A stretch of 64,000 bases of DNA from an uncultured Lachnospiraceae bacterium (GTDB taxonomy: Bacteria > Bacillota > Clostridia > Lachnospirales > Lachnospiraceae). The notes under the pieces are model-generated. The model was not told the DNA's origin, made no database searches, and saw only the letters and a program-made list of their open reading frames with translations. The stretch lies in contig CANPZI010000006.1 in the NCBI GenBank assembly GCA_947588995.1, positions 1 through 64,000 on the forward strand, given 5' to 3'. The first letter of the stretch is position 1; each line of letters starts with the position of its first letter. This document shows positions 1 to 64,000 of the stretch, piece after piece. The position numbers were made by a program, and so were the translations under genes.

Positions 1-51
1 AAAACAGGTGAATGTGAACGGATGAATTTTGCGTGAAAGGATCAGGAGAGC

Positions 52-1533
52 ATGAGAAAGAGCGGAATTTTGATGCCTGTTTCGAGCATACCGTCCAGAT
101 ACGGGATCGGGACTTTTTCCAGGCAGGCGTATGCGTTTATCGATTCTTTGGAGAAAGCGGGACAGTCCTACTGGCAGATCTTGCCGCTTGGACCTACCGG
201 ATACGGAGATTCCCCCTACCAGTCTTTTTCCACCTTTGCGGGGAATCCCTATTATATTGATCTGGAGGCGCTGGTCGAGGTGGGCTGGCTCACGGCGGCC
301 GACTGCGACAGCTGTGATTTCGGGGACGACGACGAGTACATAGACTACGAGAAAATCTATCTTTCCAGGTTCAAGGTGTTAAAGAAAGCGTTTCGCAAAA
401 GCCGTATCGGGCAGGATGCGGATTATCAGGCCTTTGTCAAAGAGAACGGCGATTGGCTGGACGATTACGCGCTTTATATGGCGGTGAAGAACTCCTTTGG
501 CGGCGTAAGCTGGAGCGAGTGGGACGAGGATATTAAACTCCGCAGGCCCGCGGCGCTGAAACGCTACCGCGAGAAGTACGCGGAGGAAGTGGACTTTTAC
601 AGGTTCCAGCAGTACTTATTTGCAAAGCAGTGGTTTGCACTGAAGGCGTATGCGAACGGCATGGGCATCGAGATTATCGGGGACATCCCGATCTATGTGG
701 CTTTTGACAGCGCGGACACCTGGGCGAACCCGGAACTGTTCCAGCTGGACAAGACGCTGACGCCGGTGGCGGTGGCGGGCTGCCCGCCGGATTCTTTCTC
801 CGCGACAGGACAGCTGTGGGGCAATCCCCTGTACCGCTGGGATTATCACAAGAAGACGGGCTATGCCTGGTGGCTGCGGCGTATGGCGTACTGCTACAAG
901 CTCTATGATGTGGTGCGCATTGACCACTTCCGGGGCTTCGACGAGTATTACTCCATTCCCTACGGGGATGAGACGGCCGAGTTCGGGCACTGGGAGAAGG
1001 GGCCGGGCTACGATATCTTTCAGGCAATCAAGACGAATCTCGGCAAAAAGGCCGTGATTGCGGAGGATCTCGGATTTTTGACCAAATCGGTCATCAATCT
1101 GGTGAAAAAGACCGGCTATCCGGGCATGAAGATCCTGCAGTTTGCGTTCGACTCCCGGGAGGAGAACGATTATCTGCCGCACAACTACACGGCCAACAGC
1201 ATCGTCTACACGGGGACCCACGACAATGACACGACGCTTGGCTGGTTTGGTCAATTGAACCGTAAGGATAAGAAGTTCGCGAGGCGCTATTTGAATATCC
1301 GCGGCAATAAAGATGTGCAGTGGGCCTTTATCCGGGCGGCCATGGCGAGCGTATCTGACACTTGTGTCATTCCCATGCAGGACTATCTGGGGCTGGGGGC
1401 GGAGGCGCGGATCAACATTCCGTCCACGCTGGGAACCAACTGGAAGTGGAGGATGCGCGAGGGCGCGTTCACGGACGAACTGGCGGAGCGCATCTGTGAG
1501 ATGACGAAACTGTACGCCAGACTGCGGCAGTGA
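52..1533 (+). CDS. malQ: 4-alpha-glucanotransferase (amylomaltase)
   Basis: This cytoplasmic GH77 enzyme transfers alpha-1,4-glucan segments between maltooligosaccharides. The 493-residue length is typical of the family. The N-terminus carries the GYGDSPYQSFSTFAGNP region of GH77, and the three catalytic carboxylates can be placed: Asp near residue 291 in VRIDHFRGF, Glu near 338 in IAEDLG, and Asp near 390 in THDNDTT. The start follows an AGGAGAG ribosome binding site. A LacI-type regulator follows about 120 bp downstream on the same strand, which suggests a small maltodextrin-responsive unit. The upstream gene lies outside the window, so operon membership is unknown. Confidence 0.95.
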   Translation: MRKSGILMPVSSIPSRYGIGTFSRQAYAFIDSLEKAGQSYWQILPLGPTGYGDSPYQSFSTFAGNPYYIDLEALVEVGWLTAADCDSCDFGDDDEYIDYEKIYLSRFKVLKKAFRKSRIGQDADYQAFVKENGDWLDDYALYMAVKNSFGGVSWSEWDEDIKLRRPAALKRYREKYAEEVDFYRFQQYLFAKQWFALKAYANGMGIEIIGDIPIYVAFDSADTWANPELFQLDKTLTPVAVAGCPPDSFSATGQLWGNPLYRWDYHKKTGYAWWLRRMAYCYKLYDVVRIDHFRGFDEYYSIPYGDETAEFGHWEKGPGYDIFQAIKTNLGKKAVIAEDLGFLTKSVINLVKKTGYPGMKILQFAFDSREENDYLPHNYTANSIVYTGTHDNDTTLGWFGQLNRKDKKFARRYLNIRGNKDVQWAFIRAAMASVSDTCVIPMQDYLGLGAEARINIPSTLGTNWKWRMREGAFTDELAERICEMTKLYARLRQ

Positions 1534-1600
1534 TGCACCCGGCAGGCGGCGTGGCGCACTGATTTGTAATGGTCCGGCACGGAGATTAAAAATGACAAAG

Positions 1601-1636
1601 ACGCTGGCAGTCTCATGAATGGGAAGCTGCCAGCGT
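1601..1636. promoter_or_regulatory. 10-bp inverted repeat between malQ and the regulator
   Basis: ACGCTGGCAG at 1601-1610 is perfectly complementary to CTGCCAGCGT at 1627-1636. It has no T-run, so it is not a classical intrinsic terminator. It could be an mRNA hairpin separating malQ from the regulator, or an operator for that regulator. Confidence 0.5.
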
Positions 1637-1656
1637 ATGTATGTGGAGAACAGGCT

Positions 1657-2715
1657 ATGGCGGAGACAACGATCAAGGATATAGCGAGACAGTGCGGTGT
1701 GGGAGTGAGTACGGTCTCCAGGGCGATCAACAACCATCCGGACATCAATCCGGCGACGCGGGAGATGGTCATGCGCGTCATTGAGGAGACGGGCTTTATC
1801 CCCAACAACAGCGCCCGCAACCTGAAACGCACGGACGCAAAGTGCATTGCCGCGCTGGTCAAGGGTATCACGAACCCTTTTTTCAGCAGCATGATCCAGA
1901 TCATCGAGGAGGAGACGCAGCGCAACAGATATGCGCTGGTGCTGCGGCACGTGGAAGCTGACGAGGACGAGGTGGATGTGGCGCTGGAACTGGAGAAGGA
2001 GAAGCGGCTCCGGGGCATCGTCTTTCTGGGCGGACGTTTTACGCACGCCGAGGAGAAAATCCGCAAGCTGAAGGTGCCGCTCGTGTTCAGTACGATCGGG
2101 ATCGATATCTCCGACTGGATCGGCAGGGCGGAATTTTCCAATATTGCGGTGGACGACCGGCTGGAGAGCCGTAAGATGACAGAGTATCTTCTGGGATTGG
2201 GGCACCGCAGGATCGCTTTTATCACGGAGCGGCCCGAGGAGGCCATCGGGCGGCGGCGTATCGGCGGCTACCGGGAGGCGTATGCGGACCGCGGGATTGC
2301 GGTGGACGAGAAACTGCTCTGTTATGTGCAGGATGAGATGGATCACTTTTCCCTGGAAAACGGATATGTCACGGCGAAGAAGCTGCTGGAGTCCGGGGAG
2401 AAGGTGACGGCCATCTATGCGGCCTCGGATCTGCTGGCTATCGGCGCCTGTCGGGCGGTCCTGGAGGCCGGGCTGCGTATCCCGGAGGATATCTCTGTGG
2501 CGGGTTACGACGGGATCGCGCTGGGAGAATATTACAATCCCAAGCTGACGACGATCCGGCAGCCCGCCGAGGAGATGGCAAAGCGGACGATCCGGCTGCT
2601 GCTCGACGTGATCGCGGGCAGGCAGGAGCATCAGCAGATCGTATTTCCGGCGGAACTTGTGGAGAGAGAATCCACGGGACCGTGTCCGGCAGGGCTGCCG
2701 GATGCCTCCCGGTGA
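1657..2715 (+). CDS. LacI-family transcriptional regulator
   Basis: This is a DNA-binding repressor or activator of the LacI/GalR family with 352 residues. The N-terminal helix-turn-helix is clear (IKDIARQCGVGVSTVSRAIN), followed by the hinge with NNSARNLK and a periplasmic-binding-protein-like sensor domain ending in the usual SVAGYDG and TTIRQP motifs. The start at 1657 is chosen because it follows a GGAG site and places the HTH at the extreme N-terminus; a longer reading from 1615 would add 14 residues across an inverted repeat. Its position after malQ suggests control of alpha-glucan genes, which is an inference. Confidence 0.9.
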   Translation: MAETTIKDIARQCGVGVSTVSRAINNHPDINPATREMVMRVIEETGFIPNNSARNLKRTDAKCIAALVKGITNPFFSSMIQIIEEETQRNRYALVLRHVEADEDEVDVALELEKEKRLRGIVFLGGRFTHAEEKIRKLKVPLVFSTIGIDISDWIGRAEFSNIAVDDRLESRKMTEYLLGLGHRRIAFITERPEEAIGRRRIGGYREAYADRGIAVDEKLLCYVQDEMDHFSLENGYVTAKKLLESGEKVTAIYAASDLLAIGACRAVLEAGLRIPEDISVAGYDGIALGEYYNPKLTTIRQPAEEMAKRTIRLLLDVIAGRQEHQQIVFPAELVERESTGPCPAGLPDASR

Positions 2716-2841
2716 TGTGTGGGGGTGTGATGTGAGCGGGCGCGGCAGCGGCGTTTTGCCGCAGAACGGGCGTGGACATTGGCGGTTTGCATTTTCTGTC
2801 CGGATGTCTGTGTGCCGCCCATGGCAATCCGTCTTGCGAGT

Positions 2842-3384
2842 TTAGAAGACCCGTCTGCTCATGTTGGAATTGTGGTAGGCGGGATCGCCTGTCACATCCT
2901 GATCGAACCAGTTGAGAGGGATAAAGGCGTTGGCGGTCTCCTCGGAGGGAAACTCCACCTCCGCTATGACGAGCGGCGCGAAGGGCGGTGCGAAGATGTC
3001 CAGCTCCACGCATAGACCAAGTGAGTCAATGGACTGCTCGGCAGACGGCGAGAACTCGTCGGCAGCATCCGCACCCGCCTCGGGGAGACTGACGCCGTCC
3101 GTGAATTTCGGATTTTCGATCGGTATCACATAGCGTTTCTTGGAAATGATATTTCCGTCGGCTTTTTCGCGCAGATGATAATAGGCCGCTTCGTTTAACG
3201 GCAGGTTATATTCCTCTCTGGCCAGAAGCCCTTTTCCCTTGTAGGTCATATAGTAGTCGTCGTCCTGCCTGCGCACCCGCACGACAGGGTCGGTGTTGAG
3301 ATAGGCCTGCTCGATGATGCGGCAGGGATACTGATTTAGATTTTCAGGCAGCCGCCTGACAGTGAATTTGCGTTCGATCTCCAT
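2842..3384 (-). CDS. CYTH domain protein
   Basis: The 180-residue protein starts with the signature EIERKF of the CYTH (CyaB/thiamine triphosphatase) superfamily, whose members hydrolyse or cyclise organic triphosphates or cleave inorganic tripolyphosphate inside a beta-tunnel. Further charged tunnel strands are visible (VVRVRRQDDDYYMTYKGKG and ISKKRYVIP). An AAGGAG site precedes the start. It converges on the LacI-type gene and stands alone. The substrate is not predictable from sequence; tripolyphosphatase activity is common in bacterial members. Confidence 0.88.
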   Translation of the reverse strand: MEIERKFTVRRLPENLNQYPCRIIEQAYLNTDPVVRVRRQDDDYYMTYKGKGLLAREEYNLPLNEAAYYHLREKADGNIISKKRYVIPIENPKFTDGVSLPEAGADAADEFSPSAEQSIDSLGLCVELDIFAPPFAPLVIAEVEFPSEETANAFIPLNWFDQDVTGDPAYHNSNMSRRVF

Positions 3385-3449
3385 GGTGTGCTCCTTGTCT
3401 GCGATTGGTCACCGCTGTGTCGATAGAAAAAATGTATCGGCCATCGTGC

Positions 3450-3707
3450 GATAAGACTTTACATAAGGTTTTGGTTACTTGTTCACGCGCTCTCCAGACT
3501 ATCGTTCACCCGTTGAAGATCGCGCTCGAGCTTTCGCTCAAGTCGTTCATATTCTTTGTTGCGCAGCAGTTCCAGTTCATCCTCGATCCGGATCCGTTCT
3601 TTCCTAAGCTCATCCTTAAATTGAACATCAGTTGGCATTTCAAACATCCTTTCACCCTCCTTTAAAGATCATTATAAAGGGATTTTGCGGCAATGTAAAG
3701 TCTTATC
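3450..3707. mobile_element. 258-bp mini-element with 15-bp perfect terminal inverted repeats
   Basis: GATAAGACTTTACAT at 3450-3464 is exactly repeated in inverse orientation at 3693-3707. The unit encloses a 54-codon gene on the minus strand with its own promoter (TTTACA-N17-TATAAT), whose -35 box lies inside the right inverted end. This resembles a MITE-like or other small mobile unit. No clear target-site duplication was found, so mobility is an inference. A plain hairpin-bounded small gene is the alternative. Confidence 0.4.
3483..3647 (-). CDS. 54-residue charged helical protein, unknown function
   Basis: The gene begins MFEMPTDVQFKDELRKER and ends SLESA. It is almost entirely charged heptad-like helix, very rich in Glu, Arg, Lys and Leu, so a small coiled coil is likely. 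Support for a real gene is strong for its size: the sequence AGGAGGGTGAAAGG precedes the ATG, and a promoter with TTTACA, 17-bp spacing and TATAAT sits just upstream at about 3674-3702. It has no signal peptide or membrane segment. It sits inside the 15-bp inverted repeats, so it may be the cargo or helper of that element. I do not recognise its function. Confidence 0.6.
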   Translation of the reverse strand: MFEMPTDVQFKDELRKERIRIEDELELLRNKEYERLERKLERDLQRVNDSLESA

Positions 3708-3766
3708 CGTTTGTCAAGGCACTACAAAACATACGATAAACCGTCAGTTTGGGATTCCACTTTTTT

Positions 3767-3796
3767 TTGTTGAAAAACCGTGCTATGATATATAAT
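3767..3796 (+). promoter_or_regulatory. Promoter of the DJ-1 family gene
   Basis: TTGTTG at 3767-3772 is followed by 18 bp and TATAAT at 3791-3796. The DJ-1 family gene starts 85 bp further on behind a GGAGGG site. Confidence 0.5.
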
Positions 3797-3880
3797 AGAT
3801 AACAGTAAAGACGCGTTTGTTTCGGACGCATTTTACTTTACAGGAGCTTTGCAGAATATTTATGGAGGGAAAGATAAAAG

Positions 3881-4432
3881 ATGAGCAGAGCGGCGATTTT
3901 TTTTGCGGCGGGATTTGAGGAGATTGAGGCGCTGACGGTGGTGGATGTCCTGCGCAGAGGCGGTATCACGGCGGATATGGTTTCCGTCACGGGCGAGGGT
4001 GAGGTGACGGGCTCCCACGGCATCACGGTGAAGATGGATATGCTGTTCGATGAAGTGGATTTTGGCAAGACGGACATCATTGTCCTGCCGGGCGGTATGC
4101 CGGGTACGACGAACCTGGAGGCGTATCAGCCTCTGATGGAGAAAGTAGACGAATTCTATGAGCAGGGCAAATACATTGCGGCGATCTGCGCGGCGCCGAG
4201 CATCTTCGGACACAAGGGCATCTTAAAAGGAAAGAAGGCATGTTCCAATCCAGGCTTCGAGAGCCATCTGGAGGGTGCGGACGTGTGCCGAGAGAAAGCT
4301 GTGGTGGACGGTCATGTCGTCACGAGCCGCGGCATGGGAACGGCAATTCCTTTTGCACTGGCGATTTTGGAGCAGTTTGCCGGAGCGGAAGCCGCAGAGC
4401 AGATGAAAGGGAAACTGGTCTACACGGCATAA
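3881..4432 (+). CDS. DJ-1/PfpI family protein (YajL/ThiJ type)
   Basis: This 183-residue cytoplasmic protein belongs to the DJ-1/YajL subgroup. The conserved acidic residue lies in GFEEIEA near residue 14, the oxidisable catalytic cysteine in the nucleophile elbow AAICAAPSIF near residue 107, and the typical IVLPGGMPG and VTSRGMGTA segments follow. Family members act on glyoxal-type adducts or as redox-responsive chaperones; which applies here cannot be told. It is monocistronic with its own promoter and GGAGGG site, and a T-rich stretch follows the stop. Confidence 0.92.
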   Translation: MSRAAIFFAAGFEEIEALTVVDVLRRGGITADMVSVTGEGEVTGSHGITVKMDMLFDEVDFGKTDIIVLPGGMPGTTNLEAYQPLMEKVDEFYEQGKYIAAICAAPSIFGHKGILKGKKACSNPGFESHLEGADVCREKAVVDGHVVTSRGMGTAIPFALAILEQFAGAEAAEQMKGKLVYTA

Positions 4433-4497
4433 TTTTTTCGCTTTTTGCATGACATAAGTCTGACAAAACTTACCAAAATAATTTTTTTCATTCCGAA

Positions 4498-4504
4498 CAT
4501 ACTA
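4498..4504 (+). promoter_or_regulatory. Sigma-G/F-like -10 element upstream of the spore protein gene
   Basis: CATACTA matches the forespore sigma factor -10 consensus. The -35 region (AAAATAA about 16 bp upstream) is weak. Its position ahead of a small acid-soluble spore protein gene supports forespore-specific use. Confidence 0.5.
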
Positions 4505-4510
4505 ACATCA

Positions 4511-4643
4511 AGATAAGCGATAAAGTGAGCGCTTGCGCAGATGCGGGATCCGGCGACCGGAGGAGTGTCTGAGATAGGCGCAAAACGGAAGCGCTTATCT
4601 CGATCATATAGATAACAACGCCGGGGTTCCGCGAGGAATCCGG
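4511..4643 (+). promoter_or_regulatory. Structured 5' leader of the spore protein gene
   Basis: Nested complementary segments are visible: AGATAAGCG (4511-4519) with CGCTTATCT (4592-4600), inside it TTGCGC (4534-4539) with GCGCAA (4578-4583), and a CCGG-cga-CCGG hairpin at the tip. A separate hairpin with a GCGA loop (arms around GGTTCC and GGAATCC) lies at about 4622-4643. The leader is unusually long for such a gene. Confidence 0.45.
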
Positions 4644-4669
4644 TCAAATGTATTTCGGAGGTGAAAAAA

Positions 4670-4870
4670 ATGGCAAGCAACAAGACGAACAGAGTCGAGG
4701 TTCCCGAGGCTAAGGCAGCGATGGACCGTTTTAAGACTGAGGTTGCATCCGAGCTTGGCGTAACTCTGAAGGACGGTTACAACGGTGACCTGACGTCCAA
4801 AGAGGCCGGTTCTATCGGTGGCGAGATGGTTCGCAGAATGATTAAGAGCCAGGAAGAGCAGATGAAATAA
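4670..4870 (+). CDS. Alpha/beta-type small acid-soluble spore protein
   Basis: This 66-residue protein coats and protects DNA in the dormant spore and is degraded at germination. The family hallmarks are present: the GPR protease cleavage region TEVASELGV near residues 25-33, and the C-terminal block NGDLTSKEAGSIGGEMVRRMI. The start at 4670 is chosen because the CGGAGGTG just upstream is the ribosome binding site; a GTG at 4661 is part of that site. A strong terminator follows directly. It is the clearest evidence that the organism sporulates. Confidence 0.96.
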   Translation: MASNKTNRVEVPEAKAAMDRFKTEVASELGVTLKDGYNGDLTSKEAGSIGGEMVRRMIKSQEEQMK

Positions 4871-4888
4871 GCCGGAAACGGCAAAAAA

Positions 4889-4925
4889 TGACCCGTCTGA
4901 ATCATCAGGCGGGTTGTTTTTTTGC
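4889..4925 (+). terminator. Intrinsic terminator after the spore protein gene
   Basis: ACCCGTCTGA and TCAGGCGGGT pair around a short ATCA loop and are followed by TTGTTTTTTTT. Confidence 0.9.
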
Positions 4926-4929
4926 GGCG

Positions 4930-5160
4930 GTTATAGTATACTGATGTCGGTACGGAGACGGTGCGCCGCAGCGGCGCGCGGATGCCGTGCCGGTTACCCG
5001 GAAGCTTTTGCTGACGGGATACAGAGAACAGATTCTGACACTCGAAGAGAAGCCCCGGACGGGACTCTGCTGAGAGGGAAGGCCGCCGAGAGACACATAT
5101 GTGGATGGGAGAGTGCGCCTTGCCGGACGCGCTTTTTTACGCGTTTTATTTCGTTGCGCG
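4930..5160 (+). promoter_or_regulatory. Structured leader of the NMT1-like ABC operon (riboswitch candidate)
   Basis: About 300 bp between the spore protein terminator and the lipoprotein gene hold no gene. Visible stems are CGGTACGG with CCGTGCCG enclosing a GCGCC/GGCGC hairpin, a CCCG-AGC-TTTT-GCT-CGGG hairpin, a CAGAG/CTCTG long-range stem, and finally ACGCG/CGCGT followed by TTTTATTT near 5128-5151, which looks like a weak terminator. A possible -10 (TATACT) lies near 4935. I could not match it to the TPP, cobalamin, SAM or guanidine-I cores. Confidence 0.4.
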
Positions 5161-5232
5161 GGCAATGGGACAAGCCGGCAAGCAGTCTCCGGCACCCGAT
5201 GACGGTCAGTCAGAAGGAAAAGGAGAGAACAT

Positions 5233-6381
5233 ATGAAAAAGAGAGCGGTAACGGTAATGATGGGACTGGCGCTGTCCGCCATGATGCTTGCGGGCTGCGG
5301 CGCGAAAGGCGCCGAGAGCGGCGGCGAGGCGCAGCAGGCACAGCCGGCGGAAGAAAGCGCAGACGCTGCGCAGGAAGAGGCGCCGGAGGCTGACGCGGCA
5401 CAGGAGACAGCGCAGGCGGAGACGGCGGAAACAGAAGAGGCGGCTGAACCGGAAGAAGCGCAGGCGGACGACGCGGAGGCTTATGAGGCTGTGGATGTGC
5501 GGGTCGGCTCCCTGAAAGGCCCCACCTCGATGGGACTTGTCTATCTGATGGATCAGGCGGACAAGGGCGAGGCGGCGAACAACTATGAATTTACGATGGC
5601 AGCGGCGGCGGACGAACTGCTTCCCTCCATGATTTCGGGCGATCTGGATATCGTGCTTGTGCCGGCCAATGTGGCGAGCGTCCTGTACAATAAGACGGAG
5701 GGCGGCGTGTCGGTGATCGACATCAACACGCTCGGCGTTCTGTACATGGTGTCGGGCGACAGCACGGTGCAGAGTATGGAGGACCTGAAAGGCAGAACCG
5801 TCTATCTGACCGGCAAAGGGACCACGCCGGATTATGTGCTGCAGTATCTGCTTAAGGAGAACGGCGTCGATGCGGATGTGACGCTGGAGTATAAGTCCGA
5901 GGCCACGGAGGTGGCGGCGGTGCTCGCGCAGACGCCGGATGCCATCGGCGTGCTGCCCCAGCCTTTCGTGACGGCGGCGTGCGCGCAGAATGAGAGCCTG
6001 TCCGTGGTGATGGATCTGACGAAAGAGTGGGCGAACGTGCAGGGCGAGGGCGGCAGCAGCCTGGTGACGGGTGTGACCGTAGTCAGGAATGATTTCCTGA
6101 CAGAGCATCCGGAGGCCGTCGATAAGTTCCTGGAGGAGCACGCGGCGAGCACAGATTACGCCAACGAGCATGTGGAGGAGGCCGCGGAGCTGGTCGCTGC
6201 GGCGGGCATCATCGAGAAAGCGCCGGTGGCGGTCAAGGCTATGCCGCAGTGCAACATCACCTACATCGACGGCGAGGAGATGAAGACGGCACTCTCCGGC
6301 TACCTTGCGGTACTGTTCGAGCAGGATCCGTCTTCCGTGGGCGGCGCCCTTCCTGCCGACGATTTTTACTACATAAACTAG
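5233..6381 (+). CDS. NMT1/TauT-like ABC transporter substrate-binding lipoprotein
   Basis: The 382-residue protein has a lipoprotein signal peptide ending in LAGC, so it is anchored to the outer face of the membrane. A roughly 65-residue low-complexity tether rich in Ala, Glu, Asp and Gln follows. The binding domain (from about residue 85, VDVRVGSLKGPTSMGLVYLMD) has the layout of NitT/TauT/ThiY-type binding proteins, with SGDLDIVLVPAN and the typical helix-rich C-lobe. The ligand (sulfonate, pyrimidine or other) cannot be predicted. It is followed by a permease-ATPase fusion and preceded by a long structured leader. The start follows AAGGAGAG. Confidence 0.85.
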   Translation: MKKRAVTVMMGLALSAMMLAGCGAKGAESGGEAQQAQPAEESADAAQEEAPEADAAQETAQAETAETEEAAEPEEAQADDAEAYEAVDVRVGSLKGPTSMGLVYLMDQADKGEAANNYEFTMAAAADELLPSMISGDLDIVLVPANVASVLYNKTEGGVSVIDINTLGVLYMVSGDSTVQSMEDLKGRTVYLTGKGTTPDYVLQYLLKENGVDADVTLEYKSEATEVAAVLAQTPDAIGVLPQPFVTAACAQNESLSVVMDLTKEWANVQGEGGSSLVTGVTVVRNDFLTEHPEAVDKFLEEHAASTDYANEHVEEAAELVAAAGIIEKAPVAVKAMPQCNITYIDGEEMKTALSGYLAVLFEQDPSSVGGALPADDFYYIN

Positions 6382-6534
6382 GCGCACAAGGGGAACAAGC
6401 GCCGCGGAGCGGCATTTGTTCCCCGGCGCTGTTTAACGAGCAGGCAGTCTGCGAGAGCAGACGATAGAGCGCGAAAAGCGCGGGCCTGCGAGTATAAAAT
6501 TCAGGCGCACAAGGGGAACAAGCGCCGCGGAGCG
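6380..6534 (+). repeat. 32-bp direct repeat pair with hairpin, lipoprotein/permease gap
   Basis: A 32-bp sequence (first copy 6380-6411, beginning AGGCGCACAAGGGGAACAAG) is repeated exactly at 6503-6534. In the first copy GGGGAACAA can pair with TTGTTCCCC at 6417-6425. The 175-bp gap between the lipoprotein and the permease gene consists mainly of these repeats and contains no gene. Confidence 0.8.
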
Positions 6535-6556
6535 AAAATAAACTAAAGAGGTGGAC

Positions 6557-8044
6557 ATGCGGACAAAAATAAGGAAAGCGGTCATTATACTGTTCTGGCT
6601 CGCCGTCTGGCAGGCGGCGGCGGCATGGATCGACAATGTGATTCTGCTGGTGGGGCCTGTAGAGGTTCTGCGCGCCTTTGTGCAGAATATCGCGCAGCCG
6701 GATTTTGTGCGGATCGTTTTCTGTTCTTTCGCGAGGATAGGGCTGGGATTTTTCCTGGCCCTCTTTGCGGGCCTTTTGTGCGGCGCGGTAAGCAGCCGTT
6801 TTGCCTTGCTTGAGGAAGCGCTTGCGCCGGTGATCTCGACGTTAAAATCCATTCCGGTGGCCTCTTTCGTGGTGCTGCTGCTGATCTGGTTCGGTTCTTC
6901 CCACCTGTCTTTTTTCATCAGTTTCCTGATTGTGTTTCCCAACGTGTATGTCAATACGATCGCGGGGCTGCGAAGCGCGGATGAGAAACTGCTGGAGATG
7001 GCGCACGTCTTCGGCATGGGGCGTTTTCGACGTTTCTTTTACCTGTACAGGCCGGCGCTCATGCCGTACCTGAACAGCTGTATGAAGATCTCTCTCGGGA
7101 TGAGCTGGAAGTCTGGCGTGGCGGCGGAGGTGATCGGTCTGCCGGACTACTCGCTGGGGGAACGCCTCTATATGTCCAAGATTTATCTGGATACGGCGGG
7201 GATGTTCGCCTGGACGCTGACAGTCATTCTGCTCAGTTTCCTTTTTGAAAAAGCGGTGCTGCGGCTGGCGGAGGCTTTTGCGGACTGGAGGCCGTACCCG
7301 CTTGTGGCCGCGGGGAAGAGGAGGGAGTCGCGCGCGGCGTCGGTGGCGGAATCTGTACCGGAGGCGGTGCCTGCGGATGTGCAGAGTGCTGCCATGGCTG
7401 CGCCGCGCATCGGAACGGGAGGAATCAGTGTCTCCCATGTCAGCAAGGCTTTTGGGGAGCAGCAGGTGCTTGCGGATTACAGTCTGGATATGAAGTACGG
7501 CGGCCGCTATCTCATGATGGCGCCTTCCGGAGGCGGAAAAACCACGTTCCTGCGGATTCTGACCGGATTGGACAGGGCGGATGCCGGAAGCGTGACAGGC
7601 GTTCCCGCGCACACGGGTATGGTCTTTCAGGAGGATCGGCTCTGCGAGGAGTGCGATGCCGTCTGCAACATCATGCTGGGGATGGGCAGAGGCGCCGGCG
7701 GACAGGGCAGGAGCAGGGCGCAGACTATCGAGTACGTCAGGCGCGAGGCGTCCCGCATTCTGCCGGAGGACAGTCTCACGAAGCCGGTCAGGGAACTGAG
7801 CGGCGGCATGCGCAGGAGAGTGGCCTTTCTCAGGGCGGTGCTTTCGCCCGCGGAGCTGCTCGTGCTGGACGAACCTTTTACCGGGCTGGATGAGGAAAAC
7901 CGTGCGCGCAGCGCGGCTTATCTGACGGAACATCTGGCGGGAAGGACGCTGATCGTCACGACGCACAGGGAGGACGACGTGGCATTATTGCAGGGCGTGA
8001 AAGTGGCACTGGTATTTTCTGAGAGTTTGTGCTATAATGCTTAA
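6557..8044 (+). CDS. ABC transporter permease-ATPase fusion (NMT1/TauT type)
   Basis: One 495-residue chain carries both membrane and motor parts of an importer. Residues 1-245 form a BPD-type permease with several hydrophobic helices and the cytoplasmic EAA-like loop EMAHVFGMGRFRRFF. A linker rich in Ala and Val leads to an ATPase domain from about residue 285 with Walker A (PSGGGKTT near 323), Q-loop (VFQEDR), signature (LSGGMRRR near 413), Walker B (LLVLDEPF) and the H-loop (TTH). In most NitT/TauT systems these are separate proteins. The ATG at 6557 is chosen over the GTG at 6551, which lies inside the AAAGAGGTGG binding site. It pairs with the lipoprotein upstream. Confidence 0.88.
   Translation: MRTKIRKAVIILFWLAVWQAAAAWIDNVILLVGPVEVLRAFVQNIAQPDFVRIVFCSFARIGLGFFLALFAGLLCGAVSSRFALLEEALAPVISTLKSIPVASFVVLLLIWFGSSHLSFFISFLIVFPNVYVNTIAGLRSADEKLLEMAHVFGMGRFRRFFYLYRPALMPYLNSCMKISLGMSWKSGVAAEVIGLPDYSLGERLYMSKIYLDTAGMFAWTLTVILLSFLFEKAVLRLAEAFADWRPYPLVAAGKRRESRAASVAESVPEAVPADVQSAAMAAPRIGTGGISVSHVSKAFGEQQVLADYSLDMKYGGRYLMMAPSGGGKTTFLRILTGLDRADAGSVTGVPAHTGMVFQEDRLCEECDAVCNIMLGMGRGAGGQGRSRAQTIEYVRREASRILPEDSLTKPVRELSGGMRRRVAFLRAVLSPAELLVLDEPFTGLDEENRARSAAYLTEHLAGRTLIVTTHREDDVALLQGVKVALVFSESLCYNA
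8031..8038 (+). promoter_or_regulatory. Extended -10 promoter of tig
   Basis: TGCTATAAT overlaps the last codons of the fusion gene. The TGn extension compensates for a weak -35 region. tig starts about 50 bp downstream. Confidence 0.55.
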
Positions 8045-8088
8045 ATGACTGTGATTATGCAGCGACAGTTGAAGGAGGAACCCAGCGA

Positions 8089-9381
8089 ATGAGTTTACAG
8101 GTCGAGAAATTAGAGAAGAACATGGCGAAGCTCACCATTGAATCGAGTGCGGAGGAGCTGGAGAAAGCGATTGAGAAAGCTTATCAGAAGCAGAAGAACA
8201 AGTTAAGCATTCCGGGCTTCAGGAAAGGCAAGGTACCCCGCCAGATCGTAGAGAAGATGTACGGCAGGGAAATATTCTATGAGGATGCCGCCAACGAGCT
8301 GATTCCCGACGCCTACGACAAGGCGCTTTTGGAGTGCGAGGAAGATATCGTCTCATCCCCCAGGATTGAGGTGACGCAGATCGAGGCGGGCAAGCCGTTT
8401 ATTTTCACCGCTACGGTGGCATTGAAGCCGGAAGTCAAACTGGGCAAATACAAGGGCGTCAAGATCGATAAGATCGACAGCGAAGTGACCGAGGAGGATG
8501 TGGACGCCGAGATCAACAGAGAGCGCGAGAACAACGCCAGAAATATCACGGTGGAGGACAGACCGGTGAAAGACGGCGATGTCACGACGCTGGATTTCGA
8601 GGGTTTTGTGGACGGTGTGGCGTTCGAGGGCGGCAAGGGTGAGAACTATCCGCTGACCATCGGCTCAGGCGCGTTCATCCCCGGATTCGAGGAGCAGCTT
8701 GTGGGCGCAGAGATCGGCAAAGAGGTCGAGGTGAAAGTGACTTTCCCGGAGGACTATCAGGCGGAGAATCTGCGCGGCAAGGACGCCGTATTCAAATGTA
8801 CGATCAGAGAGATCAAGGAGAAAGAGCTCCCCGAGCTGGACGACGAGTTCGCCAGCGAAGTGTCGGAGTTTGACACGCTGGCCGAGTATCGGGAGGATGT
8901 AAAGAAGAATCTGGCGGAGAAGAAAGCGAAAGACGCGAAAAATGCCAGAGAGGAAGCGGCGGTCAAGGCGGTCGTGGACGATGCCGAGATGGAGATCCCG
9001 GAGGCGATGCTGGAGACGCAGCAGAAACAGATGGTAGACGAGTTCGCGCAGCGCATCACGATGCAGGGTCTGTCCATGGAGCAGTATTTCCAGTTTACGG
9101 GCACGAACTATCAGCAGATGGTAGAGCAGATGAAACCGCAGGCTGAGGAGCGCATCAAGTCCAGACTGGTGCTGGAGGCTGTGGCAAAAGCCGAGAATAT
9201 TGAGGCGACCGACGAGGACTATGAAGACGAGATGAAGACCATGGCGGAGGTTTACCAGATGGAAGTCTCCAAGGTGAAAGAACTTCTGGGCGAGCGCGAG
9301 AAGAAGAATATCATGCAGGATATCGCGGTCAGAAAGGCGGCCGAATTCGTGGCAGAGAACGCCAAGGAGAGCAAGAAATAA
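8089..9381 (+). CDS. tig: Trigger factor, ribosome-associated chaperone and prolyl isomerase
   Basis: The 430-residue protein has the three-part trigger factor layout: an N-terminal ribosome-binding domain with the tail-docking signature GFRKGKVPR near residue 43, a central FKBP-type prolyl isomerase domain starting near VKDGDVTTLDFEG, and a helical C-terminal chaperone domain. It binds nascent chains at the ribosomal exit tunnel. It precedes clpP and clpX, the conserved tig-clpP-clpX order of many bacteria. The AAGGAGGA site is strong. Confidence 0.98.
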   Translation: MSLQVEKLEKNMAKLTIESSAEELEKAIEKAYQKQKNKLSIPGFRKGKVPRQIVEKMYGREIFYEDAANELIPDAYDKALLECEEDIVSSPRIEVTQIEAGKPFIFTATVALKPEVKLGKYKGVKIDKIDSEVTEEDVDAEINRERENNARNITVEDRPVKDGDVTTLDFEGFVDGVAFEGGKGENYPLTIGSGAFIPGFEEQLVGAEIGKEVEVKVTFPEDYQAENLRGKDAVFKCTIREIKEKELPELDDEFASEVSEFDTLAEYREDVKKNLAEKKAKDAKNAREEAAVKAVVDDAEMEIPEAMLETQQKQMVDEFAQRITMQGLSMEQYFQFTGTNYQQMVEQMKPQAEERIKSRLVLEAVAKAENIEATDEDYEDEMKTMAEVYQMEVSKVKELLGEREKKNIMQDIAVRKAAEFVAENAKESKK

Positions 9382-9448
9382 GCAGGAAAGCACGGCCTGA
9401 CCTGCCGGAGAAGAGTTATAGCATTAGGAAGAAAACGGAGGGATCGAT

Positions 9449-10042
9449 ATGCCACTCATACCTTACGTCATCGAGCAGACTTCCAAGGGGGAGCGCTCCT
9501 ATGACATATATTCGAGACTGTTAAAGGAGAGGATTATTTTCCTGGGCGACGAGGTGCGGGATGATACCGCCAGCGTGATCGTAGCGCAGATGCTGTTTTT
9601 GGAATCCGAGGATCCGGAGAAAGACATCCATCTGTATATCAACAGCCCGGGCGGTTCTGTCACGGCCGGCATGGCAATCTATGACACGATGAACTTTATC
9701 AAGTGCGACGTGTCCACCGTCTGCATCGGCATGGCGGCGAGCATGGGCGCTTTTCTCCTGGCAGGCGGCGCGAAAGGCAAGCGCATGGCGCTGCCCAACG
9801 CGGAGATCATGATTCATCAGCCTTCCGGCGGTGCGCAGGGGCAGGCGACGGAGATCGAGATCAGCGCAAAGCACATTCTGGCGACCAAGGAGAGAATGGC
9901 GAGAATCATGGCGCAGAATACAGGGCAGGATTTTGAGGTGGTCATGGCGGACACAGAGCGGGACAACTGGAAGACCGCCGAGGAGGCTCTGAACTACGGG
10001 CTGATCGACCGCATTATCACCAATCATGCCAGTGCTGTCTAG
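9449..10042 (+). CDS. clpP: ATP-dependent Clp protease proteolytic subunit
   Basis: This 197-residue serine protease forms the barrel-shaped core of ClpXP. The catalytic serine lies in [11 protein letters not shown] near residue 98, the histidine in IMIHQPSGG near 123, and the aspartate in MADTERDNW near 172. The start follows CGGAGGG. It lies between tig and clpX and is probably co-transcribed with both. Confidence 0.98.
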
Positions 10043-10158
10043 CGGAGATGAAGATATTCTGAGGCGTCTGAGGGACATTGCCCAGGAATATCTATATCAT
10101 CTTCGGAAGATGTAGAACAGAATATGTGATATAGCAGGGAAAGGCATGGAACGTTAGA

Positions 10159-11427
10159 ATGGCAGGAAAGAATTCGGATGACAAGGTGAGATGTTCCTTT
10201 TGCAATAAAACGCAGGACCAGGTGAGAAAACTGATCGCGGGTCCGGCCGGCGTCTATATCTGTGACGAGTGCGTGGATATCTGCGCGGATATCATCGAGG
10301 AAGAGTACGAGGAAGAGCCGGAAGTGGAGGAGATGGAGATCAACCTCTTAAAGCCGGTGGAAATCAAGAAATTTCTCGACGACTATGTGATCGGCCAGGA
10401 AGACGCCAAGAAAGTGCTGGCGGTTTCCGTATACAATCACTATAAGCGCGTGATGGCGCCGCAGGACGACGAGGACGGCGTAGAACTGCAGAAGAGCAAT
10501 ATCATCATGATCGGACCTACGGGCTCCGGCAAAACTTACCTTGCGCAGACGCTTGCGAAGATTATCAATGTGCCCTTTGCCATCGCGGACGCGACGACGC
10601 TGACCGAGGCCGGTTATGTGGGCGAGGATGTGGAAAATATTCTCTTGAAGCTGATTCAGGCAGCAGACTATGACATTGACAGGGCGCAGTACGGCATTAT
10701 TTATATTGACGAGATTGACAAGATCACCAAGAAGAGTGAGAACGTGTCCATCACCAGGGATGTGTCCGGTGAGGGCGTGCAGCAGGCTCTCTTAAAGATT
10801 ATTGAGGGCACAGTGGCGAGCGTGCCGCCGCAGGGAGGCAGGAAACATCCCCATCAGGAGCTGATCCAGATCGACACGTCGAATATTCTCTTTATCTGCG
10901 GCGGGGCTTTCGACGGTCTGGAGAAGATTGTGGAGGAGCGGCTGGACCGTAACTCTATCGGATTCAACGCGCAGATCGTGGAGAAGAGCAGCAAGGATAT
11001 CGGTGCGATCCTCAAGGAGGCAGCGCCGCAGGATCTGATGAAATTCGGCCTGATTCCCGAATTTATCGGGCGTGTGCCGATTACGGTTACCCTGGAAGGG
11101 CTGGATAAGGAAGCGCTGATCCGCATCCTGAAAGAGCCGAAGAACGCGCTGATCAAGCAGTACAAGAAACTCTTTGAGTTCGACGAGGTCAGGCTGGATG
11201 TGGAGGACGAGGCGGCGGAAGAGATCGCGAAACTGGCGTTCGAGCGGAAAACCGGCGCGAGAGGGCTTCGTTCCATTATGGAGGACGTCATGATGGATAT
11301 TATGTATGAGATTCCGTCTGACGACAACATCGCAGCCTGCGTGCTGACTAAGGACGCGGTGGACGGCAGGGAGAAGCCGCGCATCACCTACCGCGACAGC
11401 GCCGTGAAAGTGGAAAAACGTGCGTAA
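10159..11427 (+). CDS. clpX: ATP-dependent unfoldase subunit ClpX
   Basis: The 422-residue AAA+ protein recognises and unfolds substrates for ClpP. It has the N-terminal C4 zinc-binding domain (CSFCNK and CDECVDIC), Walker A GPTGSGKT near residue 120, Walker [10 protein letters not shown], the pore loop with GYVGEDVE, and the ClpP-docking IGF loop (SIGFNAQ). The 116-bp gap from clpP holds no terminator. Confidence 0.98.
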
Positions 11428-11489
11428 TGCGTATTGACTAAAATAGTTAATGCGGGAGAATATTTGAGAAGTAAAGGAACGGGACAGAA

Positions 11490-11557
11490 AAGCGCCGCCG
11501 GATGTCGGCGGCGTTTCCTGTACAATAGGAAAGCTCTCCGGCATTTTCCATTGTACA
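11490..11557 (+). promoter_or_regulatory. Two hairpins between clpX and engB
   Basis: GCCGCCG-gatgt-CGGCGGC at about 11493-11512 is followed by GTTTCC and may be a weak clpX terminator. Immediately after, TGTACAAT (11519-11526) pairs with ATTGTACA (11550-11557), and GGAAA pairs with TTTCC just inside. These may regulate engB or partly terminate the clp transcript. Confidence 0.45.
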
Positions 11558-11598
11558 AAGAGCCGAGATTCTGTTTTATCGGTGATCGGAGGTATCGT

Positions 11599-12189
11599 AT
11601 GGTTATCAGGAGTGTGAATCTGGAGACGGTGTGCGGCATCACCAGCAGGCTGCCGGAAAATAAGCTGCCGGAGATTGCCTTTGCCGGCAAGAGCAACGTG
11701 GGTAAATCTTCGCTGATCAACGGCCTCATGAACCGCAAGTCGCTGGCGCGTACCAGTTCCAGTCCGGGCAAGACGCAGACGATCAACTATTACAATATCA
11801 ACAATGAACTGTATTTTGTGGATCTGCCCGGCTACGGCTATGCCACCGCCAACGAACAGGCGAAAGCACAGTGGGGCAAGATGATCGAGGATTATCTGCA
11901 TCAGTCCAAAACGCTGACGGCGCTTTTCCTGTTGCTTGACATCCGCCACGCCCCCTCCGAGAATGACAGGATTATGTATGACTGGATTCTGGATCACGGC
12001 TACCATCCGATCATCATCGCGACAAAAGCGGACAAGATCAAGAGAAGTCAGTTGTCTAAGCAGATCAAGCTCATATGTGACACGCTTGCCGTGGAAGACG
12101 ACACGATTGTCATACCATATTCCGCGCTCTCCAAACAGGGACGGGACGAGATTTACGAGCTTCTGGACAGGATTTTGGCGGAAAGATAG
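11599..12189 (+). CDS. engB: Ribosome biogenesis GTP-binding protein (YsxC/EngB)
   Basis: This 196-residue GTPase is needed for late 50S subunit assembly. It shows the G1 P-loop GKSNVGKSS, the TPGKTQTIN-type switch region (SSPGKTQTIN), G3 DLPGYGYA, and G4 TKADK. The start at 11599 is chosen because it follows CGGAGG and gives the usual family length; an in-frame extension back to 11434 would run through the clpX-engB hairpins. The membrane protein gene downstream starts 10 bp after the stop. Confidence 0.96.
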   Translation: MVIRSVNLETVCGITSRLPENKLPEIAFAGKSNVGKSSLINGLMNRKSLARTSSSPGKTQTINYYNINNELYFVDLPGYGYATANEQAKAQWGKMIEDYLHQSKTLTALFLLLDIRHAPSENDRIMYDWILDHGYHPIIIATKADKIKRSQLSKQIKLICDTLAVEDDTIVIPYSALSKQGRDEIYELLDRILAER

Positions 12190-12199
12190 AGGGATAGTG

Positions 12200-13531
12200 A
12201 TGAAGCAGTCGTTTCAAACGTATATCAAAGTAGCCTTGAATCTGTTGACCGCATTGGTCATACTCCTGCTCTGCATTTTTGTGCTGCCAAAGTGCATTCT
12301 CTTCTTTATGCCTTTCGTCATCGGCTGGATCATCTCGCTGATCGCCTCGCCGGTCGTCCGCTTCTTTGAAGAAAAGTTAAAAGTGCGGCGCAAGGGTGCT
12401 GCGGTCATCGTGATCGTGGCGGTTCTGGCTGCGGTCATCCTGCTGGTGTATGCGGTGGTGTCCAAGCTGATCCGCGAGGGTATCGGGTTCATCAATGAAC
12501 TGCCGATGCTGTTGGAGGGTATCAAGGCGGAGTTCCGTCAGGTGGGTGCCAATCTGCAGGGGGTATACGGCAGACTGCCGGCGGATGTGCAGCGTACGCT
12601 GAAAGATCTCAGCGTACGGACAGGCGACTATTTCAACGATATTATCAAGAACGTGGGCACGCCGACCGTGGAGGCGGTGGGCAGCGTGGCCGAGCAGCTT
12701 CCCGACATCTTCCTGGGAGTGGTCATGTGCATCCTGTCGGCCTACTTCTTCGTAGCCGACAAGAAATATCTGTCAGACTTTGCCCAGCGTTTTATACCGG
12801 ACAGCGTCCGCTATCAGTTTGAACTGATCCGCAGGAGCCTGCGCAAGGCGGTGGGAGGCTACTTCAAAGCGCAGCTCAAGATCGAGTGCTGGGTTTATCT
12901 GCTGCTGGTAGTCGGACTTCTGACGCTGCATGTGCGCTATGCGCTTCTGGTGGCGCTGGGAATCGCTTTCATGGATCTGCTCCCCGTGTTCGGCACGGGC
13001 ACGATCATGATTCCCTGGGCAGTCATAGAGATTCTCGGCAGAAATTATTCCATGGCGGTGGGACTGCTCATCATCTGGTGCGTGGGACAGCTGGTGCGGC
13101 AGATGATCCAGCCGAAGATTGTGGGGGATTCCATGGGCCTGAATGCGATCCCTACGCTGTTTCTTCTCTTTATCGGCTACAAGGCGGCGGGCGTTGTCGG
13201 CATGATCTTCGCCGTGCCCATCGGCATTATTGTAGTCAATCTCTATGAGGAGGGCGTGTTCGACACGACGAAGCAGAGCCTGCAGATTCTCGCGGCCGGT
13301 TTTAACAGGTTCCGCAGGATACGTCCGGAGGACACGGCGGTCGTCACCGAGTACGAGCGAGAGGTGGAACGCAGTTATCTGAAAGAGATGGCCTCTGCCG
13401 AGGAGGAGGACAGGGAGACGCAGATGGCGTCTCAGCTCAAGATCGAGGAGCCGCGCATCATCAGAAAAATCAAGAGCAGAAAAGCGGAGGAGAACGCCGC
13501 CGACAAGGGTGCGGACAGCGGCGCAAAGTGA
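12200..13531 (+). CDS. AI-2E/PerM family membrane protein (YtvI-like)
   Basis: The 443-residue protein has about eight hydrophobic segments and the C-terminal family blocks FMDLLPVFGTGTI and IVGDSMGLNAIPTLF. Members include putative autoinducer-2 exporters, sodium/proton exchangers and the sporulation protein YtvI; the true substrate is unknown. An approximately 80-residue charged cytoplasmic tail (EYEREVERSYLKEM onward) extends beyond the usual end. The ATG at 12200 follows AGAGGG. It is probably co-transcribed with engB. Confidence 0.85.
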   Translation: MKQSFQTYIKVALNLLTALVILLLCIFVLPKCILFFMPFVIGWIISLIASPVVRFFEEKLKVRRKGAAVIVIVAVLAAVILLVYAVVSKLIREGIGFINELPMLLEGIKAEFRQVGANLQGVYGRLPADVQRTLKDLSVRTGDYFNDIIKNVGTPTVEAVGSVAEQLPDIFLGVVMCILSAYFFVADKKYLSDFAQRFIPDSVRYQFELIRRSLRKAVGGYFKAQLKIECWVYLLLVVGLLTLHVRYALLVALGIAFMDLLPVFGTGTIMIPWAVIEILGRNYSMAVGLLIIWCVGQLVRQMIQPKIVGDSMGLNAIPTLFLLFIGYKAAGVVGMIFAVPIGIIVVNLYEEGVFDTTKQSLQILAAGFNRFRRIRPEDTAVVTEYEREVERSYLKEMASAEEEDRETQMASQLKIEEPRIIRKIKSRKAEENAADKGADSGAK

Positions 13532-13553
13532 GAAAGATTAAGGAAGGACAGCC

Positions 13554-14537
13554 ATGCAGGTTACGGTTTATAATTGCAGACCATTTGACGAGAGAGAACT
13601 TTTTACGGAATATGCGAGAGAGCTGGGATTGGACGTGGTGCTGTGTGCGGATGCGCCGGATAGGGAGAACGTGTCGCTCAGCAGAGGGAGCCGCTGCGTC
13701 AACGTGATCACATCTAAGATCGACGCGGCGCTGATACGGGCCTTTCGGGACAACGGCGTGGAGTATATCACTACCAGGACGATCGGCTATGACCACATCG
13801 ACGTGGAGGCGGCGAAAGCGTGCGGGATCAAAGTGGGAAATGCCCCTTACGGACCGGACGGCGTGGCGGACTACACGGTGATGCTGATCCTGATGTCCAT
13901 CCGCAGAATGGGCGCGATCCTGGAGAGAACGGCGATTCAGGATTACACGCTGGCGGGACTGAATGGGAGAGAACTGAAAGATTTGACCGTAGGAGTCATT
14001 GGCACAGGGCGGATCGGGGAGACGGTGATCCGGGATCTGGCCGGCTTCGGCTGCCGCATTCTGGCGCATGATCTCTTTGAAAAGGAGACGGTGAAGCAGA
14101 GCGCCTCGTATGTCCCGCTGGAGGTTATCTGGCGCGAGGCCGATGTGATCACGCTGCACATGCCGTTGACACAGGACAATCATCACCTGATCAATGCGGA
14201 GACTATCGCGCGGATGAAAGACGGCGTGGTGATCGTCAATACGGCGAGAGGAGCGCTGATCGACTCGGACGCTTTTATCGAGGCGATTGAGAACGGCAAG
14301 ATCGGCGCCGCCGGGCTTGACGTGGTGGAAAATGAGTTCGGACTATACTATTATGACCGCAAGTCGGATATATTAAAGAATAGAGAGCTGGCGCTTCTTC
14401 GGAGTTTCCCGAATGTGATCGTTTCCCACCATATGGCGTTCTACACGAAAAATTATGTGGAGACTGTGGTGAAAGATTCTCTGAAGAGCTGCAAACTCTA
14501 TATGGAGGGGAAAGAAAATCCCTGGGAAGTGCATTGA
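13554..14537 (+). CDS. D-lactate dehydrogenase / D-2-hydroxyacid dehydrogenase
   Basis: This 327-residue NAD-dependent enzyme reduces pyruvate or a related 2-keto acid to the D-hydroxy acid. It has the Rossmann motif GVIGTGRIGE near residue 147, the catalytic Arg in NTARGALID, the Glu in VVENEFG and the His in VSHHMAFYT. The GYDHID and AYGPDGVADYTV blocks (here NAPYGPDGVADYTV) are typical of the LdhA/VanH branch. The neighbour is a VanZ-like gene 12 bp downstream, but no D-Ala-D-Lac ligase or dipeptidase gene is present, so fermentative D-lactate formation is the simpler role. Confidence 0.9.
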   Translation: MQVTVYNCRPFDERELFTEYARELGLDVVLCADAPDRENVSLSRGSRCVNVITSKIDAALIRAFRDNGVEYITTRTIGYDHIDVEAAKACGIKVGNAPYGPDGVADYTVMLILMSIRRMGAILERTAIQDYTLAGLNGRELKDLTVGVIGTGRIGETVIRDLAGFGCRILAHDLFEKETVKQSASYVPLEVIWREADVITLHMPLTQDNHHLINAETIARMKDGVVIVNTARGALIDSDAFIEAIENGKIGAAGLDVVENEFGLYYYDRKSDILKNRELALLRSFPNVIVSHHMAFYTKNYVETVVKDSLKSCKLYMEGKENPWEVH

Positions 14538-14549
14538 CCGATTGAGACA

Positions 14550-15053
14550 ATGATGGAGGCTGCGGTGCAAAAAGGCTTTTCAAACCGATTTTGGATCAAA
14601 CTCTTTTTTGCGGGCTATATTTTGTTCGTCATAAAAGTGATCATCTTCAAATATCCACTGGCGGAGCTTTCTGCCATCGCCGGCGCATGGCAAAAAGGCG
14701 TCATTCTGGAAGGGCTGGGGACGGCGAACTTTGTGCCTTTTCGGACGATTAAGATGTATATCGATTATGCGTATAAACTGAACAGTGTGGAGAATCTGGC
14801 AGGCAATCTGCTGGTATTCGTGCCGTTTGGATTTCTCCTGCCGCTGCTGGCGGAGGAACTGCAGAAGTTTTCCGAGATGTTTCTGAATGTGTTTACCTTT
14901 GTGCTCGGCCTTGAGGTGTTCCAGCTTTTCAGCGCTTTCGGCGCGTTTGACGTGGACGACATCCTGTTAAACTGCCTGGGCGCGATGCTTGGATTCGGCT
15001 GTTTTAAGGCGACGGAAGCCTTTGGCAGAAATAAAAACCTATCCTGTGACTGA
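14550..15053 (+). CDS. VanZ-like membrane protein
   Basis: The 167-residue protein carries the VanZ-family hallmark NLAGNLLVFVPFGFLLPLL near residue 85 and ends in a block with DVDDILLNCLGAMLGF. Three or four hydrophobic helices are visible. VanZ proteins give low-level teicoplanin or lipoglycopeptide resistance in some species, but most family members have no known role. It lies 12 bp after the D-lactate dehydrogenase gene, so the two are probably co-expressed. The ribosome binding site is weak. Confidence 0.85.
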   Translation: MMEAAVQKGFSNRFWIKLFFAGYILFVIKVIIFKYPLAELSAIAGAWQKGVILEGLGTANFVPFRTIKMYIDYAYKLNSVENLAGNLLVFVPFGFLLPLLAEELQKFSEMFLNVFTFVLGLEVFQLFSAFGAFDVDDILLNCLGAMLGFGCFKATEAFGRNKNLSCD

Positions 15054-15068
15054 GAGGGGGATTTCTTC

Positions 15069-15659
15069 ATGAAAGTATTGAAAAAACTAAAGACAAACGT
15101 GGTGGTTTCGGCCCTTTTGTGTATCGCGCTCGGCGTGGTGCTGTTCGCCTGGCCGGGGCTGTCCATGCAGATCGTGTGCACGGCTATCGGTGCGGTGCTT
15201 CTGATCGGCGGCGGCGTCCGCCTGGCGGCATATTTTACGGCGCGGGACGGAAGCGTCTACTCGCAGATGAATCTGATTACGGGTATCATTCTGGCGGTGG
15301 TCGGTGTCTGGATCCTGCTGCAGCCGGGGCAGGTGCTTGCGATCATTCCGATCATTGTCGGTATTGTGATCGCACTGCACGGGATCAACAACCTGCAGCA
15401 GGCGGTATCACTGTGCAGGGATCAATATGACAAGTGGTGGGTGGCGCTGATCCTGGGCCTGCTCACGGTTGGGCTGGGTGTACTGCTCGTGTGCAAGCCT
15501 TTCACGGCGCTGGATACGGCGGTGAAGCTGATCGGCATTTTCCTGATCTATGACGGCCTCTCCGATATCTGGATTGTCTCCCGGCTCTATCACACTGCCA
15601 AAGCGATGAAAGAAGAGGCGGACGCGCTGGATGTGGAGGCGCAGGAGATCGAGCGCTAG
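15069..15659 (+). CDS. HdeD-like DUF308 membrane protein
   Basis: The 196-residue protein has six closely packed hydrophobic helices arranged as paired repeats (ALGVVLFAWPGLSMQIV and LGLLTVGLGVLLVCKPF), characteristic of the HdeD/DUF308 family. In enterobacteria HdeD helps acid resistance; the role here is unknown. It starts 15 bp after the VanZ-like gene behind GAGAGGGGG, so it likely belongs to the same transcript. Confidence 0.85.
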   Translation: MKVLKKLKTNVVVSALLCIALGVVLFAWPGLSMQIVCTAIGAVLLIGGGVRLAAYFTARDGSVYSQMNLITGIILAVVGVWILLQPGQVLAIIPIIVGIVIALHGINNLQQAVSLCRDQYDKWWVALILGLLTVGLGVLLVCKPFTALDTAVKLIGIFLIYDGLSDIWIVSRLYHTAKAMKEEADALDVEAQEIER

Positions 15660-15672
15660 AACGGCCTCGCCC

Positions 15673-15792
15673 TCGCAAAGCCGTATAGAGACGCGGTTTT
15701 GACTTTGCGATGCCGTATGGCCGGACTTGTCACAAAACCTTTTACAAAGTTTGATTTCGGGGGTTGTATCTTCAGGGAAAAAGGAATACAAT
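15673..15792 (+). promoter_or_regulatory. Hairpin plus promoter ahead of an unknown gene
   Basis: TCGCAAAG (15673-15680) pairs with CTTTGCGA (15703-15710) downstream of the DUF308 gene. A promoter follows: TTGTAT at 15764-15769, 17 bp, TACAAT at 15787-15792. The two boxes are themselves inverted repeats of each other (TTGTAT/ATACAA). Confidence 0.5.
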
Positions 15793-15843
15793 AAAAATGA
15801 TCGTAGGCAATAAGATCTCTCTGACAGGAAGAAGGAAAAGCAT

Positions 15844-16293
15844 ATGAGAATCGGAGCGATGAGCGCATACGGCGTACAGCCGTATGTATACAATGCGAAT
15901 ACGGTGAGCGGCGCGAGCATGAACAGGCTGTCCAGGATATCGGACGACGTGCTCGACAAGAAGATAGATTACAGTGAGCTGGCGGAAGACGAGAACGTGA
16001 ACCCTCTGAAGAAAGGGCAGACGCTTGATTTCTTCTCCATGCTGGCGATGCAGCTGCAGAAAGGCCAGAACAATGCGGCCAGGGTGATGAAGCCGGCGGC
16101 AGAACCGGAGGCGGAGAAAGAGGACGAGGCGCGTCCGGCAGACAGCGGAGCCGCGCAGCCTGTACAGACAGCCGAGATCGCGGCGGCAGAAGTGTCGGGA
16201 AATGCGGAGACGGAGAGCGATGCCGCGGGCGGCAATATCAGCTATCGGATGCAGCAGGCGCTGAACGCTTATGAGATGTTTATGACCGCGTAA
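15844..16293 (+). CDS. Hypothetical 149-residue protein
   Basis: I do not recognise this gene. The protein has no signal peptide or membrane segment. Residues 1-75 look folded (MRIGAMSAYGVQPYVYNANT, then LDFFSMLAMQLQKGQN); residues 80-130 are a low-complexity stretch rich in Ala, Glu and Asp; the last 20 residues (SYRMQQALNAYEMFMT) form a probable helix. It has its own promoter, a purine-rich ribosome binding site (GGAAGAAGGAAAAG) and a terminator-like hairpin behind it, so it is likely real. Confidence 0.7.
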   Translation: MRIGAMSAYGVQPYVYNANTVSGASMNRLSRISDDVLDKKIDYSELAEDENVNPLKKGQTLDFFSMLAMQLQKGQNNAARVMKPAAEPEAEKEDEARPADSGAAQPVQTAEIAAAEVSGNAETESDAAGGNISYRMQQALNAYEMFMTA

Positions 16294-16324
16294 GCGTTCC
16301 GAAATGGAGATTAATATTATGATT

Positions 16325-16360
16325 GCAAATCCTCATTTGTTCGCAAATGGGGATTTTGTT
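16325..16360 (+). terminator. Terminator-like hairpin after the 149-residue gene
   Basis: AAATCCTCATTTG and CAAATGGGGATTT pair around a TTCG tetraloop and are followed by TGTTG. The next reading frame begins immediately after it. Confidence 0.65.
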
Positions 16361-16362
16361 GT

Positions 16363-16977
16363 ATGGTACGGTTGCGGGCCGGAGCAGAGGGACAGAAGAG
16401 GATGCGGGAGAGTTTACAGGTCGATATGCGGGAGGAACAGTATAGGGAGATGCTGGAGCGGTATCACTTCGCGCTGCGCGATCTGGCACGGCTTAGGCAG
16501 GTGGGCGCGCTGGTGCTGCGGGCGGCGGAGCCGCGTCTGTACTGGGAGCGGTTGACGGCAGAGGAAAGCCCCCGGGAAGAGATCGCTGTGATTGTGACGC
16601 TGGGTGCAGGGGTGGACGAGCTGCAGAACCGCTGCCAGCAGAGAGAAAGGCTTACCGAAACCTATATGGCAGAGTGTGTCGGCATGGAACTTCTGCGGGC
16701 TGCCTATGAACAGACGGCGGAGCGCATCCATGAGAGCACGGGCAAGTGGCTTTCCGACTTTGCGTTTGTGGGCGAGAAAGTGCCTTTTACGCGCATGGAG
16801 GAAATCTTCCGTCTGCTTGCGCCGGACGGTGTCTCATACAATCAGGCCTACATGCTGACGCCGAAGAAGACGGCGGTGTTTCTGACGGAGCTTTGCGGCG
16901 AGCGGAAAGACAACTATTGCCAGATCTGCGCGGGCTGCACGAACCTCTCCTGCCGTAATCGCGAGGGAAAGGCCTGA
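16363..16977 (+). CDS. B12-dependent methionine synthase activation-domain-like protein
   Basis: The 204-residue protein resembles the stand-alone C-terminal activation domain of cobalamin-dependent methionine synthase found in anaerobes. The match rests on the order [28 protein letters not shown], which mimics the family's L-x-P-x-x-S/T-V-x-F core, and on a C-terminal cysteine cluster [12 protein letters not shown]. Such proteins are thought to act in reductive reactivation of corrinoid enzymes. The start is uncertain: 16363 lies at the foot of a hairpin, and ATGs at 16402 and 16426 are alternatives. No metH gene is visible nearby. Confidence 0.5.
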
Positions 16978-17007
16978 AAAAATTTTTCTTTTTTTGCAGA
17001 CCAATAT

Positions 17008-17035
17008 TTGCATCATGCCGTTTTTTTATTATAAT
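17008..17035 (+). promoter_or_regulatory. Promoter of the SDR gene
   Basis: TTGCAT at 17008-17013 is followed by 16 bp and TATAAT at 17030-17035. It lies behind a T-rich stretch that may end the preceding transcript. Confidence 0.65.
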
Positions 17036-17117
17036 GGATAAAGAGAAGGCAGGAAATTTTTTCCGATCTGTAAAATCAACCAAACAGCACACGAGGGTGT
17101 GCGGAAAAGAGGTAGAA

Positions 17118-17906
17118 ATGGGCGTATATGCAATCACAGGCGCATCGAGCGGTATCGGCGCCGAGACGAAGAAACTGCTGGAGCAGGACGGACACAGGGT
17201 GATCAACATCGACTTAAAAGGCGGCGATATCTGTGTCAACCTCGCCACGGAGGAGGGCAGAAAGACCGCTGTGGACGAGTTACATAAACTCTGCCCGGAC
17301 GGGCTGGACGGCATGATCTGCAACGCGGGCGTGTCCGGCGCGTGCGGCAATCTGGAACTGATCATCTCCCTCAACTATTTCGGGACGATAGCGGTCGCGA
17401 AAGGTTCCTACGATCTGCTGCAGAAAAAGCATGGCAGCTGTGTGGTGACGGCCTCCAACACCATCTCCCAGGGAGCCGGCAGGATGGATATCGCGGACCT
17501 GCTCAACAATATAGGAGATGAGGCGCGCGTGCTGGAACTGGTGAGAGGGCTGGACAAGACCAACTTAAGCGTCGGCAACAGCATGTACGTCTCGACGAAG
17601 TACGCGCTGGCGCGCTGGGTGAGACGGGTTTCCGCCTCCTGGGCGGCCAACGGCGTCAGAATTAACGCGATTGCGCCAGGCAATGTCAATACGGCGATGA
17701 CGGCGACGATGTCAACCTCCGCCAAGATGGCGCTCAATGCGCTGCCGATCCCCACGAAATTCGGCATGGAGACCCTGATGGATCCTGCCGAGATCGCCGA
17801 GGCGATGATCTTCCTCGTATCGCCTAAGGCCAACGGCATCAACGGCAATGTACTGTTTGTGGACGGCGGCACGGACGCGCTTCTCAACTCTGAGAAAGTA
17901 TATTGA
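17118..17906 (+). CDS. Short-chain dehydrogenase, 3-alpha-hydroxysteroid dehydrogenase-like
   Basis: This 262-residue NAD(P)-dependent oxidoreductase has the SDR cofactor motif TGASSGIG at residues 7-14, CNAGVSG, a catalytic YVSTK (Tyr near 157, Lys near 161), and the family terminus VDGGTDALL. The compact N-terminus without a beta-2/beta-3 helix pair, the [18 protein letters not shown] stretch and LNYFG closely follow the layout I recall for HsdA, the 3-alpha-hydroxysteroid dehydrogenase/carbonyl reductase of Comamonas. A bile acid or steroid substrate is therefore plausible but unproven. The start at 17118 follows AAGAGG. An NTF2-fold gene follows 20 bp later. Confidence 0.75.
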
Positions 17907-17926
17907 TGAAAGGAGGACATCGGATT

Positions 17927-18259
17927 ATGAGACCTATTGAAAAATATGTAGAAGCTATGGAAAACAAGGATTTCGCGGGACTCGCGGAACTTTTTACAGA
18001 GGACGGCATTCTCTGCGACTACTGTTCCAATTCCTCGAACCAGAGGGAGTACCACATCTACGGCAGGGAGGCCATCAACATGTTCTTCCGCAATAAATTC
18101 GGCTTCCGCCAGTATTCGATCCTCGGCGCGCAGGTCGTGAACGACGAGCAGGCGGAGTTTATCGCAAACTTCGGCGGCTACAACATCATGGCGATTGCCA
18201 CTGTGCGCGAGACGGACGCGGACGGTTTCATCAAGAAACTCACCGTAAGACCGAAATAG
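17927..18259 (+). CDS. SnoaL/NTF2-like fold protein
   Basis: The 110-residue protein has the cone-shaped NTF2/SnoaL-like pattern: an N-terminal helix pair (PIEKYVEAMENKDFAGLAELFTEDG), the strand DYCSNSSNQREYHIYGREAINMFF, and beta-strands to the end. The fold is shared by ketosteroid isomerases, polyketide cyclases and many carrier-like proteins. The AAAGGAGG site 20 bp after the SDR stop shows tight coupling. Catalytic residues cannot be assigned by eye. Confidence 0.75.
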   Translation: MRPIEKYVEAMENKDFAGLAELFTEDGILCDYCSNSSNQREYHIYGREAINMFFRNKFGFRQYSILGAQVVNDEQAEFIANFGGYNIMAIATVRETDADGFIKKLTVRPK

Positions 18260-18325
18260 AAAGCATTCCGTGTTCAGGTACGCCGGGCAGCCGGTATGGC
18301 AGGGACGGAAAGAAGGTACGCTAGA

Positions 18326-18389
18326 GAATTTGTGCCGGAGCGTCACAAATTCCCCTGATGGCGAAGTTAATTCCGTAGGAATTTACTTC
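18326..18389 (+). promoter_or_regulatory. Two strong hairpins between the NTF2-like and chemoreceptor genes
   Basis: GAATTTGTG (18326-18334) pairs with CACAAATTC (18344-18352). GAAGTTAATTCC (18363-18374) pairs with GGAATTTACTTC (18378-18389) with one T-T mismatch. Neither has a long T-run. They may end the SDR transcript or form a leader for the chemoreceptor gene. Confidence 0.6.
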
Positions 18390-18429
18390 ATGCCCTCTGT
18401 CGCGTAAACGCTCCGGAATGGAGATTACA

Positions 18430-19839
18430 ATGTTAAAAAAGCACAATACAGGTGACGCGGCACGGAATGCCGATATGGAAAAGCTGATGCAGGCTATGGA
18501 TCGGGTCATAGGAGGAGATTACGGCGAGACGGACGTTTCGGTGTTTTCCGATCCCGCCTGCGGCTTGAAACTGAATGAGATGATTCACGCATTTAAGCGG
18601 GCCAACAACAATTTTGTCATGCGCCTGAATGACGCTATGGAATCTATCGGTGATAACTCCTATGTAAAAAAGACGTTCGATCAGGTGAATTCCCAGACGG
18701 AGGCGATCTCTGACATGGAGAACGCCGGTCGGAATCTGGAGGTATCTATCGGCAATATTTCCGAAAACATGAGCCACATTCGCGATAATACCCACCAGAT
18801 GCTGGATATGATGCAGAACAGTGCCGACCATATGAATCAAAGCATTCAGGTCGTGAACGATTCCTCGGGGCGCATCACGAAGATCAACGAGGAGGTTCAG
18901 AATTTTCAGGAGAAGATCGACCAGATCGGCCAGATTGTGGACATCGTAAAACAGGTGGCCAGACAGAGCAATCTGCTGGCGCTGAACGCTTCCATAGAGG
19001 CCGCCAGGGCCGGCGAGGTGGGAAGAGGCTTCGCCATCGTGGCGGATCAGGTTCGGCTTCTCTCCAACAATACCGCTGAGTCCGCGGAGGATATCGCCAA
19101 GCATGTGACGGAACTCAAGCAGGAGATTGGTGTGCTGGCTTCCTCCATGGACGATACGACCGCGAAGCTGGCGGAAGGCAATCAGAGGGTGGAAGAGTCG
19201 CTGACGGATATCAGCAGCATGACGGAACAGATGATGACTATGAAAGAGAAGATCGATCAGATATTTTCCGATATCGACGATCAGTCCAATGTGACCCAGA
19301 GCTTTACGAGGCAGATATCCGGACTGTCCGAAAGCTATGAGGAGCTGTCCAGGGACTGCATAGAACAGGGAACGCACGTCTTTCAGATCGGCAGATACAT
19401 CGACACGGCAAGGAGCGATATGGCCCGCGGATTTTCGGAGATCACGCAGCAGGACTGGCTGCGCGTGTTTGAGATCGATCATTTTATTCTGATGTGGCGG
19501 GTCTACAACAATGCCATGGATTTTGAACAGCTTAAGATCACGCAGCTCAACAATCCTCAGGGCTGTAAGCTGGGTAAATGGGTGGCGGCACAGACCGATC
19601 CGAAGATCATCGGCAGTTCCGAGTTCGCCGAGCTGAAGCGTGCCCATGAAGAGATACACAGATGGGCGACCAGATCATGGGAAGCTAAAGATGCAGGCGA
19701 TAAGCAGGCGGCACTTCAGTATTTTCAGAATACCTATGAAGCTTTCGGCGTCTATCAGAAAGCGATCAAAAATATGCAGAGCCTGATGAGCAGGATCGGC
19801 TATAAGGAGAAGACCGAGGGCCTGGTATTCAAAAAATAA
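18430..19839 (+). CDS. Soluble methyl-accepting chemotaxis protein with CZB domain
   Basis: This cytoplasmic chemoreceptor of 469 residues has no membrane helix. The signalling hairpin tip is clear ([36 protein letters not shown], near residues 178-212), flanked by long coiled coils. The C-terminal 120 residues form a chemoreceptor zinc-binding (CZB) domain: the zinc ligands fall in [21 protein letters not shown] and HEEIHRW. CZB receptors sense zinc or oxidants such as hypochlorous acid. The ATG at 18430 follows ATGGAG. No chemotaxis genes lie nearby. Confidence 0.9.
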
Positions 19840-20429
19840 ATGCGGGATGCGTGCATACTTCGGCGGCAGCGAGCAGGACGCCTGATGCCGCCGCTTTGTA
19901 GTGTGCCGACGGCGTATGTTTTTACGATCAGCTGCATCGGGTACAGCACGTAGGAAATACTTCGTTAGTTTATGTTGTTTTGTAGTCTATCTTATATATT
20001 GCATATATTGTATTAAGAAATGAACTGCCAAAAATAATTGCCGACATATAGGCTTTGTTGATAATTAAATATGACAGGGCAAGTAAAGAAGAAATTAAAT
20101 TGATTTTTTTTGGAAAGTTTGCCCTAAAATAAAGCGAATGAAACAAACCAATATGGCCTTGTAATATATCCAAAATAAAAACACCACCTACATCGCATCT
20201 GCGGGTTCAGTGGTTCAATACTATTGTATACAATAATTTATAAGTTGTCAATAAATTTTGATCTGTCATAAACGGAGGTGCCTCTCTTTCATCTGATTTT
20301 GATGATTTTGCGACACCTCTTTTTATGTGGGTAATGAGCCAGGCTGGCAAGCCAGCTTGGCAATTTGGTGAATGCCGCAATAACGAGTGAAACTCATAAA
20401 GTGCTTCCTCTCGTTGGGGCGCGATATGG
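19840..20429. other. AT-rich gap with a thiT fragment and hairpins
   Basis: The 590-bp gap between the chemoreceptor gene and thiT is much more AT-rich than its surroundings from about 19950 to 20280. A 26-bp segment at 19924-19949 is identical to 20722-20747 inside thiT. A minus-strand promoter (TTGACA-N17-TACAAT, about 20223-20254) overlaps the palindrome ATTGTATACAAT. A hairpin GAGGTG/CACCTC followed by TTTTT lies at about 20271-20324, and GCCA-GCTGGC/GCCAGC-TGGC at 20337-20360 may close thiT. Confidence 0.6.
19970..20173 (-). CDS. Small hydrophobic protein, unknown
   Basis: A 67-residue reading frame begins with TTG behind AGGTGG and is preceded by a good promoter (TTGACA, 17 bp, TACAAT). 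The middle (INLISSLLALSYLIINKAYMSAIIFGSSFLNTIYAIY) contains one or two membrane segments. The codon use is AT-rich, unlike neighbours, so it may be a recently acquired gene or the remnant of a longer membrane protein. I do not recognise it, and its coding status is uncertain. Confidence 0.3.
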   Translation of the reverse strand: MDILQGHIGLFHSLYFRANFPKKINLISSLLALSYLIINKAYMSAIIFGSSFLNTIYAIYKIDYKTT

Positions 20430-21140
20430 TTACGACAGCGCCATCGACTTGACGCGTGCCAGTCCGCTGCGCACGGCGGGAATGGCCAGAATCACGACGG
20501 TGATGGCGGCCTCGGCAAAAATATAGCAGGCGTTGTAAGCGAGAGAGTACGGAAGCGGCGCCCAGCCCTCCCACGCGTATTCGCCGAAGAAAATCCAGCC
20601 GGAGATCACCGCGAAGACATAGCGGCCGACCACGCCTGCGAGATAGCCCTTGATCAGGCCGTATCTTGCGTTGGTGAAGAGCCCGGACAGTCCCAGTGCG
20701 CCGAAAGCGAGAATATAGTCCACGATCAGCTGCATCGGGTACAGCACATACGGGTCAATGATCAGCTGCAGGATGCCGTAGGCAACGCCCGTCATCAGCC
20801 CCGCGCCCAGCCCGAAGAGATAGCCGGGCAGGCAGATCACCAGCATGGACAGCAGGGTGACTGAGCCGCCGAAAGGGAACTCGAACAGCTTCAGGTTGGA
20901 GAGTATGGTGCCCAGTGCGATCGACATGGCGCAGAATACAAGCTGTTTTGCGGTCAGTCCGGTCTTTTTGGCATTGACGTCAGATCCCGACTGCGCTTTC
21001 TGTCCGGCGGCGTATCTGCGTGCGCAGAAGACCGCGCCGGCAAGCAGCGCGATGAGCACTACGGCAAGCAGTACATTGCCGAGAGCGGTGGGAACGTAGG
21101 TCGTCTCGTCCCATTCGTTTACAATTACATCATACAACAT
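20430..21140 (-). CDS. thiT: Energy-coupled thiamine transporter ThiT
   Basis: This is the substrate-binding membrane subunit of an ECF importer for thiamine, 236 residues with about six to seven helices. The ThiT-type region LFEFPFGGSVTLLSMLVICLPGYLFGLGAG and the binding-helix features GVAYGILQLIIDPYVLYPMQLIVDYILAFG are visible. An extra N-terminal helix and hydrophilic linker (RRYAAGQKAQSG) precede the usual core. The start at 21140 is fixed by the AAAGGAGG site eight bases upstream. A TPP riboswitch lies directly ahead, confirming thiamine regulation. The ECF energising module must be encoded elsewhere. Confidence 0.95.
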   Translation of the reverse strand: MLYDVIVNEWDETTYVPTALGNVLLAVVLIALLAGAVFCARRYAAGQKAQSGSDVNAKKTGLTAKQLVFCAMSIALGTILSNLKLFEFPFGGSVTLLSMLVICLPGYLFGLGAGLMTGVAYGILQLIIDPYVLYPMQLIVDYILAFGALGLSGLFTNARYGLIKGYLAGVVGRYVFAVISGWIFFGEYAWEGWAPLPYSLAYNACYIFAEAAITVVILAIPAVRSGLARVKSMALS

Positions 21141-21179
21141 AAAAAAAACCTCCTTTGTCTTAGAGAATAGCAAGGAGGG
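21141..21179 (-). terminator. Terminator hairpin whose 3' arm is the thiT ribosome binding site
   Basis: On the minus strand CCTCCTT and AAGGAGG pair across a 16-base loop, and the AAGGAGG arm is followed by eight T residues and the thiT ATG. The hairpin could both terminate transcription and hide the ribosome binding site. Confidence 0.65.
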
Positions 21180-21232
21180 GAGAATACGGCGCACGCCTGA
21201 AACAGCCGTCTGGCGGCTTTCGTGTGTGCCTT

Positions 21233-21331
21233 GATGCTTCCTTACGCCGGTGCTGGCCGGTTCAAGTTATGAGGGTTAGAGCGAAAGCAGTTCGTTTTGC
21301 CGCCGCTCAATCTCAGCGATAGCTCCCCTAG
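21233..21331 (-). ncRNA. TPP riboswitch (THI element)
   Basis: Read on the minus strand, the element contains GGGGAGCT, GCTGAGA, ACCCTCATAACTTGA, and the closing CCGGCGTAAGGAAGC, which are the conserved pieces of the thiamine pyrophosphate aptamer in the right order. It precedes thiT. Between aptamer and gene lie a GGCACACACG/CGTGCGCC hairpin and the SD-containing terminator, giving a ready expression platform. Confidence 0.95.
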
Positions 21332-21564
21332 CATGTTATTCGGTTGTGCGGCGCTCCGCCGCGGCGGGATATCCGCTGTCCCCTACTATAACGGTTTATA
21401 TTGGGAATGTCAAGCATTTGCCAAAGTGACAGGGGCTTGTCATCTGTATATTGGCAGATATGTGTTTGGCAATACACGATCAGACTGGAAACACAGCTTA
21501 ATTAAGATGCAGTTTATCTGCTGTATTGCCAAGAACTTGCGTTGATGATAGAATAGAAGCACGG

Positions 21565-21844
21565 ATGGAGAGAAAGTGCTGTGAAAATAGACACGCTGTT
21601 AAGATCAGCGTGAGCAGGGAGATCAGCGAGGAGGTGCAGAGCGTGTGCAATTTGAGTACAGGTGTTTATTCATAAAGGATATGATTCCGGGGTTTCGGCA
21701 GGCGAGATGAAGCGAGCCAGAGAGACGGCGTACCGGCTTAAAGACAAGGGGATGCCGATTGATGAGATTGCCGAGATGATTGAGATTGGTATAAGCACAA
21801 TTCAGGAATGGCTTGCGGAGCGGGAAGAACTGCTCATAAAATAG
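21565..21844 (+). pseudogene. C-terminal remnant of an Rpn/PD-(D/E)XK transposase-like protein, frameshifted
   Basis: Frame one (21565-21675) reads MERKCCENRHAVKIS through CNLSTGVYS and stops. One base out of phase the same protein seems to continue as KGYDSGVSAGEMKRARETAYR to a stop at 21844. The CNLS-G-Y...KG junction, followed by a short helical tail of the type KGMPIDEIAEMIEIGISTIQ, is what I know from the C-terminus of Rpn family recombination-promoting nucleases. The nuclease domain is absent. A degraded mobile-type gene is the best reading. Confidence 0.5.
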
Positions 21845-22001
21845 CAGATAGAGGATGAAAACAGAATAAAACAGTTTTGTAAGAGGTGCGTAGAAAACTG
21901 CGCACCTTTTAATGGCGTATAAGTCGTGAATTTGGTGCCTGTAAAAATGAGGAACAAAATCTAAACAGAAGCGCTATATCCATCCATCATGAGGAAACAA
22001 C

Positions 22002-22931
22002 ATGGAACAAAGGCCAATGAACTCCATATTTTATCGAATCCTGCAGGTGCTCAGTCCTCTTGTGGTCTATTACCTCATTTACTGTGCAGCGTATCTGATT
22101 CTGGTGACAGTGTGCGACGTCGTGATGAGCTGTCTCCCGGAGACAGTGCAGGCTGATATAGCGGCGCGTGCGGGCACGGTGTCGGAGCTGTTTGGCGGCC
22201 TGGCGATGCTTGCAGGGGTGCTGCCGCTCGTGACGCCGCTGCGCACGGAGCTTGCGGAAGCACGGGGAAATTTTGGCGGATGGCACAGCGCGGAAAAGCA
22301 CAGAGGAAACGATTCAGACAGGAGCGCGTTGGGCAAAGACGGCGCGGCGCTGCAGGGAAATCGGCCGGATGGCGTATGGAACAGGGCGCGGACATGGCAG
22401 ATGAGAGATATCCTGTTCACTCTTGTATTGGCGGTCACTTCCGCTGTGGGACTCAACGCGCTGCTCGCACTGACTGGGATCGTGCAGAGTTCTGATACCT
22501 ATCAGGAAGTGGCCAAGCAGCAGTACAGCGTCGCGTTCGGCGCAGGGGCGTTGTTGTTTGGCCTGCTCTCACCTGTCGCAGAGGAGATCGTGTTCCGCGG
22601 GCTGATCTTCAACCGGCTGCGGCGTTACTTTGGCACAGCCGTGGCGGTGGTCGTCTCGGGCGTGCTGTTTGGCCTCTATCACGGCAACCTCGTGCAGGGC
22701 GTGTACGGCGGCTGTATGGGTATGCTGATGGCCTATGTCTACCTGCGGATGCGCAGCTTTTTCTATCCGTGCCTTTTCCACGCGGCGGCGAATCTGACGG
22801 TGTTTGCGCTGGCCCGGAATGCTGTACTGCACGCGCGCCTCTTTAGCGTACCGGGGTGTGCGGCGCTGCTGGCTGTTGCTGCCGCAGACGTTTTGCTGCT
22901 GGAAAAGATCAAGGGCGCACAGAGCGTGTAA
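22002..22931 (+). CDS. CPBP family intramembrane metalloprotease
   Basis: The 309-residue membrane protein shows the three CPBP/CAAX-protease motifs: EEIVFRG near residue 197, FGLYHGN near 225, and HAAAN near 258. Six or more hydrophobic segments surround them. A hydrophilic loop of about 50 residues (ARGNFGGWHSAEKHRGNDSD onward) splits the N-terminal helices and is unusual. Family members cleave prenylated proteins or give bacteriocin self-immunity; the role here is unknown. The GAGGAAA site supports the start. Confidence 0.88.
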   Translation: MEQRPMNSIFYRILQVLSPLVVYYLIYCAAYLILVTVCDVVMSCLPETVQADIAARAGTVSELFGGLAMLAGVLPLVTPLRTELAEARGNFGGWHSAEKHRGNDSDRSALGKDGAALQGNRPDGVWNRARTWQMRDILFTLVLAVTSAVGLNALLALTGIVQSSDTYQEVAKQQYSVAFGAGALLFGLLSPVAEEIVFRGLIFNRLRRYFGTAVAVVVSGVLFGLYHGNLVQGVYGGCMGMLMAYVYLRMRSFFYPCLFHAAANLTVFALARNAVLHARLFSVPGCAALLAVAAADVLLLEKIKGAQSV

Positions 22932-22980
22932 AGTGTTTTCGGAGAAGTATCCTGATCCGGCGAATAACAGTAATCACACA

Positions 22981-23080
22981 CAAATAATCTGACAAATCTG
23001 CATAAAAATGATAATTTTCAAATAATCTGACAATTCAACAAAAAGTCTATATTTACAATCGAAAGAAACGGGTGTATAGT
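22981..23080 (+). promoter_or_regulatory. gltBD control region: direct repeats and promoter
   Basis: CAAATAATCTGACAA occurs exactly at 22981-22995 and 23019-23033, 38 bp apart. A promoter follows: TTTACA at 23052-23057, 17 bp, TATAGT at 23075-23080. The paired repeats upstream of the -35 look like activator sites. Confidence 0.6.
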
Positions 23081-23088
23081 AAAAGGCG

Positions 23089-23132
23089 AAAGTCGCAATG
23101 GGGCGCCTTAAAGGGCTCACTGCGACTTTTTT
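23089..23132 (+). terminator. Terminator hairpin at the start of the gltB leader
   Basis: AAAGTCGCA (23089-23097) pairs with TGCGACTTT (23121-23129) and runs into TTTTTT. It begins only a few bases after the predicted transcription start, so it could act as an attenuator; it could also end the CPBP transcript. Confidence 0.75.
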
Positions 23133-23160
23133 GCGCGAATAAGCAGAGTCGGAAGTCTTT

Positions 23161-23393
23161 CAGAACTGACGGCGAGCTTGCACGGCAGGAAGTTCTGAAA
23201 GGCTTATGACGAGCAACGCGAACGAGGGATGCGGAGCATCGCGAGTCTGCTTATGAGCAAGGCAGTAAAGTCAGAAGTCAGCAGAACTGACGGCGAGCTT
23301 GCACGGCAGGAAGTTCTGAAAGGCTTATGACGAGCAACGCGAACGAGGGATGCGGAGCATCGCGAGTCTGCTTATGAGCAAGGCAGTAAAGTC
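23161..23393 (+). repeat. Tandem duplication of a 121-bp unit ahead of gltB
   Basis: A 112-bp core at 23161-23272 is repeated without a single difference at 23282-23393, with a 9-bp joint. Each copy contains an inverted repeat CAGAACT/AGTTCTG with a long loop and a GATGC-gga-GCATC hairpin. No gene lies in it. It sits in the gltB leader, ending 24 bp before the start codon. Confidence 0.95.
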
Positions 23394-23416
23394 CCGGAAG
23401 TAAAGGAGAGAAAGTT

Positions 23417-27964
<4,548 letters not shown>

Positions 27965-27984
27965 CAGGAGGACAATGCGATATT

Positions 27985-29478
27985 ATGGGAAAACCAACCG
28001 GATTTATGGAATATGAGCGGAAAGTATCGAAAGATGTGCCGCCAAAGCAGAGGATCAAAAATTTCAACGAGTTCCACGAACATCTCACGATGGAGGAGCA
28101 GCAGCTGCAGGGTGCGCGCTGTATGGACTGCGGCGTGCCGTTCTGCCAGTCGGGCATGACGCTGTGCGGCATGACGTCGGGCTGCCCGCTGCACAACCTC
28201 GTGCCGGAGTGGAACGATCTGGTCTACACGGGCAACTGGCAGCAGGCTTACAACAGACTGCACAAGACGAACAATTTCCCGGAGTTTACGTCGAGAGTGT
28301 GCCCGGCGCTGTGCGAGGCCGCGTGTACCTGTAACCTGACGGGCGCGCCTGTCTCCACCAAGGAGAACGAGTACGCCATCATTGAGAACGCCTACGCGAA
28401 AGGGTATGCGGATCCCAAACCGCCCAAGGTGCGCACGGGCAAGACAGTCGCGGTGGTGGGAAGCGGCCCCAGCGGTCTGGCGGTGGCCGACCAGCTCAAC
28501 AGGCGCGGCCATCTCGTGACGGTCTTTGAACGCTCCGACAGGATCGGCGGCCTGCTGATGTACGGCATCCCGAATATGAAGCTGGAGAAACACATCATCG
28601 ACCGCAAGATCAAGGTCATGGAAGCGGAGGGCGTGACTTTCGTGACGAACACCGATATCGGCAAGGACAGGAAAGCGGACAAACTGTTAAAAGAGTTCGA
28701 CAGAGTCGTGCTCGCCTGCGGATCGTCCAATCCGAGAGACATCAGCGCACCGGGCAGAGATGCGGAGGGCATTTACTTTGCGGTGGATTTCCTCACCCGA
28801 AATACGAAGAGTCTGTTAAATTCGGATTTCGCGGATAAGAAGTATGTGGATACCAAGGGCAAGGATGTGGTCATCATCGGCGGCGGCGACACCGGCAACG
28901 ACTGTGTGGGCACCTCCGTCCGCCATGGCGCGAAGTCCGTGACCCAGATCGAGATGATGCCGAAAGCGCCGGATACGCGGGCGGAGAATAACCCATGGCC
29001 AGAGTGGCCCAAGATCTGCAAGACCGATTACGGTCAGGAGGAGGCCATCGCCCTGTACGGGCACGACCCGCGCATCTACGAGACGACCGTCAAGGAGTTT
29101 TTGAAAGACAAGAGCGGTCAGCTGAAAGGCGTGAAGACCGTCAAACTGTCGTGGGAAAAGGACCCGGCGACGGGCCGTATGAACATGAAAGAAATCCCCG
29201 GCTCCGAGCAGGTGCTGGACGCGCAGATCGTGCTGATCGCGGCTGGTTTTCTCGGCAGCCAGAAATATGTGACCGACGCGTTTAAGGTGGAGCTGGATCA
29301 GCGTACCAATGTCAAGACAGCGCCGGGGGGATTTAAGACCAGTGTGGAGAATGTGTTTGTCGCCGGCGACATGCACACAGGGCAGTCCCTTGTGGTCAAG
29401 GCTATCCGCCAGGGCAGGGAGTGCGCCAGAGAGGTGGACGAGAGCCTGATGGGATACACGAACCTCTATATTCAATAA
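27985..29478 (+). CDS. gltD: Glutamate synthase, small subunit
   Basis: The 497-residue flavoprotein passes electrons from NAD(P)H to the large subunit. It has the N-terminal cysteine-rich iron-sulfur region (CMDCGVPFC, CGMTSGCPLHN, CPALCEAACTC), the FAD-binding GSGPSGLAVA near residue 152, and the NAD(P)-binding GGGDTGNDC near 296. The start at 27985 gives the usual MGKPTGFMEYER terminus; an ATG at 27961 overlapping the gltB stop would add eight residues. An AGGAGG lies 13 bases upstream of the chosen start, which is rather far. Confidence 0.97.
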   Translation: MGKPTGFMEYERKVSKDVPPKQRIKNFNEFHEHLTMEEQQLQGARCMDCGVPFCQSGMTLCGMTSGCPLHNLVPEWNDLVYTGNWQQAYNRLHKTNNFPEFTSRVCPALCEAACTCNLTGAPVSTKENEYAIIENAYAKGYADPKPPKVRTGKTVAVVGSGPSGLAVADQLNRRGHLVTVFERSDRIGGLLMYGIPNMKLEKHIIDRKIKVMEAEGVTFVTNTDIGKDRKADKLLKEFDRVVLACGSSNPRDISAPGRDAEGIYFAVDFLTRNTKSLLNSDFADKKYVDTKGKDVVIIGGGDTGNDCVGTSVRHGAKSVTQIEMMPKAPDTRAENNPWPEWPKICKTDYGQEEAIALYGHDPRIYETTVKEFLKDKSGQLKGVKTVKLSWEKDPATGRMNMKEIPGSEQVLDAQIVLIAAGFLGSQKYVTDAFKVELDQRTNVKTAPGGFKTSVENVFVAGDMHTGQSLVVKAIRQGRECAREVDESLMGYTNLYIQ

Positions 29479-29489
29479 AAGTGATGCAG

Positions 29490-29533
29490 CCGCCCGGAAG
29501 TTCGGAAAAACGGATTTCCGGGCGGGTTGTTTC
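29490..29533 (+). terminator. gltBD terminator
   Basis: CCGCCCGGAA (29490-29499) pairs with TTCCGGGCGG (29516-29525), followed by GTTGTTTC. Confidence 0.8.
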
Positions 29534-29675
29534 ATCTTGTTTCGCGGAAGTGCGATCATTGACAAGCGGCGGGTTGTCTGCTATTCTAATAAACATCAAA
29601 TATTATCATAAGTATTTCAGGTGCACGGCACATTCGGGGCAGATTCTGCCGAACGATTCACTGCATTGAAAAATG

Positions 29676-29704
29676 TTGCAATACCCTATTAAATAGGGTA
29701 TAAT
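29676..29704 (+). promoter_or_regulatory. Toxin/antitoxin promoter with palindromic operator in the spacer
   Basis: TTGCAA (29676-29681) and TATAAT (29699-29704) are exactly 17 bp apart. The palindrome TACCCTATTAAATAGGGTA (29682-29700) fills the spacer and runs into the -10, an ideal site for autorepression by the antitoxin. Confidence 0.85.
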
Positions 29705-29717
29705 TATGGAGAAACAG

Positions 29718-30044
29718 ATGACAAGAACTTTTATTCAGACACGGGAATTTGTGGCCAGTTGGGAAAAGATGGGGCTGGGTGATCAAGATTTAAGGCGTTT
29801 GGAGTTGGAACTATTAAAAAATCCAAAAGCGGGTAAGGTAATCAGAGGAACGGGCGGTTTGCGAAAACTGCGGTTTGCCTTTGAAAACAGAGGGAAAAGC
29901 GGCAGCGTCAGGGTCTGCTATGTGGATTTTGTGCCGCAGGAAACGGTCTATCTGATCACGGCATATCCGAAGAATGAAAAAGATAACCTCAGTCGTGAGG
30001 AATGCCGTGAGATCCGCAGGATGATTCAGATGTTGGAACGTTAG
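29718..30044 (+). CDS. RelE/HigB-like toxin
   Basis: This 108-residue basic protein has the ParE/RelE fold pattern: helices around EFVASWEKMGL and DLRRLELELLKNP, then strands GTGGLRKLRFAFENRGKSGSVRVCYVDF and TVYLITAYPKNEKDNL. Such toxins cleave mRNA on the ribosome. The toxin-first order matches higBA systems. The ATG at 29706 lies only two bases after the -10 and so would precede the expected transcript start; the ATG at 29718, six bases after GGAG, is more likely, which would leave a very short leader. Confidence 0.82.
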   Translation: MTRTFIQTREFVASWEKMGLGDQDLRRLELELLKNPKAGKVIRGTGGLRKLRFAFENRGKSGSVRVCYVDFVPQETVYLITAYPKNEKDNLSREECREIRRMIQMLER

Positions 30045-30061
30045 TTAGAATGGAGAATGAC

Positions 30062-30373
30062 ATGAAAAAAGTATATGAGAGTATTATGGCAGGATTGACA
30101 GAGGCTGTGGAAGAACGGGAAAGACTTCCGCGTCATACGGTCTCTGTAGAGCCGGTCAAAAGATATAATGCGGAGGAAGTACGCGATATCAGAAGAAGAA
30201 CAGGGTTTTCGCAGAAAATGTTCGCAGGATATATGGGGGTTTCTACAAAAACCGTGGAAGCATGGGAGACAGGGACCAACAGACCATCAGGAACGGCAAG
30301 CCGTATCCTCAATATGTTGGAGATGGATACAGAATTGATTCGAAAATTCCCCTTTGTGAGGGAAAGCAGATAG
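30062..30373 (+). CDS. HigA-like HTH antitoxin
   Basis: The 103-residue protein carries a C-terminal-half XRE-type helix-turn-helix (VRDIRRRTGFSQKMFAGYMGVSTKTVEAWETGTNRPSGTASRIL, residues about 46-90) and an N-terminal helix likely to bind the toxin. It would neutralise the toxin and repress the shared promoter at its palindrome. GGAG seven bases upstream supports the start at 30062; an ATG at 30050 lacks a binding site. It begins 17 bp after the toxin stop. Confidence 0.85.
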   Translation: MKKVYESIMAGLTEAVEERERLPRHTVSVEPVKRYNAEEVRDIRRRTGFSQKMFAGYMGVSTKTVEAWETGTNRPSGTASRILNMLEMDTELIRKFPFVRESR

Positions 30374-30406
30374 CTGCGTGATTGAAAATAGAGGGAGGGC
30401 ACGGTA

Positions 30407-30781
30407 ATGGATTTAGCACCTTATTTCAGAAGCATCATTGAGCAGGAGCGCTGTGCGGTTGTGATCTGCAGCCTGGAGCATGAGATCATCTACATGAATC
30501 CGACCGCGATCGAGCGCTATGCGAAGCGCGGCGGCGCTGCGCTGGTGGGACAGAGCCTTTTTGCCTGTCACAGCGCGGCGTCCAACGAAAAGATCAGACA
30601 GGTAACGGCCTGGTTCGCGGAGAGTCCCGCGCACAACATCATGCATACCTTTTACAATGAGCGGGAGAGCAAGGACGTGTACATGGTGGCGCTGCGCGAT
30701 GCGGACGGGACGCTGATCGGCTACTACGAGAAACATGAGTACCGAAACCGCGATACGGAGGGATTTTATCGGTTCACATAG
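30407..30781 (+). CDS. Single-domain PAS protein
   Basis: This 124-residue cytoplasmic protein is little more than a PAS domain. Recognisable parts are the core strands VVICSLEHEIIYMNPTAIERY, the block VGQSLFACHSAASNEKIRQV, which resembles the CHPP...EKI segment of the PAS domain found in DUF438 proteins, and the end strands DVYMVALRDADGTLIGYYE. No effector domain is present, so it must act through a partner or as a ligand-binding module. It follows the antitoxin by 33 bp behind GGGAGGG. Confidence 0.78.
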   Translation: MDLAPYFRSIIEQERCAVVICSLEHEIIYMNPTAIERYAKRGGAALVGQSLFACHSAASNEKIRQVTAWFAESPAHNIMHTFYNERESKDVYMVALRDADGTLIGYYEKHEYRNRDTEGFYRFT

Positions 30782-30790
30782 GAAATATGC

Positions 30791-30861
30791 TTACAGTAAT
30801 TGTACGTCGGGCAACTGTCCTGATACAGCATGCCCGCCCGTATGTATCTTTACAGTAATTG
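30791..30861. repeat. 12-bp direct repeats flanking a hairpin at the asnA 3' end
   Basis: TTACAGTAATTG occurs at 30791-30802 and at 30850-30861, the second copy holding the asnA stop codon. Between them CGGGCA-CTGT (from 30808) pairs with ACAG-TGCCCG (to 30836). It may be the shared end of the converging PAS and asnA transcripts. Confidence 0.5.
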
Positions 30862-31860
30862 GATGCCGTGCTTCTGCGCCTCTTCGGTCACCTCCGGCGG
30901 CCAGATCGAGGACTGCACCTCGCCGATGTGGGCTTTGCGCAGATAGAACATGCAGATGCGCGACTGGCCGATGCCGCCGCCGATGGTGAAAGGCAGCTTT
31001 TCTTCCAGGACGGCTTTCTGGAAAGGAAGCGCGGCCCGCTCCGGGCAGCCGGCCTTGTCGAGCTGGCTAAGCAGCGCGTCCCTGTCCACGCGGATGCCCA
31101 TGGAGGACAGCTCCAGCGCGATGTCCAGCACGGGATAGTAGACGATGATGTCCGCGTTCAGCGTCCAGTCGTCATAGTCCGGCGCGCGTCCGTCGTGTTT
31201 TTCTCCGGATTCGAGCAGATCGCCGATCTGCATGACGCAGACGGCGCCTTTCGCCTTGGCGATATAGTATTCCCGTTCTTTCGGCGTGTTGTCGGGGAAC
31301 ATGTTTTCCAGTTCCTGCGTGGTGATGAAGAAGATTTCCTCCGGCAGGAGTTCCGTGATGTAGTCGTACTGGATCGCCATGTACTTCTCGGTCTTGCGCA
31401 GCACGCGGTAGATCGTGCGCACCGTCTCTTTTAGGAAGTCCGTGTTGCGGTCTTTCCTCTCGATGATCTTCTCCCAGTCCCACTGGTCCACATAGATCGA
31501 GTGGATGTTGTCGGTCTGTTCGTCGCGGCGGATGGCGCTCATATCCGTGTACAGGCCCTCGCCCACGGAGAAACCGTATTTCTGCAGGGCGTAGCGCTTC
31601 CACTTCGCGAGGGAGTGTACCACCTCGGCGGGGGCGTCGTTCAGCTCTTTAATCCCGAAAGATACCGGGCGCTCCACGCCGTTTAAGTTGTCGTTCAGGC
31701 CTGAGGAAGGCTCTACGAAGAGCGGCGCGGAGACGCGCAGCAGATGCAGTTCTTTCGCCAGCTGCGTCTGGAAGAAATCTTTTACCGTCTTGATACCGAT
31801 CTGCGTGTCGTACAGATTCAGCGCCGACCGATAGCCTTTGGGAATCGTTAAATTATCCAT
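30850..31860 (-). CDS. asnA: Aspartate-ammonia ligase (asparagine synthetase A)
   Basis: The 336-residue class-II-synthetase-like enzyme makes asparagine from aspartate, ammonia and ATP. Diagnostic segments are the N-terminal HLLRVSAPLFVEPSSGLNDNLNGVERPVSF, the VDQWDWEKI block near residue 117, and the C-terminal TIGGGIGQSRICMFYLRKAHIGEVQ. A GAGG site precedes the start. It stands alone on the minus strand, back to back with the alpha-galactosidase gene. Confidence 0.97.
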   Translation of the reverse strand: MDNLTIPKGYRSALNLYDTQIGIKTVKDFFQTQLAKELHLLRVSAPLFVEPSSGLNDNLNGVERPVSFGIKELNDAPAEVVHSLAKWKRYALQKYGFSVGEGLYTDMSAIRRDEQTDNIHSIYVDQWDWEKIIERKDRNTDFLKETVRTIYRVLRKTEKYMAIQYDYITELLPEEIFFITTQELENMFPDNTPKEREYYIAKAKGAVCVMQIGDLLESGEKHDGRAPDYDDWTLNADIIVYYPVLDIALELSSMGIRVDRDALLSQLDKAGCPERAALPFQKAVLEEKLPFTIGGGIGQSRICMFYLRKAHIGEVQSSIWPPEVTEEAQKHGIQLL

Positions 31861-31961
31861 AGGAAACCTCGTTTCTGCACCGTTTCATCCGGTGCGTGTC
31901 AATATTATTTAACCGCGTTTGAGGAGAGAAATCAAGGCTTTTCTTCTTTGGCTTTATTCTG

Positions 31962-32019
31962 TTGACAATCCCCCAATTTACTTTATAATTTAGGTAAAAA
32001 GAAAAAATTTTTAGGTAAA
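31962..32019 (+). promoter_or_regulatory. Alpha-galactosidase promoter with 21-bp-spaced direct repeats
   Basis: TTGACA at 31962-31967, 16 bp, TATAAT at 31984-31989. TTTAGGTAAA occurs at 31989-31998 and again at 32010-32019, two helical turns apart and just downstream of the -10, which suits a dimeric repressor. The same motif core recurs at 36534 upstream of the sugar-binding protein gene. Confidence 0.75.
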
Positions 32020-32066
32020 TCAGGAAACCAGCATTACCATTCAAACCAACAGCAGGGGGATCGAAT

Positions 32067-34256
32067 ATGTCAATCAGTTATGATGAGAACGAGAGAATTT
32101 TCAAATTGGACACAAAGAACAGCACCTATGCGATAGGTGTGGTGGACGAGGAGGGCTTTCTGGCGCACATCTATTACGGCGACAGGCTGCGGGAGGGCCA
32201 GGTGGGCAGTCTCCTGCGGACGGACGAGCCGCCGTTTGTGCCCTCTGTGAACGACCGCGACAGAGTTTCTTTTCTGGACAGCTGCCCGATGGAATATCCG
32301 GGGCACGGTCTGGGGGATTACCGGGAGAGCTGTATCAGCGTCAGGACGGGGAACGGCAGCAGCGCCGTGGGGCTGCAGTATGTCTCCCACAAGATCACGG
32401 CGGGCAAGACTTCTTTCCGGGATCTGCCGTCTTCTTTCGGCGCGGAGGGGGAGTGCGGCGTGCTGGAGATCACCTGCGAGGACAGGGCGGCCGGGCTTAC
32501 GGTGGCGCTGCAGTACGGGGTGTTTGATGACACGGATGTCATTACCAGAAGCGTGCGGGTGTGCAATACGGGTAAGGATGCTGTCTGGCTGACAAAAGTG
32601 TACTCCGCCTGTCTCGACATGGACGATCAGGGCTTCGAGGCCATCTCCCTCCACGGCTCATGGGCGAGGGAGCGGCAGATGCAGAGGGTGCCTGTCAGCC
32701 ACGCCAAGTTAAATGTGGAGTCTGTCCGGGGAGAGTCGGGACATCAGGATCACCCTTTTATGGCGCTGGTGACACCGGGGACGAATCAGGAGACGGGGCG
32801 GGTCTACGCCATGCACTTTGTCTATTCGGGGAATTTCAGGGTGCAGGTGCAGTCGGATCAGTTTGACCAGGTGCGCATGGTCATGGGAATCCATCCGGAA
32901 GATTTCTGCTGGAAGCTGCTGCCCGGGGAGAGTTTTCAGTCACCGGAGGCGGTGATGGTGTATTCGGGGACAGGGCTTTCCGGCATGACCCATACGTTCC
33001 ATGATTTCTATAGAAAACATTTGATCCGCAGCCCTTACAGGGACAGGAAACGGCCTGTCCTGATCAATAACTGGGAGGCGACGTATTTTGATTTCAACAC
33101 GGAGAAACTGATCGAGATTGCGCGGCAGGCGGCGGCGCTCGGCATAGAGATGCTGGTGATGGACGACGGCTGGTTCGGGAATCGTTTCGACGACAATCGC
33201 GCGCTGGGAGACTGGTTTGTAAATGAGGAAAAGCTGCCGGGCGGGCTCGCGTATCTGGCGGATCAGGTAAACGGGCTGGGGATGAAGTTCGGCATCTGGT
33301 TCGAGCCGGAGATGATCTCGCCGGACTCCGAGCTGTACCGGGCGCATCCTGACTGGGCGATCGCCATCCCCGGCAGGCGGGCGTCGCTTTGCCGCAACCA
33401 GTATGTGCTGGACCTGTCCAGGCCGGAGGTGCGGGATTATGCTTACGAGGCGGTGGCATCCGTCCTGCGGAGTGCCAACATCGCCTATGTGAAGTGGGAT
33501 ATGAACAGGCAGCTCTCCGATCTGGGTTCTGCCGCGCTTCCCGCGGACAGGATGGGAGAACTGTACCACAGGTATGTGCTGGGCGTATATGAGATGCAGG
33601 AGCGGCTTCTGCGGGAGTTCCCGGATCTGCTTTTGGAGAACTGTTCCGGCGGCGGGGCAAGATTCGATCCGGGCATGCTCTATTACAGTCCGCAGATCTG
33701 GTGTTCCGACGATACGGACGCCATAGAGCGGCTGAAGATACAGGAGGGGACGGCGATGATTTATCCGCTCTCCACGATGGGCGCGCACGTCTCCGCCTGC
33801 CCGAACCATATCGTGGGCAGAGTCACGCCTTTTGAGACGAGAGGGCATGTGGCGCTGATGGGCACATTCGGGTATGAGCTGGATGTGACGGCCTTAAGCG
33901 AGGAGGAGAAGCAGATGATACCGCAGCAGGTGGCCATGTACCACAAGTACAATGACCTGATCCGGGAGGGCGATTACTATCGGGTCGCTTCCTATGCGGA
34001 GAACCACGCTTTCGACTGCTGCGGCGTGGTGGGAAAAGACAGGACGGAAGCGCTGTATCTGTATGTGCAGGTGCTGGGCAGACCGAACTGCCGCAGCCGG
34101 CGGATCCGTTTTCCGGGACTGGCGGAGGACAGACAGTACCGTCTGGAGGGGGAAGAGAGAATCTATGCGGGAGAGCTTCTCGTGAAAGCGGGTATGAACA
34201 TACAGGATCTCCATGGCGATTTTCAGAGCCGTCTCCTCCACTTTACGGCGGTCTGA
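32067..34256 (+). CDS. Alpha-galactosidase, GH36
   Basis: This 729-residue cytoplasmic enzyme removes alpha-1,6-linked galactose from galacto-oligosaccharides or galactomannan fragments. It has the GH36 layout: an N-terminal beta-sandwich, the barrel motif MLVMDDGWFGNR near 373, the nucleophile Asp near 478 in YVKWDMNR, and the acid/base Asp near 548 in WCSDDTDAIERL. There is no signal peptide. It leads the LacI-type regulator gene downstream and sits next to the mannan uptake operon, so removal of galactosyl side chains from imported manno-oligosaccharides is its likely job. Confidence 0.96.
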   Translation: MSISYDENERIFKLDTKNSTYAIGVVDEEGFLAHIYYGDRLREGQVGSLLRTDEPPFVPSVNDRDRVSFLDSCPMEYPGHGLGDYRESCISVRTGNGSSAVGLQYVSHKITAGKTSFRDLPSSFGAEGECGVLEITCEDRAAGLTVALQYGVFDDTDVITRSVRVCNTGKDAVWLTKVYSACLDMDDQGFEAISLHGSWARERQMQRVPVSHAKLNVESVRGESGHQDHPFMALVTPGTNQETGRVYAMHFVYSGNFRVQVQSDQFDQVRMVMGIHPEDFCWKLLPGESFQSPEAVMVYSGTGLSGMTHTFHDFYRKHLIRSPYRDRKRPVLINNWEATYFDFNTEKLIEIARQAAALGIEMLVMDDGWFGNRFDDNRALGDWFVNEEKLPGGLAYLADQVNGLGMKFGIWFEPEMISPDSELYRAHPDWAIAIPGRRASLCRNQYVLDLSRPEVRDYAYEAVASVLRSANIAYVKWDMNRQLSDLGSAALPADRMGELYHRYVLGVYEMQERLLREFPDLLLENCSGGGARFDPGMLYYSPQIWCSDDTDAIERLKIQEGTAMIYPLSTMGAHVSACPNHIVGRVTPFETRGHVALMGTFGYELDVTALSEEEKQMIPQQVAMYHKYNDLIREGDYYRVASYAENHAFDCCGVVGKDRTEALYLYVQVLGRPNCRSRRIRFPGLAEDRQYRLEGEERIYAGELLVKAGMNIQDLHGDFQSRLLHFTAV

Positions 34257-34286
34257 CGGACGCAGGAGAGAAAGGAGCGGGCGGAT

Positions 34287-35312
34287 ATGGCGAAAGCGGT
34301 AAGGCTGGCGGATATTGCCAGGATCATGAATGTCAGCACAGTGACAGTCTCCAAGGCGCTGTCGGATCAGAAAGGTGTTAGCGAGCAGCTGCGGGAGAGG
34401 ATCAAGAAGCAGGCCAGGGAGATGGGATATCAGTCGCCGGCCGCCGCCAGGCTGGCGCGGGCCGGCAGGGGACTCCACATCGGTGTGGTGATTTCCGAGC
34501 GTTATTTTGACAGGTTTGAATCTTTCTACTGGCAGATGTATCAGGAGATCACGACACTGGCGGCTTCCCAGGAGTGTTTTGCCATGTTGGAGATGCTCGG
34601 CATCGAGGCGGAGCGGAAGCTGGAACTGCCGCGGATGGTGCGGGAGAACCAGGTGGACGGCATCATCATCGTGGGCCTCTTGCGGGACGAGTATCTGCAG
34701 CTGGCAGAGCAGCGCTTTCGGGTGCCGCTCATCTATCTGGACTTCTATGACAAAAGCTATGAGTGCGACGCGGTGATCACCGACAACTATTTCGGGATGT
34801 ACAAGCTGACCAACCACCTCTTCGACATGGGGCATCGCGACATCGCCTATGTGGGGACACTGCTCTACACGGGGAGCATCACGGACCGCTATTTCGGCTA
34901 TGCCAAGGCGCTTCTGGAGCACGGGCAGCAGGTGCGGCCGGAGTGGGTCATCGACGATCGGAATCCGGACACGGGACAGCGGGACGGGGATTTCTCTTTC
35001 CGCCTGCCGGAGCGGATGCCGACGGCTTTTGCCTGCAACTGCGACATGACGGCCGGCGCCCTGATCAATCTCCTCAGGGAGAAAGGCTGGCGCGTCCCTG
35101 AAGATATCTCCGTGGTGGGCTACGACAATTACATCCATCCCAGCCTGTGCAGCGTGGGGATCACCACCTACGAGGTGGATATCCGGGAGATGGTGCGCTG
35201 TGCGGTTATGAGCCTGCTTGGCAAAATGACGGGCGGGGACTACCGGCGTGGCATCACCATAGTGCCGGGGCACATGGTGCCTAAGGACAGCGTGAGAGAT
35301 CTGAACAAATAG
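34287..35312 (+). CDS. LacI-family regulator of the alpha-galactosidase/mannan region
   Basis: The 341-residue regulator has an N-terminal helix-turn-helix (LADIARIMNVSTVTVSKALSDQKGVS) followed by a sugar-binding sensor domain (HIGVVISERYFDRFESFYWQ, and SVVGYDNYIHPSLCSVGITT near the end). It starts 31 bp after the alpha-galactosidase gene, so the two form one transcript and the regulator probably controls its own promoter. Galactoside or mannoside effectors are plausible; none can be assigned from sequence. Confidence 0.9.
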   Translation: MAKAVRLADIARIMNVSTVTVSKALSDQKGVSEQLRERIKKQAREMGYQSPAAARLARAGRGLHIGVVISERYFDRFESFYWQMYQEITTLAASQECFAMLEMLGIEAERKLELPRMVRENQVDGIIIVGLLRDEYLQLAEQRFRVPLIYLDFYDKSYECDAVITDNYFGMYKLTNHLFDMGHRDIAYVGTLLYTGSITDRYFGYAKALLEHGQQVRPEWVIDDRNPDTGQRDGDFSFRLPERMPTAFACNCDMTAGALINLLREKGWRVPEDISVVGYDNYIHPSLCSVGITTYEVDIREMVRCAVMSLLGKMTGGDYRRGITIVPGHMVPKDSVRDLNK

Positions 35313-35319
35313 GAGAGAA

Positions 35320-35353
35320 AGACGGCGGATGGCTAGGGAGCCATCCGCCGTCT
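35320..35353. terminator. Terminator hairpin between convergent regulator genes
   Basis: A 15-bp perfect stem (AGACGGCGGATGGCT with its complement) closes a 4-base loop. It overlaps the stop codon of the minus-strand AraC gene. On the minus strand it is followed by TTTCTC; the plus strand has no T-run. Confidence 0.8.
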
Positions 35354-36223
35354 GTATTCCAGAGGAGTCATGGATGTATACCGGCGGAACAGGGCGATGA
35401 AGTGGTTGGTGTTGGCGATCCCGACGAGGCTGCCGACTTCGTGCACTTTTCGGTCCGTGGTTACAAGCAGATGGCAGGCCATCCGAATGCGCCTCCTGTT
35501 GAGATACTGCATGGGCGGGCAGCCGAATGCCTCCCCGAATTCGCGGCAGAGACGGTACTTGCTGACATGGAAACGGCGCGCCAGAGACTCCAGAGAATAG
35601 TCGTCCGCGAACCTGTCGTCGAGCAGCTCGCGGAGCGCGTACAGGTAGGAGGGCAGCTTTGCGTCTAAGGAGGGACTGCCGAGGCTGGCGGAGACGCTTG
35701 CCGACGCCATATAGTGGAGCAGGCCGGAGACGGTATAGGCCAGAGCGGGAGAGACGGGGCTCCTGACGGAGAGGAGGCGCTCCATGCAGAGCGCGATCTC
35801 CGAAGAGGGATGCAGGGAGAGGAGGAGAGGCTCTTTTATGCCGGCAGCGTCGGCATACCAGTCAAGCGCCACGCCCTCGGCAAACAGGACGTCATACCGC
35901 CAGATCTGGGGGGGGGCGATATCCATTCGGAAGCGTTCCCGGCAGTCCAGAAAGAGAAAGGAAGATTCGCCGAGGGTGTACACCTGTCTGCCGCGGATCA
36001 GTTTGCCGCAGCCCTCTCTGGTGTAGAGCATCATATGGCAGGGCAGCCCGGTGAGATCGTAAGAAAAAGGTGCGGACGCGCTGAGGCTTCCGGCGGAGAG
36101 AAGCTTAAGCAGCGGCCCGTCTGCAGAAAGCTCACAGCGCAGGGGCGTTCCCAGAAAATCTTCCGGTTCGCCGTGGGAGTCGGCAGAGAGGAGGGAGGTT
36201 TTGAAAGCAGATTTTAAGTCCAT
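35333..36223 (-). CDS. AraC-family transcriptional regulator
   Basis: This 296-residue regulator has an N-terminal cupin-like sensor (LPCHMMLYTREGCGKLIRGRQVYTLG) and the paired C-terminal AraC helix-turn-helix motifs (DYSLESLARRFHVSKYRLCREFGEAFG and VHEVGSLVGIANTNHFIALFRRYTSMTPLEYRRR). It is transcribed away from the sugar ABC operon across a 380-bp AT-rich control region, the usual layout for an activator of the neighbouring operon. The ATG at 36223 follows AAAAGGA; a TTG at 36232 is an alternative. Confidence 0.9.
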   Translation of the reverse strand: MDLKSAFKTSLLSADSHGEPEDFLGTPLRCELSADGPLLKLLSAGSLSASAPFSYDLTGLPCHMMLYTREGCGKLIRGRQVYTLGESSFLFLDCRERFRMDIAPPQIWRYDVLFAEGVALDWYADAAGIKEPLLLSLHPSSEIALCMERLLSVRSPVSPALAYTVSGLLHYMASASVSASLGSPSLDAKLPSYLYALRELLDDRFADDYSLESLARRFHVSKYRLCREFGEAFGCPPMQYLNRRRIRMACHLLVTTDRKVHEVGSLVGIANTNHFIALFRRYTSMTPLEYRRRMAP

Positions 36224-36232
36224 AGGTATCAA

Positions 36233-36602
36233 TCCTTTTCCGTTTTAGTCTGCGGGGCGTGTCTCCGCAGACTTTTGTATCTATTATAATACGAAAAGGA
36301 AGAGCGGGCAAACGCAGCATATGAATAAAGTTAAAATTAAGCTAAAAATTAGCTTATCAAAAAAGAAATTTATTCGGGGAAAGTTGCTAAAAAAGGGAGG
36401 AGAATAGGATATAACGCACAAAATAAATGCTTAAAAATTGTATAAATAGTAAAAAATGATGAAATAAGCAATAACGCGATATATATAGCAATTATGCGTG
36501 ATGACTAAAAAAATGGATTAAATATAATTAAATTTAGGTTATCACATAACCTGCCGGAGGAAGATGGTTTCCGACGGCATTTCAAAAAGGAGGATATTTA
36601 TT
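36233..36602 (+). promoter_or_regulatory. AT-rich control region of the mannan uptake operon
   Basis: This gene-free stretch holds two perfect palindromes: TAAGCTAA-aaa-TTAGCTTA at 36338-36356 and AGGTTAT-cac-ATAACCT at 36536-36552. A -10 TATAAT lies at 36523-36528 with a weak -35 (ATGACT) 16 bp upstream, so the second palindrome covers the expected transcription start. A partial hairpin (GCCGGAGGAA with TTTCCGACGGC) precedes the start codon. Confidence 0.65.
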
Positions 36603-38063
36603 ATGAAGCTGAAAAAAGTTTTGGCTCTCGGAATGGCAGCGGCGATGACATTGTCCGTAGTCGGCTGCGGTTCCGACGGCGCTGCGGAAGCACCTGCTGC
36701 AGACAGCGCTGCGGACACGGAGACGGAAGCACCCGCCGCGGATGACACCGCTGAGGCAGAGGCGGAAGCTCCCGCGGCTGACGCTGAGGCGGGCAGTGTG
36801 CCCACTTACTCCCAGATCACGGTAGGCGAGGACTACACGGATCTGACAGCGTCCATCAAGTGGATCCACCACAAGACGGACCGTGAGGAGGACGGCACGA
36901 TCGCGAACATGATCGCGGAGTTCAACAAGGTATACCCGAACATCACGGTTGAGACGGAGGGCGTTACCGATTACGCTGAGGACTCCCTGCTTCGCCTGAC
37001 CACCGGCGACTGGGGTGACATCATGTTTATCCCCGCGGTAGACAAGGCTGATCTGGCAACCTACTTCCAGCCGATTGACACGCTGGACAATCTGTCCAAG
37101 GAGATCAACTTCGCGGACGCATGGCAGTTCGACGGCACCTGCTACGGCGTGCCTTACATGGCTAACGCACAGGGCGTTCTCTACAACAAGGCTGTATTTG
37201 AGGCGGCAGGCATCACGGAGCTTCCCAAAACACCTACGGAGTTCCTGGAAGATCTGCAGCTGATCAAGGACAACACGGATGCGATTCCGCTGTACACCAA
37301 CTATGCGGCAGGCTGGACGATGGGCGCATGGGATGCCTATGTCGGCTGCGTATCCAACGGTGATGACACCTACATGAACCAGAAGTTCGCGCACACGGCG
37401 GAGCCTTTTGCGGATCCCGGCGATGACACGGGCGCATACAACCTGTACAGGATCCTCTACGACGCTGTTGCCAACGGCCTGACCGAGGAAGACTACACCA
37501 CGACCGACTGGGAAGGCTGCAAGGCTATGCTCAACAACGGTGAGATCGGCGCGATGGTACTCGGCTCCTGGGCTTACGCACAGATGGTAGAGGCGGGCGA
37601 TCACGGCGACGACGTCGGCTATATGCCTTTCCCGATGACGGTAGGCGGCACGCAGTATGTACTGGCAGGCGGCGACTACAACTACGCGATCAACGTGAAC
37701 GCTTCCGATGAGAACAAGACGGCGGCGATGGTATTCATCAAGTGGATGACGGAAGATTCCAACTGGTGCTACAACGAGGGCGGCTACACGGTAGATATCG
37801 ACGGCGAGAACCCGCCGATGTACGCGGCATTTGACGGCTGCACCGTACTTTCCGATCAGCCCGCGCTTCCCGGCGAGGAGACACTGCTCAACGATATCAA
37901 CGCAGAGTCCGAGCTCTCTTTCAACGCAGGCGGCGATGCCAAGGTACAGAGAATCGTAGAGGCGGCGGCGACAGGCTCCGAGACCTTTGACGATATCATG
38001 GCTGACTGGACGGCGGCATGGAACGACGCACAGGCAAGCCTCGGCATTGAGGTAAACAACTAA
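36603..38063 (+). CDS. Carbohydrate ABC transporter substrate-binding lipoprotein
   Basis: The 486-residue protein is a family 1 extracellular solute-binding lipoprotein. Its signal peptide ends in the lipobox VVGC at about residue 21, followed by a roughly 40-residue acidic Ala/Glu/Asp tether. The binding domain contains the family features LRLTTGDWGDIMFIPA, GVPYMANAQGVLYNKAVFEAAG and MTEDSNW. Genomic context with GH130 enzymes, cellobiose 2-epimerase and acetylesterases points to manno-oligosaccharides as ligand, as in the Roseburia mannan importer. The AGGAGG site fixes the start at 36603. Confidence 0.92.
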   Translation: MKLKKVLALGMAAAMTLSVVGCGSDGAAEAPAADSAADTETEAPAADDTAEAEAEAPAADAEAGSVPTYSQITVGEDYTDLTASIKWIHHKTDREEDGTIANMIAEFNKVYPNITVETEGVTDYAEDSLLRLTTGDWGDIMFIPAVDKADLATYFQPIDTLDNLSKEINFADAWQFDGTCYGVPYMANAQGVLYNKAVFEAAGITELPKTPTEFLEDLQLIKDNTDAIPLYTNYAAGWTMGAWDAYVGCVSNGDDTYMNQKFAHTAEPFADPGDDTGAYNLYRILYDAVANGLTEEDYTTTDWEGCKAMLNNGEIGAMVLGSWAYAQMVEAGDHGDDVGYMPFPMTVGGTQYVLAGGDYNYAINVNASDENKTAAMVFIKWMTEDSNWCYNEGGYTVDIDGENPPMYAAFDGCTVLSDQPALPGEETLLNDINAESELSFNAGGDAKVQRIVEAAATGSETFDDIMADWTAAWNDAQASLGIEVNN

Positions 38064-38082
38064 AAAACAGGCAGTAAATAAC

Positions 38083-38111
38083 CGAGCCAAGGGGCAGGTC
38101 TCCTTGGCTCG
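38083..38111 (+). promoter_or_regulatory. Hairpin between binding-protein and permease genes
   Basis: CGAGCCAAGG (38083-38092) pairs with CCTTGGCTCG (38102-38111). There is no T-run. Such hairpins often stabilise the upstream message so that the binding protein is made in excess over the permeases. Confidence 0.75.
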
Positions 38112-38132
38112 ACTTATCAGGAGGGTGCGTGT

Positions 38133-39137
38133 ATGACGGCTATGACTCGGGGTGCAAAACCGGCGGGCAGGACGTTCGGGGAGTGGATCAGGAGCAGAGA
38201 CGGGCAGAAAGTGCTGGTCATGATCGCTTTCATGGTCATTCCGCTGGGGCTTTTGTTTACTTTTACATATCTGCCATTTGCCGAAATGTTCGGCTTCAGT
38301 TTCTATGATATGAAGTATATCGGCGCGAGAAAATTCGTCGGTATGAAGAATTACATCAAGGTATTTCAGAGGGACGACTGCTTCAGGGCTCTGAAGCTGA
38401 GCCTCTATTATATGGGCGGTTCGGTGGTTCAGCTCGTTCTGGCGCTGTATCTGGCGACGATCTTGAGCTTCAAGGTAAAGGGCGGCAGCATTTTCAAGGG
38501 ATTCATGTTTTTCCCGTATCTGATCAACGGTATCGCAATCGGTTTCATCTTTAAGTTTTTCTACACCAGAGGCTTCGTGTTCGACACGGTGCTTCAGTGG
38601 TGCGGTTTTAACCTGGATAATCTTCCGTACTGGCTGAGAGACCAGCGGATCAACAATATTTCTCTGGTTGGCACTTCGGTGTGGCGTTATTTCGGACAGA
38701 ACATGGTGCTCTTCATCGGCGCGATCATGTCGGTGGACTCCGAGCTGTACGAGGCGGCCATGCTGGACGGCGCCAACAGGTTCCAGCAGTTTAAGTACAT
38801 CATCATGCCGAGCATCAAGACCATCATCACGCTGAACGTGATCCTGTCGATCACCGGCTCCCTGAGCGCATTCGAGCCGCCTTACGTGATCACGGACGGT
38901 GCGAACGGCACGGGAACCTACTTCGTAGTCATGAATGAGATCGCGCACACCCAGCAGAAAGTGGGCCTGGCATCGGCCATGGCGATTGTCCTTCTCATGA
39001 TTATCTTCGCGGCGACGATCTTACAGAAGCTGTTCTTCAAGTATGTCTTTAGGAGCGCCGACGACGAGGACTTAAACGCAACGGCAAGACGGGACAAAAA
39101 GCTGGCGAAACTGGCGGCGAGAAAGGCGGGGAGATAG
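38133..39137 (+). CDS. Sugar ABC transporter permease (MalF/UgpA type)
   Basis: The 334-residue integral membrane protein has six predicted helices and the EAA loop YEAAMLDGANRFQQFKYIIMPSI near residue 205, which docks the ATPase. A positively charged N-terminus precedes the first helix and a charged tail (RRDKKLAKLAARKAGR) ends it. It follows the binding protein and directly abuts the second permease. No ATPase gene is present in the operon, so a shared MsmK-type ATPase encoded elsewhere is expected. Confidence 0.93.
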   Translation: MTAMTRGAKPAGRTFGEWIRSRDGQKVLVMIAFMVIPLGLLFTFTYLPFAEMFGFSFYDMKYIGARKFVGMKNYIKVFQRDDCFRALKLSLYYMGGSVVQLVLALYLATILSFKVKGGSIFKGFMFFPYLINGIAIGFIFKFFYTRGFVFDTVLQWCGFNLDNLPYWLRDQRINNISLVGTSVWRYFGQNMVLFIGAIMSVDSELYEAAMLDGANRFQQFKYIIMPSIKTIITLNVILSITGSLSAFEPPYVITDGANGTGTYFVVMNEIAHTQQKVGLASAMAIVLLMIIFAATILQKLFFKYVFRSADDEDLNATARRDKKLAKLAARKAGR

Positions 39138-39986
39138 ATGACAATCGTACAGAAAATATCCAAATATGTATTGATAATCCTGAAATATTTTTCGCTGGTG
39201 TTCTTCTCTTTCGTGGCGGTGCTGCCGATTGTGTCCGTCTGCATCACGGCGTTTAAGACGGATGTGGAGTACCAGCAGACCAACGTCATGACATTGCCCG
39301 AAAGCTGGCTGAATTTCACCAACTTTACGCAGGCGTTTATCAAGGCGAACATGGGGCGGGCTTTTCTCAACTCCACGATCATCCTGATCTGCACGCTGGT
39401 GGCTTCCGTGCTGATCGGCACGCAGCTCGCCTATGTGCTGGACCGCTTCAAGTTTCCGGGCAACGGCCTGATCCGCAGCCTCTTCCTCTTCGCCTCGCTC
39501 CTTCCGGGTGTCGCGATGCAGGTGTCGGTGTACGAGATCATGTGGAAACTGCACTTTATCAATTTCCTGCCGGGTTACATCATCCTGATGTGCGGCACGG
39601 ACGTTATCTCGATTTATATTTATATCCAGTTCTTTGAAAATATCGATTTCTCGCTGGACGAATCGGCGATCATGGACGGGGCCTCCTACTTCACGATTTT
39701 CTACAGGATTCTGCTGCCGCTCTTAAAGCCGGCGATTGTGACCTCCTGTATCTTAAAGGGTGTGGGAACCTACAACGAATACTACATGGCCAACCTGTAT
39801 CTGCAGGATAAGAAGAAACTGGCGACTGTGGCGACCTCCCTCTACACGTTTGTGGGGCCGCTGGGCAGCAAGTACAACCTGATCTGCGCGGGCGTCATCA
39901 TCTCGCTTCTGCCGGCGTTAATTGTGTTCATCACCTGCCAGAAGCAGATCTACAGCGGACTTACCGCGGGCGCGGTCAAGGGTTAA
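39138..39986 (+). CDS. Sugar ABC transporter permease (MalG/UgpE type)
   Basis: This 282-residue partner permease begins at the base after the previous stop codon, indicating translational coupling. It has six helices and the EAA loop DESAIMDGASYFTIFYRILLPLLKP near residue 173. With the preceding permease it would form the membrane channel of the manno-oligosaccharide importer. Confidence 0.93.
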   Translation: MTIVQKISKYVLIILKYFSLVFFSFVAVLPIVSVCITAFKTDVEYQQTNVMTLPESWLNFTNFTQAFIKANMGRAFLNSTIILICTLVASVLIGTQLAYVLDRFKFPGNGLIRSLFLFASLLPGVAMQVSVYEIMWKLHFINFLPGYIILMCGTDVISIYIYIQFFENIDFSLDESAIMDGASYFTIFYRILLPLLKPAIVTSCILKGVGTYNEYYMANLYLQDKKKLATVATSLYTFVGPLGSKYNLICAGVIISLLPALIVFITCQKQIYSGLTAGAVKG

Positions 39987-40004
39987 GCGATTTGTTTCGG
40001 GATA

Positions 40005-40034
40005 TTGACTTGCAAGGCGGCGTGCATGTATGAT
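40005..40034 (+). promoter_or_regulatory. Promoter of the mannoside catabolic genes
   Basis: TTGACT at 40005-40010, 18 bp, TATGAT at 40029-40034, in the 82-bp gap before the epimerase gene. Confidence 0.5.
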
Positions 40035-40068
40035 AAGAATAACAGAACAGTAAAGGACGGGCATTGCC

Positions 40069-41232
40069 ATGATGGTAGAAGAAGTAAGAAAACATCTGAC
40101 GGAGGGGATCATTCCTTTCTGGAAGAAGATGCGGGATGATCAGTTCGGCGGTTATTACGGCTATATGGATTATGACCTGAAAGTGGACCGGAAAGCGGTT
40201 AAAGGCTGCATCTTAAACAGCCGTATCACCTGGTTTTTTGCAAATGCTTACCTCCTCCTTAAGGATGAGGATCTGCTGGCGCAGGCGCGTCACGGCTATG
40301 AATTTATGAAGCGCTGCTGTCTGGATACGGAGCAGGGCGGGGTGTACTGGTCGGTGGCTTACGACGGCACGCCGGAAGACACCACCAAGCACACCTACAA
40401 TCAGGCGTTTTCGATCTATGCGCTGTCGTCTTACTATGACGCGTCCGGGGATAGAGAGGCGCTTAATACGGCGATGGCGCTCTACCGCATCATCGAGGAG
40501 CGCTGTACGGACGAGATCGGCTACAAGGAGGCTTTTGACAGGAATTTTCATGAGATTGACAATGACAAGCTGTCCGAGAACGGTGTGATGGCAGAGAAGA
40601 CAATGAACACGCTCTTACATGTGTTCGAGGCCTACACGGAGCTGTACCGCGTGTCGCATGACGCGGAGGTGGGAGAGAGACTGAAATGGATTCTGGACAC
40701 TTTCGCCGACAAGGTGTACAATCCGGCGCTGCAGCGGCAGGAAGTTTTCTTTGACAGAGATATGCGCTCCATCATTGATCTGCACTCCTATGGGCATGAC
40801 ATTGAGACGGCGTGGCTGATCGACAGGGGTGTGGAGATTCTGGGCGACACGGCGTACAGAGAGAAGCTTTCGCCGATCACGGAGGCGCTGACACAGAAGA
40901 TTTATGAGACTGCTTTTGACGGGCATTCGCTTGCGAACGAGTGCGAGAACGGCGTGGTGAATACGCACCGCATCTGGTGGGTGCAGGCGGAGACGGTGGT
41001 AGGCTTCCTGAACGGCTGGCAGAGGCATCCGGAGAGGAAGGAATATCTGGAGGCCGCCGAGGCGGAATGGGCGTTTATCAAGGCGCACGTGATCGATCCG
41101 CGCGACGGTTCCGAGTGGTTCTGGGAAGTGGACGAGACGGGGAAACCCTACGAGGGGAGGCCTATCGTGGAACCCTGGAAATGTCCCTACCACAACGGCA
41201 GAATGTGTATGGAAGTGATTAAGAGAAGCTGA
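40069..41232 (+). CDS. Cellobiose 2-epimerase
   Basis: The 387-residue AGE-superfamily enzyme has an alpha/alpha-barrel and converts the reducing-end mannose of beta-1,4-mannobiose into glucose (and cellobiose into glucosylmannose). Characteristic parts are the N-terminus EEVRKHLTEGIIPFWKKM, KGCILNSRITWFF, and the catalytic histidine regions THKYNQAF-like KHTYNQAF, DLHSYGHDIETAWL and THRIWWVQAE. It precedes the two GH130 phosphorylases, which use its product, as in Ruminococcus and Roseburia. Confidence 0.93.
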   Translation: MMVEEVRKHLTEGIIPFWKKMRDDQFGGYYGYMDYDLKVDRKAVKGCILNSRITWFFANAYLLLKDEDLLAQARHGYEFMKRCCLDTEQGGVYWSVAYDGTPEDTTKHTYNQAFSIYALSSYYDASGDREALNTAMALYRIIEERCTDEIGYKEAFDRNFHEIDNDKLSENGVMAEKTMNTLLHVFEAYTELYRVSHDAEVGERLKWILDTFADKVYNPALQRQEVFFDRDMRSIIDLHSYGHDIETAWLIDRGVEILGDTAYREKLSPITEALTQKIYETAFDGHSLANECENGVVNTHRIWWVQAETVVGFLNGWQRHPERKEYLEAAEAEWAFIKAHVIDPRDGSEWFWEVDETGKPYEGRPIVEPWKCPYHNGRMCMEVIKRS

Positions 41233-41244
41233 GGAGAGTTTGCC

Positions 41245-42420
41245 ATGCTGCATGAAAAATATGCTGAGGAGCTGAAAAAATACGAGGCTCTGATCAACAG
41301 AAAAAATCAGGAGGACACGGATTTCTACAACGGCGTGTACACGAGGTACCGCTATCCGGTACTCACGAGGGAACATATTCCTCTGACCTGGGAATACGAC
41401 CTGAATCCCGGGACCAACCCCTATTTTATGAAGAGACTGGGGATCAACGCGGTCTTAAATTCCGGCGCGATCAAGTTAAACGGCAAGTATTACCTGGTGG
41501 CCAGGATTGAGGGGGACGACCGCAAATCTTTCTTCGGCATTGCGGAGAGCGACAGCGGAGTGGACGGGTTTCGTTTCTGGGATTATCCCATTCTGCTGCC
41601 GGACACCTGCCCGGAGGAGACAAATGTGTATGATATGCGCCTGACGCAGCACGAGGACGGCTATATCTATGGCGTGTTCTGCTCGGAGAGCAAGGACACC
41701 ACCGTCAATGACCTGTCGGCGGCGGTGGCGGCGGCCGGCATTGTGCGGACGAAAGACTTAAAAACCTGGGAGAGGCTGCCCAACCTGGTGACGCTGCACT
41801 CTCCGCAGCAGAGGAACGTGGTACTTCATCCGGAGTTTGTAAACGGCAAGTATGCTTTTTACACCCGTCCCATGGACGACTTCATCGAGACGGGGTCCGG
41901 CGGCGGCATCGGCTTTGGCCTCTGCGACGACATCACCCATGCGGTCATCGACGAGGAGAAGATGACCAGCCTGCGGAAGTATCACACGATCACGGAGGCC
42001 AAGAACGGCGCGGGCGCGGTGCCGATCAAGACGGAAAAGGGCTGGATCCATATCGCCCACGGCGTGCGCAACACGGCAGCCGGACTGCGCTATGTCATCT
42101 ACGCGTTCGCGACGGACCTGCAGGATCCCTCCAGAGTGATCGCGGAGCCGTCGGGACTGCTGATCGGACCGCGGAAAGAGGAGCGGGAAGGGGATGTGGC
42201 CAACGTGGTCTTCACCAACGGCGCTATCGCGGACGACAACGGCGACGTCTACATCTACTATGCGTCCAGCGATACCAGGGTGCATGTGGCCCGCACCACG
42301 ATCGACAGACTGATCGACTATGTATTCCACACGCCGGAGGATCCCCTGCGCAGCGTCAAGTGCGTGGAGCAGAGATGTGAACTGATCCGCAGGAATCTGG
42401 ATTTTTTGGCACAACAGTAA
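41245..42420 (+). CDS. 4-O-beta-D-mannosyl-D-glucose phosphorylase, GH130_1
   Basis: This 391-residue inverting phosphorylase splits mannosyl-glucose with phosphate into mannose 1-phosphate and glucose. GH130 features include the catalytic Asp in [18 protein letters not shown] near residue 130, the phosphate-binding basic residues in [12 protein letters not shown] and the five-bladed propeller repeats. The larger size and N-terminal helix ([20 protein letters not shown]) separate subfamily 1 from the smaller enzyme downstream. It starts 12 bp after the epimerase gene. Confidence 0.93.
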
Positions 42421-42466
42421 CTTATCAACCCAATACAACAGCGCGAAGCGCGGAAATGAGGAAGCT

Positions 42467-43489
42467 ATGAGTGAAGTGAAGATGATTGCCCCGGCAGTCA
42501 AGAATGTACCCTGGCAGGAAAAACCCGCGGGGCTTACGGGTGCTCCCGTGTGGAGATATACGGAGAACCCCATCATCGGCAGAAACCCGATACCGGGTGT
42601 CGCCCGCATCTTTAACAGCGCGGTCATGCCCTACGGCGATGAGTTTATCGGCGTTTTCAGAGGCGAGCAGACCAACGGCATCCCCTATATCTATATGGGG
42701 AGGAGCAAGGACGCGATCCACTGGGATTTCGATCAGAACAAAATCCCGTTCGTGGACGAGGAGGGCAACCCCTTTATGCCCAGATACGCCTATGACCCCA
42801 GACTGGTGAAGGTGGAGGACACCTACTATATCATCTGGTGCCAGGATTTCTACGGCGCCGCCATCGGTATGGCCAAGACCACAGATTTCAAGACCTTTAC
42901 GAGGCTGGAGAATCCGTTCCTCCCTTACAACAGAAACGCGGTGCTCTTCCCGCGGAAGATCCACGGCAACTTCATGATGCTCAGCCGTCCTTCCGACAGC
43001 GGACATACGCCTTTTGGGGATATCTTCGTCAGCGAGAGCCCGGATCTCGTGTACTGGGGCAAACACAGACATGTGATGAGCCAGGGAAACGAGTGGTGGG
43101 AGTCCCTGAAAATCGGCGGCGGCGCGGCGCCGATCGAGACGAGCGAGGGATGGCTCCTGTTCTACCACGGCGTCAGCGGCACCTGCAACGGCTATGTCTA
43201 CTCCATCGGCGGCGCGATTCTGGACTTGGAGAATCCTTCTATCGTCAAATACCGGTGCGAGAATTTCCTGATTACGCCGGAAGAGTGGTATGAGGAGAGA
43301 GGCTTCGTGCCCAACGTCTGCTTCCCCTGCGCCACGATTCACGACCCGGAGAGCGGCAGGATCGCCATCTATTACGGCTGTGCGGACAGCTATGTTGGTC
43401 TTGCTTTCACGCAGTTCGAGGATGTCATGGCATATATCAAGGAACACAGCGTCCTGACCGAGACAGACACGGAGATCGGGAGACGTTAG
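42467..43489 (+). CDS. Beta-1,4-mannooligosaccharide phosphorylase, GH130_2
   Basis: The 340-residue enzyme removes mannose from the non-reducing end of manno-oligosaccharides as mannose 1-phosphate. Its GH130 motifs are FNSAVMPYGDEFIGVFRGE, the catalytic Asp in YDPRLVKVEDTYYIIWC near residue 110, and NRNAVLFPRKI. It complements the preceding GH130_1 enzyme, which handles the final disaccharide. A terminator-like hairpin follows, so the esterase genes downstream may be expressed less. Confidence 0.93.
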   Translation: MSEVKMIAPAVKNVPWQEKPAGLTGAPVWRYTENPIIGRNPIPGVARIFNSAVMPYGDEFIGVFRGEQTNGIPYIYMGRSKDAIHWDFDQNKIPFVDEEGNPFMPRYAYDPRLVKVEDTYYIIWCQDFYGAAIGMAKTTDFKTFTRLENPFLPYNRNAVLFPRKIHGNFMMLSRPSDSGHTPFGDIFVSESPDLVYWGKHRHVMSQGNEWWESLKIGGGAAPIETSEGWLLFYHGVSGTCNGYVYSIGGAILDLENPSIVKYRCENFLITPEEWYEERGFVPNVCFPCATIHDPESGRIAIYYGCADSYVGLAFTQFEDVMAYIKEHSVLTETDTEIGRR

Positions 43490-43506
43490 CATGGAAGATG
43501 CGGAGA

Positions 43507-43533
43507 GAGCCGGCTGTAAGGCCGGCTCCTTTT
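43507..43533 (+). terminator. Internal terminator-like hairpin after GH130_2
   Basis: GAGCCGGC (43507-43514) pairs with GCCGGCTC (43521-43528), followed by CTTTT. It lies inside the apparent operon and may give partial readthrough. Confidence 0.65.
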
Positions 43534-43570
43534 CCAAAAAGAAAAAGAGGATTGACGGAGGAAGTTTGAC

Positions 43571-44698
43571 ATGAAAGAATATGACATTCGGCCGCAGCAG
43601 GGGCTGATCCACAGAGGAAACTGGCGTATGCTGAAACAGTGTATGAAAAAGGCGCGCGCCGGGGAGAAAGTGACGGTCGGTTTCCTGGGAGGCTCCATCA
43701 CACAGGGAAGTCTCTCCAGCACGCCACAGACTTGCTATGCTTATCTGGTGTACGAGTGGTGGAAGCGGAGATTCCCCGCGGCCGAGATTGTCTATGTCAA
43801 CGGTGGGATCGGCGGTACGACTTCACAGTTCGGCGTATCCAGGGTCAGGGAGCATATGCTCTGCCACAGGCCGGATTTTTTGCTGATCGAGTTTGCGGTG
43901 AACGACGACAACACGCCATTCTTTGAGGAGACTTATGAAGGGCTGATCCGCACCGTGCTGGGACAGGACGAAGCGCCGGCGGTGCTTTTGATGAACAATG
44001 TGCGCTATGACAACGGGGAGAATGCGGAGGAGATGCATCTGAAGGCAGCCGAGGCTTACGCGCTTCCCATGGTGAGCATGAAGCCCGTGATCTGGCCGAA
44101 AGTCTCGTCGGGGGAGATTGTGCGGGCAGAGATCACACCGGACGGCCTGCACCCCAACGACGCGGGACATCGCCTCGTCGCTTCGGTGGTCACGGCCTGT
44201 CTGGACCGGATCTATGAAGAGATGGACAGAGAGGAGGAGCCTGCCTTTGCGGACGGTTCTCTGCCGGCGCCCGTCACGGCCAACGCTTACGAACATTCCG
44301 TGCGGTATCAGAATCACAATACCGAACCTCTCCTCGCGGGCTTCCGGGCGGACCGGGCGCCTTCGGAGAACATTCTGGACATCTTCACGGGAGGCTACAC
44401 CGCTTCCCGCGCGGGCGATAAGATCACGTTCCGGGTGACGGGGACGGGGATTGCCGTACAGTACAGAAAGTCGGTGAACAAGCCGGCGCCTGTGGCGAAA
44501 GCGGTCATAGACGGCGATGAGGCTGGCGCCGTGATTTTGGATGCCAATTTCGACGAGGACTGGGGCGACTGCCTGTATATTGAGACGGTGCTGTATCACG
44601 GGGAGAATAGAGAACATCTGGTGGAGATCACGATCACGGAGGCGCATGAGGACGACGCGGTGCCTTTTTATCTGGTTTCCGTCATAGGCTCCTGTTAA
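43571..44698 (+). CDS. SGNH acetylesterase, CE17-like, with C-terminal CBM35-like domain
   Basis: The 375-residue cytoplasmic esterase begins with an SGNH hydrolase domain: block I GFLGGSITQGS (Ser near 39), the Asn block FAVNDDN, and block V DGLHPNDAGH with catalytic Asp and His near 194-197. Residues 250-375 form a beta-rich module resembling CBM35. This two-domain layout in a GH130 locus matches the mannan 2-O-acetylesterase (CE17) of Roseburia. It would deacetylate imported manno-oligosaccharides before phosphorolysis. The specific linkage is inferred from context. Confidence 0.82.
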   Translation: MKEYDIRPQQGLIHRGNWRMLKQCMKKARAGEKVTVGFLGGSITQGSLSSTPQTCYAYLVYEWWKRRFPAAEIVYVNGGIGGTTSQFGVSRVREHMLCHRPDFLLIEFAVNDDNTPFFEETYEGLIRTVLGQDEAPAVLLMNNVRYDNGENAEEMHLKAAEAYALPMVSMKPVIWPKVSSGEIVRAEITPDGLHPNDAGHRLVASVVTACLDRIYEEMDREEEPAFADGSLPAPVTANAYEHSVRYQNHNTEPLLAGFRADRAPSENILDIFTGGYTASRAGDKITFRVTGTGIAVQYRKSVNKPAPVAKAVIDGDEAGAVILDANFDEDWGDCLYIETVLYHGENREHLVEITITEAHEDDAVPFYLVSVIGSC

Positions 44699-44735
44699 GA
44701 AAAAGGCAGACGACAGGAATGCGGGAGGAAAGACG

Positions 44736-45695
44736 ATGAATCAGGAGAATCATGCGCGGGGCGCGGAGGCGATCAGCTTTGCGCCGGTGTTGAAAGAGAC
44801 GGTCTGGGGCGGAGAGAGGCTGTACGGGGAGTACGGTTACGGTGTGCCGGGCCGTAAGGTCGGTGAGTGCTGGGCCGTCAGCGCCCACCCGAACGGCGAC
44901 TGTGTGGTGCGCGAGGGCGCATACCGGGGCAGGACGCTGTCGCAGCTCTGGCGGGAGGAGCCGCAGCTGTTCGGCGGCGCGGCGAAAGGGGAGTTCCCGC
45001 TGCTCGTCAAGGTGATCGACGCGGCGGACGATCTGAGTATTCAGGTGCATCCCGACGATGCCTACGCGGCGGCGAACGAGAACGGCTCTCTGGGAAAGAC
45101 GGAGTGTTGGTATATTCTGGACTGCGCGCAGGACGCAAGGCTGGTGATCGGCCACAACGCCGACACGAAGAAAGAACTGGCAGATATGGTGGAGCAGGGC
45201 AGATGGAAAGAACTGATCCGTGAGGTTCCCGTGCACAAGGGCGATTTCGTGCAGATCAATCCCGGCACCGTCCACGCCATCAAGGGAGGCATCATGCTGT
45301 TAGAAACGCAGCAGAGCAGCGACGTGACCTATCGTCTCTACGACTATGACAGGCTCTCGGACGGCAGGCCGCGGCCCCTGCATATCAGGCAGAGCCTGGA
45401 TGTGATCACTGTGCCGGCAGCGCCCGCGGATGTGAAAGAGACCGCCTCTCTGCCGGCGAACGAGCTGCACCTGCTGATCGCCTGCCGGTATTACCGGGTG
45501 TGGAAGCTGGCGCTGGCCGGAAGCTTCTCCATGGAGCAGGACTGCCCGTTCCTTCTCATGAGTGTTGTGGCGGGCACATGCCGCATGAACGGCAGACCTG
45601 TCGGTAAGGGCGAACATTTGCTGTTGCCCGCGGGATATGGCAGCGTGGAAATTGAGGGAGAGGCGGAAATTATTTTTTCGTCGGTCAACGAGTAG
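44736..45695 (+). CDS. manA: Mannose-6-phosphate isomerase, class I
   Basis: This 319-residue zinc enzyme interconverts mannose 6-phosphate and fructose 6-phosphate. It shows the cupin metal site: QVHPDDAYAAANE near residue 102, GKTECWYIL with a metal Glu, and PGTVHAIKGG near 178. The length fits the short Firmicutes form. It connects mannose released in the locus to glycolysis, though the phosphomannomutase needed to convert mannose 1-phosphate is not in the window. Confidence 0.94.
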   Translation: MNQENHARGAEAISFAPVLKETVWGGERLYGEYGYGVPGRKVGECWAVSAHPNGDCVVREGAYRGRTLSQLWREEPQLFGGAAKGEFPLLVKVIDAADDLSIQVHPDDAYAAANENGSLGKTECWYILDCAQDARLVIGHNADTKKELADMVEQGRWKELIREVPVHKGDFVQINPGTVHAIKGGIMLLETQQSSDVTYRLYDYDRLSDGRPRPLHIRQSLDVITVPAAPADVKETASLPANELHLLIACRYYRVWKLALAGSFSMEQDCPFLLMSVVAGTCRMNGRPVGKGEHLLLPAGYGSVEIEGEAEIIFSSVNE

Positions 45696-45716
45696 AGACG
45701 ACCGGGAGGAGCAGGG

Positions 45717-46844
45717 ATGACAGAGAATGAGAGAGTGCGCTATGTGCCGCTTAAGGAGGCGCAGTGCAGGGTGCACGGCAGGACGGACAAAAGTCAGGAT
45801 CCGCTGCCGTTATTCTGGAACGGCAGCTTGGTGGAAGTCAACGTCACGGGGAGTGAACTCTGGATTGATCTGGAGGTGGATTACGAGAATTATGAGCCCT
45901 GGGCCGGCTGTGATATCAACGGCGCGTTCCTGTCCAGACAGATGCTGATGCCGGGCAGATACCGGCTCTGTCTGTTTCGGGGCATGGATCCGAAGAAAGT
46001 GAAGAACGTGCGCTTTTTCCGGGAACTGCAGGCGATGAGCGAGGACGATGCCAACCATATCCTGATTCACGGCTTCGCCACGGACGGAGCGTTTCAGCCT
46101 GTGCCGGAGGCGCGTTACAGGCTGGAGTTTATCGGGGACAGCATCACTTCGGGAGAGGGCACTTACGGCGCGCTGGAAGAGGTGGACTGGATCTCCATGT
46201 TCATGAGCGTGAGCAAAAATTACGCCGTGATGACATCGCGGGCGCTGGGGGCGGATTTTCATCTCCTCTCGCAGGGCGGCTGGGGCGTGCTGTGCGGCTG
46301 GGACAACAATCCGCACAACAATCTGCCTTTCTGCTATGAGGAGACCTGCGGATTGCTGCACGGCAGTGTCAACGAGAAGCTTGGGGCGCACAAGCCGTGG
46401 GATTTTGCCTCCTGGCAGCCGGATGCCGTCATTGTCAATCTGGGGACCAACGACGCCAGCGCGTTTCACCAGCCTGTGTGGACGGATCCGGCCACGGGGG
46501 AGAGCTTTGAGCAGCATCTGGAGACGGACGGTTCCTGGCGCGAGGCGGATATCGAGAGATTCAGACAGGCGGTGATCGCTTTCCTGAAAGTGATCCGCAA
46601 GAACAATCCGAAAGCGCATATCGTCTGGACTTACGGTATGCTGGGCTATGAACTGACGCTTCCCATCACGGAGGCGATAAACAGGTATCGGGCGGAGACG
46701 GGAGACGGCAACACGGTCTTTCTGCAGCTGCCCAACACGACGCGTGAGACGGTGGGCTCCCACGAGCACCCCGGCGCAAAGTCCCATGAGCGGGCGGCCG
46801 GCGTGCTGACAGAGTATCTGAGAACGGTTTTGGAAGGCGTGTGA
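45717..46844 (+). CDS. Acetylesterase, CE2-like
   Basis: The 375-residue protein has the two-domain structure of carbohydrate esterase family 2: an N-terminal jelly-roll of about 130 residues (GSLVEVNVTGSELWIDLEVDYE, ending before FATDGAFQPVP) and a C-terminal SGNH domain with EFIGDSITSGEGTYG (Ser near 144), NLGTNDAS and the catalytic His in HEHPGAKSHERAA. There is no signal peptide. With the CE17-like enzyme it would remove acetyl groups at different mannose positions, as reported for the Roseburia pair. Its stop overlaps the start of the following sensor gene. Confidence 0.87.
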   Translation: MTENERVRYVPLKEAQCRVHGRTDKSQDPLPLFWNGSLVEVNVTGSELWIDLEVDYENYEPWAGCDINGAFLSRQMLMPGRYRLCLFRGMDPKKVKNVRFFRELQAMSEDDANHILIHGFATDGAFQPVPEARYRLEFIGDSITSGEGTYGALEEVDWISMFMSVSKNYAVMTSRALGADFHLLSQGGWGVLCGWDNNPHNNLPFCYEETCGLLHGSVNEKLGAHKPWDFASWQPDAVIVNLGTNDASAFHQPVWTDPATGESFEQHLETDGSWREADIERFRQAVIAFLKVIRKNNPKAHIVWTYGMLGYELTLPITEAINRYRAETGDGNTVFLQLPNTTRETVGSHEHPGAKSHERAAGVLTEYLRTVLEGV

Positions 46845-49159
46845 GCGGACAGATGAAGAAAAAGAGAAAAAGACCCATCATCGGGTTCCTGGTCAGCGGC
46901 ATTACGGACGAGTTCACCAAGAATATCTGTCTGGGCGCGCTGCAGGAGGCCAGGGCGCTGGACGTGGACATGGTGGTGCTGCCGGGCAAATATCTGGACA
47001 GGGATTTCGGCGGCAACAGAGAGATCATGTACGAGTACCAGCATAATACCATATTTACCTATCCCGGCCGGGACAATCTGGACGCGATGCTGGTGGCGGC
47101 GGACTGTATCGGCTGCTACACCACCCACGAGCGTGTGGAGGCGCTGATGAGGTGCTATGGGGACATTCCCACCGTGCTGGTGGCCTCCAAGCTGGAGGGC
47201 TATGTCCATGTGACTTTCGACAATTATTCCGGCATACGGCAGGGCATGGAGTACCTGATCGACGTTCTGGGCTGCCGCCGCTTCGGCATGATCGGCGGGC
47301 CGGAGAGCAACTTTGACGCCTGCGAGCGCAGGGAGATCTTCATGAAAGTGCTTGCGGAGCATAACCTGCCTTATCGGCCGGAAAATTACGAGGAGGGGGA
47401 TCTCTCCCGCTCCTGCAGGGATGTTTTCAGCCGTTTCCTTGATCGCAATCCGGACGTGGAGGCGGTGGTCTGTGTCAACGACGAGACGGCGCTCGGCTTC
47501 TACGAGGAGCTGAAACGGCGTGATATCATGCCCGGCAGAGACATCTGTGTGCTGGGGTACGACGACACCATCAACGCGACCAAGGTCAATCCGTCGCTCT
47601 CTTCCGTGGCGGCGGACCCGATGGAGCTGGGGGAGCGCGGGCTGCGCATGGTGCTGAAGATGCTGGAAGGGGAAGAGGTCGAGAGCACGGTACTCTCCAC
47701 CCGGTTCATTCTGCGCAATTCTTTCCGCGCCGTGCAGGAGGAGAGCGGGCAGGAGGCTGACGCGGAGCGGATCGTCTACGACGCGGATCATCTCTTCGAC
47801 GATATCTTCTACCGCTATATCCATGAGAGCTATGGCGAGATGCTGGACGGGCTGCGCGATTCCTACCGGAATCTGGTGGGAGAGATTGTCAGGCAGTTCG
47901 TGGAGGAAGGCGAGGGACGGTGCGACGCGGCGATCTCCTATCTGGAAGAGTTTCTCGGCTATGACGCTGTCCGCTACGCGGATATGGGAATCCTGCTCCA
48001 TACGTTCGAGCAGATATACCACAGACTGCGGAAACGGCAGAGCGGCGCGGACGGCCTGCAGAAGCTGAGCAGCCTGTTCTCCCATATCTACAGGCGCATC
48101 ATCCGCTCCATGGACTACGAGTCGGGCGTGGTGCTGGCCAAAAATATGGAAGAGAACTATGCCATGAAGATCTTCGTGCGGGACATCCTGCAGTTTGAAA
48201 AGGGAGGCGACCAGAGCTATGCCGCCCTGTTAGGGAACCTGAAATGGCTCAAGATCAAAACGGCTTTCGTCTATACCTTTGAAAAACCCATGATCCACCT
48301 GAACGGAGAGTGGTTCGAGCGGCCGTCGCATATGTACCTGAAAGCGGCGCTGCAGGACGGCAGATTCCTGGCGGTGCCGACCGCGAGACAGCGGCAGGGG
48401 ATTGAGAATCTGTTCCACAACAGCTATATGAAGACGGACAGAAGGTACTCGCTGGTGCTCCTGCCGCTGTATTCCAATGAAGTGCTCTACGGTGTTCTGC
48501 TGTGCGACCTCTCCTATCCGATCTATGAGAACGGCGAATTTCTGGTCAGCCAGATGAGTTCCGCCGTGAAGATGATCTATCTGCTTCGGACCAACGAACA
48601 GATCCAGCAGCAGCTGGAAGAAAATCTGGTGACGCTCAGGGAGAGCAATATCGAGCTGGACACGCTCTCCAAATCCGACGGATTGACCGGTATACTCAAC
48701 AGGAGAGGCTTCAACGACGGAGCGGAGAAACTGCTGGAAGAGTGCAGAAAATCGGGTCACAGCACACTGGTGGTCTATGTGGATATGAATAACCTGAAGA
48801 TCATCAATGACCGGTACGGTCATGAGGAGGGAGACTTTTCCATCGGCCTGATCGCGGAGACGTTGAAGAAGATTGTGGGCGAACACGGGGTTGTGGGCAG
48901 GATCGGCGGAGACGAGTTCGCCTGTCTGATGGGATACTGGGAGGAAGACGGCGGGGAGAGCTTTCTCACCCAGATCTATGCGGCTTTCGACGCTTTCAAC
49001 AAGGACAGCGACAAGCGCTATAATATCACCGTCTCGGCAGGGGCGGTCCTGCTGACGCCGGACCATTATCTGCCGCTGGCGGACGCGCTGAGCGAGGCGG
49101 ACGAGCGGCTCTATGAAGTCAAAAAATACCGGCTCAAGGACGTGGCCAAGAAAGAGTGA
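46841..49159 (+). CDS. LacI-type sugar-binding domain fused to a GGDEF diguanylate cyclase
   Basis: The 772-residue protein combines a periplasmic-binding-protein-like sensor of the LacI kind (residues about 10-295: IIGFLVSGITDEFTKNICLG, VCVNDETALGFYEE, VLGYDDTINATKVNPSLSSV) with a helical stretch, a GAF-like region (about 440-590) and a C-terminal GGDEF domain (about 610-765) with intact RIGGDEFA. It has no helix-turn-helix, signal peptide or membrane helix, so it should sense a cytoplasmic sugar and make cyclic-di-GMP. The RxxD inhibitory site is absent. It overlaps the CE2 gene by four bases and ends the mannan operon. GTG 46841 or ATG 46853 may be the start. Confidence 0.88.
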   Translation: MSGQMKKKRKRPIIGFLVSGITDEFTKNICLGALQEARALDVDMVVLPGKYLDRDFGGNREIMYEYQHNTIFTYPGRDNLDAMLVAADCIGCYTTHERVEALMRCYGDIPTVLVASKLEGYVHVTFDNYSGIRQGMEYLIDVLGCRRFGMIGGPESNFDACERREIFMKVLAEHNLPYRPENYEEGDLSRSCRDVFSRFLDRNPDVEAVVCVNDETALGFYEELKRRDIMPGRDICVLGYDDTINATKVNPSLSSVAADPMELGERGLRMVLKMLEGEEVESTVLSTRFILRNSFRAVQEESGQEADAERIVYDADHLFDDIFYRYIHESYGEMLDGLRDSYRNLVGEIVRQFVEEGEGRCDAAISYLEEFLGYDAVRYADMGILLHTFEQIYHRLRKRQSGADGLQKLSSLFSHIYRRIIRSMDYESGVVLAKNMEENYAMKIFVRDILQFEKGGDQSYAALLGNLKWLKIKTAFVYTFEKPMIHLNGEWFERPSHMYLKAALQDGRFLAVPTARQRQGIENLFHNSYMKTDRRYSLVLLPLYSNEVLYGVLLCDLSYPIYENGEFLVSQMSSAVKMIYLLRTNEQIQQQLEENLVTLRESNIELDTLSKSDGLTGILNRRGFNDGAEKLLEECRKSGHSTLVVYVDMNNLKIINDRYGHEEGDFSIGLIAETLKKIVGEHGVVGRIGGDEFACLMGYWEEDGGESFLTQIYAAFDAFNKDSDKRYNITVSAGAVLLTPDHYLPLADALSEADERLYEVKKYRLKDVAKKE

Positions 49160-49160
49160 G

Positions 49161-49204
49161 AAATCTCCCGTTCGACAGGGTATCTGCCGGACGGGAGATT
49201 TTTT
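49161..49204 (+). terminator. Terminator of the mannan operon
   Basis: AAATCTCCCGT (49161-49171) pairs with ACGGGAGATTT (49191-49201), followed by a run of six T. Confidence 0.92.
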
Positions 49205-49215
49205 ACGCCAGTCAC

Positions 49216-49288
49216 CGAACATTCGTTTGAAAATCCCTTGCCAAACTTCGTGTCATGTGCTACACTGTATTTGCCGAACGTACGTTCT
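49216..49288 (+). promoter_or_regulatory. LexA-box-flanked promoter (SOS control)
   Basis: The promoter is TTGCCA (49238-49243), 17 bp, TACACT (49261-49266). CGAACGTACGTTCT at 49275-49288 matches the Firmicutes LexA/DinR consensus CGAACRNRYGTTYC at all but the last base and covers the transcription start. A second, weaker match, CGAACATTCGTTTG, lies at 49216-49229 upstream of the -35. Confidence 0.75.
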
Positions 49289-49385
49289 TATTACGGGTAC
49301 AGGACAGCGGAAAGCCGGGGCACAGCGCCGCAGGCAAAGCCGGGTGCCGCAGCAGCGGATACGGCAGAGGAGGAGCAGAGTACGG

Positions 49386-50705
49386 ATGGAGGTAAGGATC
49401 GCGCCGCGGATGTCGGTCACGGAAAAACTGAAGATTCTGGCGGATGCCGCAAAGTATGACGTGTCTTGCAGCTCCAGCGGCTCTTCGAGAAGAAACGACG
49501 GCACGGGAATCGGCAATACGCTGGCGGCGGGTATCTGCCACAGCTTTGCGGCGGACGGCAGGTGTATTTCTCTGTTGAAAATTCTTTTTACGAATGAATG
49601 TATCTATGACTGCAGATACTGTATCAACAGATGTTCCAACGATGTGCCGCGGGCTTCTTTCACGCCGGATGAGGTGTGCAGTCTGACGATGGAATTTTAC
49701 AGGCGCAATTATATAGAAGGTTTGTTTTTGAGTTCGGGGATTCTCTACAGTCCCAATTACACGATGGAACTGATCTGCGAGACGCTGCACAAGCTGCGCA
49801 CGGTGCACCGCTTTCAGGGATATATCCATGTGAAAGCGATACCGGGCGCGGATCCGGCCCTCATACAGCGGGCGGGTTATCTGGCCGACCGCATGAGTGT
49901 GAATCTGGAGATGGCGACGGCGGAGGGGCTTAAGGAGATGGCGCCGAACAAGCACCGCAGCAACATCTTAAAACCGATGCGCCAGATTCAGAACGGCATC
50001 GCGGCAAACCGCAGCGAGCTGGCGCTGTATCGGCATGCGCCGCGCTTCTGCGAGGCCGGACAGTCCACGCAGATGGTGATCGGGGCGCTGCCGGAGAGCG
50101 ATTATCAGATTCTGTCGGTGGCGGAGAGCCTGTATGATAAGTTTTCCTTAAAAAGGGTATATTATTCGGCGTTCGTCAATGTGAACGGGGATAAGTCGCT
50201 GCCCGCGGCGGCGTCCGGGCCGCCGCTTCTTCGTGAGCACAGGCTCTACCAGGCGGACTGGCTTTTGCGCTTCTATGATTTCCGGGCGGACGAACTGCTG
50301 ACGAAAGAACGGCCGAATTTCAATATGGCGATTGATCCGAAAGCGGACTGGGCGGTGCGGCATCTGGAATATTTTCCCGTGGAAGTCAACAGCGCGGACT
50401 ACAAGATGCTTCTCCGCATTCCCGGCGTGGGCGTGAAGAGCGCGAGGCGCATCGTGGCGGCGAGACGGTTCGGCGGCCTGACTTTCGCGGATCTGAAGAG
50501 GATGGGTGTCGTTCTGAAGAGAGCGCTGTACTTCATCACCTGCGGCGGCAGGATGCTGTACCGCACGAAGATCGAGGAGGACTATATCGTGCGGAACCTG
50601 ACGTATCAGAATCGGATGGGCCGGGGAGAAAAGCTGCCCTTTATGGCGGATGGTACGGCTTACAGACAGATGTCTCTGTGGGACTGCGGGATGCTGTCGG
50701 GATAG
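49386..50705 (+). CDS. Putative DNA modification/repair radical SAM protein (TIGR03916 type)
   Basis: This 439-residue protein starts with EKLKILADAAKYDVSCSSSGSS, typical of the TIGR03916 family, and carries a radical SAM cluster motif variant CIYDCRYCINRC near residue 76. A helix-hairpin-helix DNA-binding motif (LLRIPGVGVKSARRIVAARR) lies near 345. Members are predicted to act on DNA, but no reaction has been established to my knowledge. It is followed 14 bp later by its usual partner. ATG 49386 has GGAGG at suitable distance; ATG 49410 is an alternative. LexA boxes at its promoter support a DNA-damage role. Confidence 0.88.
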   Translation: MEVRIAPRMSVTEKLKILADAAKYDVSCSSSGSSRRNDGTGIGNTLAAGICHSFAADGRCISLLKILFTNECIYDCRYCINRCSNDVPRASFTPDEVCSLTMEFYRRNYIEGLFLSSGILYSPNYTMELICETLHKLRTVHRFQGYIHVKAIPGADPALIQRAGYLADRMSVNLEMATAEGLKEMAPNKHRSNILKPMRQIQNGIAANRSELALYRHAPRFCEAGQSTQMVIGALPESDYQILSVAESLYDKFSLKRVYYSAFVNVNGDKSLPAAASGPPLLREHRLYQADWLLRFYDFRADELLTKERPNFNMAIDPKADWAVRHLEYFPVEVNSADYKMLLRIPGVGVKSARRIVAARRFGGLTFADLKRMGVVLKRALYFITCGGRMLYRTKIEEDYIVRNLTYQNRMGRGEKLPFMADGTAYRQMSLWDCGMLSG

Positions 50706-50719
50706 AGGAAAGATTTGAC

Positions 50720-51493
50720 ATGGAAGAAAAATACATGATCTGCGAAGATTCCCTGGAGGGCATTTTTACGGCGATCTATGACGCTTACGCCCTGCGGGAA
50801 AGGCATGAACACATTCACATACAGGTCGGCGAGGAGGAAAATTACAGATTATTTGCGGTTTATCTGCATAGTATTGCGGATTCGGGCAAAACTGAGAAGG
50901 TGATAAGAACATTGAAAAACAGACTAGGTGAAGAAGCGTATCTCACCCTCTGTCAGGCGGCGGCATCCTGCGAGCCGGACAAGGGAGAGGCGGTCTACCG
51001 GACCGTGGTGGACGGCATCACGGCAGGGCACGGCAGACGGACGATGGAAAATCTGCGCAATCCCTATGTGGCGAGGTGTTTTGCACTGGCGAGGCGCACC
51101 GCCAACGAGGCGCATCACGAGATTGAGTTCCTGCGCTTCGGAGAGCTGGAGCGGGGAGCCCTCTATGCGGTGATCGGACCGGAAAATAATGTGCTGCCTT
51201 TTATCATGCCGCACTTTGCGGACAGACTCTCGGTTGAGAATTTTGTGATCCGCGACAAAGGACGGGATGTGTTCGGCGTACATCCGGCGGGGCGGCCCTG
51301 GTATCTCGTGTCTGGTCCGGAAGAAGCTGCCGGGGAGGACTTCGCATGGTCGGAGGGCGAGGAGCGCTATCGGGAATTGTTCCGGCTTTTCTGCGGGACG
51401 ATCGGTATTGCGGAACGCGAAAACAGGGAGCTGCAGCGGCAGATGTTTCCGCTCAGGTTTCGGGATTACGCGGTGGAATTTGCGGAAAAATAA
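50720..51493 (+). CDS. Putative DNA metabolism protein (TIGR03915/DUF4130 type)
   Basis: The 257-residue protein matches the family that accompanies the TIGR03916 radical SAM protein and that is fused to a uracil-DNA glycosylase domain in many Proteobacteria. Recognisable parts are DSLEGIFTAIYDAY at the N-terminus, NPYVARCFALARRTANEAHHEIEFLRF in the middle, and MPHFADRLSVENFVIRDKGRDVFGV. No known catalytic motif is visible. The glycosylase domain is absent here. The start at 50720 follows AGAGGAAAG. It is co-transcribed with the radical SAM gene. Confidence 0.85.
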   Translation: MEEKYMICEDSLEGIFTAIYDAYALRERHEHIHIQVGEEENYRLFAVYLHSIADSGKTEKVIRTLKNRLGEEAYLTLCQAAASCEPDKGEAVYRTVVDGITAGHGRRTMENLRNPYVARCFALARRTANEAHHEIEFLRFGELERGALYAVIGPENNVLPFIMPHFADRLSVENFVIRDKGRDVFGVHPAGRPWYLVSGPEEAAGEDFAWSEGEERYRELFRLFCGTIGIAERENRELQRQMFPLRFRDYAVEFAEK

Positions 51494-51550
51494 ACGGCAT
51501 ACAAGCCGTGACCGTAACTTCCTACAGTTTCAAACGAAATAAAAAATGAC

Positions 51551-51578
51551 TTTACAAATGATCTGAAAAGAGTATAAT
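51551..51578 (+). promoter_or_regulatory. Promoter of the HPr-like gene
   Basis: TTTACA at 51551-51556, 16 bp, TATAAT at 51573-51578. Confidence 0.75.
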
Positions 51579-51652
51579 CATGTCAACGAGGAGAAAGAAA
51601 ACATTTTCTATGTGTGCCTTTGCGCGCATAAACGAAAAGGATGGTGAATGCG

Positions 51653-51877
51653 ATGCAACACAAGATCAAGTTGAGACCGGACGAGGTGAAGAATTTTGTA
51701 CTGGCGGCGACGAAGTGCATCTTTGACGTGGACATCTCCTACAACAGCTATGTGGTGGATGCCAAATCGCTCATCGGTGTGCTCGGACTGAATTTCAGTC
51801 AGGTACTGACCGTATCCTGCCACGGGTACGACGCGGATTTCGAGAACTATCTCAACAAGTTCGCGGTGGCCTCATAA
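51653..51877 (+). CDS. HPr-like protein lacking the phosphorylatable histidine
   Basis: This 74-residue protein follows the HPr pattern of PTS phosphocarriers in length and in the segment VVDAKSLIGVLGLNFSQVLTVSCHG, which corresponds to the Ser46 region. The N-terminal GLHARPA loop with His15 is replaced by LRPDEVKNF, so it cannot pass phosphate in the usual way. A regulatory or structural role is possible. The start at 51653 is preceded by AAGGATGGTGA; an ATG at 51641 is too close to that site. Its own promoter and terminator make it a single-gene unit. Confidence 0.75.
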   Translation: MQHKIKLRPDEVKNFVLAATKCIFDVDISYNSYVVDAKSLIGVLGLNFSQVLTVSCHGYDADFENYLNKFAVAS

Positions 51878-51904
51878 TAGATCCGGAAGAAGTTTACGGC
51901 ATTG

Positions 51905-51947
51905 ACTCCCTATCTGTGATAGCGTAATATCCTGATAGGGAGTTTTT
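51905..51947 (+). terminator. Terminator of the HPr-like gene
   Basis: ACTCCCTATC (51905-51914) pairs with GATAGGGAGT (51934-51943), followed by TTTTT. Confidence 0.92.
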
Positions 51948-51970
51948 CGTTTACGCGAGGATGACAGAGT

Positions 51971-54430
51971 ATGGAAATACGCATTTCCGTCAGAGGGCTG
52001 GTGGAGTTTATCCTGCGCTCGGGCGATATCGACAACCGAAAAGCGGCATCGGCGGAGAATGCCATGCAGGAAGGCGGGCGGATCCACCGCATGATACAGC
52101 GCCGTATGGGGCCGGAGTATCACGCGGAGGTAGGGCTCTCCTATCGCTGTCCGGCCGGCGAATATGACATTCTGATCGAGGGCAGGGCGGACGGCGTGAT
52201 CGTCGAGGCGATCGGGGATGCGAGCGCCGTCCCTGAACTGCCGGACCGGCAGCTTACACCGGAGCAGGCGCGGCATATCACGGTGACGGTTGATGAGATC
52301 AAAGGCACATTCCGTGATCTGAAGAAGATGAAAGATGCCGTGCCGGTTCATCTGGCACAGGCGAAGTGCTACGCCTGCATTCTTGCGGAGAAGATGGGAC
52401 TTGACGCCGTGCGCGTGCGCATGACCTACTGTCATATGGAGACGGAGGAAATCCGCTATTTTCATTATGAGTATACGGCGGAGGAACTGCGGGAATGGTT
52501 TGCGGAGGTGATAGGGCAGTACCGCAGGTGGGCGGACTACAGCTTCCGCTGGCAGGAAGAGCGGCAGACCTCCATACGGGCGCTGCCTTTCCCTTTTGAT
52601 TACAGGGAGGGGCAGAAAGAACTGATCTCAGATGTGTATCGGACGATCTACCACGGGCGTAAGCTTTTCATCGAGGCGCCCACGGGAGTAGGCAAGACGA
52701 TCTCCACGGTGTTTCCGGCGCTGAAAGCCATGGGAGAGGGCCTGTGCGAGAAAATTTTCTATCTGACGGCCAAGACGATCACCCGCACGGTGGCGGACCA
52801 GACGTTTGCGCTGTTGCGGGAGAGCGGGCTTCGCGTCAAGAGTGTGGTGCTGACCGCAAAAGAGAAAATCTGTTTCATGGAGGAGACGGAGTGCAATCCC
52901 GAAGCCTGTCCCTACGCCAGAGGACACTACGACAGGATCAACGAGGCGCTCTACGACCTGCTCACCCATGAGGATGTCTACAACAGGGAGAAGATTGAAG
53001 CGTATGCGCGGAAGCACAACGTCTGTCCCTTTGAGATGTGCCTGGACATGAGCCTGTTTTCCGACGCGGTCATCTGTGACTACAATTATCTCTTTGATCC
53101 CCATGTGTATCTGCGCAGATTTTTCGCGGAAGGTGTCAGGGGCGAGTATGTCTTTCTCGTCGATGAGGCGCACAATCTGGTGGAGCGCGGCCGGGAGATG
53201 TACAGCGCGGTCCTGTGCAAAGAAGATTTCCTCTCCCTGAAAAAGACGGTCAAAGAGTATGACGGGCGGATCGCCGGCAACCTGGACAAGTGCAATAAGG
53301 AGCTTTTGGCGCTGAAACGGGAGTGTGAGACTTACCGGGTGGTGGAGTACATAGACGGGTTTGTGCGGGCGCTGAACAGGCTCAGTGCGGCTATCGACGA
53401 CTATCTGGAGGATCATGAGGACAGCCCCGTGCGGAAAGATGTCCTGTCATTTTATTTTGAAGTCTCTCATTTCCTGGAAATGTATGAGCTGGCCGACGAG
53501 AACTATCTGACTTACACGGAGCTGCAGAGTGACGGCAGCTTTATCCTGAAGCTGTTCTGTGTCAATCCGGCGAAGAATCTGCGGGAGTGTATGATGCGGG
53601 GCAGAAGTACGATCCTCTTCTCCGCGACGCTGCTGCCGATCCAATACTATAAGAAGCTGCTCGGGGCGGAGGAGGGAGATTACGAGGTGTATGCGAGGTC
53701 TGTCTTCCGGCCGGAAAAGCTGGGCCTCTACCTCGGCAGCGATGTGACGAGCAGGTACGCGCGGCGCGGCGATGCAGAGTATTATCGGATCGCCTCCTAC
53801 CTCCATGAAATCCTGCAGAAAAGGCACGGCAACTATATGGCTTTCTTTCCCTCGCACGCTTTCCTGCGCCAGGTTTACGACATCTATACGCATTATTTCA
53901 ACGCGGACGGGGCGGTGGAGTGCATCGTGCAGGAGGACTATATGAACGAGGAGGCCAGAGAGGCGTTCCTGCAGCGTTTCACGGGCAATGAGGACTGCGA
54001 TCTGAACGCGCTCATCCGGATGGAGATTGAGACGGAGGAGGAGAGGAGCCTGCTGGGCTTCTGCGTGATGGGCGGCATCTTCGGCGAGGGAATTGATCTG
54101 AAAAACGACAGTCTGATCGGGGCGGTTATCGTGGGGACGGGACTGCCGCAGGTGTGCAGCGAGCGGGAGCTTTTGAAACAGTATTTCGACGGCTGGGGAG
54201 AGAACGGGTTTGATTACGCCTATCGCTATCCGGGCATGAACAAAGTGCTGCAGGCCGCGGGCAGGGTGATTCGCACCGCGGACGACTTCGGCATCGTGGC
54301 GCTTTTGGATGAGCGCTTCTTAAGCGGCGCTTACCGCCGTCTGTTTCCGCGGGAGTGGAAAAATTATGAAATCGTAAGCATTAACCAGATTGGTCATAAA
54401 GTGGAAAGATTCTGGAATGAGTGGCTGTAG
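51971..54430 (+). CDS. PD-(D/E)XK nuclease-linked DinG/XPD-type DNA helicase
   Basis: The 819-residue protein joins an N-terminal Cas4/RecB-like nuclease domain (GRADGVIVEAIGD, then the EIK motif in TVDEIKGTF near residue 112, and CHMETEEI) to a superfamily 2 helicase of the DinG/XPD group. Walker A is EAPTGVGKTIS near 236 and the DEAH box is VDEAHNLV near 396. Cysteines in CFMEETECNPEACPYA and CPFEMC suit the XPD-type iron-sulfur cluster. Motif VI is QAAGRVIRT. It probably works in DNA repair or restart of stalled forks. It lies just downstream of the SOS-type pair but has no LexA box of its own that I can see. Confidence 0.9.
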   Translation: MEIRISVRGLVEFILRSGDIDNRKAASAENAMQEGGRIHRMIQRRMGPEYHAEVGLSYRCPAGEYDILIEGRADGVIVEAIGDASAVPELPDRQLTPEQARHITVTVDEIKGTFRDLKKMKDAVPVHLAQAKCYACILAEKMGLDAVRVRMTYCHMETEEIRYFHYEYTAEELREWFAEVIGQYRRWADYSFRWQEERQTSIRALPFPFDYREGQKELISDVYRTIYHGRKLFIEAPTGVGKTISTVFPALKAMGEGLCEKIFYLTAKTITRTVADQTFALLRESGLRVKSVVLTAKEKICFMEETECNPEACPYARGHYDRINEALYDLLTHEDVYNREKIEAYARKHNVCPFEMCLDMSLFSDAVICDYNYLFDPHVYLRRFFAEGVRGEYVFLVDEAHNLVERGREMYSAVLCKEDFLSLKKTVKEYDGRIAGNLDKCNKELLALKRECETYRVVEYIDGFVRALNRLSAAIDDYLEDHEDSPVRKDVLSFYFEVSHFLEMYELADENYLTYTELQSDGSFILKLFCVNPAKNLRECMMRGRSTILFSATLLPIQYYKKLLGAEEGDYEVYARSVFRPEKLGLYLGSDVTSRYARRGDAEYYRIASYLHEILQKRHGNYMAFFPSHAFLRQVYDIYTHYFNADGAVECIVQEDYMNEEAREAFLQRFTGNEDCDLNALIRMEIETEEERSLLGFCVMGGIFGEGIDLKNDSLIGAVIVGTGLPQVCSERELLKQYFDGWGENGFDYAYRYPGMNKVLQAAGRVIRTADDFGIVALLDERFLSGAYRRLFPREWKNYEIVSINQIGHKVERFWNEWL

Positions 54431-54907
54431 AGGGTAATAAGCCTTTCGGAGGCCGTATTCTGTCTCGATATTGACCTGCCGCGTCAAATGATAAAATCAG
54501 TTGACCGGGGAGAAAACAGAATACGGCGCGGGCCGACATTTTTTTTGCTCAGCGTGATCGAAAAAAAGAATAATTTGTTGAAATCAAATACGAAATTTGA
54601 TAAAAAACAGGTGCTTTTGTCAAAAAAGGAAAGCAAGTCACACGAAAATGACAAGCCTGTCGATGTGGATAACTTTGTGGAAATTGGGGATTTCTTTGGC
54701 ATTTTAAGAGGATTTTCAAAAAAATTCCTGCCAAAAGATGTGGAAAAGTCGGAAAACGGATTTTGGTATGTCAAAATAGAACCGGCTCGGTCAATAGAAA
54801 TGTTCTTTGCAAAACACCGGCAATGATGATAGAATAGGAAAACGAAATGTAACATACATAGAGAAAAACAGAACGGAAATTTTGAGAAAGAAAAGAGGGC
54901 TATTGTC
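54431..54907. other. AT-rich gap with DnaA-box-like sites and a long inverted repeat
   Basis: GCCGTATTCTGT (54452-54463) is complementary to ACAGAATACGGC (54516-54527) across a 52-base loop, followed further on by a T8 run. In the AT-rich remainder the consensus DnaA box TTATCCACA occurs (complement, 54664-54672), with weaker copies ATTTCCACA (54676-54684) and TTTTCCACA (54739-54747). I see no convincing gene; a 112-codon open frame here has no ribosome binding site and atypical codon use. Confidence 0.45.
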
Positions 54908-56218
54908 ATGTGGGCTTATGAGAGCGTTTTCTATCAGATTTATCCCCTGGGTTTCTGCGGCGCACCTTTCGAGAATGACGGGCAGACCGCGCACCGGATT
55001 CTGAAAGTGAAAGAGTGGATTCCTCATATGAAGAAGCTGGGAATCAACGCCATCTATTTTTCCCCCGTGTTCGAGTCGGACACACATGGGTACAACACGA
55101 GGGACTACCACACGATCGACTGCAGGCTCGGCACCAACGAGGACTTTCAGGAAGTGTGCGGGGCGCTCCACGAGAACGGGATCAAGGTGATCCTGGACGG
55201 CGTGTTCAACCATGTGGGCCGAGGGTTCTGGGCCTTTCGCGATGTGCTGGAGAAGCGGTGGGAGTCGCCGTACAAAGACTGGTTCCACATCAACTTTGAC
55301 GGCAATTCCAACTACAACGACGGCCTGTGGTACGAGGGCTGGGAGGGCAACTACGATCTGGTGAAACTCAACCTGCGCAACGAGGACGTGATCCGGCATA
55401 TTCTGGACAGCGTCAAAGGCTGGGTGGAAGAGTTTGCCATAGACGGGCTGCGGCTGGATGTGGCTTACTGTCTGGATCACGATTTCGTCAGGAGACTGCG
55501 CGCCTATACGGACGGTCTGAAACCCGATTTTTATCTGCTCGGGGAGATGCTGCACGGCGATTATAACCAGATGGTCAACGATCAGATGCTGCACTCCGCC
55601 ACCAATTACGAGTGCTATAAAGGACTGTTCTCCAGCTTCAACAGCATGAATATGTTCGAGATCAATCACTCCCTGCTCAGACAGTTCGGCCCGGAGAACT
55701 GGACCTTATATAGGGGCAAGCACATGCTATCCTTTGTGGACAACCACGACGTGACCAGAATCGCCAGCAACCTGAATAACGAGAAACATCTGCCGCTCAT
55801 CTATGCGCTGTGTTTCGGCATGCCCGGCATCCCCTGCGTCTACTACGGCAGCGAGTGGGGCGCGAAAGCGCACAAAAGCGAGGGCGATCCCGCGCTGCGG
55901 GCCTGCTTCGAGGAGCCGGAGTGGAATGAATTGTGCGAGTGGATCGCGAAGCTTGCCGAGGCAAAGAAAAATTCTCCGGCGCTCAACTACGGAGATTTCC
56001 GTTCCGTCGTCCTGACAAACAAGCAGTGTATCTTCGAGCGCAAGTGCGACAGCGAGCGGGTTCTCGTGGCGATCAACGCGGATGCGGAGAGCTACACGGC
56101 GCATTTCGACGCGGGCTGCGGCATGGCCGTGGATCTGATAAGCGGGGAGAAACACGACTTCGGCGGCGGAAGCGAGCTGCCCCCTTACAGCGCGTTTTTC
56201 TGGAAAATGGAGAGATAA
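54908..56218 (+). CDS. GH13 alpha-amylase family glycosidase
   Basis: The 436-residue intracellular GH13 enzyme has all conserved regions: DGVFNHVGR, GLRLDVAY with the nucleophile Asp near residue 184, LGEMLHG with the acid/base Glu near 213, and FVDNHDVTRI. It begins directly with the barrel strand SVFYQIYPLGFCGAP and has a short C-terminal beta domain. It lacks the N-terminal domain of neopullulanases. It probably trims maltooligosaccharides or cyclodextrins in the cytoplasm. The exact specificity is open. Confidence 0.92.
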   Translation: MWAYESVFYQIYPLGFCGAPFENDGQTAHRILKVKEWIPHMKKLGINAIYFSPVFESDTHGYNTRDYHTIDCRLGTNEDFQEVCGALHENGIKVILDGVFNHVGRGFWAFRDVLEKRWESPYKDWFHINFDGNSNYNDGLWYEGWEGNYDLVKLNLRNEDVIRHILDSVKGWVEEFAIDGLRLDVAYCLDHDFVRRLRAYTDGLKPDFYLLGEMLHGDYNQMVNDQMLHSATNYECYKGLFSSFNSMNMFEINHSLLRQFGPENWTLYRGKHMLSFVDNHDVTRIASNLNNEKHLPLIYALCFGMPGIPCVYYGSEWGAKAHKSEGDPALRACFEEPEWNELCEWIAKLAEAKKNSPALNYGDFRSVVLTNKQCIFERKCDSERVLVAINADAESYTAHFDAGCGMAVDLISGEKHDFGGGSELPPYSAFFWKMER

Positions 56219-56240
56219 AAATAAATCTCACAAAAAACTA

Positions 56241-56330
56241 TTGACAAATTTGTGAATTTTGACTATCATTTTTCTAGGTTTCAAGGGCGGGACTTCTTTC
56301 TTATTATTATGTAGAGAAGTCCCCTTTTTT
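56241..56330 (+). promoter_or_regulatory. livJ promoter followed at once by a terminator hairpin (attenuator candidate)
   Basis: TTGACA (56241-56246), 17 bp, TATCAT (56264-56269). About 13 bases after the expected start, GGGACTTCT (56289-56297) pairs with AGAAGTCCC (56315-56323) and is followed by C and six T. The livJ start codon comes 35 bp later, so transcription must read through. Confidence 0.75.
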
Positions 56331-56364
56331 GAATCCTGACAGACAGACAAGGAGGAGAAAGATT

Positions 56365-57624
56365 ATGAAAAAGAAAATGGTAAGTCTTATGCTGGCCGGC
56401 GCCATGATGGCTGCGCTGCTTGCAGGCTGCGGTTCCGACGGCGCGGCAGATGGCGCTGCGGAGACAGAGACAGAGACGACTGAGACTGCGGACACGACGG
56501 AAGCGGCGGACACCACCGAGGCTGCGGATGCCGCAGACGCGGGCGACACGGCGGCGGCAGGCGGCACGTTCAAGATCGGCGGCATCGGGCCCCTGACGGG
56601 CGGCGCTGCGGTATACGGCGTGGCGGCCAAGAACGGTTCCCAGATCGCGGTTGACGAGATCAACGAGGCCGGCGGTATCAACGGCATGACGGTAGAGCTG
56701 AACTTCCAGGACGATGAACTGGACGCGGAGAAGTCCGTGAATGCCTACAACGTGCTCAAGGACTGGGGCGCACAGGTTATCGACGGCAGCGTGACCAGCG
56801 CATGCTCCATCGCGGTGTCCGAGAAGACCTATCAGGACAAGGTGTTCCAGCTGACCCCTTCGGGTTCCGCGGTAGACTGCGTACAGTATGACAATGCGTT
56901 CCGCATCTGCTTCTCAGACCCCAACCAGGGTATTGCGTCCGCGCAGTACATCGGCGAGAACGGTCTGGCTTCCAAGGTAGCGGTGATCTACGACAGCTCC
57001 GACGTATACTCTTCGGGTATCTATGAGAAGTTTGCGCAGGAGGCGGCAAACCAGCCTTTTGAGATCGTGGCTGCGGGCGCTTTCACGGCGGACAACAAGA
57101 CGGATTTCTCCGTACAGCTGCAGCAGGCGAAAGATGCCGGCGCCGAGCTGGTATTCCTGCCGATCTACTACACGGAGGCTTCCCTGATCCTGACACAGGC
57201 CGACAGCATGGGCTTTGACGTACAGTTCTTCGGCTGCGACGGTCTGGACGGCATTCTGGGTGTGGAGAACTTTGACGCATCCCTGGCGGAGGGCGTTATG
57301 CTCTTAACTCCTTTCGCGGCTGACGCGACAGATGACCTGACGGTAAATTTCGTCGCGGAGTACAACGACAGATTCGGCGAGACACCGAACCAGTTCGCGG
57401 CGGACGGCTATGACACGATCTACACCATCAAGGCGGCGGCTGAGAAAGCAGGCATCACGGCGGATATGTCCAACGAGGAGATCTGCGCGGCGCTGTCTCA
57501 GGCGATGACGGAGATCACCGTGGACGGCCTGACAGGCGACGGCATCACATGGGACGCTTCCGGCGAGCCTGCCAAGGCACCCAAGGCGGTAGTGATTAAA
57601 GATGGCGCGTATGCGGCCATGTAA
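56365..57624 (+). CDS. livJ: Branched-chain amino acid ABC transporter binding lipoprotein
   Basis: This 419-residue lipoprotein has a signal peptide ending in LAGC, a 45-residue Thr/Glu/Ala/Asp tether, and a Leu/Ile/Val-binding family domain (FKIGGIGPLTGGAAVYGVAAKNG, NAYNVLKDWGAQVIDGSVTS, SGIYEKFAQEA). With LivHMGF it imports branched-chain or related amino acids. AGGAGGAG fixes the start at 56365. It is separated from livH by a 358-bp structured region, consistent with higher expression of the binding protein. Confidence 0.94.
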   Translation: MKKKMVSLMLAGAMMAALLAGCGSDGAADGAAETETETTETADTTEAADTTEAADAADAGDTAAAGGTFKIGGIGPLTGGAAVYGVAAKNGSQIAVDEINEAGGINGMTVELNFQDDELDAEKSVNAYNVLKDWGAQVIDGSVTSACSIAVSEKTYQDKVFQLTPSGSAVDCVQYDNAFRICFSDPNQGIASAQYIGENGLASKVAVIYDSSDVYSSGIYEKFAQEAANQPFEIVAAGAFTADNKTDFSVQLQQAKDAGAELVFLPIYYTEASLILTQADSMGFDVQFFGCDGLDGILGVENFDASLAEGVMLLTPFAADATDDLTVNFVAEYNDRFGETPNQFAADGYDTIYTIKAAAEKAGITADMSNEEICAALSQAMTEITVDGLTGDGITWDASGEPAKAPKAVVIKDGAYAAM

Positions 57625-57625
57625 G

Positions 57626-57862
57626 TGAAGATGGAGAAGTTCTAATGACGCTGCGCCATTGGACGCAGCGCCAAGAACTTCTACGGCTCACAGGTGAGCC
57701 TTCCATCTTCAGAAGAATTGCTTCGCAATTCTTCCTAGAATACGCAGAGCGATTCTCCGCAGAATACGCTTTGCAAGAAGAATCCCGGGGCGGGCTGCGC
57801 AAAGAGGGACACTGTCATTGCGCAGACGGAGCCGACAGTGGCGCCTTTGCGCAGCCTGCCCC
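57626..57862 (+). promoter_or_regulatory. Large structured RNA region between livJ and livH
   Basis: A branched element is seen first: TGAAGATGGA (57626-57635) pairs with TCCATCTTCA (57702-57711) and encloses GAAGTTCT/AGAACTTC extended by CGCTGCG/CGCAGCG, plus the hairpin GGCTCAC/GTGAGCC. Next comes GAAGAATTGC/GCAATTCTTC (57712-57734). Last is a long hairpin with GGCTGCGCAAAG (57793-57804) and CTTTGCGCAGCC (57845-57856), inner ACTGTC/GACAGT. No gene is present; the remaining 120 bp before livH show only an AGAGGTGA site. Confidence 0.7.
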
Positions 57863-57982
57863 ACTATACCGACAATACCGACATATTCCTATTTGGACAA
57901 CGACTTGCCTGCATGGGAACATGCCGGTGCATTGACGCCGGAAACAATAGTTTACATCAAATATTTTCAGAGGTGACAGCTC

Positions 57983-58864
57983 ATGAGTTTTGCAGCCCAT
58001 TTGATCAACGGAATCAGTCTCGGCAGCGTGTATGCCCTTATCGCGCTCGGCTATACGATGGTGTACGGCATCGCCAAGATGCTGAACTTCGCCCACGGCG
58101 ACGTCATCATGATCGGCGGATACGCCGTGTTTGTGGGCGTCAGCAACTTAGGGATGAACCCGCTTGCGGCCATTGTCGTGTCCATGGCGGTGTGCACCGT
58201 GCTCGGCGTGACCATTGAGCGAGTGGCCTACAGACCCTTAAGAGGAGCTTCTCCGCTGGCCGTGCTCATCACGGCGATCGGCGTCAGCTACCTGCTGCAG
58301 AACATCGCCCTGCTCGTGTTCGGCTCCGACACGAAAGCATTTACCAATGTGGTGACGCTGCCGAATCTGGAACTGTTCGACGGGCAGCTCGTCATCAAGA
58401 GCGTGACGATCGTGACCGTCATCGTCAGCGTCATCATCATGATCGGACTGACCCTTTTTGTGAAAAAGACCAAGATCGGGCGTGCCATGACGGCCGTTTC
58501 CGAGGATAAAGGCGCGGCTCAGCTCATGGGCATCAACGTCAACGGCACGATCGCCGTGACTTTTGCCATCGGCTCTTCGCTGGCGGCTATTGCGGGTGTG
58601 CTCCTGTGTTCCGCCTATCCGTCCCTGACGCCCTACACCGGCTCCATGCCCGGCATCAAGGCATTTGTGGCGGCGGTGTTCGGCGGAATCGGCTCGATTC
58701 CCGGCGCTTTTATCGGCGGCATCCTGCTGGGCGTCATCGAGAACCTGAGCAAGGCATACATCTCGTCCCAGCTCTCTGACGCCATTGTGTTCAGCATCCT
58801 GATTATTGTGCTCTTAGTGAAGCCGACAGGGCTTCTCGGCAGGCAGATTCAGGAAAAAGTCTGA
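57983..58864 (+). CDS. livH: Branched-chain amino acid ABC permease LivH
   Basis: The 293-residue permease has the LivH hallmarks: the N-terminal GISLGSVYALIALGYTMVYGIAKMLNFAHGD, a central block with GRAMTAVSEDKGAAQLMGIN that docks the ATPases, and FGGIGSIPGAFIGGILLG. It has about eight hydrophobic segments. Its last codon overlaps an upstream ATG of the livM region. Confidence 0.96.
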   Translation: MSFAAHLINGISLGSVYALIALGYTMVYGIAKMLNFAHGDVIMIGGYAVFVGVSNLGMNPLAAIVVSMAVCTVLGVTIERVAYRPLRGASPLAVLITAIGVSYLLQNIALLVFGSDTKAFTNVVTLPNLELFDGQLVIKSVTIVTVIVSVIIMIGLTLFVKKTKIGRAMTAVSEDKGAAQLMGINVNGTIAVTFAIGSSLAAIAGVLLCSAYPSLTPYTGSMPGIKAFVAAVFGGIGSIPGAFIGGILLGVIENLSKAYISSQLSDAIVFSILIIVLLVKPTGLLGRQIQEKV

Positions 58865-58881
58865 TGGGAGGAACGCAAGAG

Positions 58882-59958
58882 ATGAAAACGAAAGCAGGAA
58901 GACTGAACAAAACGACAAAAAATGATCTGATCACCTACGGGATGGTGATCCTTGCCTATATCATCGTACAGATCCTCGTATCGACAGGGCACGTGTCCAG
59001 CCTGATTCAGGGGCTCCTCGTTCCTTTCTGCACCTATGCGATCGTGGCGGTCGCGCTGAACCTGACGGTCGGCATTCTGGGCGAGCTGAGTATCGGTCAT
59101 GCGGGCTTTATGTGTGTGGGCGCTTTTACCAGCGCCGTGTTTTCTCTCGCTTTCAAGCAGACCATGCCGGCCGGCCCGCGTTTCCTGATTGCCCTGCTGA
59201 TCGGCGCGGCGTCGGCGGCGCTCGTCGGCTTTCTGGTGGGCATTCCGGTGCTTCGCCTGCGAGGAGACTATCTGGCCATTGTGACGCTCGCGTTCGGCGA
59301 GATTATCAAAAATATTGTCAATGCGCTCTATCTCGGCGTGGACAGTCAGGGGATACATTTTACGATGAAAGACGCTCTCTCCCTCAACATGGAGGAGGAC
59401 GGGCTGGTGCTGATCAAGGGCGCGCAGGGTGTGACGGGTACGCCCAACGACTCGAATTTTACGGTGGGCGTTGTGCTGCTTATCGTCACCCTGGTCATCG
59501 TGCTCAATTTTATCCACTCCCGGACGGGGCGTGCGGTGATGGCAATCCGTGACAACCGCATCGCGGCGGAGTCCATCGGCATCAACGTGACGAAGTACAA
59601 GCTGATCGCCTTTACGCTCTCCGCGTCGCTTGCCGGCGTGGCCGGCGTGCTGTATGCACACAATCTGTCCACGCTGAATGCGCTGCCGAAAAACTTCGGT
59701 TATAACATGTCCATCCTGATTCTGGTGTTTGTGGTGCTGGGCGGGATCGGCAATATCAGAGGTTCGATCATCGCGGCGGTGCTCCTGACGCTTCTGCCCG
59801 AAGTCCTCAGGGGCTTAAGCGACTACCGTATGCTGATCTATTCGGTGGTGCTGATCGCCATGATGATTTTCAACTGGAGCCCGAACGTGATCTTTTTCAG
59901 AAAACGGCTGCAGCAGCGGCTGACCGCGGGCAAAAAGACCGGGAAAGAGGAGGCGTAA
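58882..59958 (+). CDS. livM: Branched-chain amino acid ABC permease LivM
   Basis: The 358-residue second permease shows NLTVGILGELSIGHAGFMCVGAF, GIPVLRLRGDYLAIVTLAFGEI, the docking block GRAVMAIRDNRIAAESIGIN and GGIGNIRGSIIAAVLLTLLPE. The start at 58882 is placed 11 bases after GGAGG; an ATG at 58864 overlapping livH would add six residues. Confidence 0.96.
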   Translation: MKTKAGRLNKTTKNDLITYGMVILAYIIVQILVSTGHVSSLIQGLLVPFCTYAIVAVALNLTVGILGELSIGHAGFMCVGAFTSAVFSLAFKQTMPAGPRFLIALLIGAASAALVGFLVGIPVLRLRGDYLAIVTLAFGEIIKNIVNALYLGVDSQGIHFTMKDALSLNMEEDGLVLIKGAQGVTGTPNDSNFTVGVVLLIVTLVIVLNFIHSRTGRAVMAIRDNRIAAESIGINVTKYKLIAFTLSASLAGVAGVLYAHNLSTLNALPKNFGYNMSILILVFVVLGGIGNIRGSIIAAVLLTLLPEVLRGLSDYRMLIYSVVLIAMMIFNWSPNVIFFRKRLQQRLTAGKKTGKEEA

Positions 59959-59961
59959 GAG

Positions 59962-60720
59962 ATGGCACTGTTAGAGACGAAGAATTTAGGAATCTCCTTT
60001 GGCGGTCTGCGGGCGGTCAACGCATTCGATATCTCGGTGGAAAAGGGGCAGCTGTACGGACTGATCGGCCCTAACGGCGCGGGGAAGACTACGATTTTCA
60101 ATCTGCTTACGGGTGTGTACCGGCCGGATGAGGGGGCAATCCTCTTAGACGGCGTGAACCTGACGGGCAAAAAGACCATAGAGATCTGTAAGGCGGGAAT
60201 CGCCAGAACATTCCAGAATATCCGGCTCTTCGGTGATCTGTCTGTGCTGGACAACGTGAAAGCGGGGCTTCACAACCACTATCCGTACTCCACTTTCGAG
60301 GGCGTTTTTCGCCTGCCGCGCTACTTTAAGACAGAGCGGGAGATGAATGGGAAAGCCAGAGAACTGCTCAACGTGTTCGGGCTGGAGGAATACGCCGACT
60401 ACAAGGCCAGGAATCTTCCCTACGGACAGCAGCGGAAACTGGAGATTGCGCGGGCCATGGCGACGGAGCCCAAGCTGCTTCTTTTGGATGAGCCGGCGGC
60501 GGGCATGAACCCCAATGAGACGAAAGAACTGATGGACACGATCCGTTTCGTGAGAGATCATTTCGATATGACGATTCTCCTGATCGAGCACGATATGAAG
60601 CTGGTGTCCGGCATCTGCGAGAAGCTGACGGTGCTCAATTTCGGCGAGGTGCTGGCGCAGGGCGACACGCAGGAGGTACTCAACAATCCGGAAGTCATCA
60701 CGGCATATCTCGGAGAGTGA
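59962..60720 (+). CDS. livG: Branched-chain amino acid ABC ATPase LivG
   Basis: The 252-residue ATPase has Walker A GPNGAGKTT near residue 37, the LivG-type insertion between Walker A and signature (NVKAGLHNHYPYSTFEGVFRLPRY), the signature LPYGQQRKLEIARA, Walker B LLLLDEPAAGMNP and the H-loop EHD. It begins three bases after livM. Confidence 0.96.
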   Translation: MALLETKNLGISFGGLRAVNAFDISVEKGQLYGLIGPNGAGKTTIFNLLTGVYRPDEGAILLDGVNLTGKKTIEICKAGIARTFQNIRLFGDLSVLDNVKAGLHNHYPYSTFEGVFRLPRYFKTEREMNGKARELLNVFGLEEYADYKARNLPYGQQRKLEIARAMATEPKLLLLDEPAAGMNPNETKELMDTIRFVRDHFDMTILLIEHDMKLVSGICEKLTVLNFGEVLAQGDTQEVLNNPEVITAYLGE

Positions 60721-60736
60721 TAGGAGGAGCGGGACT

Positions 60737-61447
60737 ATGGCAATGTTGGAAGTAAAAGACCTCCATGTTCACTACGGTGTGATAGAGGCGATCAAGGGAA
60801 TCAGCTTCGAGGTGGAGCAGGGCGAGGTCATCGCGCTGATCGGCGCGAACGGCGCGGGCAAAACCACGACGCTGCACACGATCACGGGACTGATCAAACC
60901 TACCGGCGGCAGCATTCTGTTTGAGGGAAAAGATATCACGCGGACGCCGGGCTATAAGATTGTGCCGATGGGCATGGCGCATGTGCCGGAGGGCAGGCGT
61001 GTGTTCGCTCAGCTTTCGGTCTATGACAACCTGATGATGGGCGCCTATACGAGAAAGGACAAGAACGAGGTCAAAGAGACGCTGACGATGGTCTATGAGC
61101 GTTTTCCGCGGCTGGAGGAGCGGAGCACGCAGATGGCGGGAACCTTAAGCGGCGGTGAGCAGCAGATGTTAGCCATGGGGCGGGCGCTGATGAGCCGGCC
61201 GAACATCATTCTGATGGATGAGCCGTCGATGGGGCTTTCCCCGATTTTTGTCAACGAGATTTTTGACATCATCCGGCAGGTCAGCCAGTCCGGCACGACG
61301 GTGCTGCTGGTGGAGCAGAACGCGAAGAAAGCGCTGTCCATCGCCGACAGGGCTTATGTGCTGGAGACGGGCACGATCTCTTTGTCGGGAGACGCGGGTG
61401 AACTTCTGCACAACGAGGCGGTCAAGAAAGCGTATCTGGGCGAGTAG
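60737..61447 (+). CDS. livF: Branched-chain amino acid ABC ATPase LivF
   Basis: This 236-residue ATPase completes the importer. It has Walker A GANGAGKTT near residue 37, the LivF hallmark MGMAHVPEGRRVFAQLSVYDNL, the signature LSGGEQQMLAMGRAL, Walker B ILMDEPSMGLSP and the H-loop EQN variant. The AGGAGG site lies 17 bp after livG. An open 258-bp gap with tandem repeats follows. Confidence 0.96.
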   Translation: MAMLEVKDLHVHYGVIEAIKGISFEVEQGEVIALIGANGAGKTTTLHTITGLIKPTGGSILFEGKDITRTPGYKIVPMGMAHVPEGRRVFAQLSVYDNLMMGAYTRKDKNEVKETLTMVYERFPRLEERSTQMAGTLSGGEQQMLAMGRALMSRPNIILMDEPSMGLSPIFVNEIFDIIRQVSQSGTTVLLVEQNAKKALSIADRAYVLETGTISLSGDAGELLHNEAVKKAYLGE

Positions 61448-61544
61448 AGACAAAAGAGACGGATTTCGGGCTGTGGCGGATATCGCCGCAGCCCGCTTTG
61501 TACGGATACAAAAACAAGTACCGCATGGCGGTTGGTTGGCAGCG

Positions 61545-61680
61545 GTGAGAGCGGACAGTGCGCTGCAGGACAGATATTGCGGTGAGAACGGACAGTGCGC
61601 TGCAGGACAGTTATTGCGGTGAGAGCGGACAGTGCGCTGCAGGACAGTTATTGCGGCGCGGGCAGACAGTGCGGCGCAGT
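61545..61680 (+). repeat. 37-bp tandem repeat, three copies plus a degenerate fourth
   Basis: Units start at 61545, 61582 and 61619; each begins GTGAGA and contains CGGACAGTGCGCTGCAGGAC. The copies differ at one or two bases. A partial degenerate unit follows from 61656. The period is not a multiple of three and the region precedes the next start codon, so it is noncoding. Confidence 0.95.
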
Positions 61681-61705
61681 CAACAGGGATAGCGAGGTGG
61701 CCAAA

Positions 61706-63538
61706 ATGGCACAGGAGACGGAACAGAAAAAAAAGTACGATTACCGGCTGGGAGAGCAGACGGAGGACTTAAGCGAGATCGAGCAGGCGCTGCTCAATAA
61801 TTTTAAGCGCAATCAGAATCACTCGCTGCGGACGCTTGTCGGCATCTTCAAAGGGCACTATCTGGCGCTTTTTCTGTCTGTGGTGTGTTTCGCGATCAAG
61901 CATTCACCGGTCTGGATCCTGCCGATCGTGACTTCCAATATCGTCAATATTGCGACGAATCCCGACGAAAATGCGGGCAGGGATATTTTGCTGAATGTGG
62001 TGTTCATGACCGTCATGATCGCGCAGAACATTCTCTCCAACTATTTTCACACGCTCTTCTATTCGCGGGCGATCCGAAACGTGGAGAAAGATCTGCGAGG
62101 CGCGCTGGTGCGCAAGCTGCAGCAGCTCTCCATCACTTACCACAACGAGATGCAGTCCGGCAGGCTGCAGTCCAAGATCATGAGGGACGTGGAACAGGTC
62201 GAGACGCTCTCGAGGCAGGTTTTTATCTCGATCTTAAGCATTATTATGAATATTGTCGTGGCGTTCGGCGTGGTGATCTCGAACAGCCTTACGGTATTCT
62301 GCTTCTTCTTAGCCACCGTGCCGGTGGCCGTCTGCATCATGGTGGTGTTCAAGGGCAAGATTAAGAGCTACAACAGGGAGTTCCGCAAGGATATGGAGGA
62401 GACATCGGCGCAGGTGATGGAGATGATCGAGATGATCCCTGTGACCAGGGCCCACGCGCTGGAAGAGATGGAGACGGACAAGATGAACCACAGGCTCCGC
62501 CATGTGGCCACGTCGGGACTCAGGCTTGACATGGTGCAGTCCTATTTCTCCTCCATCAGCTGGGTGGCGTTCCAGATTTTTCAGGTATTATGCCTGGGCT
62601 TCACGGGTTATCTGGCCAGCAGAGGGCGGATCAGCGTGGGCGAAGTGGTGATGTACCAGACTTACTTCAGCACCATCGTGGCGCAGGTGTCCAATATCAT
62701 CACGCTGCTGCCTATCATCTCCAAGGGACTGGAATCCGTGGATTCCATCGGCGACGTGCTGCTCTGTCTGGACGTGGAGGACAATACGGACAAGGAGAAA
62801 CTGCCCTCTCTGCGGGGAGATATCCGGTTTGAGGATGTGGGCTTCCGCTATAAGGACGGCGACGGCGACGTCTTTGCACACCTGAATCTGGCGATTGAGG
62901 CCGGCAGGACCGTCGCTTTCGTGGGAGAGTCCGGCGCGGGCAAGACCACAATCTTAAATATGGTGATCGGTTTCCTGCACGCGACCGAGGGACGGGTGCT
63001 GATCGACGGCCACGATATCGAGGGGCTGGATTTGGGCAGTTACAGGAGCCACATTGCGGTGGTACCGCAGACACCGATTCTGTTCAGCGGCACCCTGCGG
63101 GAGAATATCACCTATGGGCAGGAGGATATCTCCGACGAAAAACTGTGGGAGATTATCGAGGCCGCGAACTTGACTGATATGGTCAATAAAATGCCGCAGG
63201 GAATTGACACGAATGTCATGGAGCACGGCAGCAACCTGTCCGGCGGGCAGAGGCAGCGCGTCTCCATCGCCCGCGCTTTCGTGCGCAACCCGAAAATCCT
63301 CATTCTGGACGAGGCCACGTCGGCGCTCGACAGCGTGGCGGAGGAAAAGATCCGCGTCGCCACGGAACGGCTGGTAAAAGACAGGACGACTCTGATCGTG
63401 GCGCACAGGCTTTCCACGATCAAGAATGCGGATCTGATCGCCGTGATCGGACACGGCGGCCTGCAGGAGATCGGCAGCTATGAGGAACTGATGGAGAAGC
63501 AGGGTGAGTTCTACAAGCTCAGACAGCTGCAGATGTGA
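61706..63538 (+). CDS. ABC exporter, fused membrane and ATPase domains
   Basis: The 610-residue half-transporter has a six-helix exporter domain (residues about 45-330, SLRTLVGIFKGHYLALFLSVVC onward) and a C-terminal ATPase with Walker A GESGAGKTT near 411, signature LSGGQRQRVSIARAF, Walker B ILILDEAT and H-loop AHR. It should work as a homodimer; no partner gene is adjacent. Lipids, peptides and drugs are all possible cargo. The start at 61706 follows GAGGTGG; an in-frame extension upstream runs through the 37-bp repeats and is rejected. Confidence 0.93.
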   Translation: MAQETEQKKKYDYRLGEQTEDLSEIEQALLNNFKRNQNHSLRTLVGIFKGHYLALFLSVVCFAIKHSPVWILPIVTSNIVNIATNPDENAGRDILLNVVFMTVMIAQNILSNYFHTLFYSRAIRNVEKDLRGALVRKLQQLSITYHNEMQSGRLQSKIMRDVEQVETLSRQVFISILSIIMNIVVAFGVVISNSLTVFCFFLATVPVAVCIMVVFKGKIKSYNREFRKDMEETSAQVMEMIEMIPVTRAHALEEMETDKMNHRLRHVATSGLRLDMVQSYFSSISWVAFQIFQVLCLGFTGYLASRGRISVGEVVMYQTYFSTIVAQVSNIITLLPIISKGLESVDSIGDVLLCLDVEDNTDKEKLPSLRGDIRFEDVGFRYKDGDGDVFAHLNLAIEAGRTVAFVGESGAGKTTILNMVIGFLHATEGRVLIDGHDIEGLDLGSYRSHIAVVPQTPILFSGTLRENITYGQEDISDEKLWEIIEAANLTDMVNKMPQGIDTNVMEHGSNLSGGQRQRVSIARAFVRNPKILILDEATSALDSVAEEKIRVATERLVKDRTTLIVAHRLSTIKNADLIAVIGHGGLQEIGSYEELMEKQGEFYKLRQLQM

Positions 63539-63658
63539 GCGGCGGCTCTGCTGCCGGTCCGGCCGTACGGCACAGGCGCGGCGGCATGGTATGGCCGTCG
63601 AAAACGGGTTGTCGGCCATCGACAGACAGCGGCAGACAGAAAAACATCGCCGCCGCCC

Positions 63659-63687
63659 TTGTGGAAAACGGGAATTGATGCTACAAT
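63659..63687 (+). promoter_or_regulatory. Promoter of the DUF6465-type gene
   Basis: TTGTGG at 63659-63664, 17 bp, TACAAT at 63682-63687. Confidence 0.6.
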
Positions 63688-63774
63688 ACAGACAGGGATA
63701 TCAGATACGACGGCTTTGGCACACGGAAGCGTCCGCCGCGGCAGCAGCGGGCGGAAGAATAAGGGGGAGTTCTC

Positions 63775-64000
63775 ATGGGAACTGCGGAGAATACGAAACA
63801 AACGGTGCAGGAAGAGCAGAAAAGCACATCTGAGAAGCAGGCTGCCGGACAGGTCGATGCGGCGCCCGAGGTAGTTTTGCAGTATCGAGGCTATGAGGTG
63901 GACATCGAGGCGGTGACCGAGAGAGTTAAAAAGCATTACTACTCCAAGGGCTACAAAAAGGGATCCATCAACAATCTCCAGATTTATATGAAGCCGGAGG
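63775..64000 (+). CDS. DUF6465-type protein, N-terminal part
   Basis: The reading frame starts at 63775 behind AGGGGGAG and runs off the window end. A hydrophilic Gln/Glu-rich stretch of about 35 residues leads to VVLQYRGYEVDIEAVTERV and INNLQIYMKPE, which I recognise as the conserved part of the small DUF6465 proteins found in Lachnospiraceae. Function is unknown. Only the last few dozen residues should be missing. Confidence 0.75.
   Translation, partial: MGTAENTKQTVQEEQKSTSEKQAAGQVDAAPEVVLQYRGYEVDIEAVTERVKKHYYSKGYKKGSINNLQIYMKPE

Follow-up and report, generated by a model that had tools for sequence, protein, structure and literature searches.

Here, we report that a gene at 46841–49159 of the window (the whole 64,000-nucleotide stretch analyzed, from an uncultured Lachnospiraceae bacterium; every feature described below lies on the forward strand) fuses a LacI-like ligand-binding domain, a GAF-like region, and a GGDEF domain in one protein. 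We consider it fairly probable that the product is a soluble, cytoplasmic, ligand-gated diguanylate cyclase, likely sugar-sensing, encoded by a gene of mobile place that lies here in a mannan operon. The predicted fusion protein is most naturally read as a cyclase that binds a ligand in the cytoplasm; its link to mannan is plausible, not proven.

The protein has 772 amino acids from a GTG start, or 768 from an in-frame ATG at 46853. Its LacI-type ligand-binding domain (46853–47734, residues 5–298) was matched by Pfam to Peripla_BP_3 at residues 143–294 (E 1.8e-22), and the LacI helix-turn-helix (PF00356), which the same library detects in the operon regulator, gave no Pfam match in the fusion. 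The GGDEF domain (48671–49126) was recognized at residues 611–762 (E 5.4e-31). Profile comparison matched the fusion to LacI-family regulators (9nt3, E 3e-48; 5ysz, which we take to be CelR, E 9.2e-41) and to diguanylate cyclases (4urs, E 2.2e-36). Alignment and tree comprise 61 fusions drawn from Lachnospiraceae plus one further family, i.e., full-length open reading frames of at least 740 amino acids at E <1e-50, with L115 aligned from a chosen internal ATG; short or cut members (L060 and L073 of G122, L126 and L127 of G432, L090, L094, L096, L129, one of L128, and the shorter types in L062 and L064) were left out, as was L112, a duplicate of L021. LacI-like ligand-binding and GGDEF domains are present in all 61 by Pfam, and R163, D241, D648, N656, D665, R687, and G690-D691-E692 are invariant among them, with N213 kept in 59/61; R163, D241, and N213 are presumably LacI ligand-contact positions, and D665 is, we assume, the residue found in GTP-specific cyclases. 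The full GGDE[FY] motif occurs in 59 of the 61 fusions, the first G being substituted in two. At the I-site, the window protein reads G-E-H-G (residues 680–683) in place of RxxD, which was found in 13 of the 49 pattern-matched fusions, the remaining 12 of the 61 lying outside the pattern. The preliminary description of this DNA had proposed a LacI-type domain without its DNA-binding part, joined to an intact GGDEF domain that lacks the inhibitory RxxD site, and all three points stand, the cyclase signature and the metal/GTP-binding residues being complete. Against the sister species, dN/dS is 0.076 for the whole gene, 0.063 for the LacI-like part, and 0.052 for the GGDEF part, values that point to purifying selection on the fusion gene. 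An AlphaFold model was set aside at a mean pLDDT of 37.5, its input being two near-identical sequences (window and L021). The idea that the sensor arose from the LacI regulator of this operon was also rejected: the two align over a part of the domain at 26% identity (E 1.8e-4), compared with 48–55% identity of the window fusion to fusions elsewhere in the genus.

The middle region with its linker helix (48143–48655, residues 435–605) had been described as GAF-like. Pfam GAF matched none of the 61 members at E 0.01, nor the middle regions of 46 members even at E 10. Against solved structures, the middle-region profile gave five matches, none significant: the top one was the Rpb6 chain of an RNA polymerase (E 0.078), and the other four (6oza, 6ozb, 6bhn, and 8w26; E 0.39–5.8) presumably matched in domains of the GAF or phytochrome type, judging from molecule names. 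Aligned profile to profile by hhalign against five GAF domains of E. coli, the middle region gave E 3.3e-4 at a probability of 38 over 44 columns only, and 13 control profile–profile comparisons reached a probability of at most 0.1. A GAF-like middle region is modestly supported, the hhalign result speaking for it and the missing Pfam match against it.

The gene content upstream of the fusion agrees with the mannan operon proposed at the outset: a GH36 α-galactosidase (32067–34256); a canonical LacI regulator with its helix-turn-helix, the presumed operon regulator (34287–35312); a solute-binding protein recognized by Pfam and the next two genes, which from their position we take to be sugar ABC permeases (36564–39986); a cellobiose 2-epimerase-like gene (40069–41232), which in mannan loci is a mannobiose epimerase; two GH130 mannoside phosphorylases, GH130a (41245–42420) and GH130b (42467–43489); a GDSL esterase (43571–44698); the mannose-6-phosphate isomerase ManA (44736–45695); and a CE2-type acetylesterase of GDSL kind (45717–46844; CE2_N slightly below cut-off). 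The fusion gene runs in the same direction as this β-mannan operon, closely spaced after the CE2 gene. The overlap first reported between the two holds for the GTG start (4 nt, 46841–46844) and gives way to an 8-nt gap with the ATG at 46853, which matches the starts of relatives better. That the fusion gene ends the operon is supported by an intrinsic-terminator-like hairpin with a U-tract directly after its stop codon (49156–49206; −33.8 kcal/mol, z −7.46). Please note that a simple terminator scan of the window did not list this hairpin; the sister species has no comparable hairpin after its fusion gene, and the terminator was rejected as a conserved feature. Elsewhere in the window's genome there are 14 further GGDEF-type matches, eight EAL, and three PilZ; homologs of c-di-GMP receivers and degraders occur in it. 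A search for the c-di-GMP-I riboswitch returned zero in this genome, but also zero in 14 control genomes.

The genomic place of the fusion changes across its family, and mannan loci are among the places. To score linkage, the window genes were run by tblastn (1e-8) against fetched stretches of at most 20 kb, with GH130, GH36, epimerase, CE2, GDSL esterase, and ManA as the counted markers; neither generic sugar-transport matches (L091, permeases at 26–27%) nor the sugar genes that visual reading showed near L056, L095, and L099 entered the count, and linkage may be missed where contig ends shortened the stretch (e.g., L069, L071, L072, L073, L087, L099, L126, L128). Sixteen of the 77 genomes of the window's genus carry the fusion, and it lies within the mannan operon in just two of these, the window's genome and that of its 95%-identical sister; in 13 of the 16, fusion and GH130b lie on different contigs, one has no GH130b match, and the fetched flanks of these 14 carriers hold no mannan genes. 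The fusion is likewise absent from all the stretches of 20 mannan loci fetched from other species of the genus. The idea that it is a fixed part of mannan operons therefore fails in the genus. Two other genera (L053, L055) do have related fusions within their mannan loci, and in a third genus (L052, L054) the fusion lies 20–27 nt before a GH36 gene. The fetched stretches of 55 of the 61 rows contain no mannan marker gene. The careful tree needs three context changes, only one of which is forced by well-supported branches; repeated capture by mannan loci was therefore rejected as a forced result, and the mannan context may go back to a single origin with losses.

Co-occurrence was considered as well. 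GH130 is found in 8 of 11 genomes with the clade of the window fusion versus 75 of the remaining 386 (Fisher 2.6e-4), a post hoc comparison in which kinship is not modeled; the match of G044 is a 52% paralogue, and close GH130b alone gives 7/11 versus 66/386 (Fisher 9.7e-4). A sub-clade (21 rows plus G122), defined like the clade after the contexts were seen, gives 7/8 versus 76/389 (Fisher 9.4e-5); we prefer the figure of the 24-row clade because the fork of the sub-clade is insecure (support 92 without a star in the first tree, open in the careful tree). Within the genus, fusion presence does not track GH130b (15/16 versus 48/61, Fisher 0.15), and for all fusions together the association is weak (15/41 versus 68/356, Fisher 0.011).

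In the explanation that we favor, the LacI-type cleft would bind a small molecule in the cytoplasm, most probably a sugar; we infer that cleft closure would be relayed via the helical and GAF-like region and the linker helix to the GGDEF dimer, which would then determine how fast c-di-GMP is made, with no inhibition by the product at an I-site. For the window's species, a mannan-derived saccharide is our first guess at the ligand, the sign of the response and the phenotype being equally conjectural. Two narrower versions of this explanation differ in the ligand. The ligand may have no connection with mannan, since the folate-site and second-site relatives have ligand-domain sequence largely in common with the mannan-linked fusions; it could be a general metabolite, a different sugar, or a compound of nucleobase or pterin type, and the place in the mannan operon a chance landing with mere co-expression. 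We give this version a substantial chance, short of even. In the genus the gene occupies at least three sites, i.e., the mannan operon (two genomes), a place after folate genes (seven genomes; named by visual reading as folC-folE-folP-folBK-like), and a second conserved site (six; L120–L125), and it is missing from the folate site in all seven such regions fetched, that of the window's genome included; six rows outside the clade (L063, L074, L076–L078, L083) have neighboring genes that on visual reading look like MTHFR or purM/purN, and PurR is among the profile matches. Against it, mannan or α-galactosidase genes adjoin 6 of the 24 clade rows (three groups) and none of the 37 others, GH130b occurs in 8 of 11 clade genomes versus 7 of the 30 genomes that carry other fusions, and at least three such landings in 11 places (defined, like the clade, after the contexts were seen) would have a chance of 0.00016–0.0037 at an assumed random-landing probability of 0.01–0.03.

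That an intracellular mannoside directly sets c-di-GMP, tying fiber use to lifestyle, we put forward only tentatively. The co-directional, tight spacing to the CE2 gene, the hairpin after the fusion, the four fusions in mannan loci or before GH36, and the co-occurrence with GH130b argue for it; however, mannan operons across the genus have not retained the fusion, L052 and L054 are linked to GH36 only (their GH130b is on a separate contig), and the co-occurrence may stem from shared ancestry or carriage. A further-reaching version, which we consider less likely than not, has the gene for a one-protein sugar-to-c-di-GMP switch travel through Lachnospiraceae genomes as one unit, with more than one capture by β-mannan or galactomannan loci; there the cytoplasmic level of a mannan breakdown product would directly set c-di-GMP and, through it, attachment, motility, or the mode of fermentation. 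Degenerate GGDEF domains acting as GTP or c-di-GMP sensors exist, and a protein with an inactive GGDEF of this kind would work by contact; the invariant catalytic positions in the 61 rows and the nearly universal GGDE[FY] motif make this highly improbable here.

If the fusion senses a catabolic sugar, internal sugar level would be passed to a second messenger through one protein in gut fiber degraders, and the family offers natural test pairs, i.e., related proteins whose genes lie in a mannan operon, behind folate genes, or at other places. In the open-licence PMC papers searched, we found no characterized diguanylate cyclase that has a LacI-type sensor in the cytoplasm. With the LacI/GalR sugar repressors (LacI, RbsR, 5ysz), the fusion shares the ligand-binding domain by profile and the contact R and D, but it has no helix-turn-helix and its output is a GGDEF domain. 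With sensor-bearing GGDEF cyclases (the DgcN/YfiN model, 4urs), it shares the complete catalytic motif and differs by the soluble LacI-like input and, in the window protein, by the missing I-site. The Roseburia intestinalis mannan locus MULL (PMC6385246) has in common with the window a LacI regulator, an ABC importer, an epimerase, GH130 phosphorylases, esterases, and GH36, and the words "diguanylate" and "c-di-GMP" have zero occurrences in the main text of that paper. A review (PMC8846402) lists the Periplas_BP domain, also present in LacI regulators, as a putative sugar-binding sensor of c-di-GMP proteins. In the Actinoplanes aml operon (PMC6828939), a LacI-type regulator, a maltase, and a terminal GGDEF-EAL gene led to the proposal that maltose use is coupled to c-di-GMP; both cases are sugar operons with a LacI-type regulator closed by a GGDEF gene, but there the LacI regulator and the GGDEF protein are separate, whereas in the window sensor and cyclase are joined in one protein.

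The ORF at 46841-49159 (+) encodes a protein of 772 residues, in which Pfam places a LacI-type periplasmic-binding-like domain (Peripla_BP_3) at residues 143-294 and a GGDEF domain at residues 611-762, and finds no DNA-binding domain anywhere in the protein. The cyclase motif reads RIGGDEF and the inhibitory RxxD position is occupied by GEHG. The preliminary description of a LacI-type domain without a DNA-binding domain, joined to an intact GGDEF domain lacking the RxxD site, is thus borne out. It had also called the region between the two domains GAF-like. Pfam gives no GAF match there, and in a comparison with solved structures the top match was one Rpb6 chain, followed by four chains which we take to be of GAF or phytochrome type, none of them significant. 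A profile of this region (46 members) did, however, align with five E. coli GAF domains (E 3.3e-4, probability 38, 44 columns only), and the controls (eight shuffled versions, a reversed one, and four other segments of the family's proteins) gave probabilities of 0.1 or less. GAF-like seems a fair but weak name for it.

Peripla_BP_3 and GGDEF are found together in all 61 full-length members of our alignment of the fusion family. R163 and D241, presumably ligand-contact positions of the LacI family, are invariant and correspond in the alignment to an arginine and an aspartate conserved among LacI-family chains, and N213 is conserved in 59/61. On the cyclase side, D648, N656, D665, R687, and G690-D691-E692 are invariant, and the full GGDE[FY] is present in 59 of the 61 members. 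Between the window and its 95%-identical sister species of the same genus (L021, an uncultured Lachnospiraceae MAG), dN/dS is 0.076 over the whole gene; the LacI-like part gives 0.063 and the GGDEF part 0.052. Because these residues are invariant and dN/dS is low, the fusion is maintained both as a probable binder and as a probable cyclase. Fusion matches at E 1e-60 or better occur in 41/397 genomes of the window's family; in the phylum sample only 3/398 match at 1e-40, namely the window's own genome, a genome from the family set (G180), and a single genome of another family. An 8.3 kb contig from another family (L128, f103) carries three fusion-family copies in the same orientation; two include GGDEF, and the contig end truncates the third. 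There are also sensor-only relatives that end directly after the GAF-like region and for which Pfam gives Peripla_BP domains only (L090:6770-8545 (-), L096:8840-10594 (+), L129:8880-10595 (+)), and a second, shorter Peripla_BP + GGDEF type of 638 and 669 aa (L062:11249-13165 (-), L064:5820-7829 (-)), which adjoins or is near the long type.

The co-directional genes 5' of the fusion encode a GH36 protein, a LacI regulator with an HTH, a sugar-binding protein, two putative permeases, an epimerase, two GH130 proteins, a GDSL esterase, ManA, and a CE2-type esterase. The overlap claimed with the CE2 gene amounts to 4 nt if translation starts at GTG 46841, but the alternative ATG at 46853, which fits better by comparison with relatives, would leave an 8-nt gap. 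That the fusion ends the operon is favored by a hairpin with a U-tract after its stop codon (-33.8 kcal/mol, z -7.46); however, a simple terminator scan of the window did not list this hairpin, and the sister species has no corresponding one after its fusion. Immediately 3' of the operon, in both species, lies a radical-SAM/UDG-linked putative DNA-repair pair (TIGR03916 + TIGR03915; window 49113-51493), whose gene next to the fusion probably starts at 49386 instead of the ORF start 49113.

Within the genus, the fusion is found in 16/77 genomes and GH130b (the window GH130 gene, 42467..43489 (+)) in 63/77. The two genes lie in one operon on a single contig only in the window's genome and in that of its sister; in 13 of the 16 carriers they lie on different contigs, and one carrier gives no GH130b match. 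Fusion presence does not track GH130b here (15/16 carriers vs 48/61 non-carriers, Fisher 0.15), the fetched fusion flanks of the remaining 14 carriers hold no mannan genes, and stretches of 20 mannan loci from other species of the genus hold no fusion. As read by eye, seven carriers (L113-L119) have the fusion 3' of a folate-synthesis-like cluster, and six (L120-L125) share another conserved site, where a TraX-like gene lies downstream of the fusion in 5/6 and a LacI-type regulator immediately upstream in 4/6; in one carrier the fusion is split over contigs. Since these sites differ among carriers, the fusion gene has changed place inside one genus. The folate site lacks the fusion in 7/7 fetched regions (12 genomes located), the window's genome and its sister included, and there the flanking genes abut or have an acetyltransferase gene alone between them. 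The junction, occupied in L113-L119 and empty in L151-L157, has the look of an insertion or loss of just one gene.

Outside the genus, the mannan link recurs. In a tree of the 61 fusions the window falls in a clade of 24 rows (SH-aLRT 100), six of which adjoin mannan or alpha-galactosidase genes. These six comprise the window and its sister; L053 and L055, whose stretches also hold GH36, CE2, GH130, and an esterase of SASA or similar type; and L052 and L054, with GH36 20-27 nt downstream of the fusion and GH130b elsewhere in the genome. None of the 37 rows outside the clade has such markers within the fetched stretches. A fusion beside GH130 in other genomes, which the preliminary description had proposed as a check, is found in the wider clade (L053, L055), but in the genus only in the sister. 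The careful tree requires three changes of context, though the mannan context may have a single origin. At least three landings near such genes in 11 distinct places would have a probability of 0.00016-0.0037, on an assumed chance of 0.01-0.03 per random landing, and in the family sample GH130b occurs in 8/11 clade genomes (including G122, added from the careful tree) vs 75/386 of the rest (Fisher 2.6e-4), though these p-values overstate the case because the groups were chosen post hoc and the statistics ignore kinship. Genomes with other fusions (7/30 with GH130b) are like the background. Trigger-factor scores across the clade genomes span 3e-204 to 1e-134, so at least some of them are not closely related to the window's genome.

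Judging from the anatomy of the protein, a ligand would enter the LacI-like cleft, whose closure would be transmitted to the GGDEF pair via the helical and GAF-like region followed by a linker helix, and c-di-GMP would then go up or down. The window's genome has 8 EAL and 3 PilZ matches, homologues of c-di-GMP degraders and receivers, and 14 further GGDEF-type matches. Because the mannan context recurs, a mannan-derived sugar is our best single guess for the ligand in the window species. The folate-site relatives, however, have a similar ligand domain; either they would sense the same sugar from another genomic place, or the ligand may be something else. Distant members (L063, L074, L076-L078, L083) adjoin, by eye, MTHFR (methylenetetrahydrofolate reductase)-like or purM/purN-like genes, which together with the folate-site group hints at a one-carbon or purine context.

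We found no description of a cytoplasmic LacI-like cyclase in the open-access literature. The pairing itself is already known, since PMC8846402 names Periplas_BP, which also occurs in LacI regulators, as one of the putative sensory domains found in c-di-GMP proteins. The operon is similar to known beta-mannan loci, e.g., MULL of Roseburia intestinalis (PMC6385246), and an Actinoplanes sugar operon with a LacI regulator and a GGDEF-EAL gene is described in PMC6828939. The solute-binding proteins that stimulate receptors, according to PMC9602780, are of a different kind, i.e., they are extracytoplasmic and act via receptors, unlike the fusion.
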